Assembly: GCA_963969345.1 (NCBI GenBank)
Contig: OZ017770.1
Location: 5,589,246 to 5,653,245, forward strand
DNA: 64,000 nt
Source: Turbatrix aceti
Lineage: Eukaryota; Nematoda; Chromadorea; Rhabditida; Panagrolaimidae
Direction: 5' to 3'
The first letter of the stretch is position 1. Each line of letters opens with the position of its first letter. Below the pieces are notes generated by a model that saw nothing but the letters and a program-made list of their open reading frames with translations, did not search any database and was not told the DNA's origin. The position numbers and the translations under genes are program-made. This document shows, piece by piece, positions 1-64,000 of this stretch.

Positions 1-2992
1 GGTGCATTGATACTCGACTCCTGTTCAAATCCTGCATACGCACTAAACCAAAGCTTAGACTTTGTGCGGGACATGATTGGTTCAACTGACGTCTCTGAAT
101 ATCAATGTGCAGACGGCAAACAACCTCAAATCCTCTACACTCCAAAGAAGAACGTAGTTGCCGTTGTTGGCGCCAGCTACAGCAGTGTAACAGTGCAGAT
201 TGCCAATTTGTTGCGCCTTTTCCGAATTGTTCAAGTCAGTCCGGCATCAACAAATGCGGACTTAAGTGATAAAAGTAGATTTGAATATTTTGCCAGAACC
301 GTGCCCTCAGACAACTACCAAGCTAGGGCAATGATAGATATTGCGCGTCACTTTGGATGGACCTATGTATCACTTGTCTACTCTGCAGACGAATACGGCG
401 AACTCGGGGCAGATGCATTTAAGAAAGAAGCTCGTCGCCACAATATCTGCATTGCCATCGAAGAACGAATCTCAATAAAAAAAGAAGCACTTGCCGAATC
501 TGTCGACAATCTCGTTAAAAAGTGAAGCATTGCAAAGGTTAATTAATTTAAGTGCCTAAGTCGTTCCGTTTACAGATTGCAACCAGATAAAAAAGTTGGA
601 GCCCGTGTCGTTGTGCTCTTTGTCGGAACGGAATACATCCCCGAACTGATGAAAGAAACCGCAGATAAAATAAAATCCGTAACAACTCTGAAGAATCCTA
701 AAAAAATTATTTGGCTGGCAAGTGAGTCATGGGATCGAAACAACGATGCGTATACGGTTGGCGTACGTCGACTCTCCGCAGAAGGCGCTATCGTGCTTAT
801 GCTCGAATCTCAGCGGGTGCCCTCATTTGAGGACTATTATTTATCGCTGCATCCTGGAAATGAGAAATTTGAGCGAAACAAGTGGTTACGAGAACTTTGG
901 GAGCATAAATTTAATTGCGAATTTGATTCATCTCCGGATTCTACTGTCAACCGGTAGGAATACACATATTTTTCAAATTTTCTTTGAAAGCATTTTTTTT
1001 TTCACTATTTTTTTTCTTGCTATTCTTTACAGATGCGAAGCACAACGACAATCAAAAGAAAATTTTAATCCTGATGACAAAGTACAATTTGTCATCGAAG
1101 CAGTATATGCTATAGCTCACGCTCTGCAAGCCATGAAGAAAAAAGTGTGTCCAAATGATACAATTGAGACATCTTGGATTTCAAGGCACGCAAAGCTGCC
1201 TGATATATGCAGCGCTATGAAGCACATTGACGGAGATGAATTTTACAAAAAATACCTGCTGAATGTCAAATTTGAAGGTAATTTAACAAAAAGATGGGCA
1301 GTTGTATTCAAATCATTAATTTAAGATTTGGTCGGCAAAAAAGTTCACTTCAACCCCCAGGGAGACGGTCCAGCTCATTACACCATTCTGAATTACCAGC
1401 CGTCCATAGGCAAGGATTCCGAATCAGACAGAGACGACTACGCAGAAGTTGGCAGTTGGTCCGAACAGAAACTGATCATAAGAGAAGAAAGCATGTTTTG
1501 GAACGTGAATGGGGATGGCATTCGACCGATTTCCAAATGCAGCATGCCTTGTCCGCCCGGATATAAGAAACAACTGATAAAAGCGGTAAAACAAATTTAT
1601 GAGTTACCTGTAACGTAAAACAGCGCTTACAGGACGAAGTTTGTTGTTGGGCATGCGGAAAGTGCGAAGACTACGAATACCTGGCCAATGACACCACGTG
1701 CATCGATTGCGGGCAGGGCAGGTGGCCGGTGAAAGACCGTAAAGCCTGCTTTGATCTCGCTGATAAACACTTGATGCACATGAAGTGGTCAAACTGGTAC
1801 AGCATCGTGCCCGCTATCTTTGCCGTCATTGGCATCATTGCTACTCTTCTGGTTATCATTGTCTACATTATGTACGATTTTTTTGAGCTTTCAGTAGCGC
1901 GAACTCAAAAAAAATTATTTTTAGATACAATGATACACCCGTAGTCAAAGCCTCAGGGAGAGAGCTGAGCTACTTGTTGCTCTTCTCGATGATCATGTGC
2001 TATGCCATGACTTTTGTTCTCGTATCTCCGCCAACGACTATCATATGCGCGATTAAGCGAACTGGTATGATTTTTCTTACCTGACAGTCAATAAAAAATA
2101 ATTTTAGGTATTGGATTCGCGTTTTCAAGCCTCTACGCTGCACTGCTGGTCAAAACCAACAGAATTTATCGAATTTTTTCACAGGCCACTCGATCGGCAC
2201 AACGTCCCGGATGCATTACTCCGATGTCTCAAATCTTGTTGACAGCTCTGCTGGCTGGCGTTCAACTGGTTGGCTCACTAATTTGGCTCATCGTAGTGCC
2301 CCCGGGAGTCCGGCACGATTATCCCAGCAGAGAGCAGGTCGTCTTGACGTGCAACGTACCGGATCACCATTTCCTCTACTCGCTCACCTACGATGCAGTT
2401 TTGATTGTCCTCTGTACGGTCTACGCCGTAAAAACCAGAAAAGTGCCAGAAAATTTTAACGAAACAAAGTTCATAGGATTTAGCATGTACACAACCTGCG
2501 TGGTATGGGTATCCTGGATTTTCTTTTACTTTGGAACAGGAAATAACTTTCAAGTAAGCAAATATCTACGAAAAAAACAGGGCTGTTAAAATGAGTTTTT
2601 ATAGATACAAACAACTTCTCTGTGCATATCAATATCGATGTCAGCAAACGTTGCGTTGGTATGCATATTTTCGCCCAAACTCTGGATTATTCTATTCGAA
2701 ACGCATAAAAATGTACGAAAACAAGAGGGCGAATACATGCTTAACCGAAGGTATTGTTAACGTTTGAGTTTGGGTGAAAAATTTATGAACCAAATGTATC
2801 GCTTTCAGCATTCGAAACTCACACAACCGAGCAACGATGTGTAGTAGAAAAGAAAACAATGACGACGACTGCCTGAATAATGCAACACCCTACACCGCAC
2901 TCCTAGCTGACCAAAAACGTAAAAATTCTCGAAAAAGCTCTTCGCAACCAAGTCCCAGCATTACAAGCACCGCTCAAGACACTTTTTTGTGA
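1..2992 (+). CDS. Metabotropic glutamate receptor, class C GPCR (5' end outside window)
   Basis: Nine exons read in one frame: 1-521, 576-953, 1033-1277, 1326-1585, 1633-1871, 1925-2064, 2108-2553, 2605-2750 and 2809-2992, 852 residues from the window edge to the stop. The order is the Venus-flytrap ligand-binding domain (VVGASYSSVTVQIANLL, then SPAS and FGWTYVSLVYS), the cysteine-rich linker (CPPGYKK, VCCWACGKC, CIDCGQG), then seven membrane segments starting at WYSIVPAIF. The class C signatures NDTPVVKASGRELSY and KTNRIYRIF are present. The tail is short and ends in DTFL, which fits a class I PDZ-binding end (T-x-hydrophobic). By family, it is a plasma-membrane receptor coupling glutamate to G proteins, related to C. 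elegans mgl genes; I cannot say which subgroup. A poly(A) signal AATAAA lies at 2999-3004. The signal peptide and first exons are upstream of the window. Confidence 0.95.
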
Positions 2993-3385
2993 CAAAAGAA
3001 TAAAGCTTAACAGATTGCCAGCAATAAATGATCTAAAAATCAAGCGCCGGAATTTACGTGTTTAATAAAAAAAAATACTTTAAAAATAATATTATCCTTC
3101 TCCCTATCCCAGAGTCCATCCAACGCTTTCGAAACAAATTTAAATAGATATGGGCATTACTTTTTAGCCGTGCATGTGCAAAAACGAAACAAAGAAATCT
3201 GTCATTGTACAAAAGGCACACAAAAAAATATATTATCAATAAATACTATCTTCTTATCTCTTGGTGGTGCGGGGTCAGTGCCGTTGTAACGTGCATGGAT
3301 CGTGTAAGAATCCAGTGCACGCTACTCCGGTGTACGTCAGTCATTGAATGTTCATGTCAGTGTCAGTGTCGTGTCTGTCAGACGG
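2993..3385. other. Convergent intergenic region
   Basis: This lies between the 3' ends of the glutamate receptor gene (+) and the unknown gene (-). It holds the receptor's AATAAA at 2999-3004 and short GTCAGT/GTGTC-type repeats at 3340-3380. I see no other gene. Confidence 0.5.
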
Positions 3386-5843
3386 CTACTTGCCGCTGAG
3401 ATCCTGGTTGCCAGTAAAGTCATCATCCTCGGCCTCGTAGTAATCATCTTCATCGCAGTCGTCTTCGTATTCCTCCTGGTAGTCAGATTCATCAGGAGGA
3501 AGATCACTGCCGCCGTAAATGACCTGGGAAATCTGGGCATTCTCGTCGTAGATCACGTAGTTGCAGGCAACAGAAGTTTCGCTGACAGAGAGCAAATCAT
3601 TCTCGTCGAGAGGCTCCAAAGTAGTCGGTTCTTCTTCGTCAGAATATTCGCGCTCCACAGTGGAGCCTGCGTTGTTAACCTGGATAGGTTTGTAGGCGGC
3701 GATGGAAGCCTGAGTCAGCGAGGGAGCAAGGATGCGGGCAATCTCATTCTAAAAAACCCATAAAGTGAATCCGCGCAAACACAAACCGCCAACTCACGTC
3801 GTCAGTTTCTCCAGTGATGCCACGCCAGTTACGGAAAGCCAGCCGAAATTTGTCATCGGCGTCTTTTCCAGCATTGTTAGTTTCAAGCGGGATTTCAGGA
3901 GTGAAGAGGGTAGGAAGCCGGCTAGGAACAGGGTCCGGGGCTGGCGGAACGTCGCTGAGGTCAGGGATGTAGACGGTACCCGGCGGGCAAATGCCGAAAT
4001 ACTGGTGAAGCGGCCAACCAGCAGTCAGTGGATTGTTAGTGCGCAGAGCCAAAAGAGAATCCTCGCGCACCAGCGGGCTGGAAAAGTGAGCTGCAAGCGC
4101 CTCTCTGTTCTCAGCAAACCTTCCATTCGTCAGACGAAACATCGCGTTACTGAAAAAAAAAAAACAAAATCATAATAAAACCCAAAAAAACACATAAAAA
4201 CAACATACGTGCTTTTGAGATCAGCAATAAGTTGTCGGGCCGCGCCGACGTAGTCATTCAATTCTTTGCCGCTCAGTTTGAAGGCCATCTCCTGGCGTAT
4301 GGCCATGGTGTAACCCACGGGATCGGCGATACGACTCAGACGAAGCAGAACGGGCGAAACGTTAGTAGTCCAGTTTTTTGAGGTCTCCATGTAGTCCATG
4401 TGTTCGACGAAAAGAGTTTCGACGTACTGGCGATCGTGAGGGTCCAGCAGAGAGCCGGATTCAAGAATGCTGTGAATGAACGCCAGACGCTCGACGGCTT
4501 CGTATTCGCAGACATTAGAGTTCAGATGAACAATATCCTGCAAAGCACGGACCATATCGTGGTCCTCGTTGGTCTCGTCGATAAAGTACTTGAAAATTTC
4601 TTCGTAGGCGGAGAGGCCTTGCATAGGGTCTTCGAAAAGAGACTCAAACGGAACATCGCCCATCGTGGTCAGTTTGTACTTGGGGAAAGAGTGGCTAGCC
4701 GTGATCTGAGAAAACGGGTTGGTTCGGATAGCAGCCGTGTACAGGAAAATCTGCAAAAACGAATGCGAGATAAACAGTTTGTTATCACGAACAAAAAACG
4801 TACCAGAATGTCGAAAAAGTTGTAGCGCTCAATATTTGGGCCGCGACGGATGCCGATGATTTTGCGGAGGCTGTCCCCTGAAACATTCGCGCGTAATCAG
4901 CTTAACAACTTTCAAAAACTCACAATTGGCAAATCCACTGTGTCCGATCAAGAAAAGCATCGTAGAAAACGCTTTGGGGTGCTCGAAAACTTTGACTCCG
5001 TTGGCGTGCCAATGCATGACGCAGTCCACGAAAACGCTAACGCTCGGCATGAGAAGCGGAAAGGACTGGAAGATGGAAGCGATGTCGGGAAGCATGTATT
5101 TGCCGATGAACGAGTTGCTGAGTGATTCCGGATCCTTGGCGTACCAGATCTTTTGAGCAATCATAGTACCACCCTAAAAAAACCAAAATCAATCGTTTTC
5201 ATAAAAAAACCCGCAAGAAACTCACATCTCCGGTAGTAGACAGGGTAGCGCAGCGATCGGCGTTCGCGCGGTTGTCAAGATACGTCTTGGCAATAATGTA
5301 GTGGACAAAGGAGGAGAACAAAGCTTCAATGCCGGCCCGATTGATATAAATGTTGCGCAGGTGCTTGCTGGTGGCGAGGCAGCACAAAGCAACGGAATCG
5401 AGGTTCGAGATATCGTAGACAGGAGGAGTTTCCTTGGAGTAGATCACTTTGGCAGCAAAAGAGCACAGCATACCGCAACCAAGCTTGTAGACCTCGGTAT
5501 CTTTCAGCGAAGCGAAGGATGCCGGAATGTCACGGTGTCGGCCATAGTTTACGAAATACACAATATTGTCAAGACTCCAGATGGATGCTTGAATGGCAGC
5601 CGACGTAGGAACAATATACGGATTCTTGAAGCGCAGAATTTCCTTGACACGTGCAATTAGGAGCGCAACATGGGGAGCAATTGGCTGGTTAGGGAAACGA
5701 TTATCGTAGAATTTGACGTACTTCTGGTAGTCAACCAAAGAATCGTCGAGAATATTGTTGTTGACGATACTAGCGAGCTTAGCCTCGTCATCAAAAACGC
5801 TCACGGTGGGATGAGGATCCCGAACGGGTGGCACGTCTGACAT
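3386..5843 (-). CDS. Unknown protein, 732 residues, acidic C-terminal tail
   Basis: Six exons (minus strand): 5226-5843, 4924-5173, 4804-4877, 4209-4750, 3798-4149 and 3386-3748, 732 residues. All donors are GTGAGT, GTACGT or GTATGT and all acceptors end in AG. I start at the ATG at 5841-5843 (MSDVPPV); an in-frame ATG ten codons upstream is also possible. I do not recognise the family. The first ~550 residues look helical and soluble, with no signal peptide or clear membrane segment. A proline-rich linker follows (DVPPAPDPVPSRLP). The last ~60 residues are very acidic (runs such as EEYEDDCDEDDYYEAEDDD). A partial duplicate lies at 12542-14392; the two are nearly identical over the central exons, so the duplication is fairly recent or has been homogenised. 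The duplicate lacks the proline-rich and acidic parts. Confidence 0.85.
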
Positions 5844-6060
5844 TCGGAAAGATCGCACAAGACCGCCGTACACAAAAAAAGCGCAGTGAAAGCGAGTTCA
5901 ACATGTGTTTTTTTTCGTCTCAAGATCATTTTTGTAGGCGTTCACACACCCCCGCGCGCGCATTTGTCGACAAAACGACACATTGCGAGCAAAAAAAGTT
6001 GTTTTTTTGAAAATGTTCCATGATGTTAGGTTTTTTGCACATACGTATAAACAATAATAT
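5844..6060 (-). promoter_or_regulatory. Upstream block shared with the duplicated gene
   Basis: The DNA just upstream of the unknown gene resembles the DNA upstream of its duplicate at 14393-14612. Both contain a run of T, then GGTTTTTTGCA or GGTTTTTGCA, then CATACGTATAAACAATA or CATACATATAACAATAA on the plus strand. On the minus strand this gives a TATA-like stretch about 200 bp before the start codon. Promoter function is an inference; the shared sequence is seen directly. Confidence 0.4.
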
Positions 6061-6785
6061 TCATGTACAATTCTGGTTAATGAATAGCAGACGCAGTCGG
6101 TCTTGTTTGTCCAATGGGCCGTGTTCTCTTATTTGAGCCTATTTGGCATAAACGCTCTTTCCCGTTTGTCTGGGGAACTGCGCCGACCGGTTACCGTCGG
6201 TGATTATCATACAGTCCCCGGTGCTCTAATAATCTACTACACTGTGGTTTTGACCGCCTAGGTACAACAACTGGCCAAGTCTCGAACTCGTTCTTTCTTT
6301 TTTCAACTTTTAGCACTGTCTTTGACATTGCGACTCTTGTTGTACCTGAGTTCTAAGCTTCAGAAGTACAGTGCAGAGAAGGGAGTGAATATAGAGCGTA
6401 GAAGAATCTCCGATGTTAGCCGGCCGACAGTCCACAAGACAGAGGAAAAAGAGAACTTTAACGGGAGTGTATGCAAATATGTGGCGATGCCATAACACAC
6501 TCTCCAGTCGATAAGCAGGGATCTGGGGAAGAGGTTGAACTGGATCCTGTAGTCGACTCTGAAGCGGCAGCGCCTTGTTTATAAAAACCCTGCTTCCGAC
6601 CAGAAAACATGACGACGGCTGCTCCGTCAGACGCTATAAAACCGATAAGTTAACCGATACGTAAGCCCGGTCAAATTCCAGCTCAATGAGGAAAACGATA
6701 CTCCAGAATTAGAATATCCAAAAAGACGCAAGAGGTCGCCGCAAACCCCAGACCAAATAGACATCTAAACCAGACCGACACACCC
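6061..6785. other. Non-coding stretch before a gag remnant
   Basis: I see no gene here. It may be the eroded 5' flank or LTR of the retroelement whose gag-like remnant begins at 6786, but I found no matching second LTR or clear primer-binding site. Confidence 0.3.
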
Positions 6786-7260
6786 ATGTCGAATCTCGCC
6801 CCCGATCAAAATGAGCCACAGCTCCCAGTCCAGCAACAGCTATCCCCACCGCAGATACCAGTCCCCGCTCCGTCGCAACCGCCTCTACCGCAGATACATG
6901 CTCCCCCACCGCAGCCTCAACAAGCGGCACCCAACAAATCACCGTGCACTCCTAATGGCCACCTCCCGCTTATGATCCCCCCAATCCCACAACAGACTTT
7001 GACAGATGGGAAGATCAACTCGAAGTCTATTTTTTGCACAAAAAAATCGATGACGCCGAACACAAGCGCTTCATTCTCATCCAAAGCCTAGGAATCACGT
7101 ATGCTTCGTTGAAAGCATGGACAAGCCCAAAAAAAGCCCGTTGAGCACACATACGACGAACTTCTGGCTCTTCTGAAATCAACGTGCGTCCGGCTTACCA
7201 AATGTCATTCAATATCGGCATTTAAAAAAAATGTCAACGTCGTCAGCTAACCCGTTTCGG
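6786..7260 (+). pseudogene. Broken LTR-retrotransposon gag remnant
   Basis: The 5' part encodes a proline/glutamine-rich stretch (for example LPQIHAPPPQPQQ). In a different frame from about 6992 there is a gag-like segment containing FDRWEDQLEVYF and KRFILIQSLG, resembling the gag amino terminus of Gypsy-type elements. The frame is disrupted between the proline part and this segment and again near 7130, so it cannot be read as one protein. No protease, reverse transcriptase or integrase follows before the TraB gene's 3' end at 7363. Family assignment is from memory of the motif pattern. Confidence 0.5.
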
Positions 7261-7362
7261 TAAAAACACGCTATTTTAATAAAATGAGATTTGAAAAAAC
7301 CGCAATTATTAAAAAAACTGTTGAAATTTCAGAAACAGCGATATGTTCATGTTTTGTTTTTC

Positions 7363-8614
7363 TTAGAGAAGAGGTCGAATTTTGCCAAAGGTGAACGTTC
7401 CGACACGGTACACACCATAAAGAACGGCACCGCCGACAGTCAGGCGAACGGCAACTTTGAACACCTTAGCCGCAGTCGAAGGTTCAGGGATGGTCATCAG
7501 CTCCGCGACATCGATATCGAAGTTCTCCCAATTCTTGACGATTCCGGGAACATGGCCCATGCCGACGACAGCCACGATGTTCACCGGTTGGTAGGGAACT
7601 GAAAAAAACATGCTGTCAGTTTATTTTTTTCTCTAAAATTCTTGACTTACTTCCGTCAGTAGCGGAGACAATCATCTTCTCCATAGTAATGTTAGCGACC
7701 AACTTGTGCAGGACGTCGGTCATGTAGAGATCGCGCTCGTCAATGAAGATCTTGGCGAGGAGCGGGAAGTCACCAGCCATCTCGAGCAGGATTTCGCCCA
7801 GAAGATCGCGTTCCTTGACGCGTTCCACATCTTCGGCACTAAAAATACGATGAGATGTTTAATAAAAAATTGAGCAAGGCAGCTTACGTGATCTTGGTGT
7901 CAATGGACAAGAACAAGTGATACAGAAATCGGAGACGCTGGAAGAAAGAAAGCGACCTGAGAGCGCGTTTGATCGTGACCGAAAAAGGGCGACCGCCGAA
8001 GCAGAGACGAGAGCAAGGAGGCATGCCCAGCTCCTTCGCGATATGCTCCGGGGTAAGCAGCGACTGAAGCAAGCCCTGAGCAAATCCGAGCTCTTTGAAA
8101 AGTGAAAAGATTCGACCCTGGCTGAAATCCTGAGCATCACGCATCCAGACTTCTTCGTTGATTTCGAGGACGTTCATGCGCTGAGGGCAGAGCTCGATGA
8201 ACACCATGTCCGGCTGAGTAGCCTTGATAGTGTGGAGAACATCCTGCTGGCTGGCGCGGCTGAAGTGGGCAGTGCCGATGAGGTAGACCTTCGTCGCGGC
8301 GAACTGCGCTCTGAACACATCGGCATCAATGATTTCCAGCTGCTCAGCACATCCAGATCCCGTTTCCTTGATCGGGTTGCTCAGGACAGTGACTAAAATT
8401 ATAATAATTAGCGAAACGTTTGAAAAAGTATGCAAAACGCACCGACGTCCTCGGGGAACACCGCCGTTTCGTCGCGGGTGCGGTTGAAGGCGAACTTTCC
8501 ATTTCGCGCGTGCTGAAACAACCCAGATGCATATAAAAACAACAAGAATCATAAAAAAAACTTACAATAACACCTCCGTCAAAAGCATCAAAGTCCACAT
8601 TTTCGTTGGGATCC
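7363..8614 (-). CDS. TraB-domain protein (TRABD type), 3' part of a composite gene
   Basis: Exons (minus): 8566-8614, 8443-8512, 7888-8392, 7651-7838 and 7363-7598. The product carries VYLIGTAHFS, then VFIELCPQR, a central helical part (KRALRSLSFFQRLRF, DLLGEILLEMAGDFP, IDERDLYMTDVLHKL), then VVGMGHVPGIVKNW and a hydrophobic C-terminal stretch. Two GxxH motifs (GTAH, GMGH) and the Glu of ELC are the hallmark of the TraB/PrgY/Tiki clan. Vertebrate TRABD is linked to the mitochondrial outer membrane, which fits the C-terminal hydrophobic segment. The segment between the LGMPP and FGGRPF motifs looks shorter than I recall for vertebrate TRABD. Upstream, exon 8566-8614 is entered in frame from the mini-exon array; I see no separate first exon. 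An internal start at MSAPVDDD in the last array exon (8713-8798) is possible. Confidence 0.88.
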
Positions 8615-11600
8615 CTGCAAAGACGTCATCGAATACAATAAGCACAAAGCGAGGTCAATCGCCAAAGCCAAAAGGGACGAATCGGCAAAGACAGCATGCA
8701 AAACAAACTCACATTTCATCGCGATTCTCCTGATCGGGAAGGATATCATCATCAACCGGAGCAGACATCTGCTCAGTGGTCGAAGCAATGATTTCTCGCT
8801 GAAAAAGCCATGATGTACATCAAATCAACGAGATACACAAAAAACTTACACCACTCTCATTGTCAACAACGTCACCGGCGATTTGGTTGCTTGCTTGCCT
8901 ATAAAAGCGCCACCGAATACAATAAGCACAAAGCGAGGTCAATCGCCAAAGCCAAAAGGGACGAATCGGCAAAGACAGCATGCAAAACAAACTCACATTT
9001 CATCGCGATTCTCCTGATCGGGAAGGATATCATCATCAACCGGAGCAGACATCTGCTCAGTGGTCGAAGCAATGATTTCTCGCTGAAAAAGCCATGATGT
9101 ACATCAAATCAACGAGATACACAAAAAACTTACACCACTCTCATTGTCAACAACGTCACCGGCGATTTGGTTGCTTGCTTGCCTATAAAAGCGCCACCGA
9201 ATACAATAAGCACAAAGCGAGGTCAATCGCCAAAGCCAAAAGGGACGAATCGGCAAAGACAGCATGCAAAACAAACTCACATTTCATCGCGATTCTCCTG
9301 ATCGGGAAGGATATCATCATCAACCGGAGCAGACATCTGCTCAGTGGTCGAAGCAATGATTTCTCGCTGAAAAAGCCATGATGTACATCAAATCAACGAG
9401 ATACACAAAAAACTTACACCGCTCTCATTGTCAACAACGTCACCGGCGATTTGGTTGCTTGCTTGCCTATAAAAGCGCCACCGAATACAATAAGCACAAA
9501 GCGAGGTCAATCGCCAAAGCCAAAAGGGACGAATCGGCAAAGACAGCATGCAAAACAAACTCACATTTCATCGCGATTCTCCTGATCGGGAAGGATATCA
9601 TCATCAACCGGAGCAGACATCTGCTCAGTGGTCGAAGCAATGATTTCTCGCTGAAAAAGCCATGATGTACATCAAATCAACGAGATACACAAAAAACTTA
9701 CACCGCTCTCATTGTCAACAACGTCACCGGCGATTTGGTTGCTTGCTTGCCTATAAAAGCGCCACCGAATACAATAAGAACAAAGCGAGGTCAATCGCCA
9801 AAGCCAAAAGGGACGAATCGGCAAAGACAGCATGCAAAACAAACTCACATTTCATCGCGATTCTCCTGATCGGGAAGGATATCATCATCAACCGGAGCAG
9901 ACATCTGCTCAGTGGTCGAAGCAATGATTTCTCGCTGAAAAAGCCATGATGTACATCAAATCAACGAGATACACAAAAAACTTACACCACTCTCATTGTC
10001 AACAACGTCACCGGCGATTTGGTTGCTTGCTTGCCTATAAAAGCGCCACCGAATACAATAAGCACAAAGCGAGGTCAATCGCCAAAGCCAAAAGGGACGA
10101 ATCGGCAAAGACAGCATGCAAAACAAACTCACATTTCATCGCGATTCTCCTGATCGGGAAGGATATCATCATCAACCGGAGCAGACATCTGCTCAGTGGT
10201 CGAAGCAATGATTTCTCGCTGAAAAAGCCATGATGTACATCAAATCAACGAGATACACAAAAAACTTACACGGCTCTCATTGTCAACAACGCCACCGGCG
10301 ATTTGGTTGCTTGCTTGCCTATAAAAGCGCCACCGAATACAATAAGCACAAAGCGAGGTCAATCGCCAAAGCCAAAAGGGACGAATCGGCAAAGACAGCA
10401 TGCAAAACAAACTCACATTTCATCGCGATTCTCCTGATCGGGAAGGATATCATCATCAACCGGAGCAGACATCTGCTCAGTGGTCGAAGCAATGATTTCT
10501 CGCTGAAAAAGCCATGATGTACATCAAATCAACGAGATACACAAAAAACTTACACCACTCTCATTGTCAACAACGTCACCGGCGATTTGGTTGCTTGCTT
10601 GCCTATAAAAGCGCCACCGAATACAATAAGCACAAAGCGAGGTCAATCGCCAAAGCCAAAAGGGACGAATCGGCAAAGACAGCATGCAAAACAAACTCAC
10701 ATTTCATCGCGATTCTCCTGATCGGGAAGGATATCATCATCAACCGGAGCAGACATCTGCTCAGTGGTCGAAGCAATGATTTCTCGCTGAAAAAGCCATG
10801 ATGTACATCAAATCAACGAGATACACAAAAAACTTACACCGCTCTCATTGTCAACAACGTCACCGGCGATTTGGTTGCTTGCTTGCCTATAAAAGCGCCA
10901 CCGAATACAATAAGAACAAAGCGAGGTCAATCGCCAAAGCCAAAAGGGACGAATCGGCAAAGACAGCATGCAAAACAAACTCACATTTCATCGCGATTCT
11001 CCTGATCGGGAAGGATATCATCATCAACCGGAGCAGACATCTGCTCAGTGGTCGAAGCAATGATTTCTCGCTGAAAAAGCCATGATGTACATCAAATCAA
11101 CGAGATACACAAAAAACTTACACGGCTCTCATTGTCAACAACGCCACCGGCGATTTGGTTGCTTGCTTGCCTATAAAAGCGCCACCGAATACAATAAGCA
11201 CAAAGCGAGGTCAATCGCCAAAGCCAAAAGGGACGAATCGGCAAAGACAGCATGCAAAACAAACTCACATTTCATCGCGATTCTCCTGATCGGGAAGGAT
11301 ATCATCATCAACCGGAGCAGACATCTGCTCAGTGGTCGAAGCAATGATTTCTCGCTGAAAAAGCCATGATGTACATCAAATCAACGAGATACACAAAAAA
11401 CTTACACCACTCTCATTGTCAACAACGTCACCGGCGATTTGGTTGCTTGCTTGCCTATAAAAGCGCCACCGAATACAATAAGCACAAAGCGAGGTCAATC
11501 GCCAAAGCCAAAAGGGACGAATCGGCAAAGACAGCATGCAAAACAAACTCACATTTCATCGCGATTCTCCTGATCGGGAAGGATATCATCATCAACCGGA

Positions 11601-12597
11601 GCAGACATCTGCTCAGTGGTCGAAGCAATGATTTCTCGCTGAAAAAGCCATGATGTACATCAAATCAACGAGATACACAAAAAACTTACACCACTCTCAT
11701 TGTCAACAACGTCACCGGCGATTTGGTTGCTTGCTTGCCTATAAAAGCGCCACCGAATACAATAAGCACAAAGCGAGGTCAATCGCCAAAGCCAAAAGGG
11801 ACGAATCGGCAAAGACAGCATGCAAAACAAACTCACATTTCATCGCGATTCTCCTGATCGGGAAGGATATCATCATCAACCGGAGCAGACATCTGCTCAG
11901 TGGTCGAAGCAATGATTTCTCGCTGAAAAAGCCATGATGTACATCAAATCAACGAGATACACAAAAAACTTACACGGCTCTCATTGTCAACAACGCCACC
12001 GGCGATTTGGTTGCTTGCTTGCCTATAAAAGCGCCACCGAATACAATAAGCACAAAGCGAGGTCAATCGCCAAAGCCAAAAGGGACGAATCGGCAAAGAC
12101 AGCATGCAAAACAAACTCACATTTCATCGCGATTCTCCTGATCGGGAAGGATATCATCATCAACCGGAGCAGACATCTGCTCAGTGGTCGAAGCAATGAT
12201 TTCTCGCTGAAAAAGCCATGATGTACATCAAATCAACGAGATACACAAAAAACTTACACCACTCTCATTGTCAACAACGTCACCGGCGATTTGGTTGCTT
12301 GCTTGCCTATAAAAGCGCCACCGAATACAATAAGCACAAAGCGAGGTCAATCGCCAAAGCCAAAAGGGACGAATCGGCAAAGACAGCATGCAAAACAAAC
12401 TCACATTTCATCGCGATTCTCCTGATCGGGAAGGATATCATCATCAACCGGAGCAGACATCTGCTCAGTGGTCGAAGCAATGATTTCTCGCTGAAAAAGC
12501 CATGATGTACATCAAATCAACGAGATACACAAAAAACTTACACCACTCTCATTGTCAACAACGTCACCGGCGATTTGGTTGCTTGCTTGCCTATCAA
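8615..12597 (-). repeat. Fourteen-fold 284-bp tandem array of two mini-exons
   Basis: A unit of exactly 284 bp repeats with a few base differences. Read on the minus strand, each unit has exon A (49 nt, 8850-8898 plus multiples of 284) after an acceptor ending TTTATAG and before donor GTAAGT. Exon B follows (86 nt, 8713-8798 plus multiples of 284) after TTTTTCAG and before GTGAGT. Introns are 51 bp (A to B) and 98 bp (B to next A). A plus B is 135 nt, and the phases close perfectly, so each unit adds 45 residues: QASNQIAGDVVDNESG, then REIIASTTEQMSAPVDD, then DILPDQENRDEM. The product is acidic and probably disordered. There are 14 B exons and 14 A exons; the last A (12542-12590) is fused to the neighbouring duplicated gene. 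Three A exons carry linked D-to-G and G-to-R changes. Confidence 0.9.
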
Positions 12598-14392
12598 AGC
12601 AAATGCCGAAATACTGGTGAAGCGGCCAACCAGCAGTCAGTGGATTGTTAGTGCGCAGAGCCAAAAGAGAATCCTCGCGCACCAGCGGGCTGGAAAAATG
12701 GGCTGCAAGCGCCTCTCTGCCCTCGGCAAATCTTTCATTCATCAGGCGAAACATCGCATTACTGAAAAAAACTAACAAAATCATAATAAAACCCAAAAAA
12801 ACATACGTGCTATTGAGATTGACAATAACTTGCCGGGCTTCGCCGACGTAGTCATTCAATTCCTTGTAGGCCATCTCCTGGCGTATGGCCATGGTGTAAC
12901 CCACGGGATCGGCGGTACGACTCAGACGAAGCAGAACGGGCGAAACGTTAGTAGTCCAGTTCTTGGAGGTCTCCATGTAGTCCATGTGTTCGACGAAAAG
13001 AGTTTCGACGTACTGGCGATCGTGAGGGTCCAGCAGAGAGCCGGATTCAAGAATGCTGTGAATGAACGCCAGACGCTCGACGGCTTCGTATTCGCAGACA
13101 TTAGAGTTCAGATGAACAATATCCTGCAAAGCACGGACCATATCGTGGTCCTCGTTGGTCTCGTCGATGAAGTACTTGAAAATTTCTTCGTAGGCGGAGA
13201 GGCCTTGCATAGGGTCTTCGAAAAGAGACTCAAACGGAACATCGCCCATCGTGGTCAGTTTGTACTTGGGGAAAGAGTGGCTGGCCGTGATCTGAGAAAA
13301 CGGGTTGGTTCGGATAGCAGCCGTGTACAGGAAAATCTGCAAAAACGAATGCGAGATAAACAGTTTGTTTTCACGAACAAAAAAAACGTACCAGAATGTC
13401 GAAAAAGTTGTAGCGCTCAATATTTGGGCCGCGACGGATGCCGATGATTTTGCGGAGGCTGTCCCCTGAAACATTCGCGCGTAATCAGCTTAACAACTTT
13501 CAAAAACTCACAATTGGCAAATCCACTGTGTCCGATCAAGAAAAGCATCGTAGAAAACGCTTTGGGGTGCTCGAAAACTTTGACTCCGTTGGCGTGCCAA
13601 TGCATGACGCAGTCCACGAAAACGCTAACGCTCGGCATGAGAAGCGGAAAGGACTGGAAGATGGAAGCGATGTCGGGAAGCATGTATTTGCCGATGAACG
13701 AGTTGCTGAGTGATTCCGGATCCTTGGCGTACCAGATCTTTTGAGCAATCATAGTACCACCCTAAAAAAACCAAAATCAATCGTTTTCATAAAAAAACCC
13801 GCAAGAAACTCACATCTCCGGTAGTAGACAGGGTAGCGCAGCGATCGGCGTTCGCGTGGTTGTCAAGATACGTCTTGGCAATAATGTAGTGGACAAAGGA
13901 GGAGAACAAAGCTTCAATGCCGGCCCGATTGTGATAAATGTTGCGCAGGTGCTTGCTGGTGGCGAGGCAGCACAAAGCAACGGCATCGAGGTTCGAGATA
14001 TCGTAGACAGGAGGAGCTTCTTTGGAGTAGATCACTTTGGCTGCAAAAGAGCACAGCATACCGCAACAAAGCTTGTAGACCTCGGTATCCTTCAGCGAAG
14101 CGAAGGACTTCGGATTGGTACGGTCTTTGTCGTTGTTGATGAGATACCCATATTTGTCAAGCATCCAGATAGATTCCTGAATGGCAGCCGACCTTGGAAC
14201 AATATACAGATTCTCGAAGCGTAGAACTTCCTTGACACGAGCAATTAGGAGCGCAACATGGGGAGCAACTGGCTGATTAGGGAAACGATTGTCGTAGATT
14301 TTGACATACTTCTGGTAGTCAACCAAAGAATCGTCGAGAATATTGTTGTTGGCGATACTAACAAGCTTAGACTCGTCATCAAAAACGCTCAT
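12542..14392 (-). CDS. Partial duplicate of the unknown gene, fused in frame to the array
   Basis: Exons (minus): 13814-14392, 13512-13761, 13392-13465, 12807-13336 and 12542-12761, homologous to the first five exons of the gene at 3386-5843. Relative to that gene it has an in-frame 12-nt deletion (AFKLSG becomes AY). It has lost the original start; a change at the residue corresponding to V in TVSVFDD gives a new ATG (MSVFDDESKL). Homology stops after HQYFGIC. The exon then reads FDR and goes directly into QASNQIAGDVV of array exon A with no frame change, ending at the array's normal GTAAGT donor. With the array and TraB exons this gives one 37-exon, 4542-nt reading frame (1513 residues). 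Alternatively it is a truncated pseudogene read by chance in frame, but the exact phase match argues against that. Confidence 0.8.
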
Positions 14393-14612
14393 GATGGATA
14401 AAGATCCCGAGTAGGATATTGAAAGAGCGCGAAAAACGGCAGTGGCCGCAGTTCACAAAAAAAACGTAACAAACGCAAACTCCGCCCTGTTCTCTTTTTC
14501 GTGTAAAGACCACGCTCCGCTTTTGATGAGAAAACATGCATATTGTGAAAAAAATTTGTTGTTTTTTTTGCATGGTGTAGAGGTTTTTGCATACATATAA
14601 CAATAACAATTA
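14393..14612 (-). promoter_or_regulatory. Duplicated upstream region of the fused gene
   Basis: This is related to 5844-6060. It retains the T-run, GGTTTTTGCA and CATACATATAACAATAAC (plus strand). It shows that the duplication carried at least 200 bp of upstream DNA, so the fused gene may keep the parent promoter. This is an inference from sequence similarity only. Confidence 0.4.
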
Positions 14613-14645
14613 TGTCAAAACTCGGATAGTTCCCCGCATCAGAAT

Positions 14646-14734
14646 GATAATGATGATTTTATTTATTTATTTATTTCACTGAGTAATAACTAACCACTGA
14701 GTAATGGTGAAATAAATAAATAGATAATGATGAT
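14646..14734. mobile_element. Short foldback element with flanking direct repeats
   Basis: A perfect 15-bp inverted repeat (ATTTATTTATTTCAC at 14665-14679 against GTGAAATAAATAAAT at 14707-14721) encloses two copies of ACTGAGTAAT. Outside it lies a perfect 12-bp direct repeat, GATAATGATGAT (14646-14657 and 14723-14734), resembling a target-site duplication. It could be a tiny MITE-like insertion, but the AT-rich simple composition leaves chance possible. Confidence 0.4.
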
Positions 14735-16787
14735 GTTATCAGTTAAATTGATTTTGTTTGTTTGCAAAATTCTGCAATTGCAAGAATGGAAATTTGTAAA
14801 AGAAAGTGTAACAATTTATTGAATTACTGAGCAAAAATGCATGAACCCGCTCAGGTTTTTTAAATAGGACAATTTGACCCAATACGGAACACCCCGATCA
14901 AATTGAGAATGAACTGATAGCTGATGACGCCGTTGGTGCTCTCATAGCTGTTTGGTAGCTTCCTAAACGAAATATTGCCAGTCATGGAAAAAAAAGGAAG
15001 TTGTCATAGAACCTGAAAAACAAAAAAACGTTGTTGCAAACTGTTGGAAATGTTGCAAAATTCGACTGGGAGATGTTCTGTTTCGCCGTGCTCTAAAATC
15101 CTGAAGTCCGTCTTTCAAGGTTAGTTTTTTTGTGTTTAAAATTATTTCGACCTAAGTATGATGTTATAGTCTCCGTACCGCCTTGATGTCAGGGCTAACG
15201 TTATCGATCTGAGTGAGGTTATCAAAAAACGCCATAAGTATTGCGTGCAAGGGTATATTGCTTTTTCTGAAACGTGAGTGACAAACACCGATTCAATTTG
15301 TCTTCAGATCTCGTTGTGCATCTGGAAACGATCTGCGAACAAACGCATGCCGACTAACTCGAGAGGAAGAAAACTATCACTGACGATGACACTGCCTCCG
15401 ACGGTGGCGACACTTTGGATTATCCATGGGGATTCCCCGCCCAAAAGTAATCGCCTCGGTGGAATTTCGGATCAAAATTCAAAATACCGTATTTTTGTTT
15501 CAACGACACTTTTTTATTTGTAAGATTCCATAACATAACAAATAATCAGGTAGTGGAGTATGTCTACCGGGGAGCCGGAGGATGTTCCAGGGGACATCCA
15601 CGGGGATTCCCGGGAATAATCCCCCGTTTTTTATCCTTCAGGGATTTGCACCACCCTGCCCCCGACATCGAAGGAATTGAATAAATTCGTTATTGTTGTC
15701 TTGTGAAATTAAAAAAAAAAGTTTTAACTTTTTTGAGTTCGGTTTGGGTTCTGGTCGGATTACCCAAAATTTTTGGGTTTGGGTGCTGTTTAGATTATCC
15801 GAAAAATTTACTAAACTATCACAGGACATAATATATTTCAATATTTTTTTTCAGTTTCAACGTGCTTAAAAGCCCGTTGGAACTGAAAAACGTGCAACGC
15901 CCCCGCCCACTAAAAATACACCGTTTTGCAGTCGCCCTGTACAAGTTGAATTGGATCTGAAAGCCTAAACCCAGATTTAAATTCATCATACCATAAATGC
16001 GTGTTTCTGCCCTTAATGATTTTTTTGATTTATTGCTTAAAGATTACTTACATTTAAAAAACAGTCTGCGGACGAGCACTAATGTAAGTGTAATTTAAAA
16101 AATGTCAGCTTATGCTTTTGAAACAATTCACCTTTGCTAAAGCTCGGTATTAGTGTTGAATGTCAGTGTGTATTTATTTTGCGACGATAAGTCAAAAGGC
16201 GGGTTCAACGCGCAAAAATGTGGTGATGTTTCAAAATTGATACTGAAATCAAAAACATTTGTAAGGAGGTGGTTACGTCGGGGTTCGCATTTTTTTTTGT
16301 CTTTTGGTGCGGATGTTTTTTAAAAAAAAATCTGATGTTTTGTATCTTTTTTAAATATTTGCGCTCTAAGCGACAGGTGTTTGCGCAGATTTGAAAGTTG
16401 ATTTAGGGGTTAATATTGGCTTTGTGGTATTGCTGACGTAAAAACAGTCGTGACGTCCTTGTTTCTGTCGCGTTCAGAAGTGAATTTTGTGTTTAAGTTT
16501 TGCAATCACTTTTTACGCGTTAGTGGAAGTGACGTCCATTGATAATCTTTTTATAATGATTTGTTATAAAATGTCAAACATAGTTTACACGTTGCTTTAA
16601 AAACGGGTCAAAATTTTATTAATTTCATTTCTATATTGATTAACCTGCTTGCTAATCAAATTATGCATTTTCCGTGCACCAATATGCATACATATTCTTG
16701 TTTGACGTTTCCGGTGCAGTGACACCCCCGCTTTATCGAGTATGGAATAGACGTTAAAAGTGGTTTGTGGTTTGATGCAAGAAAATC
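14735..16787. other. Intergenic region with CRE-like sites
   Basis: I see no gene. At 15720-15800 there are degenerate GGGTT/ACCC stretches (GGTTTGGGTT, GGATTACCCAAAA) that resemble the interior of the foldback elements at 42331-42538 and 60377-60468. Three TGACGT motifs (16434-16439, 16451-16456, 16530-16535) lie 250-350 bp before the signal-peptide exon of the Ig-EGF gene. Confidence 0.4.
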
Positions 16788-18441
16788 ATGAAGCCAAGTG
16801 CAGTAAATTATCGACTGATTGCTGCAGCAGCAGTGTTTGGGGTCAGGTAAAAAATATCCATAAAAAAGAAGAATAATTGCTATTAACATAGGACAGCGTG
16901 CTTTTAATTACATTTTCAGTGAGAGTTTAAAAGGGTCAAAGAAAGATCAAGCTTTCCTTCTAATTTACAAACTGTATTTACTTTAGAGCACTAAACTTTT
17001 ACTTCTACGCGGTACGCAGGAGGGAAAGTCTTTTGTCGCTCTTGACTTCAAAGTCAGTTTTATGATTGGGGCGTACCTCTGGGCTTCAAGTTATCATCAC
17101 GTTTTTACCGCAGCTGTGCGTGCTTTTTTGTGATTTGTCGGGTTACTTTCCAGGGTTGTAGTCACCAGCTAATTCATTTTTACCTAAATTCTATAAATTC
17201 ACAAACGATGAGTCATTGCCTGTAAAAAAGATTGTTCATTCCTAAGTTTGTTTGACTTGAGGGAGGCAATTGATTTAAATGGCCATTGAGTGCATTTTAA
17301 AACCTCTTTCGGACGCCTGAGGTAAACATTATCCCCGCCTAAGATTTTCATTTAAATTCGTCATCGTCAGTTTCATAGTGTGCACTCTTTTTGCGTGACC
17401 TGCATTTTGTGGAGGTAGTTGTCGTGATTCTGTTATGTTATACGTAAACTTTCTTATCAATGATGCCGGTTTCAGAAACAAGACCATGCCTGTCGACGCG
17501 ATACCAACCTATGAGATGGTCCTCAAGTCAAATGAAAACCTGGAGGAGCCTCTCAAACTCATCAGACTTTCTGAAAATGAAACGGCCAATGTTTCATGTC
17601 GACTGGACGATGCAGGTTTCAAGCGAGAAAGTTTGTCACTCATGCGTAATCATCATAATGAGGCACTCGCTGTCGGCAACACCAAGAGTTATAAAATCAC
17701 ATCGTATCGCAGCTCGCAGGGCCGCATCAACTTTCTCTGTTCGGCAGAAAGACTCGATGGGAAATATCAGAAAAGAGAAATGCGTGTCGCCGGTCGTTTG
17801 AAGCGTGAGATGCTTGACTCCGAAACGCTTTGTGCAACGAACAAGTGCAAAAACGATGGACTCTGCGTTGCTCAAAAAGGTGATCAACAGGGAAAAAGCG
17901 AATTTTGCTTGTGAGTCATATTTTTATTTTTTTACATATGTATATCCAATGATGATTCAGATGTCCTGCTATTTTCCGGGGTGAGCTTTGCGAATATCAA
18001 CAAGGCGCCGTCCGCACTTCGGCTTCAGCAAACGCGAACTACCTTTATGCGTCGATTCTCATGCTTTTTATCATCGCGCTTGTATTCGCTGTTTTATTTG
18101 GTCGTGAAAAGTAGGTGTTATCTATTTACAGGACGTATTAAGCGAACTTAATTTTTAACACCCGCACGCATTGCAGGTTCAAGCGCCAAAAATCCCGTGA
18201 AATGAAAAAGCTGGCTGCAGTTAAGACAGTCTCCGATGCAAACGAAAACATGTCTCTGCAAGACTATGATATTTGTGACGGGCGTGAAATGACCACATAT
18301 GCAGATCGAACGCCGGAAGTACACATTGAAGTACCCAACGAGTATGACAACGTTGTGACGCAGGCATCATCTAAATTACAAACAAATGGCCGCCTTGCCC
18401 AACCTCAGTTTACCGATTCAAGACCCCGCTTAAAAATCTGA
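16788..18441 (+). CDS. Ig + EGF + transmembrane protein (neuregulin/vein-like), copy 1
   Basis: Exons 16788-16846, 17476-17910, 17961-18110 and 18177-18441, 302 residues. The first exon is a prediction: ATG with a signal-like stretch (YRLIAAAAVFGV) whose phase matches the acceptor at 17475. Next is one Ig-like domain (Cys in NVSCRLDDAG and NFLCSAERL). One EGF domain follows, with spacing C-x4-C-x5-C-x13-C-x-C-x8-C (LCATNKC to GELC). Then comes a membrane helix (YASILMLFIIALVFAVLF) and a cytoplasmic tail of about 100 residues with tyrosines in acidic context (DYDICDG, NEYDNVV). The Ig-then-EGF-then-TM layout matches neuregulin/vein ligands and the nematode proteins named igeg in C. elegans. 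A role as a membrane-tethered EGF-type ligand is inferred. AATAAA is at 18452-18457. Confidence 0.85.
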
Positions 18442-18832
18442 CGAATACGAAAATAAAGAACCTGAAGACGCTCATCGTCGTATTCCATTTTTGGAAAATT
18501 TTCTTGCTTGTTGTTTTGACTTTGGCAATGTAAAGCACACCTGACTGATCTCGCTTCCCCCGGAAACTTTTGCAATGACTTGTTACCGTTTGCTTTATTT
18601 GTTGTTGAAAAAATAAAATGTTTTACTTACTCATTGCGCTCGTCCAATCTGTATTCGTATCTATGGATAGCGTCAAAATTTTAAAGCAAGGTGTCACTCG
18701 CATTATTGTCAAACACGAATGTCACGCTTTGAAGCCACTTTTATCGCCGAGGTGCTCTCTGTTTGTTTGTACAATGCGTCAACCTGCATTTGCCTATCAG
18801 TACTATCTCTCTGTTTTTTTACAGGAAACACC

Positions 18833-19850
18833 ATGGATTTTCGTTCATCGGTTTTAATCTCACTACTCTTCCTACCATTGTTACATTCACGTGGCTTGAC
18901 TATTTCCCACGTTATAAAGCTTCACACGGGTGCGTTTTTTTCTCGATGACGGTCACAGCTAGTTGGTAAACAGTTTATTGATTTATTTGAATTGAAGTAG
19001 AGCAAACCGAGCCGTATCCTGCAATCTTCGTCAATGAAGGCGACAACATCACCATCGAGTGCGACAAGCTCGATCATCAACACGTTCAGCTAATTCGAAT
19101 TTTTAGCAACGGCACAAGTTCTCCCATTAAGTAACTATTGCCAGTTCCGTTAAACACAAAATGCATTTTTTATAGAGACGATTATGCATTAACTTTTCGT
19201 TCGCCCGAATTCAACGGCGAACTTTTTTCATGTACTGCCCAAAGCGCGCAGACGCAAGAACAGATGATCGGTTATGTCCGTGTTTTATCCTTCATTAACA
19301 AAGGCTATTACGGGCGTTGGGAAACGTGCAATCACAAAAAGGAGTGCTACAACAAGGCGCAGTGCTACGTGGATCCCGAGCATGCCGAAATCAGTCTTTG
19401 CGTGTAAGTAAATGATGTCAAAGCACCCCTACGGCGATAATTGTATACATTTCAGCTGCACCTTCGGCTTCTACGGTGAAAGTTGTCAACTGACGTTTGA
19501 AGGTTGGCGTGCTAAACCAAACATTCGTGTTCACTCCGTTCTAGAGGGCTACATTCACAAGTCTCACTTTTGGCTGTCTCTGGCTATCTTTGGCATCGTG
19601 ACTGCTGCTCTAATTGCTCTGTCTGGTTTTGTCTATTACAAGTGCCGAAACGAAAGGTGTGTTTCTTCCATTTCAACAAATTACATTTTTTATGGCTTTT
19701 ATGTATTGCAGACAAGAAAAGATAATCGCGATCAGGCAACTTTCCCAATTTCGTAAGAACCAGCTTCTAGAAACCCAAGAATCTCTCCAAGCTGCTCCAA
19801 AGAAACAGGGTCCACAAGCAGCTCCTCTCATTTCAAATGAACAGCTTTAA
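18833..19850 (+). CDS. Ig + EGF + transmembrane protein, copy 2
   Basis: Exons 18833-18929, 19001-19130, 19176-19403, 19456-19656 and 19712-19850, 264 residues. A signal peptide (SSVLISLLFLPLLHSRG) is followed by an Ig-like domain (ITIECDKL and LFSCTAQ). The EGF domain has spacing C-x5-C-x5-C-x10-C-x-C-x8-C (ETCNHKKEC to YGESC). Then come a membrane helix (FWLSLAIFGIVTAALIALSGFVYY) and a short basic/glutamine-rich tail. It starts 391 bp downstream of copy 1 and has the same exon logic, with the EGF split by an intron just before the fifth cysteine, so the two are an old tandem duplication. A TTTTTTTACAG acceptor ends 8 bases before the ATG and could be a trans- or cis-splice site. AATAAA is at 19948-19953. 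Confidence 0.88.
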
Positions 19851-20461
19851 GTCCTGCCGTCAAATAATTATCGCATTTATACATGTCCAATTTAATTGTG
19901 AATTACGTTAAACATTACAAAGAAGTAAAACATGTTGACAAAAAAGGAATAAATCAAATGCACAAACGATTTGCGCAGTATGCACGTTGTATCATAGGGC
20001 ATCACGGATTTGCTCGAGGGTGGGTGCGAGGAACGACAAGAAACAGCTTGAGAATTCAGTAACAAAAAGAACACCGATTATTTCGCTTTTTTTGTCATTT
20101 TGAAGTACTACCATGGTGAATCCAGTAAAATAAAAGCGTAAACGATGTTGCAAAAAAGTTTAAAAGGATTAAAAAACAACAAATACGTGTTTATAGGATA
20201 AAAGACAAATTTTTCTACGTAGGAATCCGGACAAAAAGCGAAACAACCAATGACCCGATGTGCTCCGGAGTCTGTAAGTAAAAGACAAAACGAATCTGTC
20301 ATCAATGAAAAGAATTGAAATTTGCATTATTTGCGGTAAGGAAAAAACCGAGTCGAAGAGACACATGATCGTTGTCGTAAAAAAAGTGCGGCCAGGTCAG
20401 ATAGAAGTTATTAGGAAGACAGAATCACTTTTCGTGTGATTCCTATCCATAGGACGAGCGT
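19851..20461. other. Intergenic region, convergent 3' ends
   Basis: It holds the 3' end of Ig-EGF copy 2 (AATAAA at 19948) and presumably the 3' untranslated region of the minus-strand Hox gene. I see no gene. Confidence 0.4.
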
Positions 20462-22431
20462 CTATAAGTTTGGCGGACAAATTGGGTACCCCATGGCTGT
20501 GTAGTGGGAGGGAACGGATCCGACAGCGGCATTAGCGTGGGACTGAAGATGCGCTGTCTGAGGTAGCATGGACCACGATGCCATGTCTGCCATGGATGGC
20601 ATGCCGTGCATCGACGTCGTCGGAACCCCTCCATTCATATTCACAGGAGAACACCACATCTGACTGGATTGTGCGCCCAGCATTGAGTTTCCCGGTGCAC
20701 CAGACTTGAGCTTGTCTTGGTCGATACCGAGATTCAGGGAGTCGTCGATGAGTCCCAGGTTCTGGTGGTGCAGTTGACTGCCATTGCTGCCAGGCATCAT
20801 GCTTTTCTGCCCGGAAGGCGGCATCAGCGTTTGGGGATCGGTCTGCTCGTCGCAGCGGTTCTTTTCCTTTTTAGCCTTCATTCGACGGTTTTGAAACCAA
20901 ATCTTGATCTGTCGATCCGTTAAATTTGTCTGCAACCGAAGTTCTTCTCTCTGCTTCTTGCTAACGTAACTGGATTGCTGGAACTTGCTTTCCAGAACGC
21001 TTGTCTGATACCGCTGGTATGTCTGCCGTCCCTTCTTTGTTTGAGCTGAAATCGATTGCCTGAGGTGACCGCCAAAAGGCGACAAAGGAGACAAACCGTA
21101 GTTACCCCAATGCGCTGGTGGGTAGCACTGTCCAGGCCATGCAGGAAAGGCAGCTGCACTCGGAGCCATCTGGTTGTTGAATGGATAGTAGTTCTGCCAA
21201 TTGCCGTAAGCCTGTGCTTGCGCGTAAGCTGCTGCTGCCGCTGTCTGATAGGCGTCCGCTGTAGCCGCTGCAACAGCAAGATTCGCTACTGCGGCATCTG
21301 AGGACTCTGGAACGTCATTATGTTTAAATTAGAAGATGAAATCATTGATATTTTATGGGATTGACAACTACTGAATGCATTATCACGCACCACAAGTGTG
21401 CTCACATTTAGTCGCATCACAATATCATTTTCACCAAAGGCAAGCGCATACCGTAATTTTCGAAGGAAAAAATGCACGTGCTTTCTCGAGAGCCAAAAAA
21501 ACTGCTGCCGATTTTTCAACGGAAAAAAAAGAAAATAAATCACTCTTGAATAGGTGCTTAAGTGAGGTCTATTGACTATTTTGGAGGGAACAATAAAAGT
21601 AAAAGAAAAATATATAACGTTATTTAGTGGCACACATTGAAGGTCAGTAGTAGTCAATTTAAAAATATTTAAGGGGAGTGGCCTACCTGTTTCGGATTTG
21701 ACAAGTCCTACGCCGTGAGTCATTTGCGCAAGTCTGGAAAGGTGGTCGTCGGCAGCGGGGCCACTGCCTGGATTGTTGGCACCGCTGCTGCTGCCTTCGT
21801 TGGAAGACAGTGCCGTAGCGGCACTGCTAGAAGCCGAAGACGACGTTGACGCGATGTTGACCGACGTTAGAAGATTCAGATCAATGCTTGATGGTGTACC
21901 GCCAGTCGATGACGTGCTTGTGCTGGTTTCCACGCTGGGAACAGTCGTCGAAAAAAGAGGTGAGTTGAGGTTGGATGTTGTGGTACCGTTGGACTGCCTC
22001 TGATGTTGCTGTTGCTGTTGCTCTAGCTGTTGCTGTTGTTGTTGCTGTAGAAAATAATTAGACGTTTGGTGATAGGAATTCAAATTGGAAATCGTGGTGG
22101 ATGGGTTGTACAGGTAATTTGTAGGCAGTCCAAAGCTAACTTGATTCGAAACAGTGCAATCAGCTTCCGATGATTGATTGCTAGTTGTGCTACTTGCACT
22201 TTTTACAGACTCACCCCCACTTTCACAACGATTGCCAATTGACGGAAACGATAATGACAATGTTGATGAGAATGATGACTCGTCGTCGTTCGGATAACCA
22301 ATGGTCGTTTGCTGGAGTCCAGTGCTGCTGGTGCTGCTACTGCTACTGCTGCTGCTTGCCAGGCAACGATGTCGCTTTGTATCGTCGTTGCTCGAACCAC
22401 CAGTCAGCGTTGTCAACGTCGATACGTTCAT
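20462..22431 (-). CDS. nob-1: Posterior (Abd-B class) Hox protein, nob-1/php-3 type
   Basis: Two exons (minus): 21687-22431 and 20462-21306, 529 residues. The first exon is low complexity: serine runs, a glutamine run (about residues 129-146) and Ser/Thr/Ala-rich stretches. The homeodomain is at about residues 339-398, starting KKGRQTYQRYQTSVLE, then KFQQSSYVSKKQREEL, and ending with [16 protein letters not shown]. The QTYQRYQTSVLE and QQSSYVSKKQREELRLQ segments are characteristic of nematode nob-1/php-3, the Abd-B-class posterior genes; no YPWM hexapeptide is present, as usual for this class. C. elegans has two neighbouring genes of this type; only one is here, so the symbol denotes type, not strict orthology. 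Role by family: nuclear transcription factor setting posterior identity. Confidence 0.9.
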
Positions 22432-23328
22432 TCGCCTGTCGGAAAGGGATCTTTTACTTTTTTCCCTTTGCCGACGTCCCGGGGGTCTTGGTGGTGGTGT
22501 CTTACGCTACTCGCTAGCTCTCCTTCTCTCTCTCTTTCCTTGCCTTAGAGAAGGGCGGTCCCGTTTATAGAACAGGCAAATTGAGAGAAACGCGATAGAG
22601 CCTGTTGTATTTGTTCCGCCAGAGGGACGCGTCCAGCCAGCAAGTCAGCCTGCACACACGCAAGGGGCTAGGTGGTATACGGTAGAGCCGAAAAAAAAAA
22701 AACTGCAAAAATGTGTCGCCCGCAGCGTTGAGTAGCGTTTGCGGAATCTAAAATGTCCGAATACCGTTGATGAACCAATGGTTGTTATAACGAAGGGAGG
22801 AGTTGTGTCGTAAAGAATACGATTCGTGCCTGAAAAAAATCTCTGTTTTTGTTTCGATAATTAGTGGAAGGATACGCGTGCAAGTCACGTTATTCTCGCT
22901 AGGATGTGTGTCAATATAATAATTATCCGGAAAATAATGTGACAAATTTCAAGTTAATAATGAAGGAAAAGCCATAACACCCTGTTGTAAACTTTGACGG
23001 GCAATTGAACAACATGTTGCCAAACCACAATAAACATGACAATAAACAGTCATAAACACAAAATGATTACCAAAATGTGTAGTTTAAAAGAAGGCCTTAT
23101 GTGGTGGTAAAAGGGCGAAAAAGAGACGAATTCCGTTCACTGCTGCCGTTATCAGCTTCAGATAGTTTTTGTAGTACCATTAAAGCCCTGGTGGTCCCCA
23201 ATTCCCAGCTTCCGGAGGAGACGATAAGGAATATCGCGTGTATTTAGTGCCGAACTATAGCTTGTATTTAACACAAAACAATCAATTTAGCTAGGCTCCC
23301 CCAGCAAAAATTATGATTAAGTTAGATA

Positions 23329-23408
23329 GTTGTCACCCAGTTTCTAATAACCATAAATTTTGAAGCAACAAAAAATACTATTGCTAAAACAATGGTCTGG
23401 GTGACAAC
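23329..23408. repeat. 80-nt hairpin with perfect 12-bp arms
   Basis: GTTGTCACCCAG (23329-23340) is matched by its exact reverse complement CTGGGTGACAAC (23397-23408). Further pairing is possible inside (ACCAT with ATGGT, GCAA with TTGC), with an AT-rich loop. The size fits a pre-miRNA-like hairpin or a very small foldback element; the sequence alone does not decide. Confidence 0.5.
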
Positions 23409-26400
23409 CTCATATAGGGGCAACAACAATGAAGTACTGTTCCGGGTGCCTCCTAAAACATTGCTATTATCGTAAATGTAATGCTGCAATCGTTGTTGTC
23501 GTCGTAGAGACTTCGGCCAGTCGATGTCGACGACTGCCAACGATGCTGCCCGATGGATATCCCGCTTCCAACCAAAACGACCCAAAGTCAGTGAATTTGT
23601 ATAACTTCCCCGTTTTTTTATGGTAAAATAACAAAACTCTTTTTGGCATTAAGAAAATGACCGGTGAAGGACAGAGTCGATCGGGAGACTTTTTTTTATA
23701 AACTTTTATTGTTGCACGCAATTTTTATTTGCACTTCTGAGAGAACAATATCGTCGCTCGCCCGGCACTCGACCGGGTCTCACGATAATGCGCAAACACA
23801 CCACGACCCATAGATGTCTAGCTTCAGAAAAAAAAAATCTTATATGATGTTCAAGGTGTTTTTGAGCATACGATGCGCGCGTGCGCTCATAATACGACAT
23901 ACATGGTTGAAGGGCAAAAAAATTCAATAATGCTCTGGCTCACGCAAGGTAGGCATTTTTTCAAAAAAGGCTGGAAGAAAGGCATAGGGCAGCAAAACCA
24001 CAGGGTTGTATTATTTGGATCTGCATGGCATTTTCCAAATAAACAAGAGAGGGGATAAAATGTGCCCAAATCTGCCAGCAACACCACCTAGCAGACATGC
24101 GCGCGCGCAGCATGGTTACCATCATCGTAAAACTTGATTAGCCAATTAATGAGCAGTTTTCAAGGTGGCCTTTTTCTCGTAGTCAAATAAATTTTGAGAA
24201 AAGAACAAAACGGAAAAGAGGCCAGTTGCGTTCCTCACCATTGCCGCGGCATCCCCATCGCCTCCAAAAAGCTTGCATTGGTTTTTTTGCCGGCCTCGCC
24301 TCTTTCCTCCTCTGACTGAGTATAACACAGTAGGAACATTTGGCTTAGCTGCCAGGATTTTGTCCTCGTCGGCGCCTATGCTTTGATCTACCTACCTCTG
24401 GCTATCTTTCTATCTCCCTTGGCACCAGATTTGCTTCCGCTCTTCTTTAAAAGAAATATATAGCTTACGGTAATATAGGTAAACATTTTTCAGCTGTTCT
24501 TTTCTAGATTTTTTACGTTAAACAAAATATCGAATTTTTTTTTGGGCAAATGCAAACACCGTATTGTCACCGAAATTTATCTTACTCATCACGCGACAAA
24601 CCTGAAAATGCTGAAAAGAAGGAATGAAGAATGTTATCTCTCAGTTACGGTGGCTTTTGTAGGGTCTCTTTGACAAAAAAAAATAAGTAGTCGCATGGTC
24701 TCAGAATCTCCCGTCGTCCCTCCTTGTTAAACTTTTATGAATTTATTAAAATGTTAGTATTGTTGTAACGCATTTATGATAGTCTCAGACAAAGAAGGAC
24801 CCATCCATAACGTTTAGGAATCGAATTCTGTTTTTAGTTCGTCCAAAAAAATATACACTCCCTCAGAAAATAATAAAAAATACATTTGGGGGAAGGTAAA
24901 GCATTGATTTTGGGGGCTGCTAATTGTGAGCAAACGAGCGTTTCCAGATTGCAAACAAATCTTTTGGGTGGCGAATCTAGCCCAGACATATGGTTTTTGG
25001 CAACTCAAAAAGCTGTTTTTTAAGCAGCCATTGCTAAGTCATTTTCGCGGATTACGAGTACCCTTCAATCGCCCCGTTCTCGACTTCTTGCGTGCGCAAA
25101 ATAGACAAGGTCGGCCACCCAACATCTTCTCGGCACGTTATAATTTTTTTAGCATCATATGTGTCAGTATTTTTTTGTTTTAGTACAAAGCAAGAATGTT
25201 TACCACTAGAAGGGGTTAATAGTACCCCGTTGTTATCGATTACAGCCTAAAAACTTCATGTATTTGCGCTTGAATGACGATTTCGGCGCGTGGCATAGCG
25301 TGCACAAGAAAAAGAGAACTATCGCCGTAAAAAAATGCCGTGATACAGAAATCGATCAAGCGCAACATTGAATCGCATTCTACACGTTTCGCCTACGATG
25401 AAACGAGTAAAGACACTGTTTTTGCGCGGTCACGCTTGTCTTTCCCCCATCCGAACTCGTCATTGCCTTGCTCCGTTTCTCTCATGTTTCTCCTCTCTCT
25501 TGCATTCGCTACCGTAATCGCTGTGCGTCATTGCGGACGAATTCTGCCTCCTCTGCCCGTTTGGCTCTTCTTCTTATTCCTACTCTAACGCTTTTTACCA
25601 CAAATGAGCGGAAAGAAAGAAACGAAGATGAGCGTACTGCCTCCAGGAAAAAGAGGGAGATGGCAGAATAACTGTGAAAATTCTATTCTTTTCTTCCGTT
25701 ATCAAAACCGAAGTCTTTAAGAGCTCCAAAAATCGGTCAAAGCTAGGGCGCTGTCTACTCGTCTTTTACTTTTAGTGCTTTTTTTCTAGCAGGAAGTCAT
25801 CGTCGTCATGGTAAAATAATAAAAAAAAGAGACAATGACAAAAAAATAATACAGCCAACTGAACTTTTGCCAGTGAGCAATTGTTATCGAACGAAGTATG
25901 CGCGAAGACCATAAAACCAGCTTGTCACAGTCACACGCGCATCGACGATACCCTCCAACTACCGTTCGCCAAAGGTGAACGCATTCGTAAATCGCTCACC
26001 TGTCTCCAGGTGTGGTTTCTAGCCCTTTTGACTACTGCCGACTTTTGAGTTGGAAAACAATAAAATGATTACACACAGACGGGACACAAAATAAAGCATC
26101 CGGCTTGTTGTCAAATATTGGACGAGATTTAGCAGTCCTTGCTTTGATCAAAGCGAGAAAGTTTGTTGAATTACAGACACAAAATTGAAGGGAGGGGAGA
26201 ATACTGTACATTACGTTAAAACTAAACGCGTAACCCAACAAAGGCAACAGAGAAACGGGAGATTTGATGCATGCAAAAAACGACACTTGAAATCGACTCT
26301 ACCAAAAAATGAGCATCTGAAGGACATCTTTTTCAAATTTACATACAGACAGTGTCATTGACACTATAATTATCGCACGTCATTGAAGACAAAAAAATGC

Positions 26401-29400
26401 ATCAGTAGCGGGTGGATGTATACTTGAAATTACACGTTTTGTAACTTGTTGCCAAGATGTAGGCAGTTAAAAACCCCGTTAGAATTTCCTCCCAAACGCC
26501 AAAAAGTATAAAAATCAGTATAAGAGGGAGAAATTTGTCCGGAGAGCAATATCGGCCAAGAATAATGGTCCTGAAGCATTGTCTCAGAGAATAACATTGT
26601 TAATGACTACCGAAAATGAGGTAGTAAAACCCGTGATTGCAACAACGAGCGCCGGTGAGTGCACAAATAGACGCGGTGTCTGGCTTTGGATTTAGTCCTG
26701 AGACCAGAGGTTTCAGGTAACCCGGAAGGATGGACTGATTAGGTTGTAAATTTCGGAATCAGACAACTGCTATCATCTTCCTATTTTATGATTGAATAAA
26801 TTTGTCTAACAAACAAACATAAAGTGCGTGATACGTGGATTGTGTTGCATGACTGATCAGTAGCAGTTAAAAAGTGAGGCAAAAAAAGTTTTTTGTCATG
26901 TAAAAAAATTTAACGCGCGCGCAAGGATTGTGGAAAAAAAATTTGAAAAATGAAAAAAGAGGACGGAAATCAAAACTGCTTCCGGTCGGGGTGACAGAAC
27001 AACCACCACCACAGTAGTTGTCGGGTTGTACCCGATTATCTGGCGCCGATGGCTTTCAACCACCCCACGACTCTTTTCGACTTTCCGAAAACGAACGGCA
27101 CACACCGGACACGCGCTTCGAAGTCGTAAAACTGCATGCAACCGATGCAAGGATAGGAGGCACTTTGTCGATGATGGTTTTGTGGTTGCCAAAAGCCACA
27201 AACCGTTTGTTTCCGGTTTTGCATGCATAATTTCAAGGACAGTCTTGATTTTGTATAAAAATTCACTAAGGTTTTTAAAGATTCAAACTTGGGAGTATGT
27301 TAAAAGTCACCAATCTGTCAAAATTATTTTGAAGCACAAATAATTTGGCACAAAATCAAAGGTGTCGTAAACCTACGTAAAGTACAGTACATCCGTCCTG
27401 ATCAAAGAAGTGTAAATACCTGAATTCGCATTGACATCCAACCTCTGTGTGTTCGACAAAGACGTCAGCAGCGGAGCATCATAATTGCCTGAAAAAAATC
27501 ACAAGTGAAAAAACAAATAATTAGGCGCTTTACAAGGGTAGCAGGGATGACAATAATTATTATTGCAATCATACGTGGCAATAATCACACTTCGCGGTCA
27601 AACAAGTTTCATTAACTCACTGCGGTTTGTTTTTCTGTTCGTGGACAGATTCATGGTAAATTATTCATAAAGCAATCACGTCAAATCTACATAAATGCTT
27701 ATGAAACAAATTTGTTAGTTGCTAAGCGGTAGTTGTAGACGTAGTTGTAGAAAACAGCGGCAAGATCAAAGGATCCCAGCAGCAAAGGACGGCGCTTCGG
27801 GAAAGAATAGGAAGAGAGAGAACCAAAAACAAGTTGATAGTCAAGAGAAACAGAGCGATCGAAGGAGTTAACCTGTTACAATGCGATAAATCAGAGAGAC
27901 GGATATCATCGGAGGCAAGCATGCTTTTTCAATGGCCTGCAGGAGTTGTGTTGTGACAAGTAGCGATTAGACAACGATCGATGACACCTTCATTTATAAG
28001 CCGCATCATTAATTTTGCCATCAAGAAATTTTTATAGTACAGACAGCAACGTATTTGGTATCCGGAATACAGTATAATAAAAATCCACAAAAAATGTCAA
28101 AGTTAAAAATGGGTAAATGCGGAGCTTAATATGCATAGTTTTATGTGGTCTCGTGGGTGTTTAGTACCCCTATATAAATACTGTAATACGCGAATCAAAC
28201 AAGCAAATAAGCACATTGAGCGCAAATTGGTCAATTCAGACTCGCGATTGTCAAACTTGGAAGCAGCATCAAGACCATTATTATACGTTAACTGCCCATA
28301 ACAAAATGCAACTAACGGCATGCATTGCTACCAAGTTGCTGCCAACTCAGCTTGGTTACTAACTTGCGAGAAAAACCCAAAAAAAATCACCCCAATTCCC
28401 GTCAACTAAGAACAAAGAAAATATCGCCGCTCTTATGTATGCCTGTGTGCGACCCAAACGTGATTGAGCAAGTCCTAGCTAACCACAAGCAATCACCTCG
28501 GATAGCCTAATAAATTATGTACATCGACAATGAGTAAAGTGAGATCAAAAGTATGGGAGCAAAATAATGTGTCAATGAAAATTGCCAAAATCACACAAAC
28601 GGACTGTCGACTTGGATTGCCAGGTTATACGAGGCAATAAAAAATAACCAATGCCGCTTATGTAGAAGCACCGATGTGGTCGCGCTGCGAGCACAAAAAA
28701 CGCCTTGCCACCAACGATCTGTGAGGGCCCCCCTCTTTGACGAGCGGCGTAGATCAAAAGTTGTGAATCGAGTTGAAAGGAGAGATCTGGATTTTTTTCT
28801 ATATGATCAGATTAAACTGTCATTGAGGAGGTTCAAAAAAAAACTTGACACAGGCGCAAGAAAGAGAAGTTGTCTTACTATGTATGTTGGGGACAGGAAG
28901 AAAATACCAGAGTTCAAATGAGGCTAACCGGAAGCTAAGCATCTTACTCTCACCGTCCACCGCTTTTTTCAATGGCTTCAAAGTAGGCATGTTCTTCTTT
29001 GTCGTTTTTTTGTACGACAGTAAACGTCGCGAACGCTTTGGAATGAAAAAGATGCGACTGAAGATAGACATCGAAAAGGATGTTAGAGTGCTGTGCTTTA
29101 CCTCATTTGACATTTGATCCTTGTAATGTTTTGAGCAACTCCCAAAAAACAAGAAAGAATTCCGCTTTTGAGAGCACAAATCCGTTATTCGCAAAGGCAA
29201 CGTCCCAAATAGCCTGCAGCAACAAAAATAACCAACAAAACAAGAGAAAATTAGAAATTATATAATTGATGGTTGCAATTTAAAGATGATTTAGAACGAA
29301 TTAAACTATGCAGTTAAAATTAATGTAAAACATGGGATAGGTGCGATCAACTTTCTGCCAGGCATCACCTCAACCAATGCAGACAAGGAAACCTATCCTC

Positions 29401-29795
29401 GCTGCACTCCTGTCGTGAATTTGCATATCTTGGAAATCAACGCACTACAAGCACATGAATTGCATTAGAACAACGTTGTAAAACTTGGTGGCAACCTACG
29501 GCAGGAGGCAAAAGAAGTGCGTGAAACAGAAAAAGACATGGATGAGTGAAGATTCGTCAATCAAACAAAGACTCAAGTACAGACAAATGCAAAACAGGAA
29601 AAATAAAAAGTTTTTCTCAGAATTTGGCAGCGCAAAAATGGGCTACGGGATTACATGCAGCACAGGTGAAAAAAAAGGTAAACGCCTTTATTTCCCACTT
29701 CCAAGCTTTTGTGCAGGTATCAGAAAACAGCATGCACAAAGTGGAAGCTCGTTGTTAAGTTGTTAATTTAATAACCGTCAATTTGATTTTGATTG

Positions 29796-29811
29796 CTGAC
29801 TTATAAGTCAG
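29796..29811. repeat. Perfect 16-bp palindrome
   Basis: CTGACTTATAAGTCAG is a perfect palindrome in the region between the Hox genes. It could be a dimeric-factor binding site; function unknown. Confidence 0.4.
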
Positions 29812-32800
29812 AAAGCGGCACGCTACTCCAGTCGGAGAATAAATAAACAAAACGTATGCTCGGTAGTTGCGCAATCAGGAATCATTAATCACGCCTCGCA
29901 GGGAGGTATACTGCACCATAACCCATTCCATAAAAAACAGACTCGTCCGTGTTAACACCTCTCTCTTTTTTCCGAGAAGTACACCAACAAATCCAAATTA
30001 ACGGTAAAAAGAGAAAATTCAAAAACGGCTGCAGAAGACCGCCCTGTCATCGTCGTTTGTATGTGACACGACACATGTTCAACTTCAGAAGGATACACCA
30101 GCCTGTTTATTGTCCGTTAATGAGCCATCTAATTGAATACCCGACTTGGAGTCAAAAAAGCGCAGAAGTGTTTTTTGAAGTGACTGCGCAAAGCCGCCGC
30201 CGATGGCCATAAAAAAGCGCAAATCGCAACTGGTGCGTTCGTATTTTTTGTTCTTTGCCGCTTTGCCTGCGCGACACCACGACGTTCATACAAGCAGGTG
30301 CCGAGATCCAACTGTCGGTAGAAGTGATCATGGTTGGAAAGTGGGGTAATTTAAACTTGCATTTAACCACAGATAAAAGAGAGATCCGCTTTTACCATAT
30401 TTGGCGCCGTCGCGATCTAAGGAGCTTTCTGGAAATTTGCGACAAATGCTAAATCCCAGGAAAATACATGGAAAGCATGCGTGCGTATTTTCAGCACGCC
30501 AAAAGACACACCGAGCATTCACTAGAATTTATCCGTTGTCCAACTGGTCAGTTAGCGGCTACTCACTTTTCTAGATTTCGGTAGTTGAGGGATCACCTTT
30601 TTGCAAACGGACAAAGGCCGTAAGTTGTCAAAATGTCAAAATAGCAATTTTACGATGGCTGTGAACAAGTGTCAAATGAGGCACTCATCATCTTCGGTTT
30701 TGCGGTAATTTTTCCTAAGTTAAACACACGCGCAGCACATCCAGTAGTTAATGTGCAAATGTCGTAAATCTATTACTTGAGAAAGCAGAGTCAAAAACAA
30801 AGTGACAGTGTTACAAAACGCGCGCAGGCACTGGGTTACACGACTTTACCGCTAGAGAGAATGGGTCAAACTTTTTTAACAGATACCGAATACGACTGCA
30901 AAAACACCTAACAGAAAGATTAGGCGGAAATCACAAGGGGTAAAAATGATTCACCGTGCGAAAGCGAAAAGGAAATATATCACCGGTTTTTTCTTGAAAC
31001 CATGAGATGATATTTTTTGCTCTATTAATTGATTTTTTATTGTTCAAATACGACTCATTATTTTAAATTTATCACGATTCACGAAAAATTCCAGACGAAC
31101 AGATTTCCTCAAAAAAGGTCATCAGTTGTATAAATGTACGTAAATCACTCGGCAACCGTAGTTTTACGCACTGCTCAAAGAGACCGCTACCGGGGAGTTC
31201 GTTTGATCGCGAGTACTTGGGGACACGTCAAGTGAGATTACAATCATTTCGTGAGAAGATTTCGTCTTTTATCAGAGGATATGGTGTGCAGTGTTTTCGT
31301 TGAGCAGTTGAATTCAATTCTCGGAGATAAAAAATATTAGCCATTGTCCTTCTTGCTTGGCAACCAACTTTTTTTGCGCAACAACATTCTGAATTTTGAG
31401 AAGAAAATGGTAGCGGTAAGATGAGCGCTATTGATCGACACACAAAACAACAATGTGACTGACAACGATTGTCAGGCTCGGCAATAAAAATGTTTGGACC
31501 CTCTTTGTGAATGGCCGTGGCCTTTGTACCGAGATCATAACTCATTTTGGCTCACCGTGGTCGCAAGTTGTGGGCATTAACGCACAGGTGTCAAGCATTT
31601 TTATGACCTGTTGCGTGGATGGTTTGGCACCTTCTACGATTGTCTACCTGATCTCGCAAACTTTTACTCACTCGATATGGTTTTGTTCTTTTAATTGTGT
31701 CATTTTTACTCATATGACATACTTTTGTTTTTCCAATGCCTCAGAACCAGTCCAACTGTTGTGTCAGCAATTTTTGAATTCGCGTGTCTAATTTTGCGAG
31801 TCATGACGATATTGCCTTTTGTAACGTCTGTTTTTCTCAATAAATTTCCAAACACGCATCGTGGTGTATTTCGCTAAATTCAACACTCAATTTATTGCCA
31901 TCCAAAGAGGGCCATCGGCACACTTACTCCTGTGACGATGGCTACTGTAACATGCAAATCAACCGTGCACTCCAAGAAATATGGTTCATTTTTGAAGCCG
32001 TCGGACGCTTGCTCCGGAAAAAAAGGAGAAAGAAACCGACCGATGTCACTAGGTACTGTAGCTTGTCACCATTTTCTCCAAAAATAGTCACTCCTCCGGG
32101 CGATTGCACTCAGGCCCCGCTAGTGATTGGGAGAAGTCACTTCACTTCACAGCGGGAAATTCAATTAAAAAAAAGAAGGTTGTCAGCTGCCGAACGTCGG
32201 AGCGATAAGTCATACTTTTGTCTTTGTCTTTGACTGACTGACGTGAAGTCCTCAGGGGCGTTTGTATACTATACTTTTTTTGCCGTTTTTGCCAACTGTT
32301 TGCCCTGTGTTTTTTTTTCTGCTTTTTAATTTTTAAATGTACGTGCCATGGATAACAAATGTTCGTTGGAGATTATACTTTTTGAATTAATGCTGCCAGA
32401 CACGCGCAAGACAATCGGGGGAACTCACTTGGCTACCAGCGGCATTTTGCTTTGAACTCGTCTCCAAGTCTGCAACGCAAAAATTTATTAGTTCAAAGTA
32501 GCGCAGAGAATAGAAAAGTTAAAGCCAAGGCAGGGAGGGCCACAACTTGTCTGTCACTGGATTCCTTTACTCTTGCGCCAAATTCGCAAAACGCCGGCTT
32601 TTCAAATCAGTTTCAAAGCTCATGCCGCTTTTTATAAAATACAGAGCGTACTGTAAAAAAGTCATATGTTGACAAATTGAATTTAAAGAAAGCCGTCAGT
32701 GCTTGTGGTAGGCTGAAAACCATGACGGTTGGTGCAGTCTTTTTTTTCCTAGCGCGTAATTTTCTTTGTGGAAACGACAGGTTTTTTCAACTACCTTCAG

Positions 32801-32929
32801 AACACCCCGGAACGTGATGATAAGTCATTTACGTTCGGTCATGCATCTGTGCCTTTGGCAAAAAACAATTGCACTACTTGAATGAAACCGAATGATATAA
32901 CTTAGATAGCTGCCGGGGCCATTGTTCCA

Positions 32930-32949
32930 ATTCATTCATTCATTCATTC
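32930..32949 (+). repeat. ATTC tetranucleotide microsatellite
   Basis: Five uninterrupted ATTC repeats. Confidence 0.8.
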
Positions 32950-35510
32950 TTTCGTATCTTTTTTTTCTCATTGATTTTGTTGCCCGGCTGTCTGCTTGCC
33001 TGACTAAAAAAACTACAGTATGTCATTCATTCTGTGATGAAGCGATAAGGTGCGACTCGAAGCAGTTCCACCTATTGATCCGTGGCGCTGCTGGCACTCT
33101 TGATTACGAATGAGTTTTATTATTTATTGTCAGTTTACTGTTATTTCCATACCTTAAAACTGTTTGGCCCCTAAGTTTCGGCATTTGAGAATACACATCT
33201 TGGTTTTGGCTGTTCACCCTGACTTTGAATCGGTCCAATGCAATGTCATTAAAACCGCGTTCACACTGTCACGTAATTCTTTCCGGCTATCAATTATGGT
33301 AACACAACCTAAACTCATAAAATAAATCTACTGCGTTAAAGTATTGGGGGTAAACTTGGGCAATTGTTGTCACTTTCCGGAGACAGTAAGCTATTAAAAA
33401 TCTCAGTACATAAAGTAGGCTAACAATAAGTCAACTAAAGGACTGCAGTGGACCACCGCCACCGTTACTGGACCTCGCATCAAGTTCAGAATGCACTACG
33501 GCACTCCACCGCTCTAAGCAGAGTGGAAGAGTTGTGTTGTCTTTCTCGGTCAATTGAAACGGAAGTTTTATGAGAGCCCATTTTATCCTGATTTATGTTG
33601 CCGTTTCACCCCAGTCACGCTTAGATCGTCCTGGCAGCCAATCTCATTTGATAGATTTTTGCTTATGCGTCGTTAACACTATTGTGATTAGTCGTTTCGA
33701 TAATCTGTTTATGCATTGGATTACGGCGTTATGATTTTTTTGCGGTTTTGAACGATGTGAAAAACTTAATTAGCAATCGGCACACATTTGAAATTATTTT
33801 CCTCGTTAATGGTGCTGGTCAAAAGTTTTCCTTCATCTCATTTTGGTTATTGTACAAAAAAAAGTCATTCCCTGTATTCATTTTGCCGGAATACGTTCAT
33901 GCGATTGCGGAATACCGTTATCGGGGCCTCAGACGTCAATCTCTGCTGGCTGTAAATTGCGTAAGGTCCGATTTTTTTTGTTTTACCGCAACTCCGTCTT
34001 TCTCAGCCCAGTCGATGGTTCCATATTGCTAGAAATAGTTTTAACGTGTTTGCTTTTGATTATAAAATTCAGAACATGGAATCGCCGTTGCACATGTTAC
34101 CGTAACTTTGTTTTTTTAGTGACACTGATGCAAATAGAAATTTTTCTCAGGAATTCCATTAGCGCTTTTGAATTTTTATTCTTTTTATTATATTACAGGT
34201 CGAATAGTGTTTTTTTGATTATTTAAGGTGGTTTTGGCACGTTGACAGCGTGCACCTGCCCTCTAGCTCGAAGGGGGTGATTATCGCCTTCCGCCCTCCC
34301 TTAAAATCTGCCAAAGCTTGGCAGTTAGGGGTACAGCCGGTATTTTTTGTGCGGTTTGGTTTGGCATCGCATTATGCTTTTATTCTTCTTTTTTTTTCAA
34401 ATCATGGTTTTCATCGGCGAGGATGATCTGTACTACGCCGTCTGTCAGCTCTAGGCCGAAAAGTCAAGAAGTCAGCCGCTTTCAAACGGGTGGCGTCGGC
34501 GTTTTCATAGTGACGACCCTCCTTGAGACATGGGGATGGCTGCGCTTGATTATCAACGAAGAAGGCGAAAATTTACGACATGTTTTACGGGTAGCCAATG
34601 TTCTCTACTAGCGGCGAGATAAAAGACGACTGAGGGTTACTCACCCAAGGAGAGCGCGACCGCTACCCCAGCGCAGCGATACGCTGACTCCGCTACTGCG
34701 ACGGACGACAACGCGACAGCTCGTGGGTTCAGTAACATTTTCCGCTCAAACAGCAGCAGCCAATGACCGTCGAGGGTGGAGCCTTGACTTTTCACCGGTG
34801 CAGGAGGCTTGCTCTCTCGCTCTCTCGCGGTCTCTTGCCCCGCTTGAGTTTGCCCCTCGAGCTTTCAAATCCTTTGTCGCTTACTGCTAACTGCCGAGGG
34901 CCAAAGACGAACGAAGAACGTCTTGTTGGCCCTTTTCAAAATGTTTTTATACTGGAAAGCAAAAAGTTGTTGAGCTTCTTTGTTTTTTTTTTGCATGTGT
35001 GTCCGTATCCGTGTCCCTATCTCTCAAGCTTATATCTCACTCACTCAGGATGGCATCTAGGCGGGGACTGAATTTCTATGTAGCCAAGCTAACTTGCCGG
35101 TCAGTATGACAAAATACGGGGCTATTAGTCACTTGACCTCCCCGAGTAAAATCACCACATTACTCTTCTCCGCGACACCACGAGCGGCAAAAATTTTTAT
35201 TGCTGTCTCACGAAATGCGTGAATTGATTAATTTTATCCCGCTAAGTACCGATGATTACTTCCAGATGCGTTTCAGTCTCGAGAACATTTATTACTCGTA
35301 CAGTCGGACGTGATACCTTTCTCCCCAAAACGATCATTGAGTGTGCAGAAGCAACGCTATCAATCACCCGTGGTCTACGAAGTAACACTCATAAAGTCAG
35401 AATTGCCTATTTCTTCCGTTGTACCCCCAGTTTTTTAACAATCACTTAAATAACCATTAATTGCCCGCCGGAACAAGGGCCGGAGCCGAGGAGTCAAAAC
35501 GAGCGCTACG

Positions 35511-38500
35511 ATGATGTATCATCACGCGGTTGCGGCCGTGGCCGCTGCCGCATCTAACCCCAACGGATCGGCTACCAACGGAAGCTGGGATGACGGCAGT
35601 GTGGGCAGCAATGGAGGGCTGAATTCGATGAATTTGGCGAATCCGTCCAACTCGACGTCCTCATACTGGCAGAGTCTGCAGCAAAGCCAGCCTCATCAGA
35701 CGGCGGCTGCCGTTGTGGCAGCCGCGGTGGCCAATGTCACGTCCACATCTGCGACCACGCCGTCTCCAAATTCCAATCCCAAAATGCTGACATCCAACAG
35801 TGGTGGGATTGGCGCAAACTTTTATGACAATGCCAACGGTGTCAACAACGCGGCTTCTTTTCTCTACCCTCAACATTACATGAAAAATGTTCTTGGTTCA
35901 TGGGACTCGGCCAGGTTAGTCTTTTTCCCCATCTTGATCACAAATATTGTGCTTATTGAAAGTACTGTATCGCAACTGATAAAAAAAATCAGATTGTCAG
36001 TACTGCGCTACTGACAAAAAAAACAGAGAATTGATGAGGGGTCGGAAACTGCACGTTTTGTACGATGATGATTTGTATAAATACATCTTCCTAAGTAGTT
36101 CATTTTCACATTGTCTGGGGGGAGATGCATCGATTGCCATCATCGCGAGTATATCTATCGTAGCCCATAATTCGCCCGCAGTCCAGCCCAGTGTGTGTGT
36201 ATGCATGCAAAACGAGTTTCAGATGCGACTGCTGTCAGTCTTCCATTTTAGTCGCATCCATTCAATTCTGAATGACTGAAAAAAAACGGTGGCGCTTTTC
36301 AAGTCGACGTTCTGATTTCTAGGGCTTTTTTTATACAGATGCGTGCTTTTCACACGTATCGCCAAATCCAGATCGTATATTGAAAATGATAATTTACATT
36401 TTTCAAGTTCCGTAATACAAAATTTAATTTTTCTCTGCGCAACATACGCGTTACTGTCGTTAGAAAATCGAAGAACAGCAGTTGTTTTTTTACAGAAGAG
36501 CAACGTCAGTCATGTATGCTGCCAACGGATACGAAATTAGGGGGTAATACTAAATTTTAAAATGCCACATTATGTGCTTTTCAAAGATGAATTATTTAAT
36601 TCGACTTTATTTTAGCTTTTCTCCGTATGCCGGCTTCAGCCCAGCTTCAACGTCGCAGTTTTCGGTGCCTGATCGTCAGGTATCACTATCGTCCCAGCCA
36701 GTCTTTCCCTGGATGAAAATGTCGGGTAAGTAGCTTTTGCAAACTTTGGGGAAGACCTCACATCTTGTTGCCCCCCCCCCCCTTCTATCAAACTGTAAAT
36801 CAATGTCAACGATATCGAGTCTCACTGCTCTTCTTTCAAAAAATTGATTTTACCACCGATTACAACCATCCTGACACTGACATGCGTATCTACACATGTT
36901 TATGATCACTTACCCGGTCCCATAGCTGGCAGTACCAACAGGCTTCGTTCTTTGTGGTCCCATACGAGCCGCAGGCCACCCCCGTTTACCACCTCTCTTC
37001 TTTGTTCACTTTAAAAAAATTGATCCAAGGAAAGTGTACGGTAGCGCCATAGGAGGGATGCAGTGGTCTTTGTTAGCGCTTCGTTTTCGTCACCAGTCCT
37101 GCGACAATCGACGCGCGCACTAATCATTACCCCCCAGCCCGACTTGAATTTAGAAGCCCACAAAACGTCATCATTTTTTTTCCTTCTTGACAAATGACAA
37201 GCATTCGGCAAAAAAGTTTGTCAACGGTTGGGTTAAAAAAAATAAGCATTAGTACCATTTGTGTGAAAGTGCTATTATGATTTTGATCGGATTATCCGGT
37301 TCTTACATCTGGTGATGGTTTTCCCACAAGAACACAAATAGCCTCATCGACGAGCAGGCGATTTGTTTGCAACAGGGGACCTCTTGAGCATATAAAACAT
37401 CTCGAGTTGAAACGGAACGGCGATAACAGCTGTTGGCAATCGACGATTACAAGTCTAAAATCCGTCATTGTCACACCGGACAAAAGAAGTACCGATACAA
37501 AAGCAAAGCTAGCGTCTATGTAGCTGTTGGGTCGTGTCAGTTTGTTTAGGTTGAGCAATTGTTAATTTTCACCCTTGTCTTTCTTTTCTCACCATCGCGC
37601 GATTCACACTCTGTTGTCCCCGACCGGCTGCCATACATACCGTATCCCCGCGTCTCTCCGACTTGCATCGCAATCACAAGACCGAACCTGTACTTGTCAT
37701 AACACCGGGACACTCAGGGTCGTGCAATGTCTTTCCCCCGAGTGGGTTCTGATTTGATCAATTCTCTCATCATCAACAGACAGTAAATCACTGCCGAACA
37801 TCGTAAAAAATGATTCGTGTAAAGCCGCGTTTATTGCCGGCATACTAGCAGGAGTCCTTTCTGTTATGGCTACTGCGTCACCCTTCGTCTTCTCGCTCAC
37901 CTGTGTCGCTGAAGGTCGTTGGCACAACAATTCGTGCTGTCAACGAGACATACGGACGCCATTCTTTGGTTTTCCTCTTCTTTTTTTTGGTCACAGTGAT
38001 TTTTTATTCTCAGCTTTTTGGAAGGGGCTCTCCCATGCACATTTTTGTTTGGCGACCGTTTGAGCCTTTTTCCAATTTTCGTTTCGCTTGATTTATGCTG
38101 TCATTATAATTCATTCAACGCGTTTTAAGCATACGGTACTGACTACAGATAGGGAAATTAAAAAGCAATCTAACCGGAAACTATATGCACGCTTTGAAAG
38201 CTCCTTTTTGACCACATATTTAGCAAATCCAGACAGTTCCTGATAATTTGTGCCAGTTACGCACTTTTCTGAACGCTGGGAAAAACAAGCAAGACCGGAA
38301 AAAACTTGTCTACTTGTACGTGGCATTCGCTTTGAATCTCTAGAGGCAGCGCCGCGGCGCACTTCAAAAGCTATTTCTTTGTCAGAATGATAAGCCATAA
38401 ATTGTATGACTGTCTATGATATAGGGTAGAAGAACTGAATTCTGCACAATCTCAAATTGCAATAATCACCCCAAACAGGCACTTGTGGGGACAGGCAATA

Positions 38501-39169
38501 GAATAACCTGGACAAACATTTTATCAAAATAATTTGTGCAATTAGGTAGCAATGTACTTTTCAACTAAAAAATCTTATTCTGCATGTTTGAAACAATTGC
38601 GCCCTCACGCAAGTGCGCCTGTCGCAGAAAGCTTGGAAGCAGAAGACAACGACGACTGCGGCGGTCGGGGAAAGATAAAAGCGTGCCGCCAGTCACGTCG
38701 CAATGAATTATGATAATGGCCTGGGAAGCAGAGAAACCGATGTGGGGTAGAGGAAAGGGGGATGCTTGTCACTGATCAATGTTGACACGGTCTTAGATCA
38801 CCATCCGCAAAAAAATGCTTTGTTTTCATTGACACCCAGTATTTGTTTACAGGTTCCAAGGGTGGCGATTCAAAGAGAACAAGACAAACGTATTCAAGAA
38901 ATCAGACTCTTGAGCTTGAAAAAGAATTTCATTTCAACATGTATCTGACGCGAAGGCGTCGACAAGAAATATCTGAAAGCCTTCATCTCACAGAGCGACA
39001 GGTAAAAATCGTTATTTCGTTTTCTCTGAGCAATCAATTTTCTTTTTAGATCAAAATTTGGTTCCAAAATCGCAGAATGAAGCACAAAAAGGAAACAAAA
39101 AATAACGGCACAAATAGCAACGAAAGCTGCAACGACGACAGCGGCACAGAAGAAGGATCCCATCACTGA
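35511..39169 (+). CDS. mab-5: Antp-class Hox protein, mab-5 type
   Basis: Exons 35511-35914, 36616-36725, 38853-39001 and 39050-39169, 260 residues. The first exon is Ala/Ser/Asn-rich. The hexapeptide appears as VFPWMKM (about residues 164-170). A short linker SKGGD leads into the homeodomain at about 178-237: [20 protein letters not shown], then [11 protein letters not shown], then LTERQ split by an intron before [15 protein letters not shown]. The SKGGD linker, [16 protein letters not shown] and MKHKKE point to mab-5 rather than lin-39. The intron after homeodomain residue 44 is only 48 bp, while the intron before the homeobox exon is about 2.1 kb. Role by family: nuclear transcription factor for posterior-body identity and cell migration. 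AATAAA is at 39609-39614. The start is the first of two adjacent ATGs. Confidence 0.93.
36771..36782 (+). repeat. Poly-C tract in mab-5 intron
   Basis: Twelve consecutive C residues in the large intron before the homeobox exon. Confidence 0.8.
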
Positions 39170-40165
39170 TCGCCCCGATCCTCCACGATATTTGTGCGAA
39201 TCAAGTACTTACCGGTCGATCGTCACAAATTATTCCATTTTTGCAACTTCCCCAATCTGCCCTATTCTTTTGCAACGCACGTAAATGCACACATGGTTTC
39301 GATTAAAAACTCTTAGCCCGTTTTCAAAAAGTCATTGACTCGCCGTTTTTCTCAATTTCAACTTATTTTAATCGCGCATCTTTTTAAATCGGTAACACCC
39401 TTACTGCAATGAAAAACGTCAATTAAACGATTTTTTTTCAGTTCACAAACAACCGTAAATTTCAATACGTGTTAAAAACTTGTCCGGGACAACTTCCGTC
39501 GAAAAGTTTCCAGAATCAACAGCGCCACAAATTCCTTAGCAAGAAATAGATTTTGCAAAAGGAACATGTTTACTGGGCTTTTTCGACTGAATTGTTTTTT
39601 TCTATATGAATAAAAATAAATTTAAAAAAATTGATGACAAATTATTCAGCAAGGGCAATTTTTTCGAGGTTTCATAACAAAAACCGACGATCAAACTGAA
39701 AGAGTACAAAGTAAATGACATGCAGAAGTAAACTGAAGTTCATGTTTCACATATCCATGAATGCCAAAACAAATGAAAAAGAAAATAAGCAACACACAAC
39801 CTATCGCCATTGATATCAGGAATCACTAATTTTCTTTTACATAAAACATAAATAATCAACAGGCTGAACAAAACAAAGTAAAAAGTATTCAAGCGCTTAC
39901 TTACTCACCAAACGTTTGAGAATGAAGGCCACATCCAAGAAAGAGCAAATAAAAATTGTAACTTTTTAATTAGCCGATTTATCGAAAATAAATGACACTA
40001 TAAAACCAACGATCAGGATAAAATAAAACCGATATAACAAAGCAACTGTTTTGAATTCTGCTACTTGTTATCAGCTCAGACACCAGAGAGTTTTACATTA
40101 ATAACAACATTAAATCAATTCTCAAGGCAAAATACGATCCAAAATAAATTGATAATGACATTCGT
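39170..40165. other. Convergent intergenic region
   Basis: It holds the mab-5 3' untranslated region (AATAAA at 39609) and AT-rich DNA up to the 3' end of the zinc-finger gene. I see no gene. Confidence 0.45.
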
Positions 40166-43131
40166 CTAGTCCAGCGGAATGATATTCTCGTTCGGCGAGC
40201 TTGAAGAAACCATGTCGTCCGTATCGGCCACTGCCGAAACCTGGAAAGTCGAAGAAGTGGGGTTGGAGCTCGCGGAACTCGAAGCAGCGAAAACACCACC
40301 AGCAGTGCCTCGAGCTCCAAAGGTTGTGTCAGGATAGACGATATGAGGAGGAACAGATCGCTGGCCATGGCCAACTTCTGAGGCAGGCGACGGCTGGTTG
40401 ACGGGCACGCCACCTAGAACAGTATGCGGAATAAACTGCCGGGGTCCTTGGTCCTGCTTGAGTCCACCGCCACTCATGGAAGGACGGGCCACGCGAGTGA
40501 GTCGCACGCCACGGCTTTCATAGGGAGTAGGCCGCAGGTTGACTGGCATGCCACCTCGAACGGCTTGCGGAATGAACTGTCGGGGGCCCTGGCCTTGATT
40601 GTGGGCAGCAACAACACGCGCCGGATTGCCCGTTTGACCAGTCGGGCGAGGGGTGACGCCGCCGCGCAGTGCATTGAAAAGCAGTGGACGACTGAGATAG
40701 CGAACCGTGTTGGGACGTGGCATGCCGGGATTAGAGTTTCGCCGCGGACCAACGTTTTGAACAAAGCGCACGTGAGGGCGGTGGTGCGAAGCCGTCTGCT
40801 GAGGTGCCGGTTGCTGCTGAACGGTGACGTCATCGTCAGTGAGATCAATTACAATGGGATCCTGGTTAGTGCCTTGAGGAGGTTGTTGCGGAAGGCCAAA
40901 GACGTTTTGCTGCTGCTGATTCATGATCTCAGGCTGATAGATGACGTTCTGCATGCCAGAGCTCGGAACAATCTTCGCAGGGTGTACATCGCGAAGATGC
41001 TTCTGGTACCTCCCGTTAGTAGCATACATCTTTCTACAGTATGCACACTTGATCTTCTGCTTCGGCTGGGCTTTGGCCTTCGGGGTCGTCGATGCCGGCG
41101 AGGAAATAGGCAGTTGCGCGGCCGGAGTAGACACCTGGGAAGGCGTAGCAGGCTCAGGAATGGCCGTCGATTGCGAAGATGCCGGAATACTTTCATTGGA
41201 ACCCGTAACTGCGGGAGAATCGCGGGCATGGACAGACGACGCGGTGGCCGGAGAATCTACCTCCACACCGGATACAGGTCCGTTGCCGCCGTCGACCTTG
41301 TTCTTTGGGTTAGAAAGAATGTGCTTGAACTGCTCTCGACTAGGAACCGGCAAATTGGGATGCTGCTGGTTGAAATGATCACGCAGGCCACGAAGACGCG
41401 TGTAGCTCTTGGTGCAATCCGAAACAGTACAATGGAAGTTCTTCGGGTTACAAGAACGTCCAACACTGAAAAAAAAATATATCAATGAACGATAGTTTTA
41501 GAAAAACGTACGCAGGTTTGGCCGGTTGCGGTGGAAGCGGAATGGCAGGCGGAGGCATCAATAAACGATCCACATCTGGAGTTGCAGGCTGATTACGCTT
41601 TTCTGCAGCGATGAGTTCGTCAACACTGGGAAAATACGGGAGGTTGACGTTGAGTGTCGACACGAGATCAGGATGCCTACCATGCTCGTCCCAGGTACGA
41701 AAGAACGTTTCCGAGTAAGACGTGTTGCTAGCTGAAACACAAAAGTCCAAAAATGAAAAGTCAAAAGCATCTTACCCAACATGCACGGCTGCGTGTACAA
41801 CAAATTGATGGGGTTCGCCGCGTCACCCATCACACCAAGCCGGATTTCGCGGTCCGGAGCGCGGAATAACTTGTTAGTCTCTTCCTCATAAGATGGATAA
41901 CGCTTGCATTTCTTGATTTCCTCGGACAGACCAGAAAAAGCATTTCGCTGAGGCCGCTCTGGTTTCGGCTTCTTTTCCTTCGCGGCGTAGTACTCCTTCA
42001 GATATTCCTGGCGGAAGCTAAAACGCGCACAATAAAAAAACTTTCAAAAATTAAAGAACAAAAACATACTTTCGAAGAATTTCTTGACCCTGCGACGGCT
42101 TTTCTTCAGGTTTTGTTTCAGGCTTTTCTGCCAAATTGCGGCGGGGACCATGCATGTTGTGGGATTCAAAGCGGAGAGGGTATCCCTCAGGCCTACCGCG
42201 AGTTTTCACTAAAACAATTCAATCATATGTAGATGTACAACTAAGGCACAAAATTCGCCGGCTGGACGCAAAAACCGCGCGACCGGTCTTCAAACTTTTT
42301 CGACTAAAGTATGATTTTCAAATGTTTTGGCCAGTGTTGCTGGGTTCGGAAATTTTTTGGCAAAACCCGACCCGGACCCGAAATTTTCAGGTTACCCGAC
42401 CCGAACCCGAAATTTTCGGTTACCTGACCCGAAACCGAATATTTCGTGTTACCCGAGCCAAAACCGAACCAGAAAGATTCGGGTAACCTGACCCGGAATT
42501 TTAGGATCAGATAACCCGACAACACTGGTTGAAAACTGGCCGCCCGTTCGCGGCTTTGGCCTGAAAATTTAGGACCGGCCGCAAGATGCCATCGGCCCGA
42601 TTTTAAAATCAGTTTCATGCAAAATATTAGGAGCACTGTCACTCTGTTAATTAAAAATTAGAAGTCTTTTAAAACTTACAATAGGCAGCCCACTTCTTGT
42701 CCAATTCAGAAACTGGCAAAATCAGAGGATTGTCGTAGATCGGTTGGAACATCTGCTGAAATCTGGAAACAGGAGCATCCTTGGCAGCGGCTTTTTGGGC
42801 AGCTTTCTTGGCACGATACTCAGCCATTTCTTCCGGGGTAAGAACTAAAATGTGTGTATTAGTCAAAACTTTATGCAGAACTAAATACAGATTGAGCAAG
42901 TATGAGTAGCTTGGTATTTTTTAATTTGTAGTAAGTAAATCCGAAAACGAATACAAAAAATGAAAAGCATTCCCCGTTTTTCGTTAACAAAAACGTACCA
43001 TCTGGAGTATCTGGAATCGAGGGAATTACAATCGGCTGGCCTGGTGGCACTTCCGATGGAGGACTGATCCAAGGTCCATGCCGAAGTTCTCGAATGCAAT
43101 TAATCAAAGCCTGAGAAGTCAATTCAGTCAT
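40166..43131 (-). CDS. Two-zinc-finger protein with SUMO-interaction motif
   Basis: Six exons (minus): 42999-43131, 42680-42844, 42070-42208, 41776-42017, 41512-41731 and 40166-41465, 732 residues. A TTTTTTTCAG acceptor ends 1 base before the ATG (cAG-A-ATG), a typical trans-splice position. Two C2H2 fingers are seen: C-x4-C-x12-H-x4-H (about residues 312-335, HCTVSDC to FNQQH) and C-x2-C-x12-H-x4-H (440-461, CAYCRKMY to HLRDVH). At about 503-512 PIVIDLTDDD is a textbook SUMO-interaction motif. The rest is Pro/Gln/Arg-rich with two GPRQFIP repeats. Exon four ends with ETNKLFRAPDREIRLGV and GDAANPI, matching part of the amplified dsRBD gene. Nuclear, chromatin- or RNA-related action is an inference; I recognise no named ortholog. 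Confidence 0.85.
42331..42538. mobile_element. Foldback/MITE-like element in a zinc-finger gene intron
   Basis: The left end CCAGTGTTGCTGGGTT and right end AACCCGACAACACTGG are inverted repeats (14 of 16 match). The interior is made of degenerate ACCCGACCCGAA / TTCGGGT blocks. A shorter relative with the same ends lies at 60377-60468. It carries no coding capacity, so movement would depend on another element's transposase. It lies in the intron 42209-42679. Confidence 0.65.
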
Positions 43132-43369
43132 TCTGAAAAAAAGTATTACAGAAGTAAAATAGTGGCAAAAAGTGAAAAAAAAGAAACATTCAGGGTCGGA
43201 GATAGATCACGCAGTTTACAAAAGGCAAAGAGTTAACAGTGCTAGATGCACCCGAAAAAAAAGTGCAAACAACACAGATACAAAAAAAATGATCCAAGTA
43301 ACTGACAAAACAAAAATGTGAGCACTAAAACTAGACAAATTTGAAATAGCGTGCGATCGCAACGAAACG

Positions 43370-45133
43370 ATATTTTCCAGTCGAGAAAAAAATGGCGTAA
43401 TTTTTTCACCGTCATTGCCAGCAGGAACTCTTCACAATGTCAGCATGCTGTTGTTTCAGAAGTTCCGACACTGAACCAAGTATTCAGTGTCAGAGCTGAA
43501 CATGAGCATACACGTCCAATCTTGGAACTCTGGCACAAAAAAAGGAGAATTTGAAATGTGCAAATCAGAATCAAAGGTTTACAAGGGAATCCGAGGTACA
43601 CATCGTCGAAAAACAAATATCACCGAAAAAAACGAAGGTTATGACAAATGTTGTCCTGAATGCCCGAAAACTCGGGAAAACCAACAAAGAAACGCAAAAT
43701 TTTGGGTAGGGTGAACGAGTAGGTCAGATCGGGTACCCACCAACACTGGCAATCAGACTTTCGCAATGGCTAGATGCATAGGACTGACAATACATGAAAC
43801 AAAAGCAAGGAAAGGATAAATGCACCAGAGAGCGAGCGGAGCAGAGCAAACCGGAAGAAAAGGGAGTCAAATGAAAAAGCGTAATGAGCGCTCAAAAACT
43901 TTCGGAACGAATTTCCAGTCGAGATATTTTACTGTTAGTTGCAACGAGAGCCCGTATGAGCGCAAAGTCAACGTTGCTGTTTTTTTTTGTTTTGGATTTA
44001 CGTTCTTGTTATTTTATTTAGAGAACTATTGCGGTTACCGTGTGATAGTGGTGATTAACGTCCCTCCAAAAGGTTTTTAGTGTCGGAACTGAAAATGAGC
44101 ATAAATACAGATTTCGGAGACTTGGCATAAAAAAAGAGACAGAATCGAAGGTATACAACTGAATGCGAGATACAAATCGTCGAAAAACAAATATCACTAA
44201 TGAAAATAAAGGTCATCAACCTGAATGCCCAAAAAATGGGGGAAACCGACAGAAAAACGCGAATTTCGGGTAGGGTGAACGAGTATGAGTACTCTCCAAC
44301 ACTGGCAATCAGACTTTCGTAATGCCCGATGTACTGGCACAAAGCAACAGCAATAAAAGGAAAAAAATCACGAAAGTGAGCGGAGCAGGCATTTTGTTCA
44401 TGCAAAGCACGGAGCGGAGCAAACCGGAAGAAAAGGAAGTCAAATGAAAAACGCAATGAGCGCTCAAAAACTTTTGGAACGAATTTCCAGTCGAGACTCT
44501 TTATACCGTCAGTTGCACCGGGTATCTATGAATTTCGGGTATCTTCGAAGCATTATTGCGTTTTTACTCCGTTGCGTTTACATTTTGCAAAACAGCAGTA
44601 TCGGCGATCACACCGCGGTCGCGAGACGTGCGAACTTACCTTTTAGGCTTTACTGTCTCTTCATCGCCAATGCGGAGAGCATTTGGACTCGTTCTGACGC
44701 CCGAAAAACAACAAGTAGCATCCGCGGCTGTCGCTTGAGACGCGGCCAAGTGCGAGCATACCTTACAGTGCTAATGCGACACATCATGCAAGGATGTGTC
44801 TTGCTTTATCATGCAAACTATACTTTGCTACCCGAATATCGCCCGGCATTTCTCACAGTGGTTTTATAATTCTTTCAAATATATTTTTTTCGCGCATCTT
44901 TACTTTGGCACGTGTTCAGGGCTTCTGCTTAGGCTAAATTCAACATAAATTCTGTTTTTTGCTTGAATCCAAACCTTGGAATGTCTTCGTAACCAAAACA
45001 GTACAATCGTACGATTTCCTCTCTGAGCAGCAATCATTTACTCAAAATTCCAAAACTAGTAACAAAATAATAACACAATAATCCAAAACCGCCAAATTCA
45101 TCAGAGATCGTGTTGTCATCCAGTGCAGCCTCG
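43370..45133. repeat. Non-coding half of the unit with nested ~550-bp subrepeats
   Basis: Within each unit, similar blocks recur with a spacing of about 530-575 bp. Landmarks are TTTCCAGTCGAGA (about 43373, 43913, 44488), AATGAGCGCTCAAAAACTTT (two copies), CGTCGAAAAACAAATATCAC, and AACACTGGCAATCAGACTTTCG. A 9-bp hairpin GACACTGAA/TTCAGTGTC lies at 43467-43491. The AACACTGG ends recall the foldback family at 42331 and 60377, so old insertions may have built this part. Plus-strand open frames here look fortuitous. The same layout recurs in the other three units. Confidence 0.6.
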
Positions 45134-46563
45134 CTAATGGGATTCCTCGCCGCGATTCTTCATGGCAACTGAAACCAGCAGTAAAAATTATATTTAACGC
45201 GGACAACGTCAAAAAACAAACCGTAGTCGCGTAGAGCCGAGAGCACGGACACGACGGGCCACTGAAGAACTTTGTGGGCATTGCTGACGCCACCGGGACA
45301 TTTGGCTTCAAAGCCAAGAGCGTTGACGTGGTAGATGAAGGCACCTTGATCCTCGAGACCCGGCAAAGCGATGGAAAAGTCACCACCAGAGCTTGAAAAG
45401 GAAAACAAAGAGTCGCACAAGTTTCAAACAGACTTACAGGTCTTTCATTTCAAGCAGGAAATCTAGAAGCTGACACTCTCTCTCCCGGCAAATCGGGCAC
45501 AGGTGCATGGTGAGTGCCGTATCGAGGTGCAGGAAACGATTATCCGGTTTCGGGATCAGATCGCGAATGATCTCGCTCTCGTCTGAAATCGTGAGAACAT
45601 GAACGAAAAACGCGTTGCTCAACTTGCCTGGCTGCGTGTTTGGAAAATCGTCCTCATCAGAGGACAAATAGATGGGGTTTTCCGCGGCGCCCGTCACACC
45701 AAGCAGGATTTCACGGTCCGGAGACGGCGACCCCGACTGATTTCTGAAAAGGCATGTTACGTCGAGAAAGGCAAAAAATGGTACTCACCGAGCGCGGAGG
45801 AACTCGTTAGTCTCTTCCTGGAAGTTCGGGGCGTCTGCGAGAACAACCGCAAAAGCCGCCCGAATGGCTTTTGCGTTGGTCGGTAAGAGCGGCCAGAGCA
45901 TATGGAGAGCAGCATCCTCGTAAGCCTCCCTTTCGGTGCGACCCACTCCGGGAATGGTGAGCGAGAAAGGAGCCAGCTTCATTTTAAGGTAACAATTGAA
46001 GCCCGCCTGAAAAGTCAATCGCGTATTTTCTCTCTTTGATAAAAAAATAACTCACAAAACTTCCACGTTCCACCGTGACGTACTCATGGGATACGACAAC
46101 GTTCTGCATTTCGACAAATTTGTTGAATACATCAACGTAAACAGACGGCATGATTCTGAAAAGACATGTTACGTCGAGAAAGGCAGAAAATGGTACTCAC
46201 AGAGCGCGGAGGAACTCGTTAGTCTCTTCCTGGGAGTTCGGAGCGTCTGCGAGAACAACCGCAAAAGCCGCCCGAATGGCCTTTTCGTTGGTTGGTAAGA
46301 GCTGCCAGAGCATATGGAGAGCAGCATCCTCGTAAGCCTCCCCTGCGGAGCGACCCACTCCGGAAACGGTGAGCGAGGAAGAAGCCAGCGTCATTTTAAA
46401 GTAACAATTAAAGCCCGCCTGAAAAGTCAATCGCGTATTTTCTCTCTTTGATAAAAAAATAACTCACAAAACTTCCATGTTCCACCGTGACGAACTCATG
46501 GGATACGACAACGTTGTGCATTTCGACAATTTGGTTGAATACTTCAACGTAAACAGACGGCAT
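45134..46563 (-). CDS. Duplicated-dsRBD protein with CPIC motif, array copy 1
   Basis: Exons (minus): 46468-46563, 46201-46418, 46056-46155, 45789-46006, 45438-45743, 45222-45391 and 45134-45168, 380 residues. Exons 1-2 form a dsRNA-binding domain (VFNQIVEMHNVVVSHEF, FNCYFKMTLASSSLTVSG, GEAYEDAALHMLWQLL). Exons 3-4 are a second, nearly identical one joined in frame; the introns inside the two are also alike, so an exon pair plus intron was duplicated. Exon 5 has ENPIYLSSDEDD, a SUMO-interaction-like motif, and HLCPICREREC (about 293-301), perhaps metal-binding. Exon 6 (170 nt) is a degenerate dsRBD-like segment (FIYHVNALGFEAKCPGG, VSNAHKVLQW). If the last intron is retained, the protein instead ends at 45160 (389 residues). 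The TTTTTTCAG acceptor at about 46606 precedes the 5' untranslated region. A dsRNA-binding role is inferred from the domains; no ortholog is assigned. Confidence 0.8.
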
Positions 46564-48806
46564 GATTATGACGGAGCCTTTCGGTAGGACCACACAACGA
46601 CGAACTGAAAAAATAAAGTAGCAGCTGCTTGGAACAACGGGGAACACAATGAGCACAACTCTGTTCCCCGTTGCTTCGCGCATTCAGACCTTGGACGAAC
46701 AAACACAAATTTAGTCCTATGAGTATTCTTTTAACCGTCAAACGCCCTCTAGTAACGAGTTGGTGAACCACATTCACCTGTCCGTTAACAAAGGTGTTCG
46801 CGTGCATGTATCAGAAAGCAGAAACGGGCGCAATAGGCTTATGGACTGCAGCAAAAGGGAGATTGGACTAGGGCGTTTGTGATCTGGAGCGCATAGCATT
46901 TAAGCGGGCAAAAAACTTGAATGGAACGAGAGAGGGACTAGCGCGTGCCATAGATGGAGAAGCAATAGCAGCGGATCAAGAAATTATCGCATCAAGAATA
47001 AAAAAAAAATATTTTCCAGTCGAGCGGATCAAGAAAAAAAAAATATTTTCCAGTCGAGAAAAAAATGGCGTAATTTTTTCACCGTCATTGCCAGCAGGAA
47101 CTCTTCACAATGTCAGCATGCTGTTGTTTCAGAAGTTCCGACACTGAACCAAGTATTCAGTGTCAGAGCTGAACATGAGCATACACGTCCAATCTTGGAA
47201 CTCTGGCACAAAAAAAGGAGAATTTGAAATGTGCAAATCAGAATCAAAGGTTTACAAGGGAATCCGAGGTACACATCGTCGAAAAACAAATATCACCGAA
47301 AAAAACGAAGGTTATGACAAATGTTGTCCTGAATGCCCGAAAACTCGGGAAAACCAACAAAGAAACGCAAAATTTTGGGTAGGGTGAACGAGTAGGTCAG
47401 ATCGGGTACCCACCAACACTGGCAATCAGACTTTCGCAATGGCTAGATGCATAGGACTGACAATACATGAAACAAAAGCAAGGAAAGGATAAATGCACCA
47501 GAGAGCGAGCGGAGCAGAGCAAACCGGAAGAAAAGGGAGTCAAATGAAAAAGCGTAATGAGCGCTCAAAAACTTTCGGAACGAATTTCCAGTCGAGATAT
47601 TTTACTGTTAGTTGCAACGAGAGCCCGTATGAGCGCAAAGTCAACGTTGCTGTTTTTTTTTGTTTTGGATTTACGTTCTTGTTATTTTATTTAGAGAACT
47701 ATTGCGGTTACCGTGTGATAGTGGTGATTAACGTCCCTCCAAAAGGTTTTTAGTGTCGGAACTGAAAATGAGCATAAATACAGATTTCGGAGACTTGGCA
47801 TAAAAAAAGAGACAGAATCGAAGGTATACAACTGAATGCGAGATACAAATCGTCGAAAAACAAATATCACTAATGAAAATAAAGGTCATCAACCTGAATG
47901 CCCAAAAAATGGGGGAAACCGACAGAAAAACGCGAATTTCGGGTAGGGTGAACGAGTATGAGTACTCTCCAACACTGGCAATCAGACTTTCGTAATGCCC
48001 GATGTACTGGCACAAAGCAACAGCAATAAAAGGAAAAAAATCACGAAAGTGAGCGGAGCAGGCATTTTGTTCATGCAAAGCACGGAGCGGAGCAAACCGG
48101 AAGAAAAGGAAGTCAAATGAAAAACGCAATGAGCGCTCAAAAACTTTTGGAACGAATTTCCAGTCGAGACTCTTTATACCGTCAGTTGCACCGGGTATCT
48201 ATGAATTTCGGGTATCTTCGAAGCATTATTGCGTTTTTACTCCGTTGCGTTTACATTTTGCAAAACAGCAGTATCGGCGATCACACCGCGGTCGCGAGAC
48301 GTGCGAACTTACCTTTTAGGCTTTACTGTCTCTTCATCGCCAATGCGGAGAGCATTTGGACTCGTTCTGACGCCCGAAAAACAACAAGTAGCATCCGCGG
48401 CTGTCGCTTGAGACGCGGCCAAGTGCGAGCATACCTTACAGTGCTAATGCGACACATCATGCAACGATGTGTCTTGCTTTATCATGCAAACTATACTTTG
48501 CTACCCGAATATCGCCCGGCATTTCTCACAGTGGTTTTATAATTCTTTCAAATATATTTTTTTCGCGCATCTTTACTTTGGCACGTGTTCAGGGCTTCTG
48601 CTTAGGCTAAATTCAACATAAATTCTGTTTTTTGCTTGAATCCAAACCTTGGAATGTCTTCGTAACCAAAACAGTACAATCGTACGATTTCCTCTCTGAG
48701 CAGCAATCATTTACTCAAAATTCCAAAACTAGTAACAAAATAATAACACAATAATCCAAAACCGCCAAATTCATCAGAGATCGTGTTGTCATCCAGTGCA
48801 GCCTCG

Positions 48807-50236
48807 CTAATGGGATTCCTCGCCGCGATTCTTCATGGCAACTGAAACCAGCAGTAAAAATTATATTTAACGCGGACAACGTCAAAAAACAAACCGTAGT
48901 CGCGTAGAGCCGAGAGCACGGACACGACGGGCCACTGAAGAACTTTGTGGGCATTGCTGACGCCACCGGGACATTTGGCTTCAAAGCCAAGAGCGTTGAC
49001 GTGGTAGATGAAGGCACCTTGATCCTCGAGACCCGGCAAAGCGATGGAAAAGTCACCACCAGAGCTTGAAAAGGAAAACAAAGAGTCGCACAAGTTTCAA
49101 ACAGACTTACAGGTCTTTCATTTCAAGCAGGAAATCTAGAAGCTGACACTCTCTCTCCCGGCAAATCGGGCACAGGTGCATGGTGAGTGCCGTATCGAGG
49201 TGCAGGAAACGATTATCCGGTTTCGGGATCAGATCGCGAATGATCTCGCTCTCGTCTGAAATCGTGAGAACATGAACGAAAAACGCGTTGCTCAACTTGC
49301 CTGGCTGCGTGTTTGGAAAATCGTCCTCATCAGAGGACAAATAGATGGGGTTTTCCGCGGCGCCCGTCACACCAAGCAGGATTTCACGGTCCGGAGACGG
49401 CGACCCCGACTGATTTCTGAAAAGGCATGTTACGTCGAGAAAGGCAAAAAATGGTACTCACCGAGCGCGGAGGAACTCGTTAGTCTCTTCCTGGAAGTTC
49501 GGGGCGTCTGCGAGAACAACCGCAAAAGCCGCCCGAATGGCTTTTGCGTTGGTCGGTAAGAGCGGCCAGAGCATATGGAGAGCAGCATCCTCGTAAGCCT
49601 CCCTTTCGGTGCGACCCACTCCGGGAATGGTGAGCGAGAAAGGAGCCAGCTTCATTTTAAGGTAACAATTGAAGCCCGCCTGAAAAGTCAATCGCGTATT
49701 TTCTCTCTTTGATAAAAAAATAACTCACAAAACTTCCACGTTCCACCGTGACGTACTCATGGGATACGACAACGTTCTGCATTTCGACAAATTTGTTGAA
49801 TACATCAACGTAAACAGACGGCATGATTCTGAAAAGACATGTTACGTCGAGAAAGGCAGAAAATGGTACTCACAGAGCGCGGAGGAACTCGTTAGTCTCT
49901 TCCTGGGAGTTCGGAGCGTCTGCGAGAACAACCGCAAAAGCCGCCCGAATGGCCTTTTCGTTGGTTGGTAAGAGCTGCCAGAGCATATGGAGAGCAGCAT
50001 CCTCGTAAGCCTCCCCTGCGGAGCGACCCACTCCGGAAACGGTGAGCGAGGAAGAAGCCAGCGTCATTTTAAAGTAACAATTAAAGCCCGCCTGAAAAGT
50101 CAATCGCGTATTTTCTCTCTTTGATAAAAAAATAACTCACAAAACTTCCATGTTCCACCGTGACGAACTCATGGGATACGACAACGTTGTGCATTTCGAC
50201 AATTTGGTTGAATACTTCAACGTAAACAGACGGCAT
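48807..50236 (-). CDS. Duplicated-dsRBD protein with CPIC motif, array copy 2
   Basis: Same gene as at 45134-46563, shifted by exactly 3673 bp, with the same seven exons. I saw no coding difference from copy 1; the change noticed in this unit (GCAACG instead of GCAAGG near 48465) is outside the gene. Confidence 0.8.
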
Positions 50237-52479
50237 GATTATGACGGAGCCTTTCGGTAGGACCACACAACGACGAACTGAAAAAATAAAGTAGCAGCTG
50301 CTTGGAACAACGGGGAACACAATGAGCACAACTCTGTTCCCCGTTGCTTCGCGCATTCAGACCTTGGACGAACAAACACAAATTTAGTCCTATGAGTATT
50401 CTTTTAACCGTCAAACGCCCTCTAGTAACGAGTTGGTGAACCACATTCACCTGTCCGTTAACAAAGGTGTTCGCGTGCATGTATCAGAAAGCAGAAACGG
50501 GCGCAATAGGCTTATGGACTGCAGCAAAAGGGAGATTGGACTAGGGCGTTTGTGATCTGGAGCGCATAGCATTTAAGCGGGCAAAAAACTTGAATGGAAC
50601 GAGAGAGGGACTAGCGCGTGCCATAGATGGAGAAGCAATAGCAGCGGATCAAGAAATTATCGCATCAAGAATAAAAAAAAAATATTTTCCAGTCGAGCGG
50701 ATCAAGAAAAAAAAAATATTTTCCAGTCGAGAAAAAAATGGCGTAATTTTTTCACCGTCATTGCCAGCAGGAACTCTTCACAATGTCAGCATGCTGTTGT
50801 TTCAGAAGTTCCGACACTGAACCAAGTATTCAGTGTCAGAGCTGAACATGAGCATACACGTCCAATCTTGGAACTCTGGCACAAAAAAAGGAGAATTTGA
50901 AATGTGCAAATCAGAATCAAAGGTTTACAAGGGAATCCGAGGTACACATCGTCGAAAAACAAATATCACCGAAAAAAACGAAGGTTATGACAAATGTTGT
51001 CCTGAATGCCCGAAAACTCGGGAAAACCAACAAAGAAACGCAAAATTTTGGGTAGGGTGAACGAGTAGGTCAGATCGGGTACCCACCAACACTGGCAATC
51101 AGACTTTCGCAATGGCTAGATGCATAGGACTGACAATACATGAAACAAAAGCAAGGAAAGGATAAATGCACCAGAGAGCGAGCGGAGCAGAGCAAACCGG
51201 AAGAAAAGGGAGTCAAATGAAAAAGCGTAATGAGCGCTCAAAAACTTTCGGAACGAATTTCCAGTCGAGATATTTTACTGTTAGTTGCAACGAGAGCCCG
51301 TATGAGCGCAAAGTCAACGTTGCTGTTTTTTTTTGTTTTGGATTTACGTTCTTGTTATTTTATTTAGAGAACTATTGCGGTTACCGTGTGATAGTGGTGA
51401 TTAACGTCCCTCCAAAAGGTTTTTAGTGTCGGAACTGAAAATGAGCATAAATACAGATTTCGGAGACTTGGCATAAAAAAAGAGACAGAATCGAAGGTAT
51501 ACAACTGAATGCGAGATACAAATCGTCGAAAAACAAATATCACTAATGAAAATAAAGGTCATCAACCTGAATGCCCAAAAAATGGGGGAAACCGACAGAA
51601 AAACGCGAATTTCGGGTAGGGTGAACGAGTATGAGTACTCTCCAACACTGGCAATCAGACTTTCGTAATGCCCGATGTACTGGCACAAAGCAACAGCAAT
51701 AAAAGGAAAAAAATCACGAAAGTGAGCGGAGCAGGCATTTTGTTCATGCAAAGCACGGAGCGGAGCAAACCGGAAGAAAAGGAAGTCAAATGAAAAACGC
51801 AATGAGCGCTCAAAAACTTTTGGAACGAATTTCCAGTCGAGACTCTTTATACCGTCAGTTGCACCGGGTATCTATGAATTTCGGGTATCTTCGAAGCATT
51901 ATTGCGTTTTTACTCCGTTGCGTTTACATTTTGCAAAACAGCAGTATCGGCGATCACACCGCGGTCGCGAGACGTGCGAACTTACCTTTTAGGCTTTACT
52001 GTCTCTTCATCGCCAATGCGGAGAGCATTTGGACTCGTTCTGACGCCCGAAAAACAACAAGTAGCATCCGCGGCTGTCGCTTGAGACGCGGCCAAGTGCG
52101 AGCATACCTTACAGTGCTAATGCGACACATCATGCAAGGATGTGTCTTGCTTTATCATGCAAACTATACTTTGCTACCCGAATATCGCCCGGCATTTCTC
52201 ACAGTGGTTTTATAATTCTTTCAAATATATTTTTTTCGCGCATCTTTACTTTGGCACGTGTTCAGGGCTTCTGCTTAGGCTAAATTCAACATAAATTCTG
52301 TTTTTTGCTTGAATCCAAACCTTGGAATGTCTTCGTAACCAAAACAGTACAATCGTACGATTTCCTCTCTGAGCAGCAATCATTTACTCAAAATTCCAAA
52401 ACTAGTAACAAAATAATAACACAATAATCCAAAACCGCCAAATTCATCAGAGATCGTGTTGTCATCCAGTGCAGCCTCG

Positions 52480-53909
52480 CTAATGGGATTCCTCGCCGCG
52501 ATTCTTCATGGCAACTGAAACCAGCAGTAAAAATTATATTTAACGCGGACAACGTCAAAAAACAAACCGTAGTCGCGTAGAGCCGAGAGCACGGACACGA
52601 CGGGCCACTGAAGAACTTTGTGGGCATTGCTGACGCCACCGGGACATTTGGCTTCAAAGCCAAGAGCGTTGACGTGGTAGATGAAGGCACCTTGATCCTC
52701 GAGACCCGGCAAAGCGATGGAAAAGTCACCACCAGAGCTTGAAAAGGAAAACAAAGAGTCGCACAAGTTTCAAACAGACTTACAGGTCTTTCATTTCAAG
52801 CAGGAAATCTAGAAGCTGACACTCTCTCTCCCGGCAAATCGGGCACAGGTGCATGGTGAGTGCCGTATCGAGGTGCAGGAAACGATTATCCGGTTTCGGG
52901 ATCAGATCGCGAATGATCTCGCTCTCGTCTGAAATCGTGAGAACATGAACGAAAAACGCGTTGCTCAACTTGCCTGGCTGCGTGTTTGGAAAATCGTCCT
53001 CATCAGAGGACAAATAGATGGGGTTTTCCGCGGCGCCCGTCACACCAAGCAGGATTTCACGGTCCGGAGACGGCGACCCCGACTGATTTCTGAAAAGGCA
53101 TGTTACGTCGAGAAAGGCAAAAAATGGTACTCACCGAGCGCGGAGGAACTCGTTAGTCTCTTCCTGGAAGTTCGGGGCGTCTGCGAGAACAACCGCAAAA
53201 GCCGCCCGAATGGCTTTTGCGTTGGTCGGTAAGAGCGGCCAGAGCATATGGAGAGCAGCATCCTCGTAAGCCTCCCTTTCGGTGCGACCCACTCCGGGAA
53301 TGGTGAGCGAGAAAGGAGCCAGCTTCATTTTAAGGTAACAATTGAAGCCCGCCTGAAAAGTCAATCGCGTATTTTCTCTCTTTGATAAAAAAATAACTCA
53401 CAAAACTTCCACGTTCCACCGTGACGTACTCATGGGATACGACAACGTTCTGCATTTCGACAAATTTGTTGAATACATCAACGTAAACAGACGGCATGAT
53501 TCTGAAAAGACATGTTACGTCGAGAAAGGCAGAAAATGGTACTCACAGAGCGCGGAGGAACTCGTTAGTCTCTTCCTGGGAGTTCGGAGCGTCTGCGAGA
53601 ACAACCGCAAAAGCCGCCCGAATGGCCTTTTCGTTGGTTGGTAAGAGCTGCCAGAGCATATGGAGAGCAGCATCCTCGTAAGCCTCCCCTGCGGAGCGAC
53701 CCACTCCGGAAACGGTGAGCGAGGAAGAAGCCAGCGTCATTTTAAAGTAACAATTAAAGCCCGCCTGAAAAGTCAATCGCGTATTTTCTCTCTTTGATAA
53801 AAAAATAACTCACAAAACTTCCATGTTCCACCGTGACGAACTCATGGGATACGACAACGTTGTGCATTTCGACAATTTGGTTGAATACTTCAACGTAAAC
53901 AGACGGCAT
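52480..53909 (-). CDS. Duplicated-dsRBD protein with CPIC motif, array copy 3
   Basis: Same gene as copy 1, shifted by 7346 bp, with the same splice sites and stop. No coding difference seen. It is intact, so this is not a decayed copy. Confidence 0.8.
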
Positions 53910-56152
53910 GATTATGACGGAGCCTTTCGGTAGGACCACACAACGACGAACTGAAAAAATAAAGTAGCAGCTGCTTGGAACAACGGGGAACACAATGAGC
54001 ACAACTCTGTTCCCCGTTGCTTCGCGCATTCAGACCTTGGACGAACAAACACAAATTTAGTCCTATGAGTATTCTTTTAACCGTCAAACGCCCTCTAGTA
54101 ACGAGTTGGTGAACCACATTCACCTGTCCGTTAACAAAGGTGTTCGCGTGCATGTATCAGAAAGCAGAAACGGGCGCAATAGGCTTATGGACTGCAGCAA
54201 AAGGGAGATTGGACTAGGGCGTTTGTGATCTGGAGCGCATAGCATTTAAGCGGGCAAAAAACTTGAATGGAACGAGAGAGGGACTAGCGCGTGCCATAGA
54301 TGGAGAAGCAATAGCAGCGGATCAAGAAATTATCGCATCAAGAATAAAAAAAAAATATTTTCCAGTCGAGCGGATCAAGAAAAAAAAAATATTTTCCAGT
54401 CGAGAAAAAAATGGCGTAATTTTTTCACCGTCATTGCCAGCAGGAACTCTTCACAATGTCAGCATGCTGTTGTTTCAGAAGTTCCGACACTGAACCAAGT
54501 ATTCAGTGTCAGAGCTGAACATGAGCATACACGTCCAATCTTGGAACTCTGGCACAAAAAAAGGAGAATTTGAAATGTGCAAATCAGAATCAAAGGTTTA
54601 CAAGGGAATCCGAGGTACACATCGTCGAAAAACAAATATCACCGAAAAAAACGAAGGTTATGACAAATGTTGTCCTGAATGCCCGAAAACTCGGGAAAAC
54701 CAACAAAGAAACGCAAAATTTTGGGTAGGGTGAACGAGTAGGTCAGATCGGGTACCCACCAACACTGGCAATCAGACTTTCGCAATGGCTAGATGCATAG
54801 GACTGACAATACATGAAACAAAAGCAAGGAAAGGATAAATGCACCAGAGAGCGAGCGGAGCAGAGCAAACCGGAAGAAAAGGGAGTCAAATGAAAAAGCG
54901 TAATGAGCGCTCAAAAACTTTCGGAACGAATTTCCAGTCGAGATATTTTACTGTTAGTTGCAACGAGAGCCCGTATGAGCGCAAAGTCAACGTTGCTGTT
55001 TTTTTTTGTTTTGGATTTACGTTCTTGTTATTTTATTTAGAGAACTATTGCGGTTACCGTGTGATAGTGGTGACTAACGTCCCTCCAAAAGGTTTTTAGT
55101 GTCGGAACTGAAAATGAGCATAAATACAGATTTCGGAGACTTGGCATAAAAAAAGAGACAGAATCGAAGGTATACAACTGAATGCGAGATACAAATCGTC
55201 GAAAAACAAATATCACTAATGAAAATAAAGGTCATCAACCTGAATGCCCAAAAAATGGGGGAAACCGACAGAAAAACGCGAATTTCGGGTAGGGTGAACG
55301 AGTATGAGTACTCTCCAACACTGGCAATCAGACTTTCGTAATGCCCGATGTACTGGCACAAAGCAACAGCAATAAAAGGAAAAAAATCACGAAAGTGAGC
55401 GGAGCAGGCATTTTGTTCATGCAAAGCACGGAGCGGAGCAAACCGGAAGAAAAGGAAGTCAAATGAAAAACGCAATGAGCGCTCAAAAACTTTTGGAACG
55501 AATTTCCAGTCGAGACTCTTTATACCGTCAGTTGCACCGGGTATCTATGAATTTCGGGTATCTTCGAAGCATTATTGCGTTTTTACTCCGTTGCGTTTAC
55601 ATTTTGCAAAACAGCAGTATCGGCGATCACACCGCGGTCGCGAGACGTGCGAACTTACCTTTTAGGCTTTACTGTCTCTTCATCGCCAATGCGGAGAGCA
55701 TTTGGACTCGTTCTGACGGCCGAAAAACAACAAGTAGCATCCGCGGCTGTCGCTTGAGACGCGGCCAAGTGCGAGCATACCTTACAGTGCTAATGCGACA
55801 CATCATGCAAGGATGTGTCTTGCTTTATCATGCAAACTATACTTTGCTACCCGAATATCGCCCGGCATTTCTCACAGTGGTTTTATAATTCTTTCAAATA
55901 TATTTTTTTCGCGCATCTTTACTTTGGCACGTGTTCAGGGCTTCTGCTTAGGCTAAATTCAACATAAATTCTGTTTTTTGCTTGAATCCAAACCTTGGAA
56001 TGTCTTCGTAACCAAAACAGTACAATCGTACGATTTCCTCTCTGAGCAGCAATCATTTACTCAAAATTCCAAAACTAGTAACAAAATAATAACACAATAA
56101 TCCAAAACCGCCAAATTCATCAGAGATCGTGTTGTCATCCAGTGCAGCCTCG

Positions 56153-57582
56153 CTAATGGGATTCCTCGCCGCGATTCTTCATGGCAACTGAAACCAGCAG
56201 TAAAAATTATATTTAACGCGGACAACGTCAAAAAACAAACCGTAGTCGCGTAGAGCCGAGAGCACGGACACGACGGGCCACTGAAGAACTTTGTGGGCAT
56301 TGCTGACGCCACCGGGACATTTGGCTTCAAAGCCAAGAGCGTTGACGTGGTAGATGAAGGCACCTTGATCCTCGAGACCCGGCAAAGCGATGGAAAAGTC
56401 ACCACCAGAGCTTGAAAAGGAAAACAAAGAGTCGCACAAGTTTCAAACAGACTTACAGGTCTTTCATTTCAAGCAGGAAATCTAGAAGCTGACACTCTCT
56501 CTCCCGGCAAATCGGGCACAGGTGCATGGTGAGTGCCGTATCGAGGTGCAGGAAACGATTATCCGGTTTCGGGATCAGATCGCGAATGATCTCGCTCTCG
56601 TCTGAAATCGTGAGAACATGAACGAAAAACGCGTTGCTCAACTTGCCTGGCTGCGTGTTTGGAAAATCGTCCTCATCAGAGGACAAATAGATGGGGTTTT
56701 CCGCGGCGCCCGTCACACCAAGCAGGATTTCACGGTCCGGAGACGGCGACCCCGACTGATTTCTGAAAAGGCATGTTACGTCGAGAAAGGCAAAAAATGG
56801 TACTCACCGAGCGCGGAGGAACTCGTTAGTCTCTTCCTGGAAGTTCGGGGCGTCTGCGAGAACAACCGCAAAAGCCGCCCGAATGGCTTTTGCGTTGGTC
56901 GGTAAGAGCGGCCAGAGCATATGGAGAGCAGCATCCTCGTAAGCCTCCCTTTCGGTGCGACCCACTCCGGGAATGGTGAGCGAGAAAGGAGCCAGCTTCA
57001 TTTTAAGGTAACAATTGAAGCCCGCCTGAAAAGTCAATCGCGTATTTTCTCTCTTTGATAAAAAAATAACTCACAAAACTTCCACGTTCCACCGTGACGT
57101 ACTCATGGGATACGACAACGTTCTGCATTTCGACAAATTTGTTGAATACATCAACGTAAACAGACGGCATGATTCTGAAAAGACATGTTACGTCGAGAAA
57201 GGCAGAAAATGGTACTCACAGAGCGCGGAGGAACTCGTTAGTCTCTTCCTGGGAGTTCGGAGCGTCTGCGAGAACAACCGCAAAAGCCGCCCGAATGGCC
57301 TTTTCGTTGGTTGGTAAGAGCTGCCAGAGCATATGGAGAGCAGCATCCTCGTAAGCCTCCCCTGCGGAGCGACCCACTCCGGAAACGGTGAGCGAGGAAG
57401 AAGCCAGCGTCATTTTAAAGTAACAATTAAAGCCCGCCTGAAAAGTCAATCGCGTATTTTCTCTCTTTGATAAAAAAATAACTCACAAAACTTCCATGTT
57501 CCACCGTGACGAACTCATGGGATACGACAACGTTGTGCATTTCGACAATTTGGTTGAATACTTCAACGTAAACAGACGGCAT
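56153..57582 (-). CDS. Duplicated-dsRBD protein with CPIC motif, array copy 4
   Basis: Same gene as copy 1, shifted by 11019 bp, intact. Upstream DNA is shared with the others to about 58010, after which the sequence is unique, so only this copy has a different distal 5' environment and may be regulated differently. Two base changes in the unit (near 55073 and 55718) are in the non-coding half. Confidence 0.8.
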
Positions 57583-58010
57583 GATTATGACGGAGCCTTT
57601 CGGTAGGACCACACAACGACGAACTGAAAAAATAAAGTAGCAGCTGCTTGGAACAACGGGGAACACAATGAGCACAACTCTGTTCCCCGTTGCTTCGCGC
57701 ATTCAGACCTTGGACGAACAAACACAAATTTAGTCCTATGAGTATTCTTTTAACCGTCAAACGCCCTCTAGTAACGAGTTGGTGAACCACATTCACCTGT
57801 CCGTTAACAAAGGTGTTCGCGTGCATGTATCAGAAAGCAGAAACGGGCGCAATAGGCTTATGGACTGCAGCAAAAGGGAGATTGGACTAGGGCGTTTGTG
57901 ATCTGGAGCGCATAGCATTTAAGCGGGCAAAAAACTTGAATGGAACGAGAGAGGGACTAGCGCGTGCCATAGATGGAGAAGCAATAGCAGCGGATCAAGA
58001 AATTATCGCA

Positions 58011-58505
58011 GCGATCAGCATTCGGGCGATTGTGAAAAATGCATGGCGAGCAGCGTTTTCTTGCTTCCGATCCAAAAACGCAACACGACTGACAACATCG
58101 GAGTAACAGTTTTTTGTCGCAATTTGTTACTTCTGGTACGACAAGCTATATCAGAGTAACACTTTTTTTTCAATATTATGTTACTTTTGGTGTTGCGGTC
58201 CAAAGTGGAATGACATGTTTTTTTTTGTTTTCTTGCAAGCCATATTAGAGTAAGAACTTCGACGATGATTTCGATAATTGCGTTATTCTTATAATTGCGT
58301 GTTTTTTTGTAAATTGTATCATGAAAACTTTCCACCAGTTTTGTTGATTTCATATAATTCTTCGGATTCCCTTCCAAGACCTGGGTTGTAATCATTTTTG
58401 TCCGCGCGAGTCAACGGGGAACAATATGTTGCATAATAGTGTCCTTTGTATTGCTTTGTACTACTGATAACTAATTTTAGCTGGTCGTTCACGGGTTCAC
58501 GCGTC
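58011..58505. other. Divergent intergenic region between dsRBD paralogs
   Basis: This is unique sequence between the last array copy (-) and the inverted paralog (+). It is AT-rich with T runs and near-repeated GAGTAACA/TGTTACTTTTGGT motifs around 58100-58190. It probably holds the promoter of the plus-strand gene. I see no coding exon. Confidence 0.4.
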
Positions 58506-60144
58506 ATGTCGGATATTTCTGGTATTTTTAACAAGATCGTACAGGTAAACTGCGTGACTGTTGTTCCTGCTTTTACTGTCACCGCCCTTGTAAGTTGTAG
58601 TGTTGAAAGAAAACAGGATATGTGGTTTTGGCTTTTCAGGTCGTGAAATGCGATTTATCGCTGGAATTGAAGGGGGTTGCTTACCGCACTTCGGGATCCG
58701 GTCGCAGCAAGAAGGACGCCAAGTACAGTGCCACGGCCTATATGTTGGCTGAGTTCAGGAAGACTAACATGTTCGTCATAGAACAGGCATTTGACTTGAA
58801 AAATGGCGAGATCGCTCAACAACAGCTTGCCGACTTCATTGTTCACTTGTAAGAATCATATTTTTTTGTTATTAGTATGTATGGTTTTTCAGGGACTCTA
58901 TCCTCGCTCTGATGCCGCCGCGTGAGAGCACGGTGAAGGTTATTGGTAAGAATCCGAATGACGATGTTTCGAAGGAAGTCCCGACTGCTATCTCGAAGGA
59001 AGTCCCGACTGCTGCTCCGAAGGAAGTCTCGACCGTTGCCTCGATGGATGTCTCGATCGCTGCCCCAATGGAGGTCTTGAAAGCTGTCCCGACGGAGATT
59101 TCGACTACTGCCCCGATGGAGATCTCGACTGTTGCTCCGAAGGATGTCTCGACTGCTGCCCCGATGGAAGTCTCGATCGCTGCCCCGATGAAGGTCTCGA
59201 CTGCTGCCCCGATGAAGATCTCGACTGCTGCCCCGATGGAGATCTCGACTGTTGCATCGATCTCGGCGGATGTTCCCATGGATGTCTCGGCGGATATCTT
59301 GATCAGTGCCTCGACTGACATTTCCAACGCTTCGTCTGGCTTGAACAATTCTGGAAGCCTGCAACCATGCACCACGGATTCGGCGATGCCTCTGGAGAAG
59401 TGTCCGATCTGTGACGACAGAGACTGCAGCCTTTTTTATGGCCTGGTCGAGATCAAAAAACTGTAAGTCTTGGTGCTTTATGTTTTTATGTTTTTTCTAT
59501 TTTTTTCAGCACTGAGGGCAACTACTCCTACGTTCTGCCGCTTGCCAAACAGCAAGGAGATTTCCGCTACGAGCTCAAAGCCGGTGAGATGGAAATCAAA
59601 CGCCTCGGAGACGTGAGCGGTACTCACAATGCGCTCCAATGGGCTGTCGAGGCTCTTCTTCCGGGTCTGCGTGTCGAAGGTATGTTTTTTTTAGCTTCCC
59701 TGTCTTAAAATACGTTTTTTCTTTCTGGTTTCAGCGTTCAAAAAGAAGATTGCTGATCATCGTCTACCGGCAGTGGCTGGTCTTCAGGAATTCACAATTC
59801 TGTGCCAAAAGGCGCTCAAATCGGATAAGGCTGCTGATTTCCTGAAGGACGCCGAGACGCTGAAATTGCTCCGTGCTGTGGTTGGCAATACTGCGAGTTT
59901 TGCATTCAAGGAATTCGCCGTCGTTGAAGGGCGTAAGCCCTTTTGTGCTCTCTTCTTCTTCGACGTGGAAGAAACCCCGAAGGATATGGCGCTGTCACCT
60001 CATTGCAAACACACCTTCTGCGGCGAAGGTGTCACTCTTGAGCACGCCAAGCACGCGGCGGCGAAGGCTGCATTTGAACTCATGGGTGCCTTTGTGACGA
60101 CGAAGAACCGCGGTCGCAACCGTAGCCGTGGTGGTTTCAAGTAA
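58506..60144 (+). CDS. dsRBD/CPIC protein with repeat linker, diverged paralog of the array gene
   Basis: Exons 58506-58589, 58640-58848, 58893-59462, 59510-59679 and 59735-60144, 480 residues. The amino-terminal dsRBD (residues 1-70) is split by an intron at the same place as in the array gene (IFNKIVQVNCVTVVPAF, then CDLSLELKGVAYRTSGSG, KKDAKYSATAYML). A linker follows with about 13 eight-residue repeats of the type APMEVSTA. Then comes EKCPICDDRDC, then a degenerate dsRBD-like exon of 170 nt, equal in length to the array gene's exon 6. The last exon adds a dsRBD that the array gene lacks (FKEFAVVEGRKPFCALFFF, CGEGVTLEHAKHAAAKAAFELM) and ends in a basic NRGRNRSRGG tail, likely RNA-contacting. 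Three dsRBD-like folds recall TRBP/Loquacious/RDE-4 partners of Dicer, but no orthology is claimed. Confidence 0.85.
58969..59262 (+). repeat. 24-bp coding minisatellite
   Basis: Degenerate 24-bp repeats (type GCTGCCCCGATGGAGATCTC) encode Ala-Ala-Pro-Met-Glu-Ile/Val-Ser-Thr. The number of repeats is likely to vary between individuals (inference). The regular period also keeps antisense frames open. Confidence 0.85.
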
Positions 60145-61177
60145 TGTGGCCTTACTGGCCCGGAATGCTTGCTCTACTTTTCTGTTATTATTGTTTGCCT
60201 TGTTTTCGTTTTTTGTTCAACGGATGCGATTTCCGGGTTCCGTTACTCTGATTCAGTGAATCCGATATTGGGTGTGATTCGTTTTTGATTTTTTTCCGTT
60301 CAATTGGGTCGCTTCAAATAAGAAAGTAAACTTCTTAGTAAATTTTCGAACTTTGATGATTTATCTTGCGGCATTTTCAGTGTTGTCGGGTACTCGACTC
60401 GAACCCGACCCAAAACTTAAAGTATTCGGGTCGGGTACCCGGAAGTTTTGGCTACCCGACAACACTGGTGGCGATGACCGTTCGGCAGCCTGCAAAATCT
60501 CCAGCTTACAGACTCACGCTTTTGGAACATTCGAAAACCATACTAACAAACTAATATCATATTTTTATGAATTTTTCTTGCATTTTTTCGCCAAATTCTA
60601 ATTTTTCATTGACAATGATTTTCGGAATTTTCGTGAGTTTTTAGGAATCTACCTCGAATTTTACGACTTTGATTTTTGCAATTTTTTAATGACTTCCATT
60701 TTTACAACTAATTTTGATTTTCACAATATTAAAAAAAATGATGTATTCGAGGTACTTTTTTCATGAAATTGAAGTCTTGAAAAAAGTAGCAAAATTCGAA
60801 GTTGTGAAAATCGAGGTTGCAAAAATCGAAGTTGTAAAATTCAAAGTACTGTCACTAAACCAGAAACAAATAAGTGTGATATTTTTTTTCCATAAAAATT
60901 GCCGCGGTGCTGGTGCTGCTTTACGTCATAAAGTTGATGAATCACAATGATTCTCAAAGGCAGTTGAACGTTTATAGAAGCGGTTGTTAAAAATTGTTTT
61001 TGATTGAATCACGTTGATGAACGCAACGTCAACGTCAATTGCTACGTTTTATCTAGATATTGTCGTAAATTATTTGTTTGTAACTGCTTCTGTTTGACCG
61101 CATAAACAATTCAGTTGGTTCTTATTCATCGATTCATTTTCTTTCGAAACGGTCTTGAAAAACACATTTTGGTCACC
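60145..61177. other. Intergenic region upstream of the secreted-protein pair
   Basis: It contains the foldback element at 60377-60468 and AT-rich DNA with repeated short motifs (GAAGTTGTGAAAATCGAGGTTG, about 60780-60850). A block GATGAATCACAATGATTCTC and TTGAATCACGTTGATGAACG (60940-61025) recurs upstream of the second secreted-protein gene. Confidence 0.45.
60377..60468. mobile_element. Short foldback/MITE-like element
   Basis: About 91 bp with ends TCAGTGTTGTCGGGTA and TACCCGACAACACTGG, nearly perfect inverted repeats. The interior is ACTCGAACCCGACCC and GGGTCGGGTACCCGG. Its ends match those of the element at 42331-42538, so this is a family. Confidence 0.65.
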
Positions 61178-62212
61178 ATGAAGCTCTTTATCGTCAGCTG
61201 CATCGTCTGCGTAGGATTTGCCGTATCCGACTCTTCTTCAACTCCTGTATTCGTCGATCCGTTAATCATGGACTATTACCAAGAACTCTCAGAAAATGTA
61301 ATTTCCGAGCGCTACTACGCATCAAGTCCTTCTTACGATCCGATGAAAAATGCATATGATAAATACAACCAAGCACTGCAGGATTTTCTAACTGAGAAAA
61401 ACATCCTGCAACTGCTCCAGATCTTTGCATCATGTAAGTTTTCACCTGACAGAAGATTTTTAATATGTTTTTGTTTTACAGCGCATCCCGATGCATTCTA
61501 CATTCTTGAAAAAATGCAATACGTAAGCAATGAAGGCTACGATTGTGTTTTCGAAAACCTGGAACCCCATGCATCTGATATCAGTGATGGTTATCTGAGC
61601 ATTGTTGATTTTATTTTTGAACTTGCCAAAGGCCAGTGCCAACAATATCAGTTCAATTTGATGAGATTGACTTATGCTCTGAATAACGCAAATACCGTTG
61701 AAATTGTTCGCGGGCTATCTCTGTCTCAGTATGTTCCAGTTCGTATTGTACAGCGTTTTGAGGAGTTTTTCATTGCCTTAGCACAATTTGTTCAAAATGG
61801 ATTTCTTGATGATGGCAAAAAACGGATTGACGATACGCATGCAAATTTAACTTTTTATGTAAGCCAGGCCGGCAAAGCTACTACTGCTTCTTTGGTTGAG
61901 GCTATGCCTTTCCTTGAAGATCTTGCTCTGCCAGGCCGTACCTATTATTTGGCGTATAGCATGTACGTGTTACACGGTCTTTGGCAGTCCATGGAAAATG
62001 AACACTTCAATCAGACGGAATTTTCGAATGCCCGTGAAATACTCAAGCTGTATGAAATCGACGCTCTTCCTGATATGCTTGCCTGGCTGCAAGAAAAGAT
62101 CAACAACGCAGAAATTGCTCCTAACGCTGCTTTTGCCAAAAGTTTAAACCAGCTTGCTCGTCGTATTAAACCTGAGCTTAAAAACGTCTATTTTAAACCG
62201 AACATCTTTTGA
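61178..62212 (+). CDS. Secreted protein of unknown family, copy 1
   Basis: Exons 61178-61433 and 61482-62212 (intron 48 bp; retaining it would keep the frame open), 328 residues. A clear signal peptide MKLFIVSCIVCVGFAVSDS starts the protein. The mature part is mostly helical, with the shared block YNQALQDFLTEKNILQLLQI at the end of exon 1. I see no known domain, transmembrane segment or catalytic motif. The close paralog 515 bp downstream has the same structure. AATAAA is at 62274-62279. Confidence 0.85.
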   Translation: MKLFIVSCIVCVGFAVSDSSSTPVFVDPLIMDYYQELSENVISERYYASSPSYDPMKNAYDKYNQALQDFLTEKNILQLLQIFASCKFSPDRRFLICFCFTAHPDAFYILEKMQYVSNEGYDCVFENLEPHASDISDGYLSIVDFIFELAKGQCQQYQFNLMRLTYALNNANTVEIVRGLSLSQYVPVRIVQRFEEFFIALAQFVQNGFLDDGKKRIDDTHANLTFYVSQAGKATTASLVEAMPFLEDLALPGRTYYLAYSMYVLHGLWQSMENEHFNQTEFSNAREILKLYEIDALPDMLAWLQEKINNAEIAPNAAFAKSLNQLARRIKPELKNVYFKPNIF

Positions 62213-62726
62213 AGCCTCAAATCTCAAAATCGAGTTTTTCACAAAAATTTGTACATTTTTTACAGAGTATTTAAATAAAATCATGATCCGCAGCGTTTAT
62301 AATTTTTTTCCGTGTTTGACTGGATGCCGTTAGAGAATCGATTTCCATGAAGTTTGCTGTGATTCTTGCGAGACTGCCTGGATTCTATTTCTGATGCTGC
62401 AGCTGAGAACGCCAAGGTGCCGGTGCTTATTTATTTTGTTTTTTTTTTCGAGTTGTTTTTTTTTCATCGTAAGTCGATGAATCACAACTCGATGATTTTT
62501 ACGGACGCAGTTTTTGAAAACTGTTTTGAAAACAGTTTTGTTGAATCACGTTGATAAAGACAACGTTGATTTGTTATTTCAACTCTTTTAATGCCACGTT
62601 TTGTTTGGATTATATTTTTAAGTATGAGTAACACCTTTTTGGTTCGCACATATATAGACAGCCAGTTCGACACTGTTTTTTCATTTATCAAATCATTTTA
62701 CTGTAAAACAACAAACGTCGGCCGCG
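62213..62726. promoter_or_regulatory. Spacer and promoter of secreted copy 2
   Basis: TATATAGA at 62651-62658, 69 bp before the ATG, followed by CAGTTCGACACTG, looks like a TATA box with an initiator. Further up, GATGAATCACAA and TTGAATCACGTTGATAAA (about 62470-62560) match the block upstream of copy 1, so the promoter was duplicated with the gene and may give co-expression (inference). Confidence 0.5.
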
Positions 62727-63756
62727 ATGAAGCTTTTTATCGCCAGCTGCATCGTCTGCATCGGACTTGCCGTATGTGACTTTGTTTCAACGCCTGTCTT
62801 CTGGGACACGTTTGTCGACGACAGTTCCACAACGCCATACAACCCCGAGGGTACATCTGACGCCGACATCGAAAGCTACACAATAAGTCCTTCTTACGAT
62901 CCGGTTACGCATGCTATTTACATTGAAAAATACAACCAAGAAGTGCAAGATTTTCTAACTGAGAAAAACATCTTGAAACTACTCCAGATCCTTGCTTCAT
63001 GTGAGTTTTCGTTGCCAGAAGTAAATCTTTCTAAGATGTTTTTGTTTTACAGCGCATCAGAACGCATTGGAAATTCTTGAAAACGTACAAAATGTAAGCA
63101 ACGAAGGCTACGGTTGTGTTTCTCGTCATCTAGAATGTTACGATTCTGAGATCAAAAATGGTACTCTGAGCTATGTTGATTCCATTTTTGTCCTTGCTCA
63201 GAATGAGTGCTTACAGCATCAAACTGAGTTGACAAGGCTGGGCCTTGCCCTAAAAAACGCAGATGTTATTGAAATTGTTGATGGGCTAAAACTGTCTCAG
63301 TATGTTCCGGCCCGTTTTGCAGAATACTTTGAGGAGTATCTAATTGCCGTAGCACAGCTTTATCAAAGTGGATTTCTTGAATCCAGAATAGTACACATTT
63401 GCTGGATAAAGGCAAATTTTGCTACGTATTTACTCCGATATGTCGACAAAGCCACTGCTACCGCTTGGGCTAAAGATATGCCTTTCCTGGCCGACCTCGT
63501 TGTGCCGGGTAGCACCTATTATGTTGCGTACAAAATGTATCTGCGTCAAAGTTTATTAAAGCTGGCAAATCATGACACCTTCACTCGGACAGAACTTATC
63601 TATGCCCGTATAGATCTCCAACAGTATGAAAAAAAGGCTCTGTCTGGTGTCCTTTCTTGGCTGCAGGACAAGATCAACAACGCAGAAATTCTCCCCCACG
63701 TTGCTGGTGCCGACAGTTTAAGCCAGCTTGCTTATCGAATTAAACATAAGCTCTAA
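62727..63756 (+). CDS. Secreted protein of unknown family, copy 2
   Basis: Exons 62727-63000 and 63053-63756 (intron 52 bp with GTGAGT and TTTTACAG), 325 residues. The signal peptide MKLFIASCIVCIGLAVCDF is followed by a longer variable acidic stretch than in copy 1. Shared blocks are SPSYDP, QDFLTEKNIL, LSQYVP and LQDKINNAEI. In copy 2 the intron shifts frame if retained, which supports splicing in both genes. The amino-terminal mature part is the most diverged. Function unknown; tandem secreted paralogs suggest an expanding lineage-specific family. Confidence 0.85.
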
Positions 63757-64000
63757 AACATTTACGTTTAACACAACAATTTTTGAGAGCAACTCAAATT
63801 TCGACTGTGTTGGGTTTTTTACAAGCCTCCAACGTGCTGGATAATATGTTTTTTTTTCACTTAATGTTCTATTCGATAAATTCATGATCCGCAATCAGGT
63901 TTTTGGTAACTACACACCATTTTGGGTATAAACTACTACCTGCTTGAAATTGACAGTAAAAAATACTTTTTACGCAAATTTAGAAAATATGTTAGTCAAT
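63757..64000. other. 3' flank of secreted copy 2
   Basis: It contains TTCATGATCCGCA (about 63880-63895), also found after copy 1 as ATCATGATCCGCA next to its AATAAA, so the tandem duplication included 3' sequence. Confidence 0.4.

Follow-up and report, generated by a model that had tools for sequence, protein, structure and literature searches.

A tandem array of paired mini-exons within a predicted fusion gene of the nematode Turbatrix aceti

How does a gene come to carry the same pair of very short exons many times over, and does the length of its product change through splicing or through the DNA? These questions are raised by a locus of Turbatrix aceti, which we studied within a stretch of 64,000 nucleotides (64 kb), hereafter the window. 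We note that the gene models are predictions made from genomic DNA. The reading that we prefer, and hold to be somewhat better than an even bet, is that of a fusion gene, composed of parts of an orphan gene and a TraB-domain gene, with a linker that grows by DNA copy number.

Structure and coding potential of the array

The array runs along the minus strand from window position 12590 to 8615 and consists of 14 head-to-tail units of 284 bp each (14 x 284 bp). Tandem Repeats Finder gave a period of 284 with 14.0 copies at 8630-12600 (99% matches, 0% indels), and anchor counts recovered exon A and exon B 14 times each, with copies of exon A always spaced by 284 bp. In order, a unit comprises exon A (49 nt), intron 1 (51 nt), exon B (86 nt), and intron 2 (98 nt), and both introns are of the GT..AG type. 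The two exons sum to 135 nt, or 45 codons, which makes the unit frame-neutral. A first-pass annotation had described 14 units of 284 bp with 49- and 86-nt exons, each adding 45 residues without changing the frame, and the repeat finder, anchor spacing, and exon lengths agree with it on these points. Its count of 28 array exons is too high by one: in unit 1, exon A does not stand alone but closes a 220-nt exon at its 3' end, and the free-standing mini-exons number 27. The parts of the array referred to below are as follows:

8615 to 12590, minus strand: array of 14 x 284-bp units (Tandem Repeats Finder, anchor spacing, exon chain)
12542 to 12590, minus strand: exon A of unit 1, the end of the 220-nt exon at 12761-12542 (exon chain)
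12405 to 12490, minus strand: exon B of unit 1, 86 nt (exon chain)
12258 to 12306, minus strand: exon A of unit 2, the first free-standing 49-nt exon (exon chain)
8615 to 8898, minus strand: unit 14, in which intron 2 ends like intron 1 of the TraB parent gene (GATGACGTCTTTGCAG; unit comparison)

Units were nearly identical across the array, in introns as well as exons. Identity was computed on the first 268 positions, with the last 16 nt of each unit omitted because unit 14 there passes into a TraB-type intron end; unit 14 deviates from the other units only at unit positions 269-281 (0-based). Over the first 268 positions, pairwise identity ranged from 98.5% to 100% (mean 99.4%), with four variable sites and five haplotypes. 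Three of these sites are in exon A (Asp>Gly, silent, and Gly>Arg) and one is in intron 2, while exon B and intron 1 have none; the Gly/Arg variant of exon A is carried by units 3, 6, and 9. The introns have been homogenised along with the exons (variable sites 3/135 in exons, 1/133 in introns), and the mean identity of 99.4% supports the earlier claim that introns were amplified together with exons. Exon sites varied no less than intron sites (3/135 versus 1/133, P 0.62), so the uniformity of the array alone is no sign of selection on the repeats. The 59.9-Mb assembly contains at least 14 matches to exon B, and all those listed fall inside the array.

Codon usage in the array fits coding. The usage table was trained on the two parent genes described below, and the predicted array frame scored +0.47 bits/codon, compared with means of 0.47 and 0.59 for the parent genes (the training set itself) and 0.42 for the first half of the fusion. 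The two remaining sense frames scored -0.57 and -1.31, and the antisense frames scored -0.73, -0.48, and +0.22, one of them being positive. None of 5000 base shuffles reached the score of the predicted array frame. In that frame, each unit encodes QASNQIAGDVVDNESGREIIASTTEQMSAPVDDDILPDQENRDEM, a peptide of 45 residues of which 12 are acidic and 2 basic. The repeat had already been read as acidic in the first pass, and this is borne out; the peptide also falls on the disordered side of a charge-hydropathy plot.

The matrix used to score splice sites drew on only 10 introns, all from the two parent genes. Unit donor sites scored within the range of 18 other introns from these genes, and the acceptor of exon B was ordinary. 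The acceptor of exon A (CTTTTATAG) was the lowest of the 20 introns compared, with 7.9 bits versus 9.3-13.4 for the others. The earlier description of the splice sites as good is thus accurate for three of the four site types but not for the exon A acceptor.

A host gene joined from two nearby genes

In the predicted host gene, the array stands between the first half of an orphan gene and most of a TraB-domain gene, joined in one frame. This origin from two nearby genes had gone unnoticed in the first pass, as had unit introns that point to TraB and a second two-exon duplication in the window. We built an exon chain by hand from GT-AG splice sites (14392..7363), and it yields 37 exons and 1513 aa with no internal stop. 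A search of the assembly with the fusion protein matched the first half a second time at window 3987-5801 and the last half at C6:5547834-5549043; the TraB-domain parent gene (L017) lies ~47 kb from the fusion gene. At the DNA level, the first half is 94% identical to its paralogue over 1839 bp (window 3987-5823), and the TraB half is 93% identical to its parent over 1354 bp. The parental DNA matches stop at 12599 and 8648, which are the two array edges, and the fusion retains the orphan protein through YFGIC and the TraB protein from exon 2 onward. The gene features are as follows:

7363 to 14392, minus strand: predicted fusion gene of 37 exons and 1513 aa (GT-AG exon chain assembled by hand, free of internal stops)
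12600 to 14392, minus strand: orphan-derived first half, ending in ...YFGIC (94% DNA identity to window 3987-5823)
7363 to 8614, minus strand: TraB-derived last half, from TraB exon 2, without the GGEFR block (93% DNA identity to L017; PF01963)
3386 to 5843, minus strand: intact paralogue of the first half, a 732-aa orphan gene with six exons (gene model)

Both parents persist in the assembly. The orphan gene starts 1.5 kb downstream of the end of the fusion gene (window 5843-3386), and the TraB parent is intact and encodes 454 aa. Apart from the fusion copy, our searches recovered no relative of the orphan gene other than a 32-nt DNA match in a decayed relic on another contig. No Pfam family exceeded the cut-off in the first 551 aa of the fusion; the best match, RhoGEF, was under the cut-off (E 0.18). 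The orphan half had no NCBIfam family and no PDB match, and none of 7999 scored database candidates passed at E 0.001. A structure model of orphan exon 1, built from two sequences, was unusable (mean pLDDT 37.7). The C-terminus of the orphan gene is very acidic.

The C-terminal half of the fusion matches PF01963 (57 bits versus a cut-off of 26.8) and retains the GTAHFS motif, likenesses that it shares with the TRABD/TraB (Tiki/TraB) family. It differs from that family in that the GGEFR block is absent and in that the orphan domain and array replace the TraB N-terminus. The block was removed by an in-frame deletion, 45 nt in the alignment, and is present in the other 13 of 14 aligned rows, which comprised the fusion, the parent, and 12 database relatives picked from 120 listed. 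Judged by these motifs, the TraB half is a TraB-derived but atypical member. Its last ~125 residues show one difference from the parent. The parent itself is at most 50% identical to database proteins among the matches listed, with Panagrolaimus superbus as the best named match. For COX1, identity reached 96% with one database protein and at most 87% with named nematodes, among the matches listed. For TRABD in cultured human cells, a C-terminal segment is described as the anchor in the outer mitochondrial membrane (PMC12329661).

Comparison with the parent genes indicated constraint in the TraB half. Relative to its parent, it has 14.5 silent and 7.5 replacement changes (dN 0.009, dS 0.062, dN/dS 0.15). 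Introns of this half differ from those of the parent at 10 of 201 aligned sites, and replacement sites changed less often (8/800, P 0.0008). Replacement changes were also fewer than constraint confined to the parent would predict (Poisson P 0.0004). The constraint on this half may have acted before the fusion arose. Between the first half and the orphan gene, there were 29.5 silent and 45.5 replacement changes (dN/dS 0.43). These differences gather at both ends, and the middle ~960 aligned columns hold five mismatches, introns included. This near-identical tract, window ~13.92-12.96 kb versus ~5.34-4.38 kb, likely reflects gene conversion between the first half and its paralogue.

Indels relative to the parents differed in length between the reading frame and the introns. 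All three indels in the fusion reading frame are multiples of three (12, 6, and 45 nt), compared with seven intron indels of 13, 2, 2, 1, 1, 1, and 1 nt (Fisher 5e-6, with six intron events entered). This count excludes an end gap and three further gaps (31, 11, and 1 nt) of the first-half alignment. None of the three further gaps is a multiple of three; they fall in the 5' flank and first 13 codons of the orphan gene, upstream of the fusion start codon and outside the fusion frame. Together, we interpret the constraint and indel results as favouring a translated frame that flanks the array on both sides.

These results bear on whether the fusion is instead a decaying duplicate, in which the array would be a neutral minisatellite that happens to span introns. 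Such decay could be signalled by the loss of GGEFR, a block kept by all 13 other aligned rows, and it would agree with the dN/dS of 0.43 in the first half, with the lack of detectable selection inside the array, and with the decayed state of the related copy on contig C4. However, the fusion extends over 1513 codons without a stop or frameshift, dN/dS in the TraB half is 0.15, and reading-frame indels are all multiples of three, so we regard decay as unlikely.

Origin of the unit and changes in its number

The introns of the unit resemble those of the TraB gene. Unit intron 1 aligns with TraB intron 2 along its full length, and none of 300 shuffles scored as high, by a narrow margin (49 versus 45 for the best shuffle). 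For unit intron 2, the alignment with TraB intron 1 covered 93 of 98 nt, again with no shuffle out of 300 as high. These two tests were among 16 comparisons made. Because of these resemblances, the unit probably grew from the TraB gene. Evidence from the exons was mixed. Exon A equals TraB exon 2 in length (49 nt) and end phase (phase 0), and with the two in register 23 of 49 positions match (P 0.0007 when bases were shuffled, 0.05 when codons were). Local alignment of the two gave no match (P 0.35), nor did the exon A of the C4 relic match TraB exon 2 (16/49, P 0.13). No convincing source of exon B emerged from comparisons with the relic, the orphan gene, the TraB parent (its exons 1 and 3 included), and the TraB part of the fusion itself (best P 0.017, among several comparisons). 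The simplest account of the unit is that the region of TraB exon 2 was duplicated internally long ago.

The decayed relic lies at C4:4235257-4235415 and its surroundings (L021, C4:4229000-4238999). A 32-nt piece of the orphan gene (87.5%, E 1.2e-5) is present. The unit-like part has exon A and intron 1, lacks exon B, and continues with intron 2, which carries the unit acceptor, and the start of a further exon A; pieces of TraB lie farther along. Intron 1 of the relic is closer to TraB intron 2 (92.5% over 40 nt) than is intron 1 of the array. We infer that an orphan-unit-TraB construct predates the present uniform array. We also considered that the CTTTTATAG acceptor was newly made from coding sequence by a duplication at the orphan/array junction. 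We dropped this in favour of an inherited, diverged TraB acceptor, which is simpler since unit intron 2 aligns with TraB intron 1 and since the relic has the same acceptor. The relic is seemingly interrupted by repeated sequence.

The first-pass annotation had proposed that the array makes a protein of variable length by splicing. That proposal is unsupported, since loss of either exon alone breaks the frame. Skipping one exon B (86 nt) leads to a stop in the next exon A, and skipping one exon A (49 nt) leads to an open basic frame with a stop after 42 codons of TraB sequence. Because neither 49 nor 86 nt is a multiple of three, only paired skips of A and B stay in frame. The second, Lys/Arg-rich frame that follows one exon A skip is open through the consensus unit, which could arise by chance at 45 codons per unit.

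A splicing device, in which cells would choose the number of units so that one gene gives a family of protein lengths, nevertheless has points in its favour. Units are frame-neutral and their splice sites are equal across the array, such that any B donor could be joined in frame to a later A acceptor, and the exon A acceptor is weak. In schistosomes, SmPoMuc transcripts are described as varying in repeat number past the genomic count (PMC2576457). The frame-breaking effect of single-exon skips argues against such a device, as do the short introns (45-98 nt), which would favour the joining of neighbours, and we consider it quite doubtful. Copy number more likely changes in DNA than by splicing: as the unit is frame-neutral, gaining or losing a whole unit in the DNA changes the protein length by 45 residues while the frame is preserved.

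The locus could also hold two transcription units, with the orphan half ending in or before the array and the TraB half separate, for example driven from a promoter that the array contains. In favour of this, each parent is a gene of its own, and the TraB half could be constrained without being fused. However, one frame links both halves across every splice junction, and the TraB half contains no copy of the first exon and start codon of the parent, which makes this arrangement very unlikely. An assembly artefact that falsely expanded the unit number or falsely joined the flanks might be suspected from the second high-identity array in the same window, but it is the least credible reading, given that unit variants occur in mixed order, the flanks share one reading frame through the array, the relic on another contig carries the same unit junction, and assemblers collapse such arrays more often than they expand them.

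Under the preferred reading, that of a fusion gene with a linker that grows by DNA copy number, the array would have arisen through duplication inside the TraB part, and its uniformity would be maintained by unequal exchange or gene conversion. Its length would shift at the DNA level in steps of 45 codons. Normally every exon would be included, giving an acidic, probably disordered spacer of ~630 aa between the orphan domain and the TraB domain. A TRABD-like C-terminus could be seated on the outer mitochondrial membrane, and by this analogy the orphan domain would hang off mitochondria via a long acidic tether; we infer both the membrane location and the disorder of the product. Since a conserved block is lost, the TraB half is more likely an anchor or scaffold than an enzyme.

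Comparison with known arrays and other features of the window

Repeated exons are known from several kinds of gene. Dscam-type mutually exclusive exon arrays consist of diverged alternative exons, one of which is chosen. The present array is of another kind, with exon B identical in 14 of 14 units and only three variable sites in exon A.

The array more closely resembles KIV-2 of human LPA, a tandem unit described as having two exons (160 and 182 nt) and two introns (4 kb and 1.2 kb), a length of 5.5 kb, and 1 to >40 copies, and as encoding a kringle, with documented copy-number polymorphism (PMC4378929). In both cases head-to-tail units contain whole exons and introns within one gene, here a predicted one, and by their lengths each exon alone would break the frame while the pair would not. 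The unit differs in being 284 bp rather than 5.5 kb, in encoding an acidic, probably disordered sequence rather than a kringle, and in belonging to a fusion gene. LPA copy number is polymorphic among people, whereas the T. aceti array is known from one assembly.

Alternation of intron types has been described in spider silk. In some Argiope MaSp2 genes, the repeat unit is reported to have two exons and two alternating homogenised intron types, and the authors write that they were unaware of another eukaryotic gene with an alternating intron pattern (PMC9779670). The present array follows this plan; the Argiope genes differ from it in that they encode poly-alanine silk proteins. On its predicted structure, the present array alternates two homogenised intron types outside silk; so, arguably, does LPA. 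SmPoMuc of Schistosoma mansoni is described as having a 27-bp exon amplified with introns, one per ~1-kb unit, and transcripts that exceed the genomic repeat count, which the authors ascribe to trans-splicing (PMC2576457). There the unit has one exon and transcripts were studied, whereas the present array has two exons per unit and is known from DNA alone.

With LPA KIV-2, spider silk, and schistosome mucins already described, tandem amplified exon-intron units are known, and the array opens no new class. In a literal-word search of the open-access literature, no nematode case of such an array was evident among the titles listed. It is a clean, small (284-bp) two-exon/two-intron coding array, as predicted, outside silks and vertebrates. 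Its main interest is a well-preserved history. Since the genome still contains the two donor genes, the probable source of the introns, and a relative in decay, the steps of fusion, internal duplication, amplification, and homogenisation can be approached from one assembly. The locus also offers practical tests of whether long linkers grow by DNA copy number and whether splicing stays faithful when 27 mini-exons are almost interchangeable.

A second high-identity array in the window contains its own two-exon duplication:

43370 to 58010, no strand assigned: second array, a 3673-bp unit x 3.99, each with a 412-bp two-exon unit twice (Tandem Repeats Finder, splice motifs)

Copies of the 3673-bp unit differ by 4 mismatches in 10,968 compared positions, and the 412-bp units within it have 93% matches. 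As read from splice motifs in one of four copies of the 3673-bp unit, the 412-bp unit pairs exons of 100 and 218 nt (together 318 nt, or 106 codons) with introns of 49 and 45 nt. Taken singly, the two exon lengths are not divisible by three, and the opening exon of the first copy makes up the end of a 137-nt exon. The first exon of the first copy is therefore buried in a longer exon in both the 284-bp and the 412-bp cases. Translated exons of the 3673-bp array gave no Pfam family over the cut-off.

It is conceivable, if rather improbable, that this compact genome has a recurrent route to protein lengthening, seen in two genes of the window (284 bp x 14 and 412 bp x 2). Such a route would begin with a tandem duplication that starts inside an exon and reaches the acceptor of the second exon after it; the duplication would be retained only if the exon pair is frame-neutral, and would then be amplified and homogenised. 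The larger array would have grown at the fusion seam, giving an adjustable linker between proteins not joined before.

Rfam gave no match at gathering scores in the 64-kb window. A 24-bp tandem repeat of 11.9 copies (80% matches) occupies window 58970-59255, and three listed open frames, taken from both strands, cover it.
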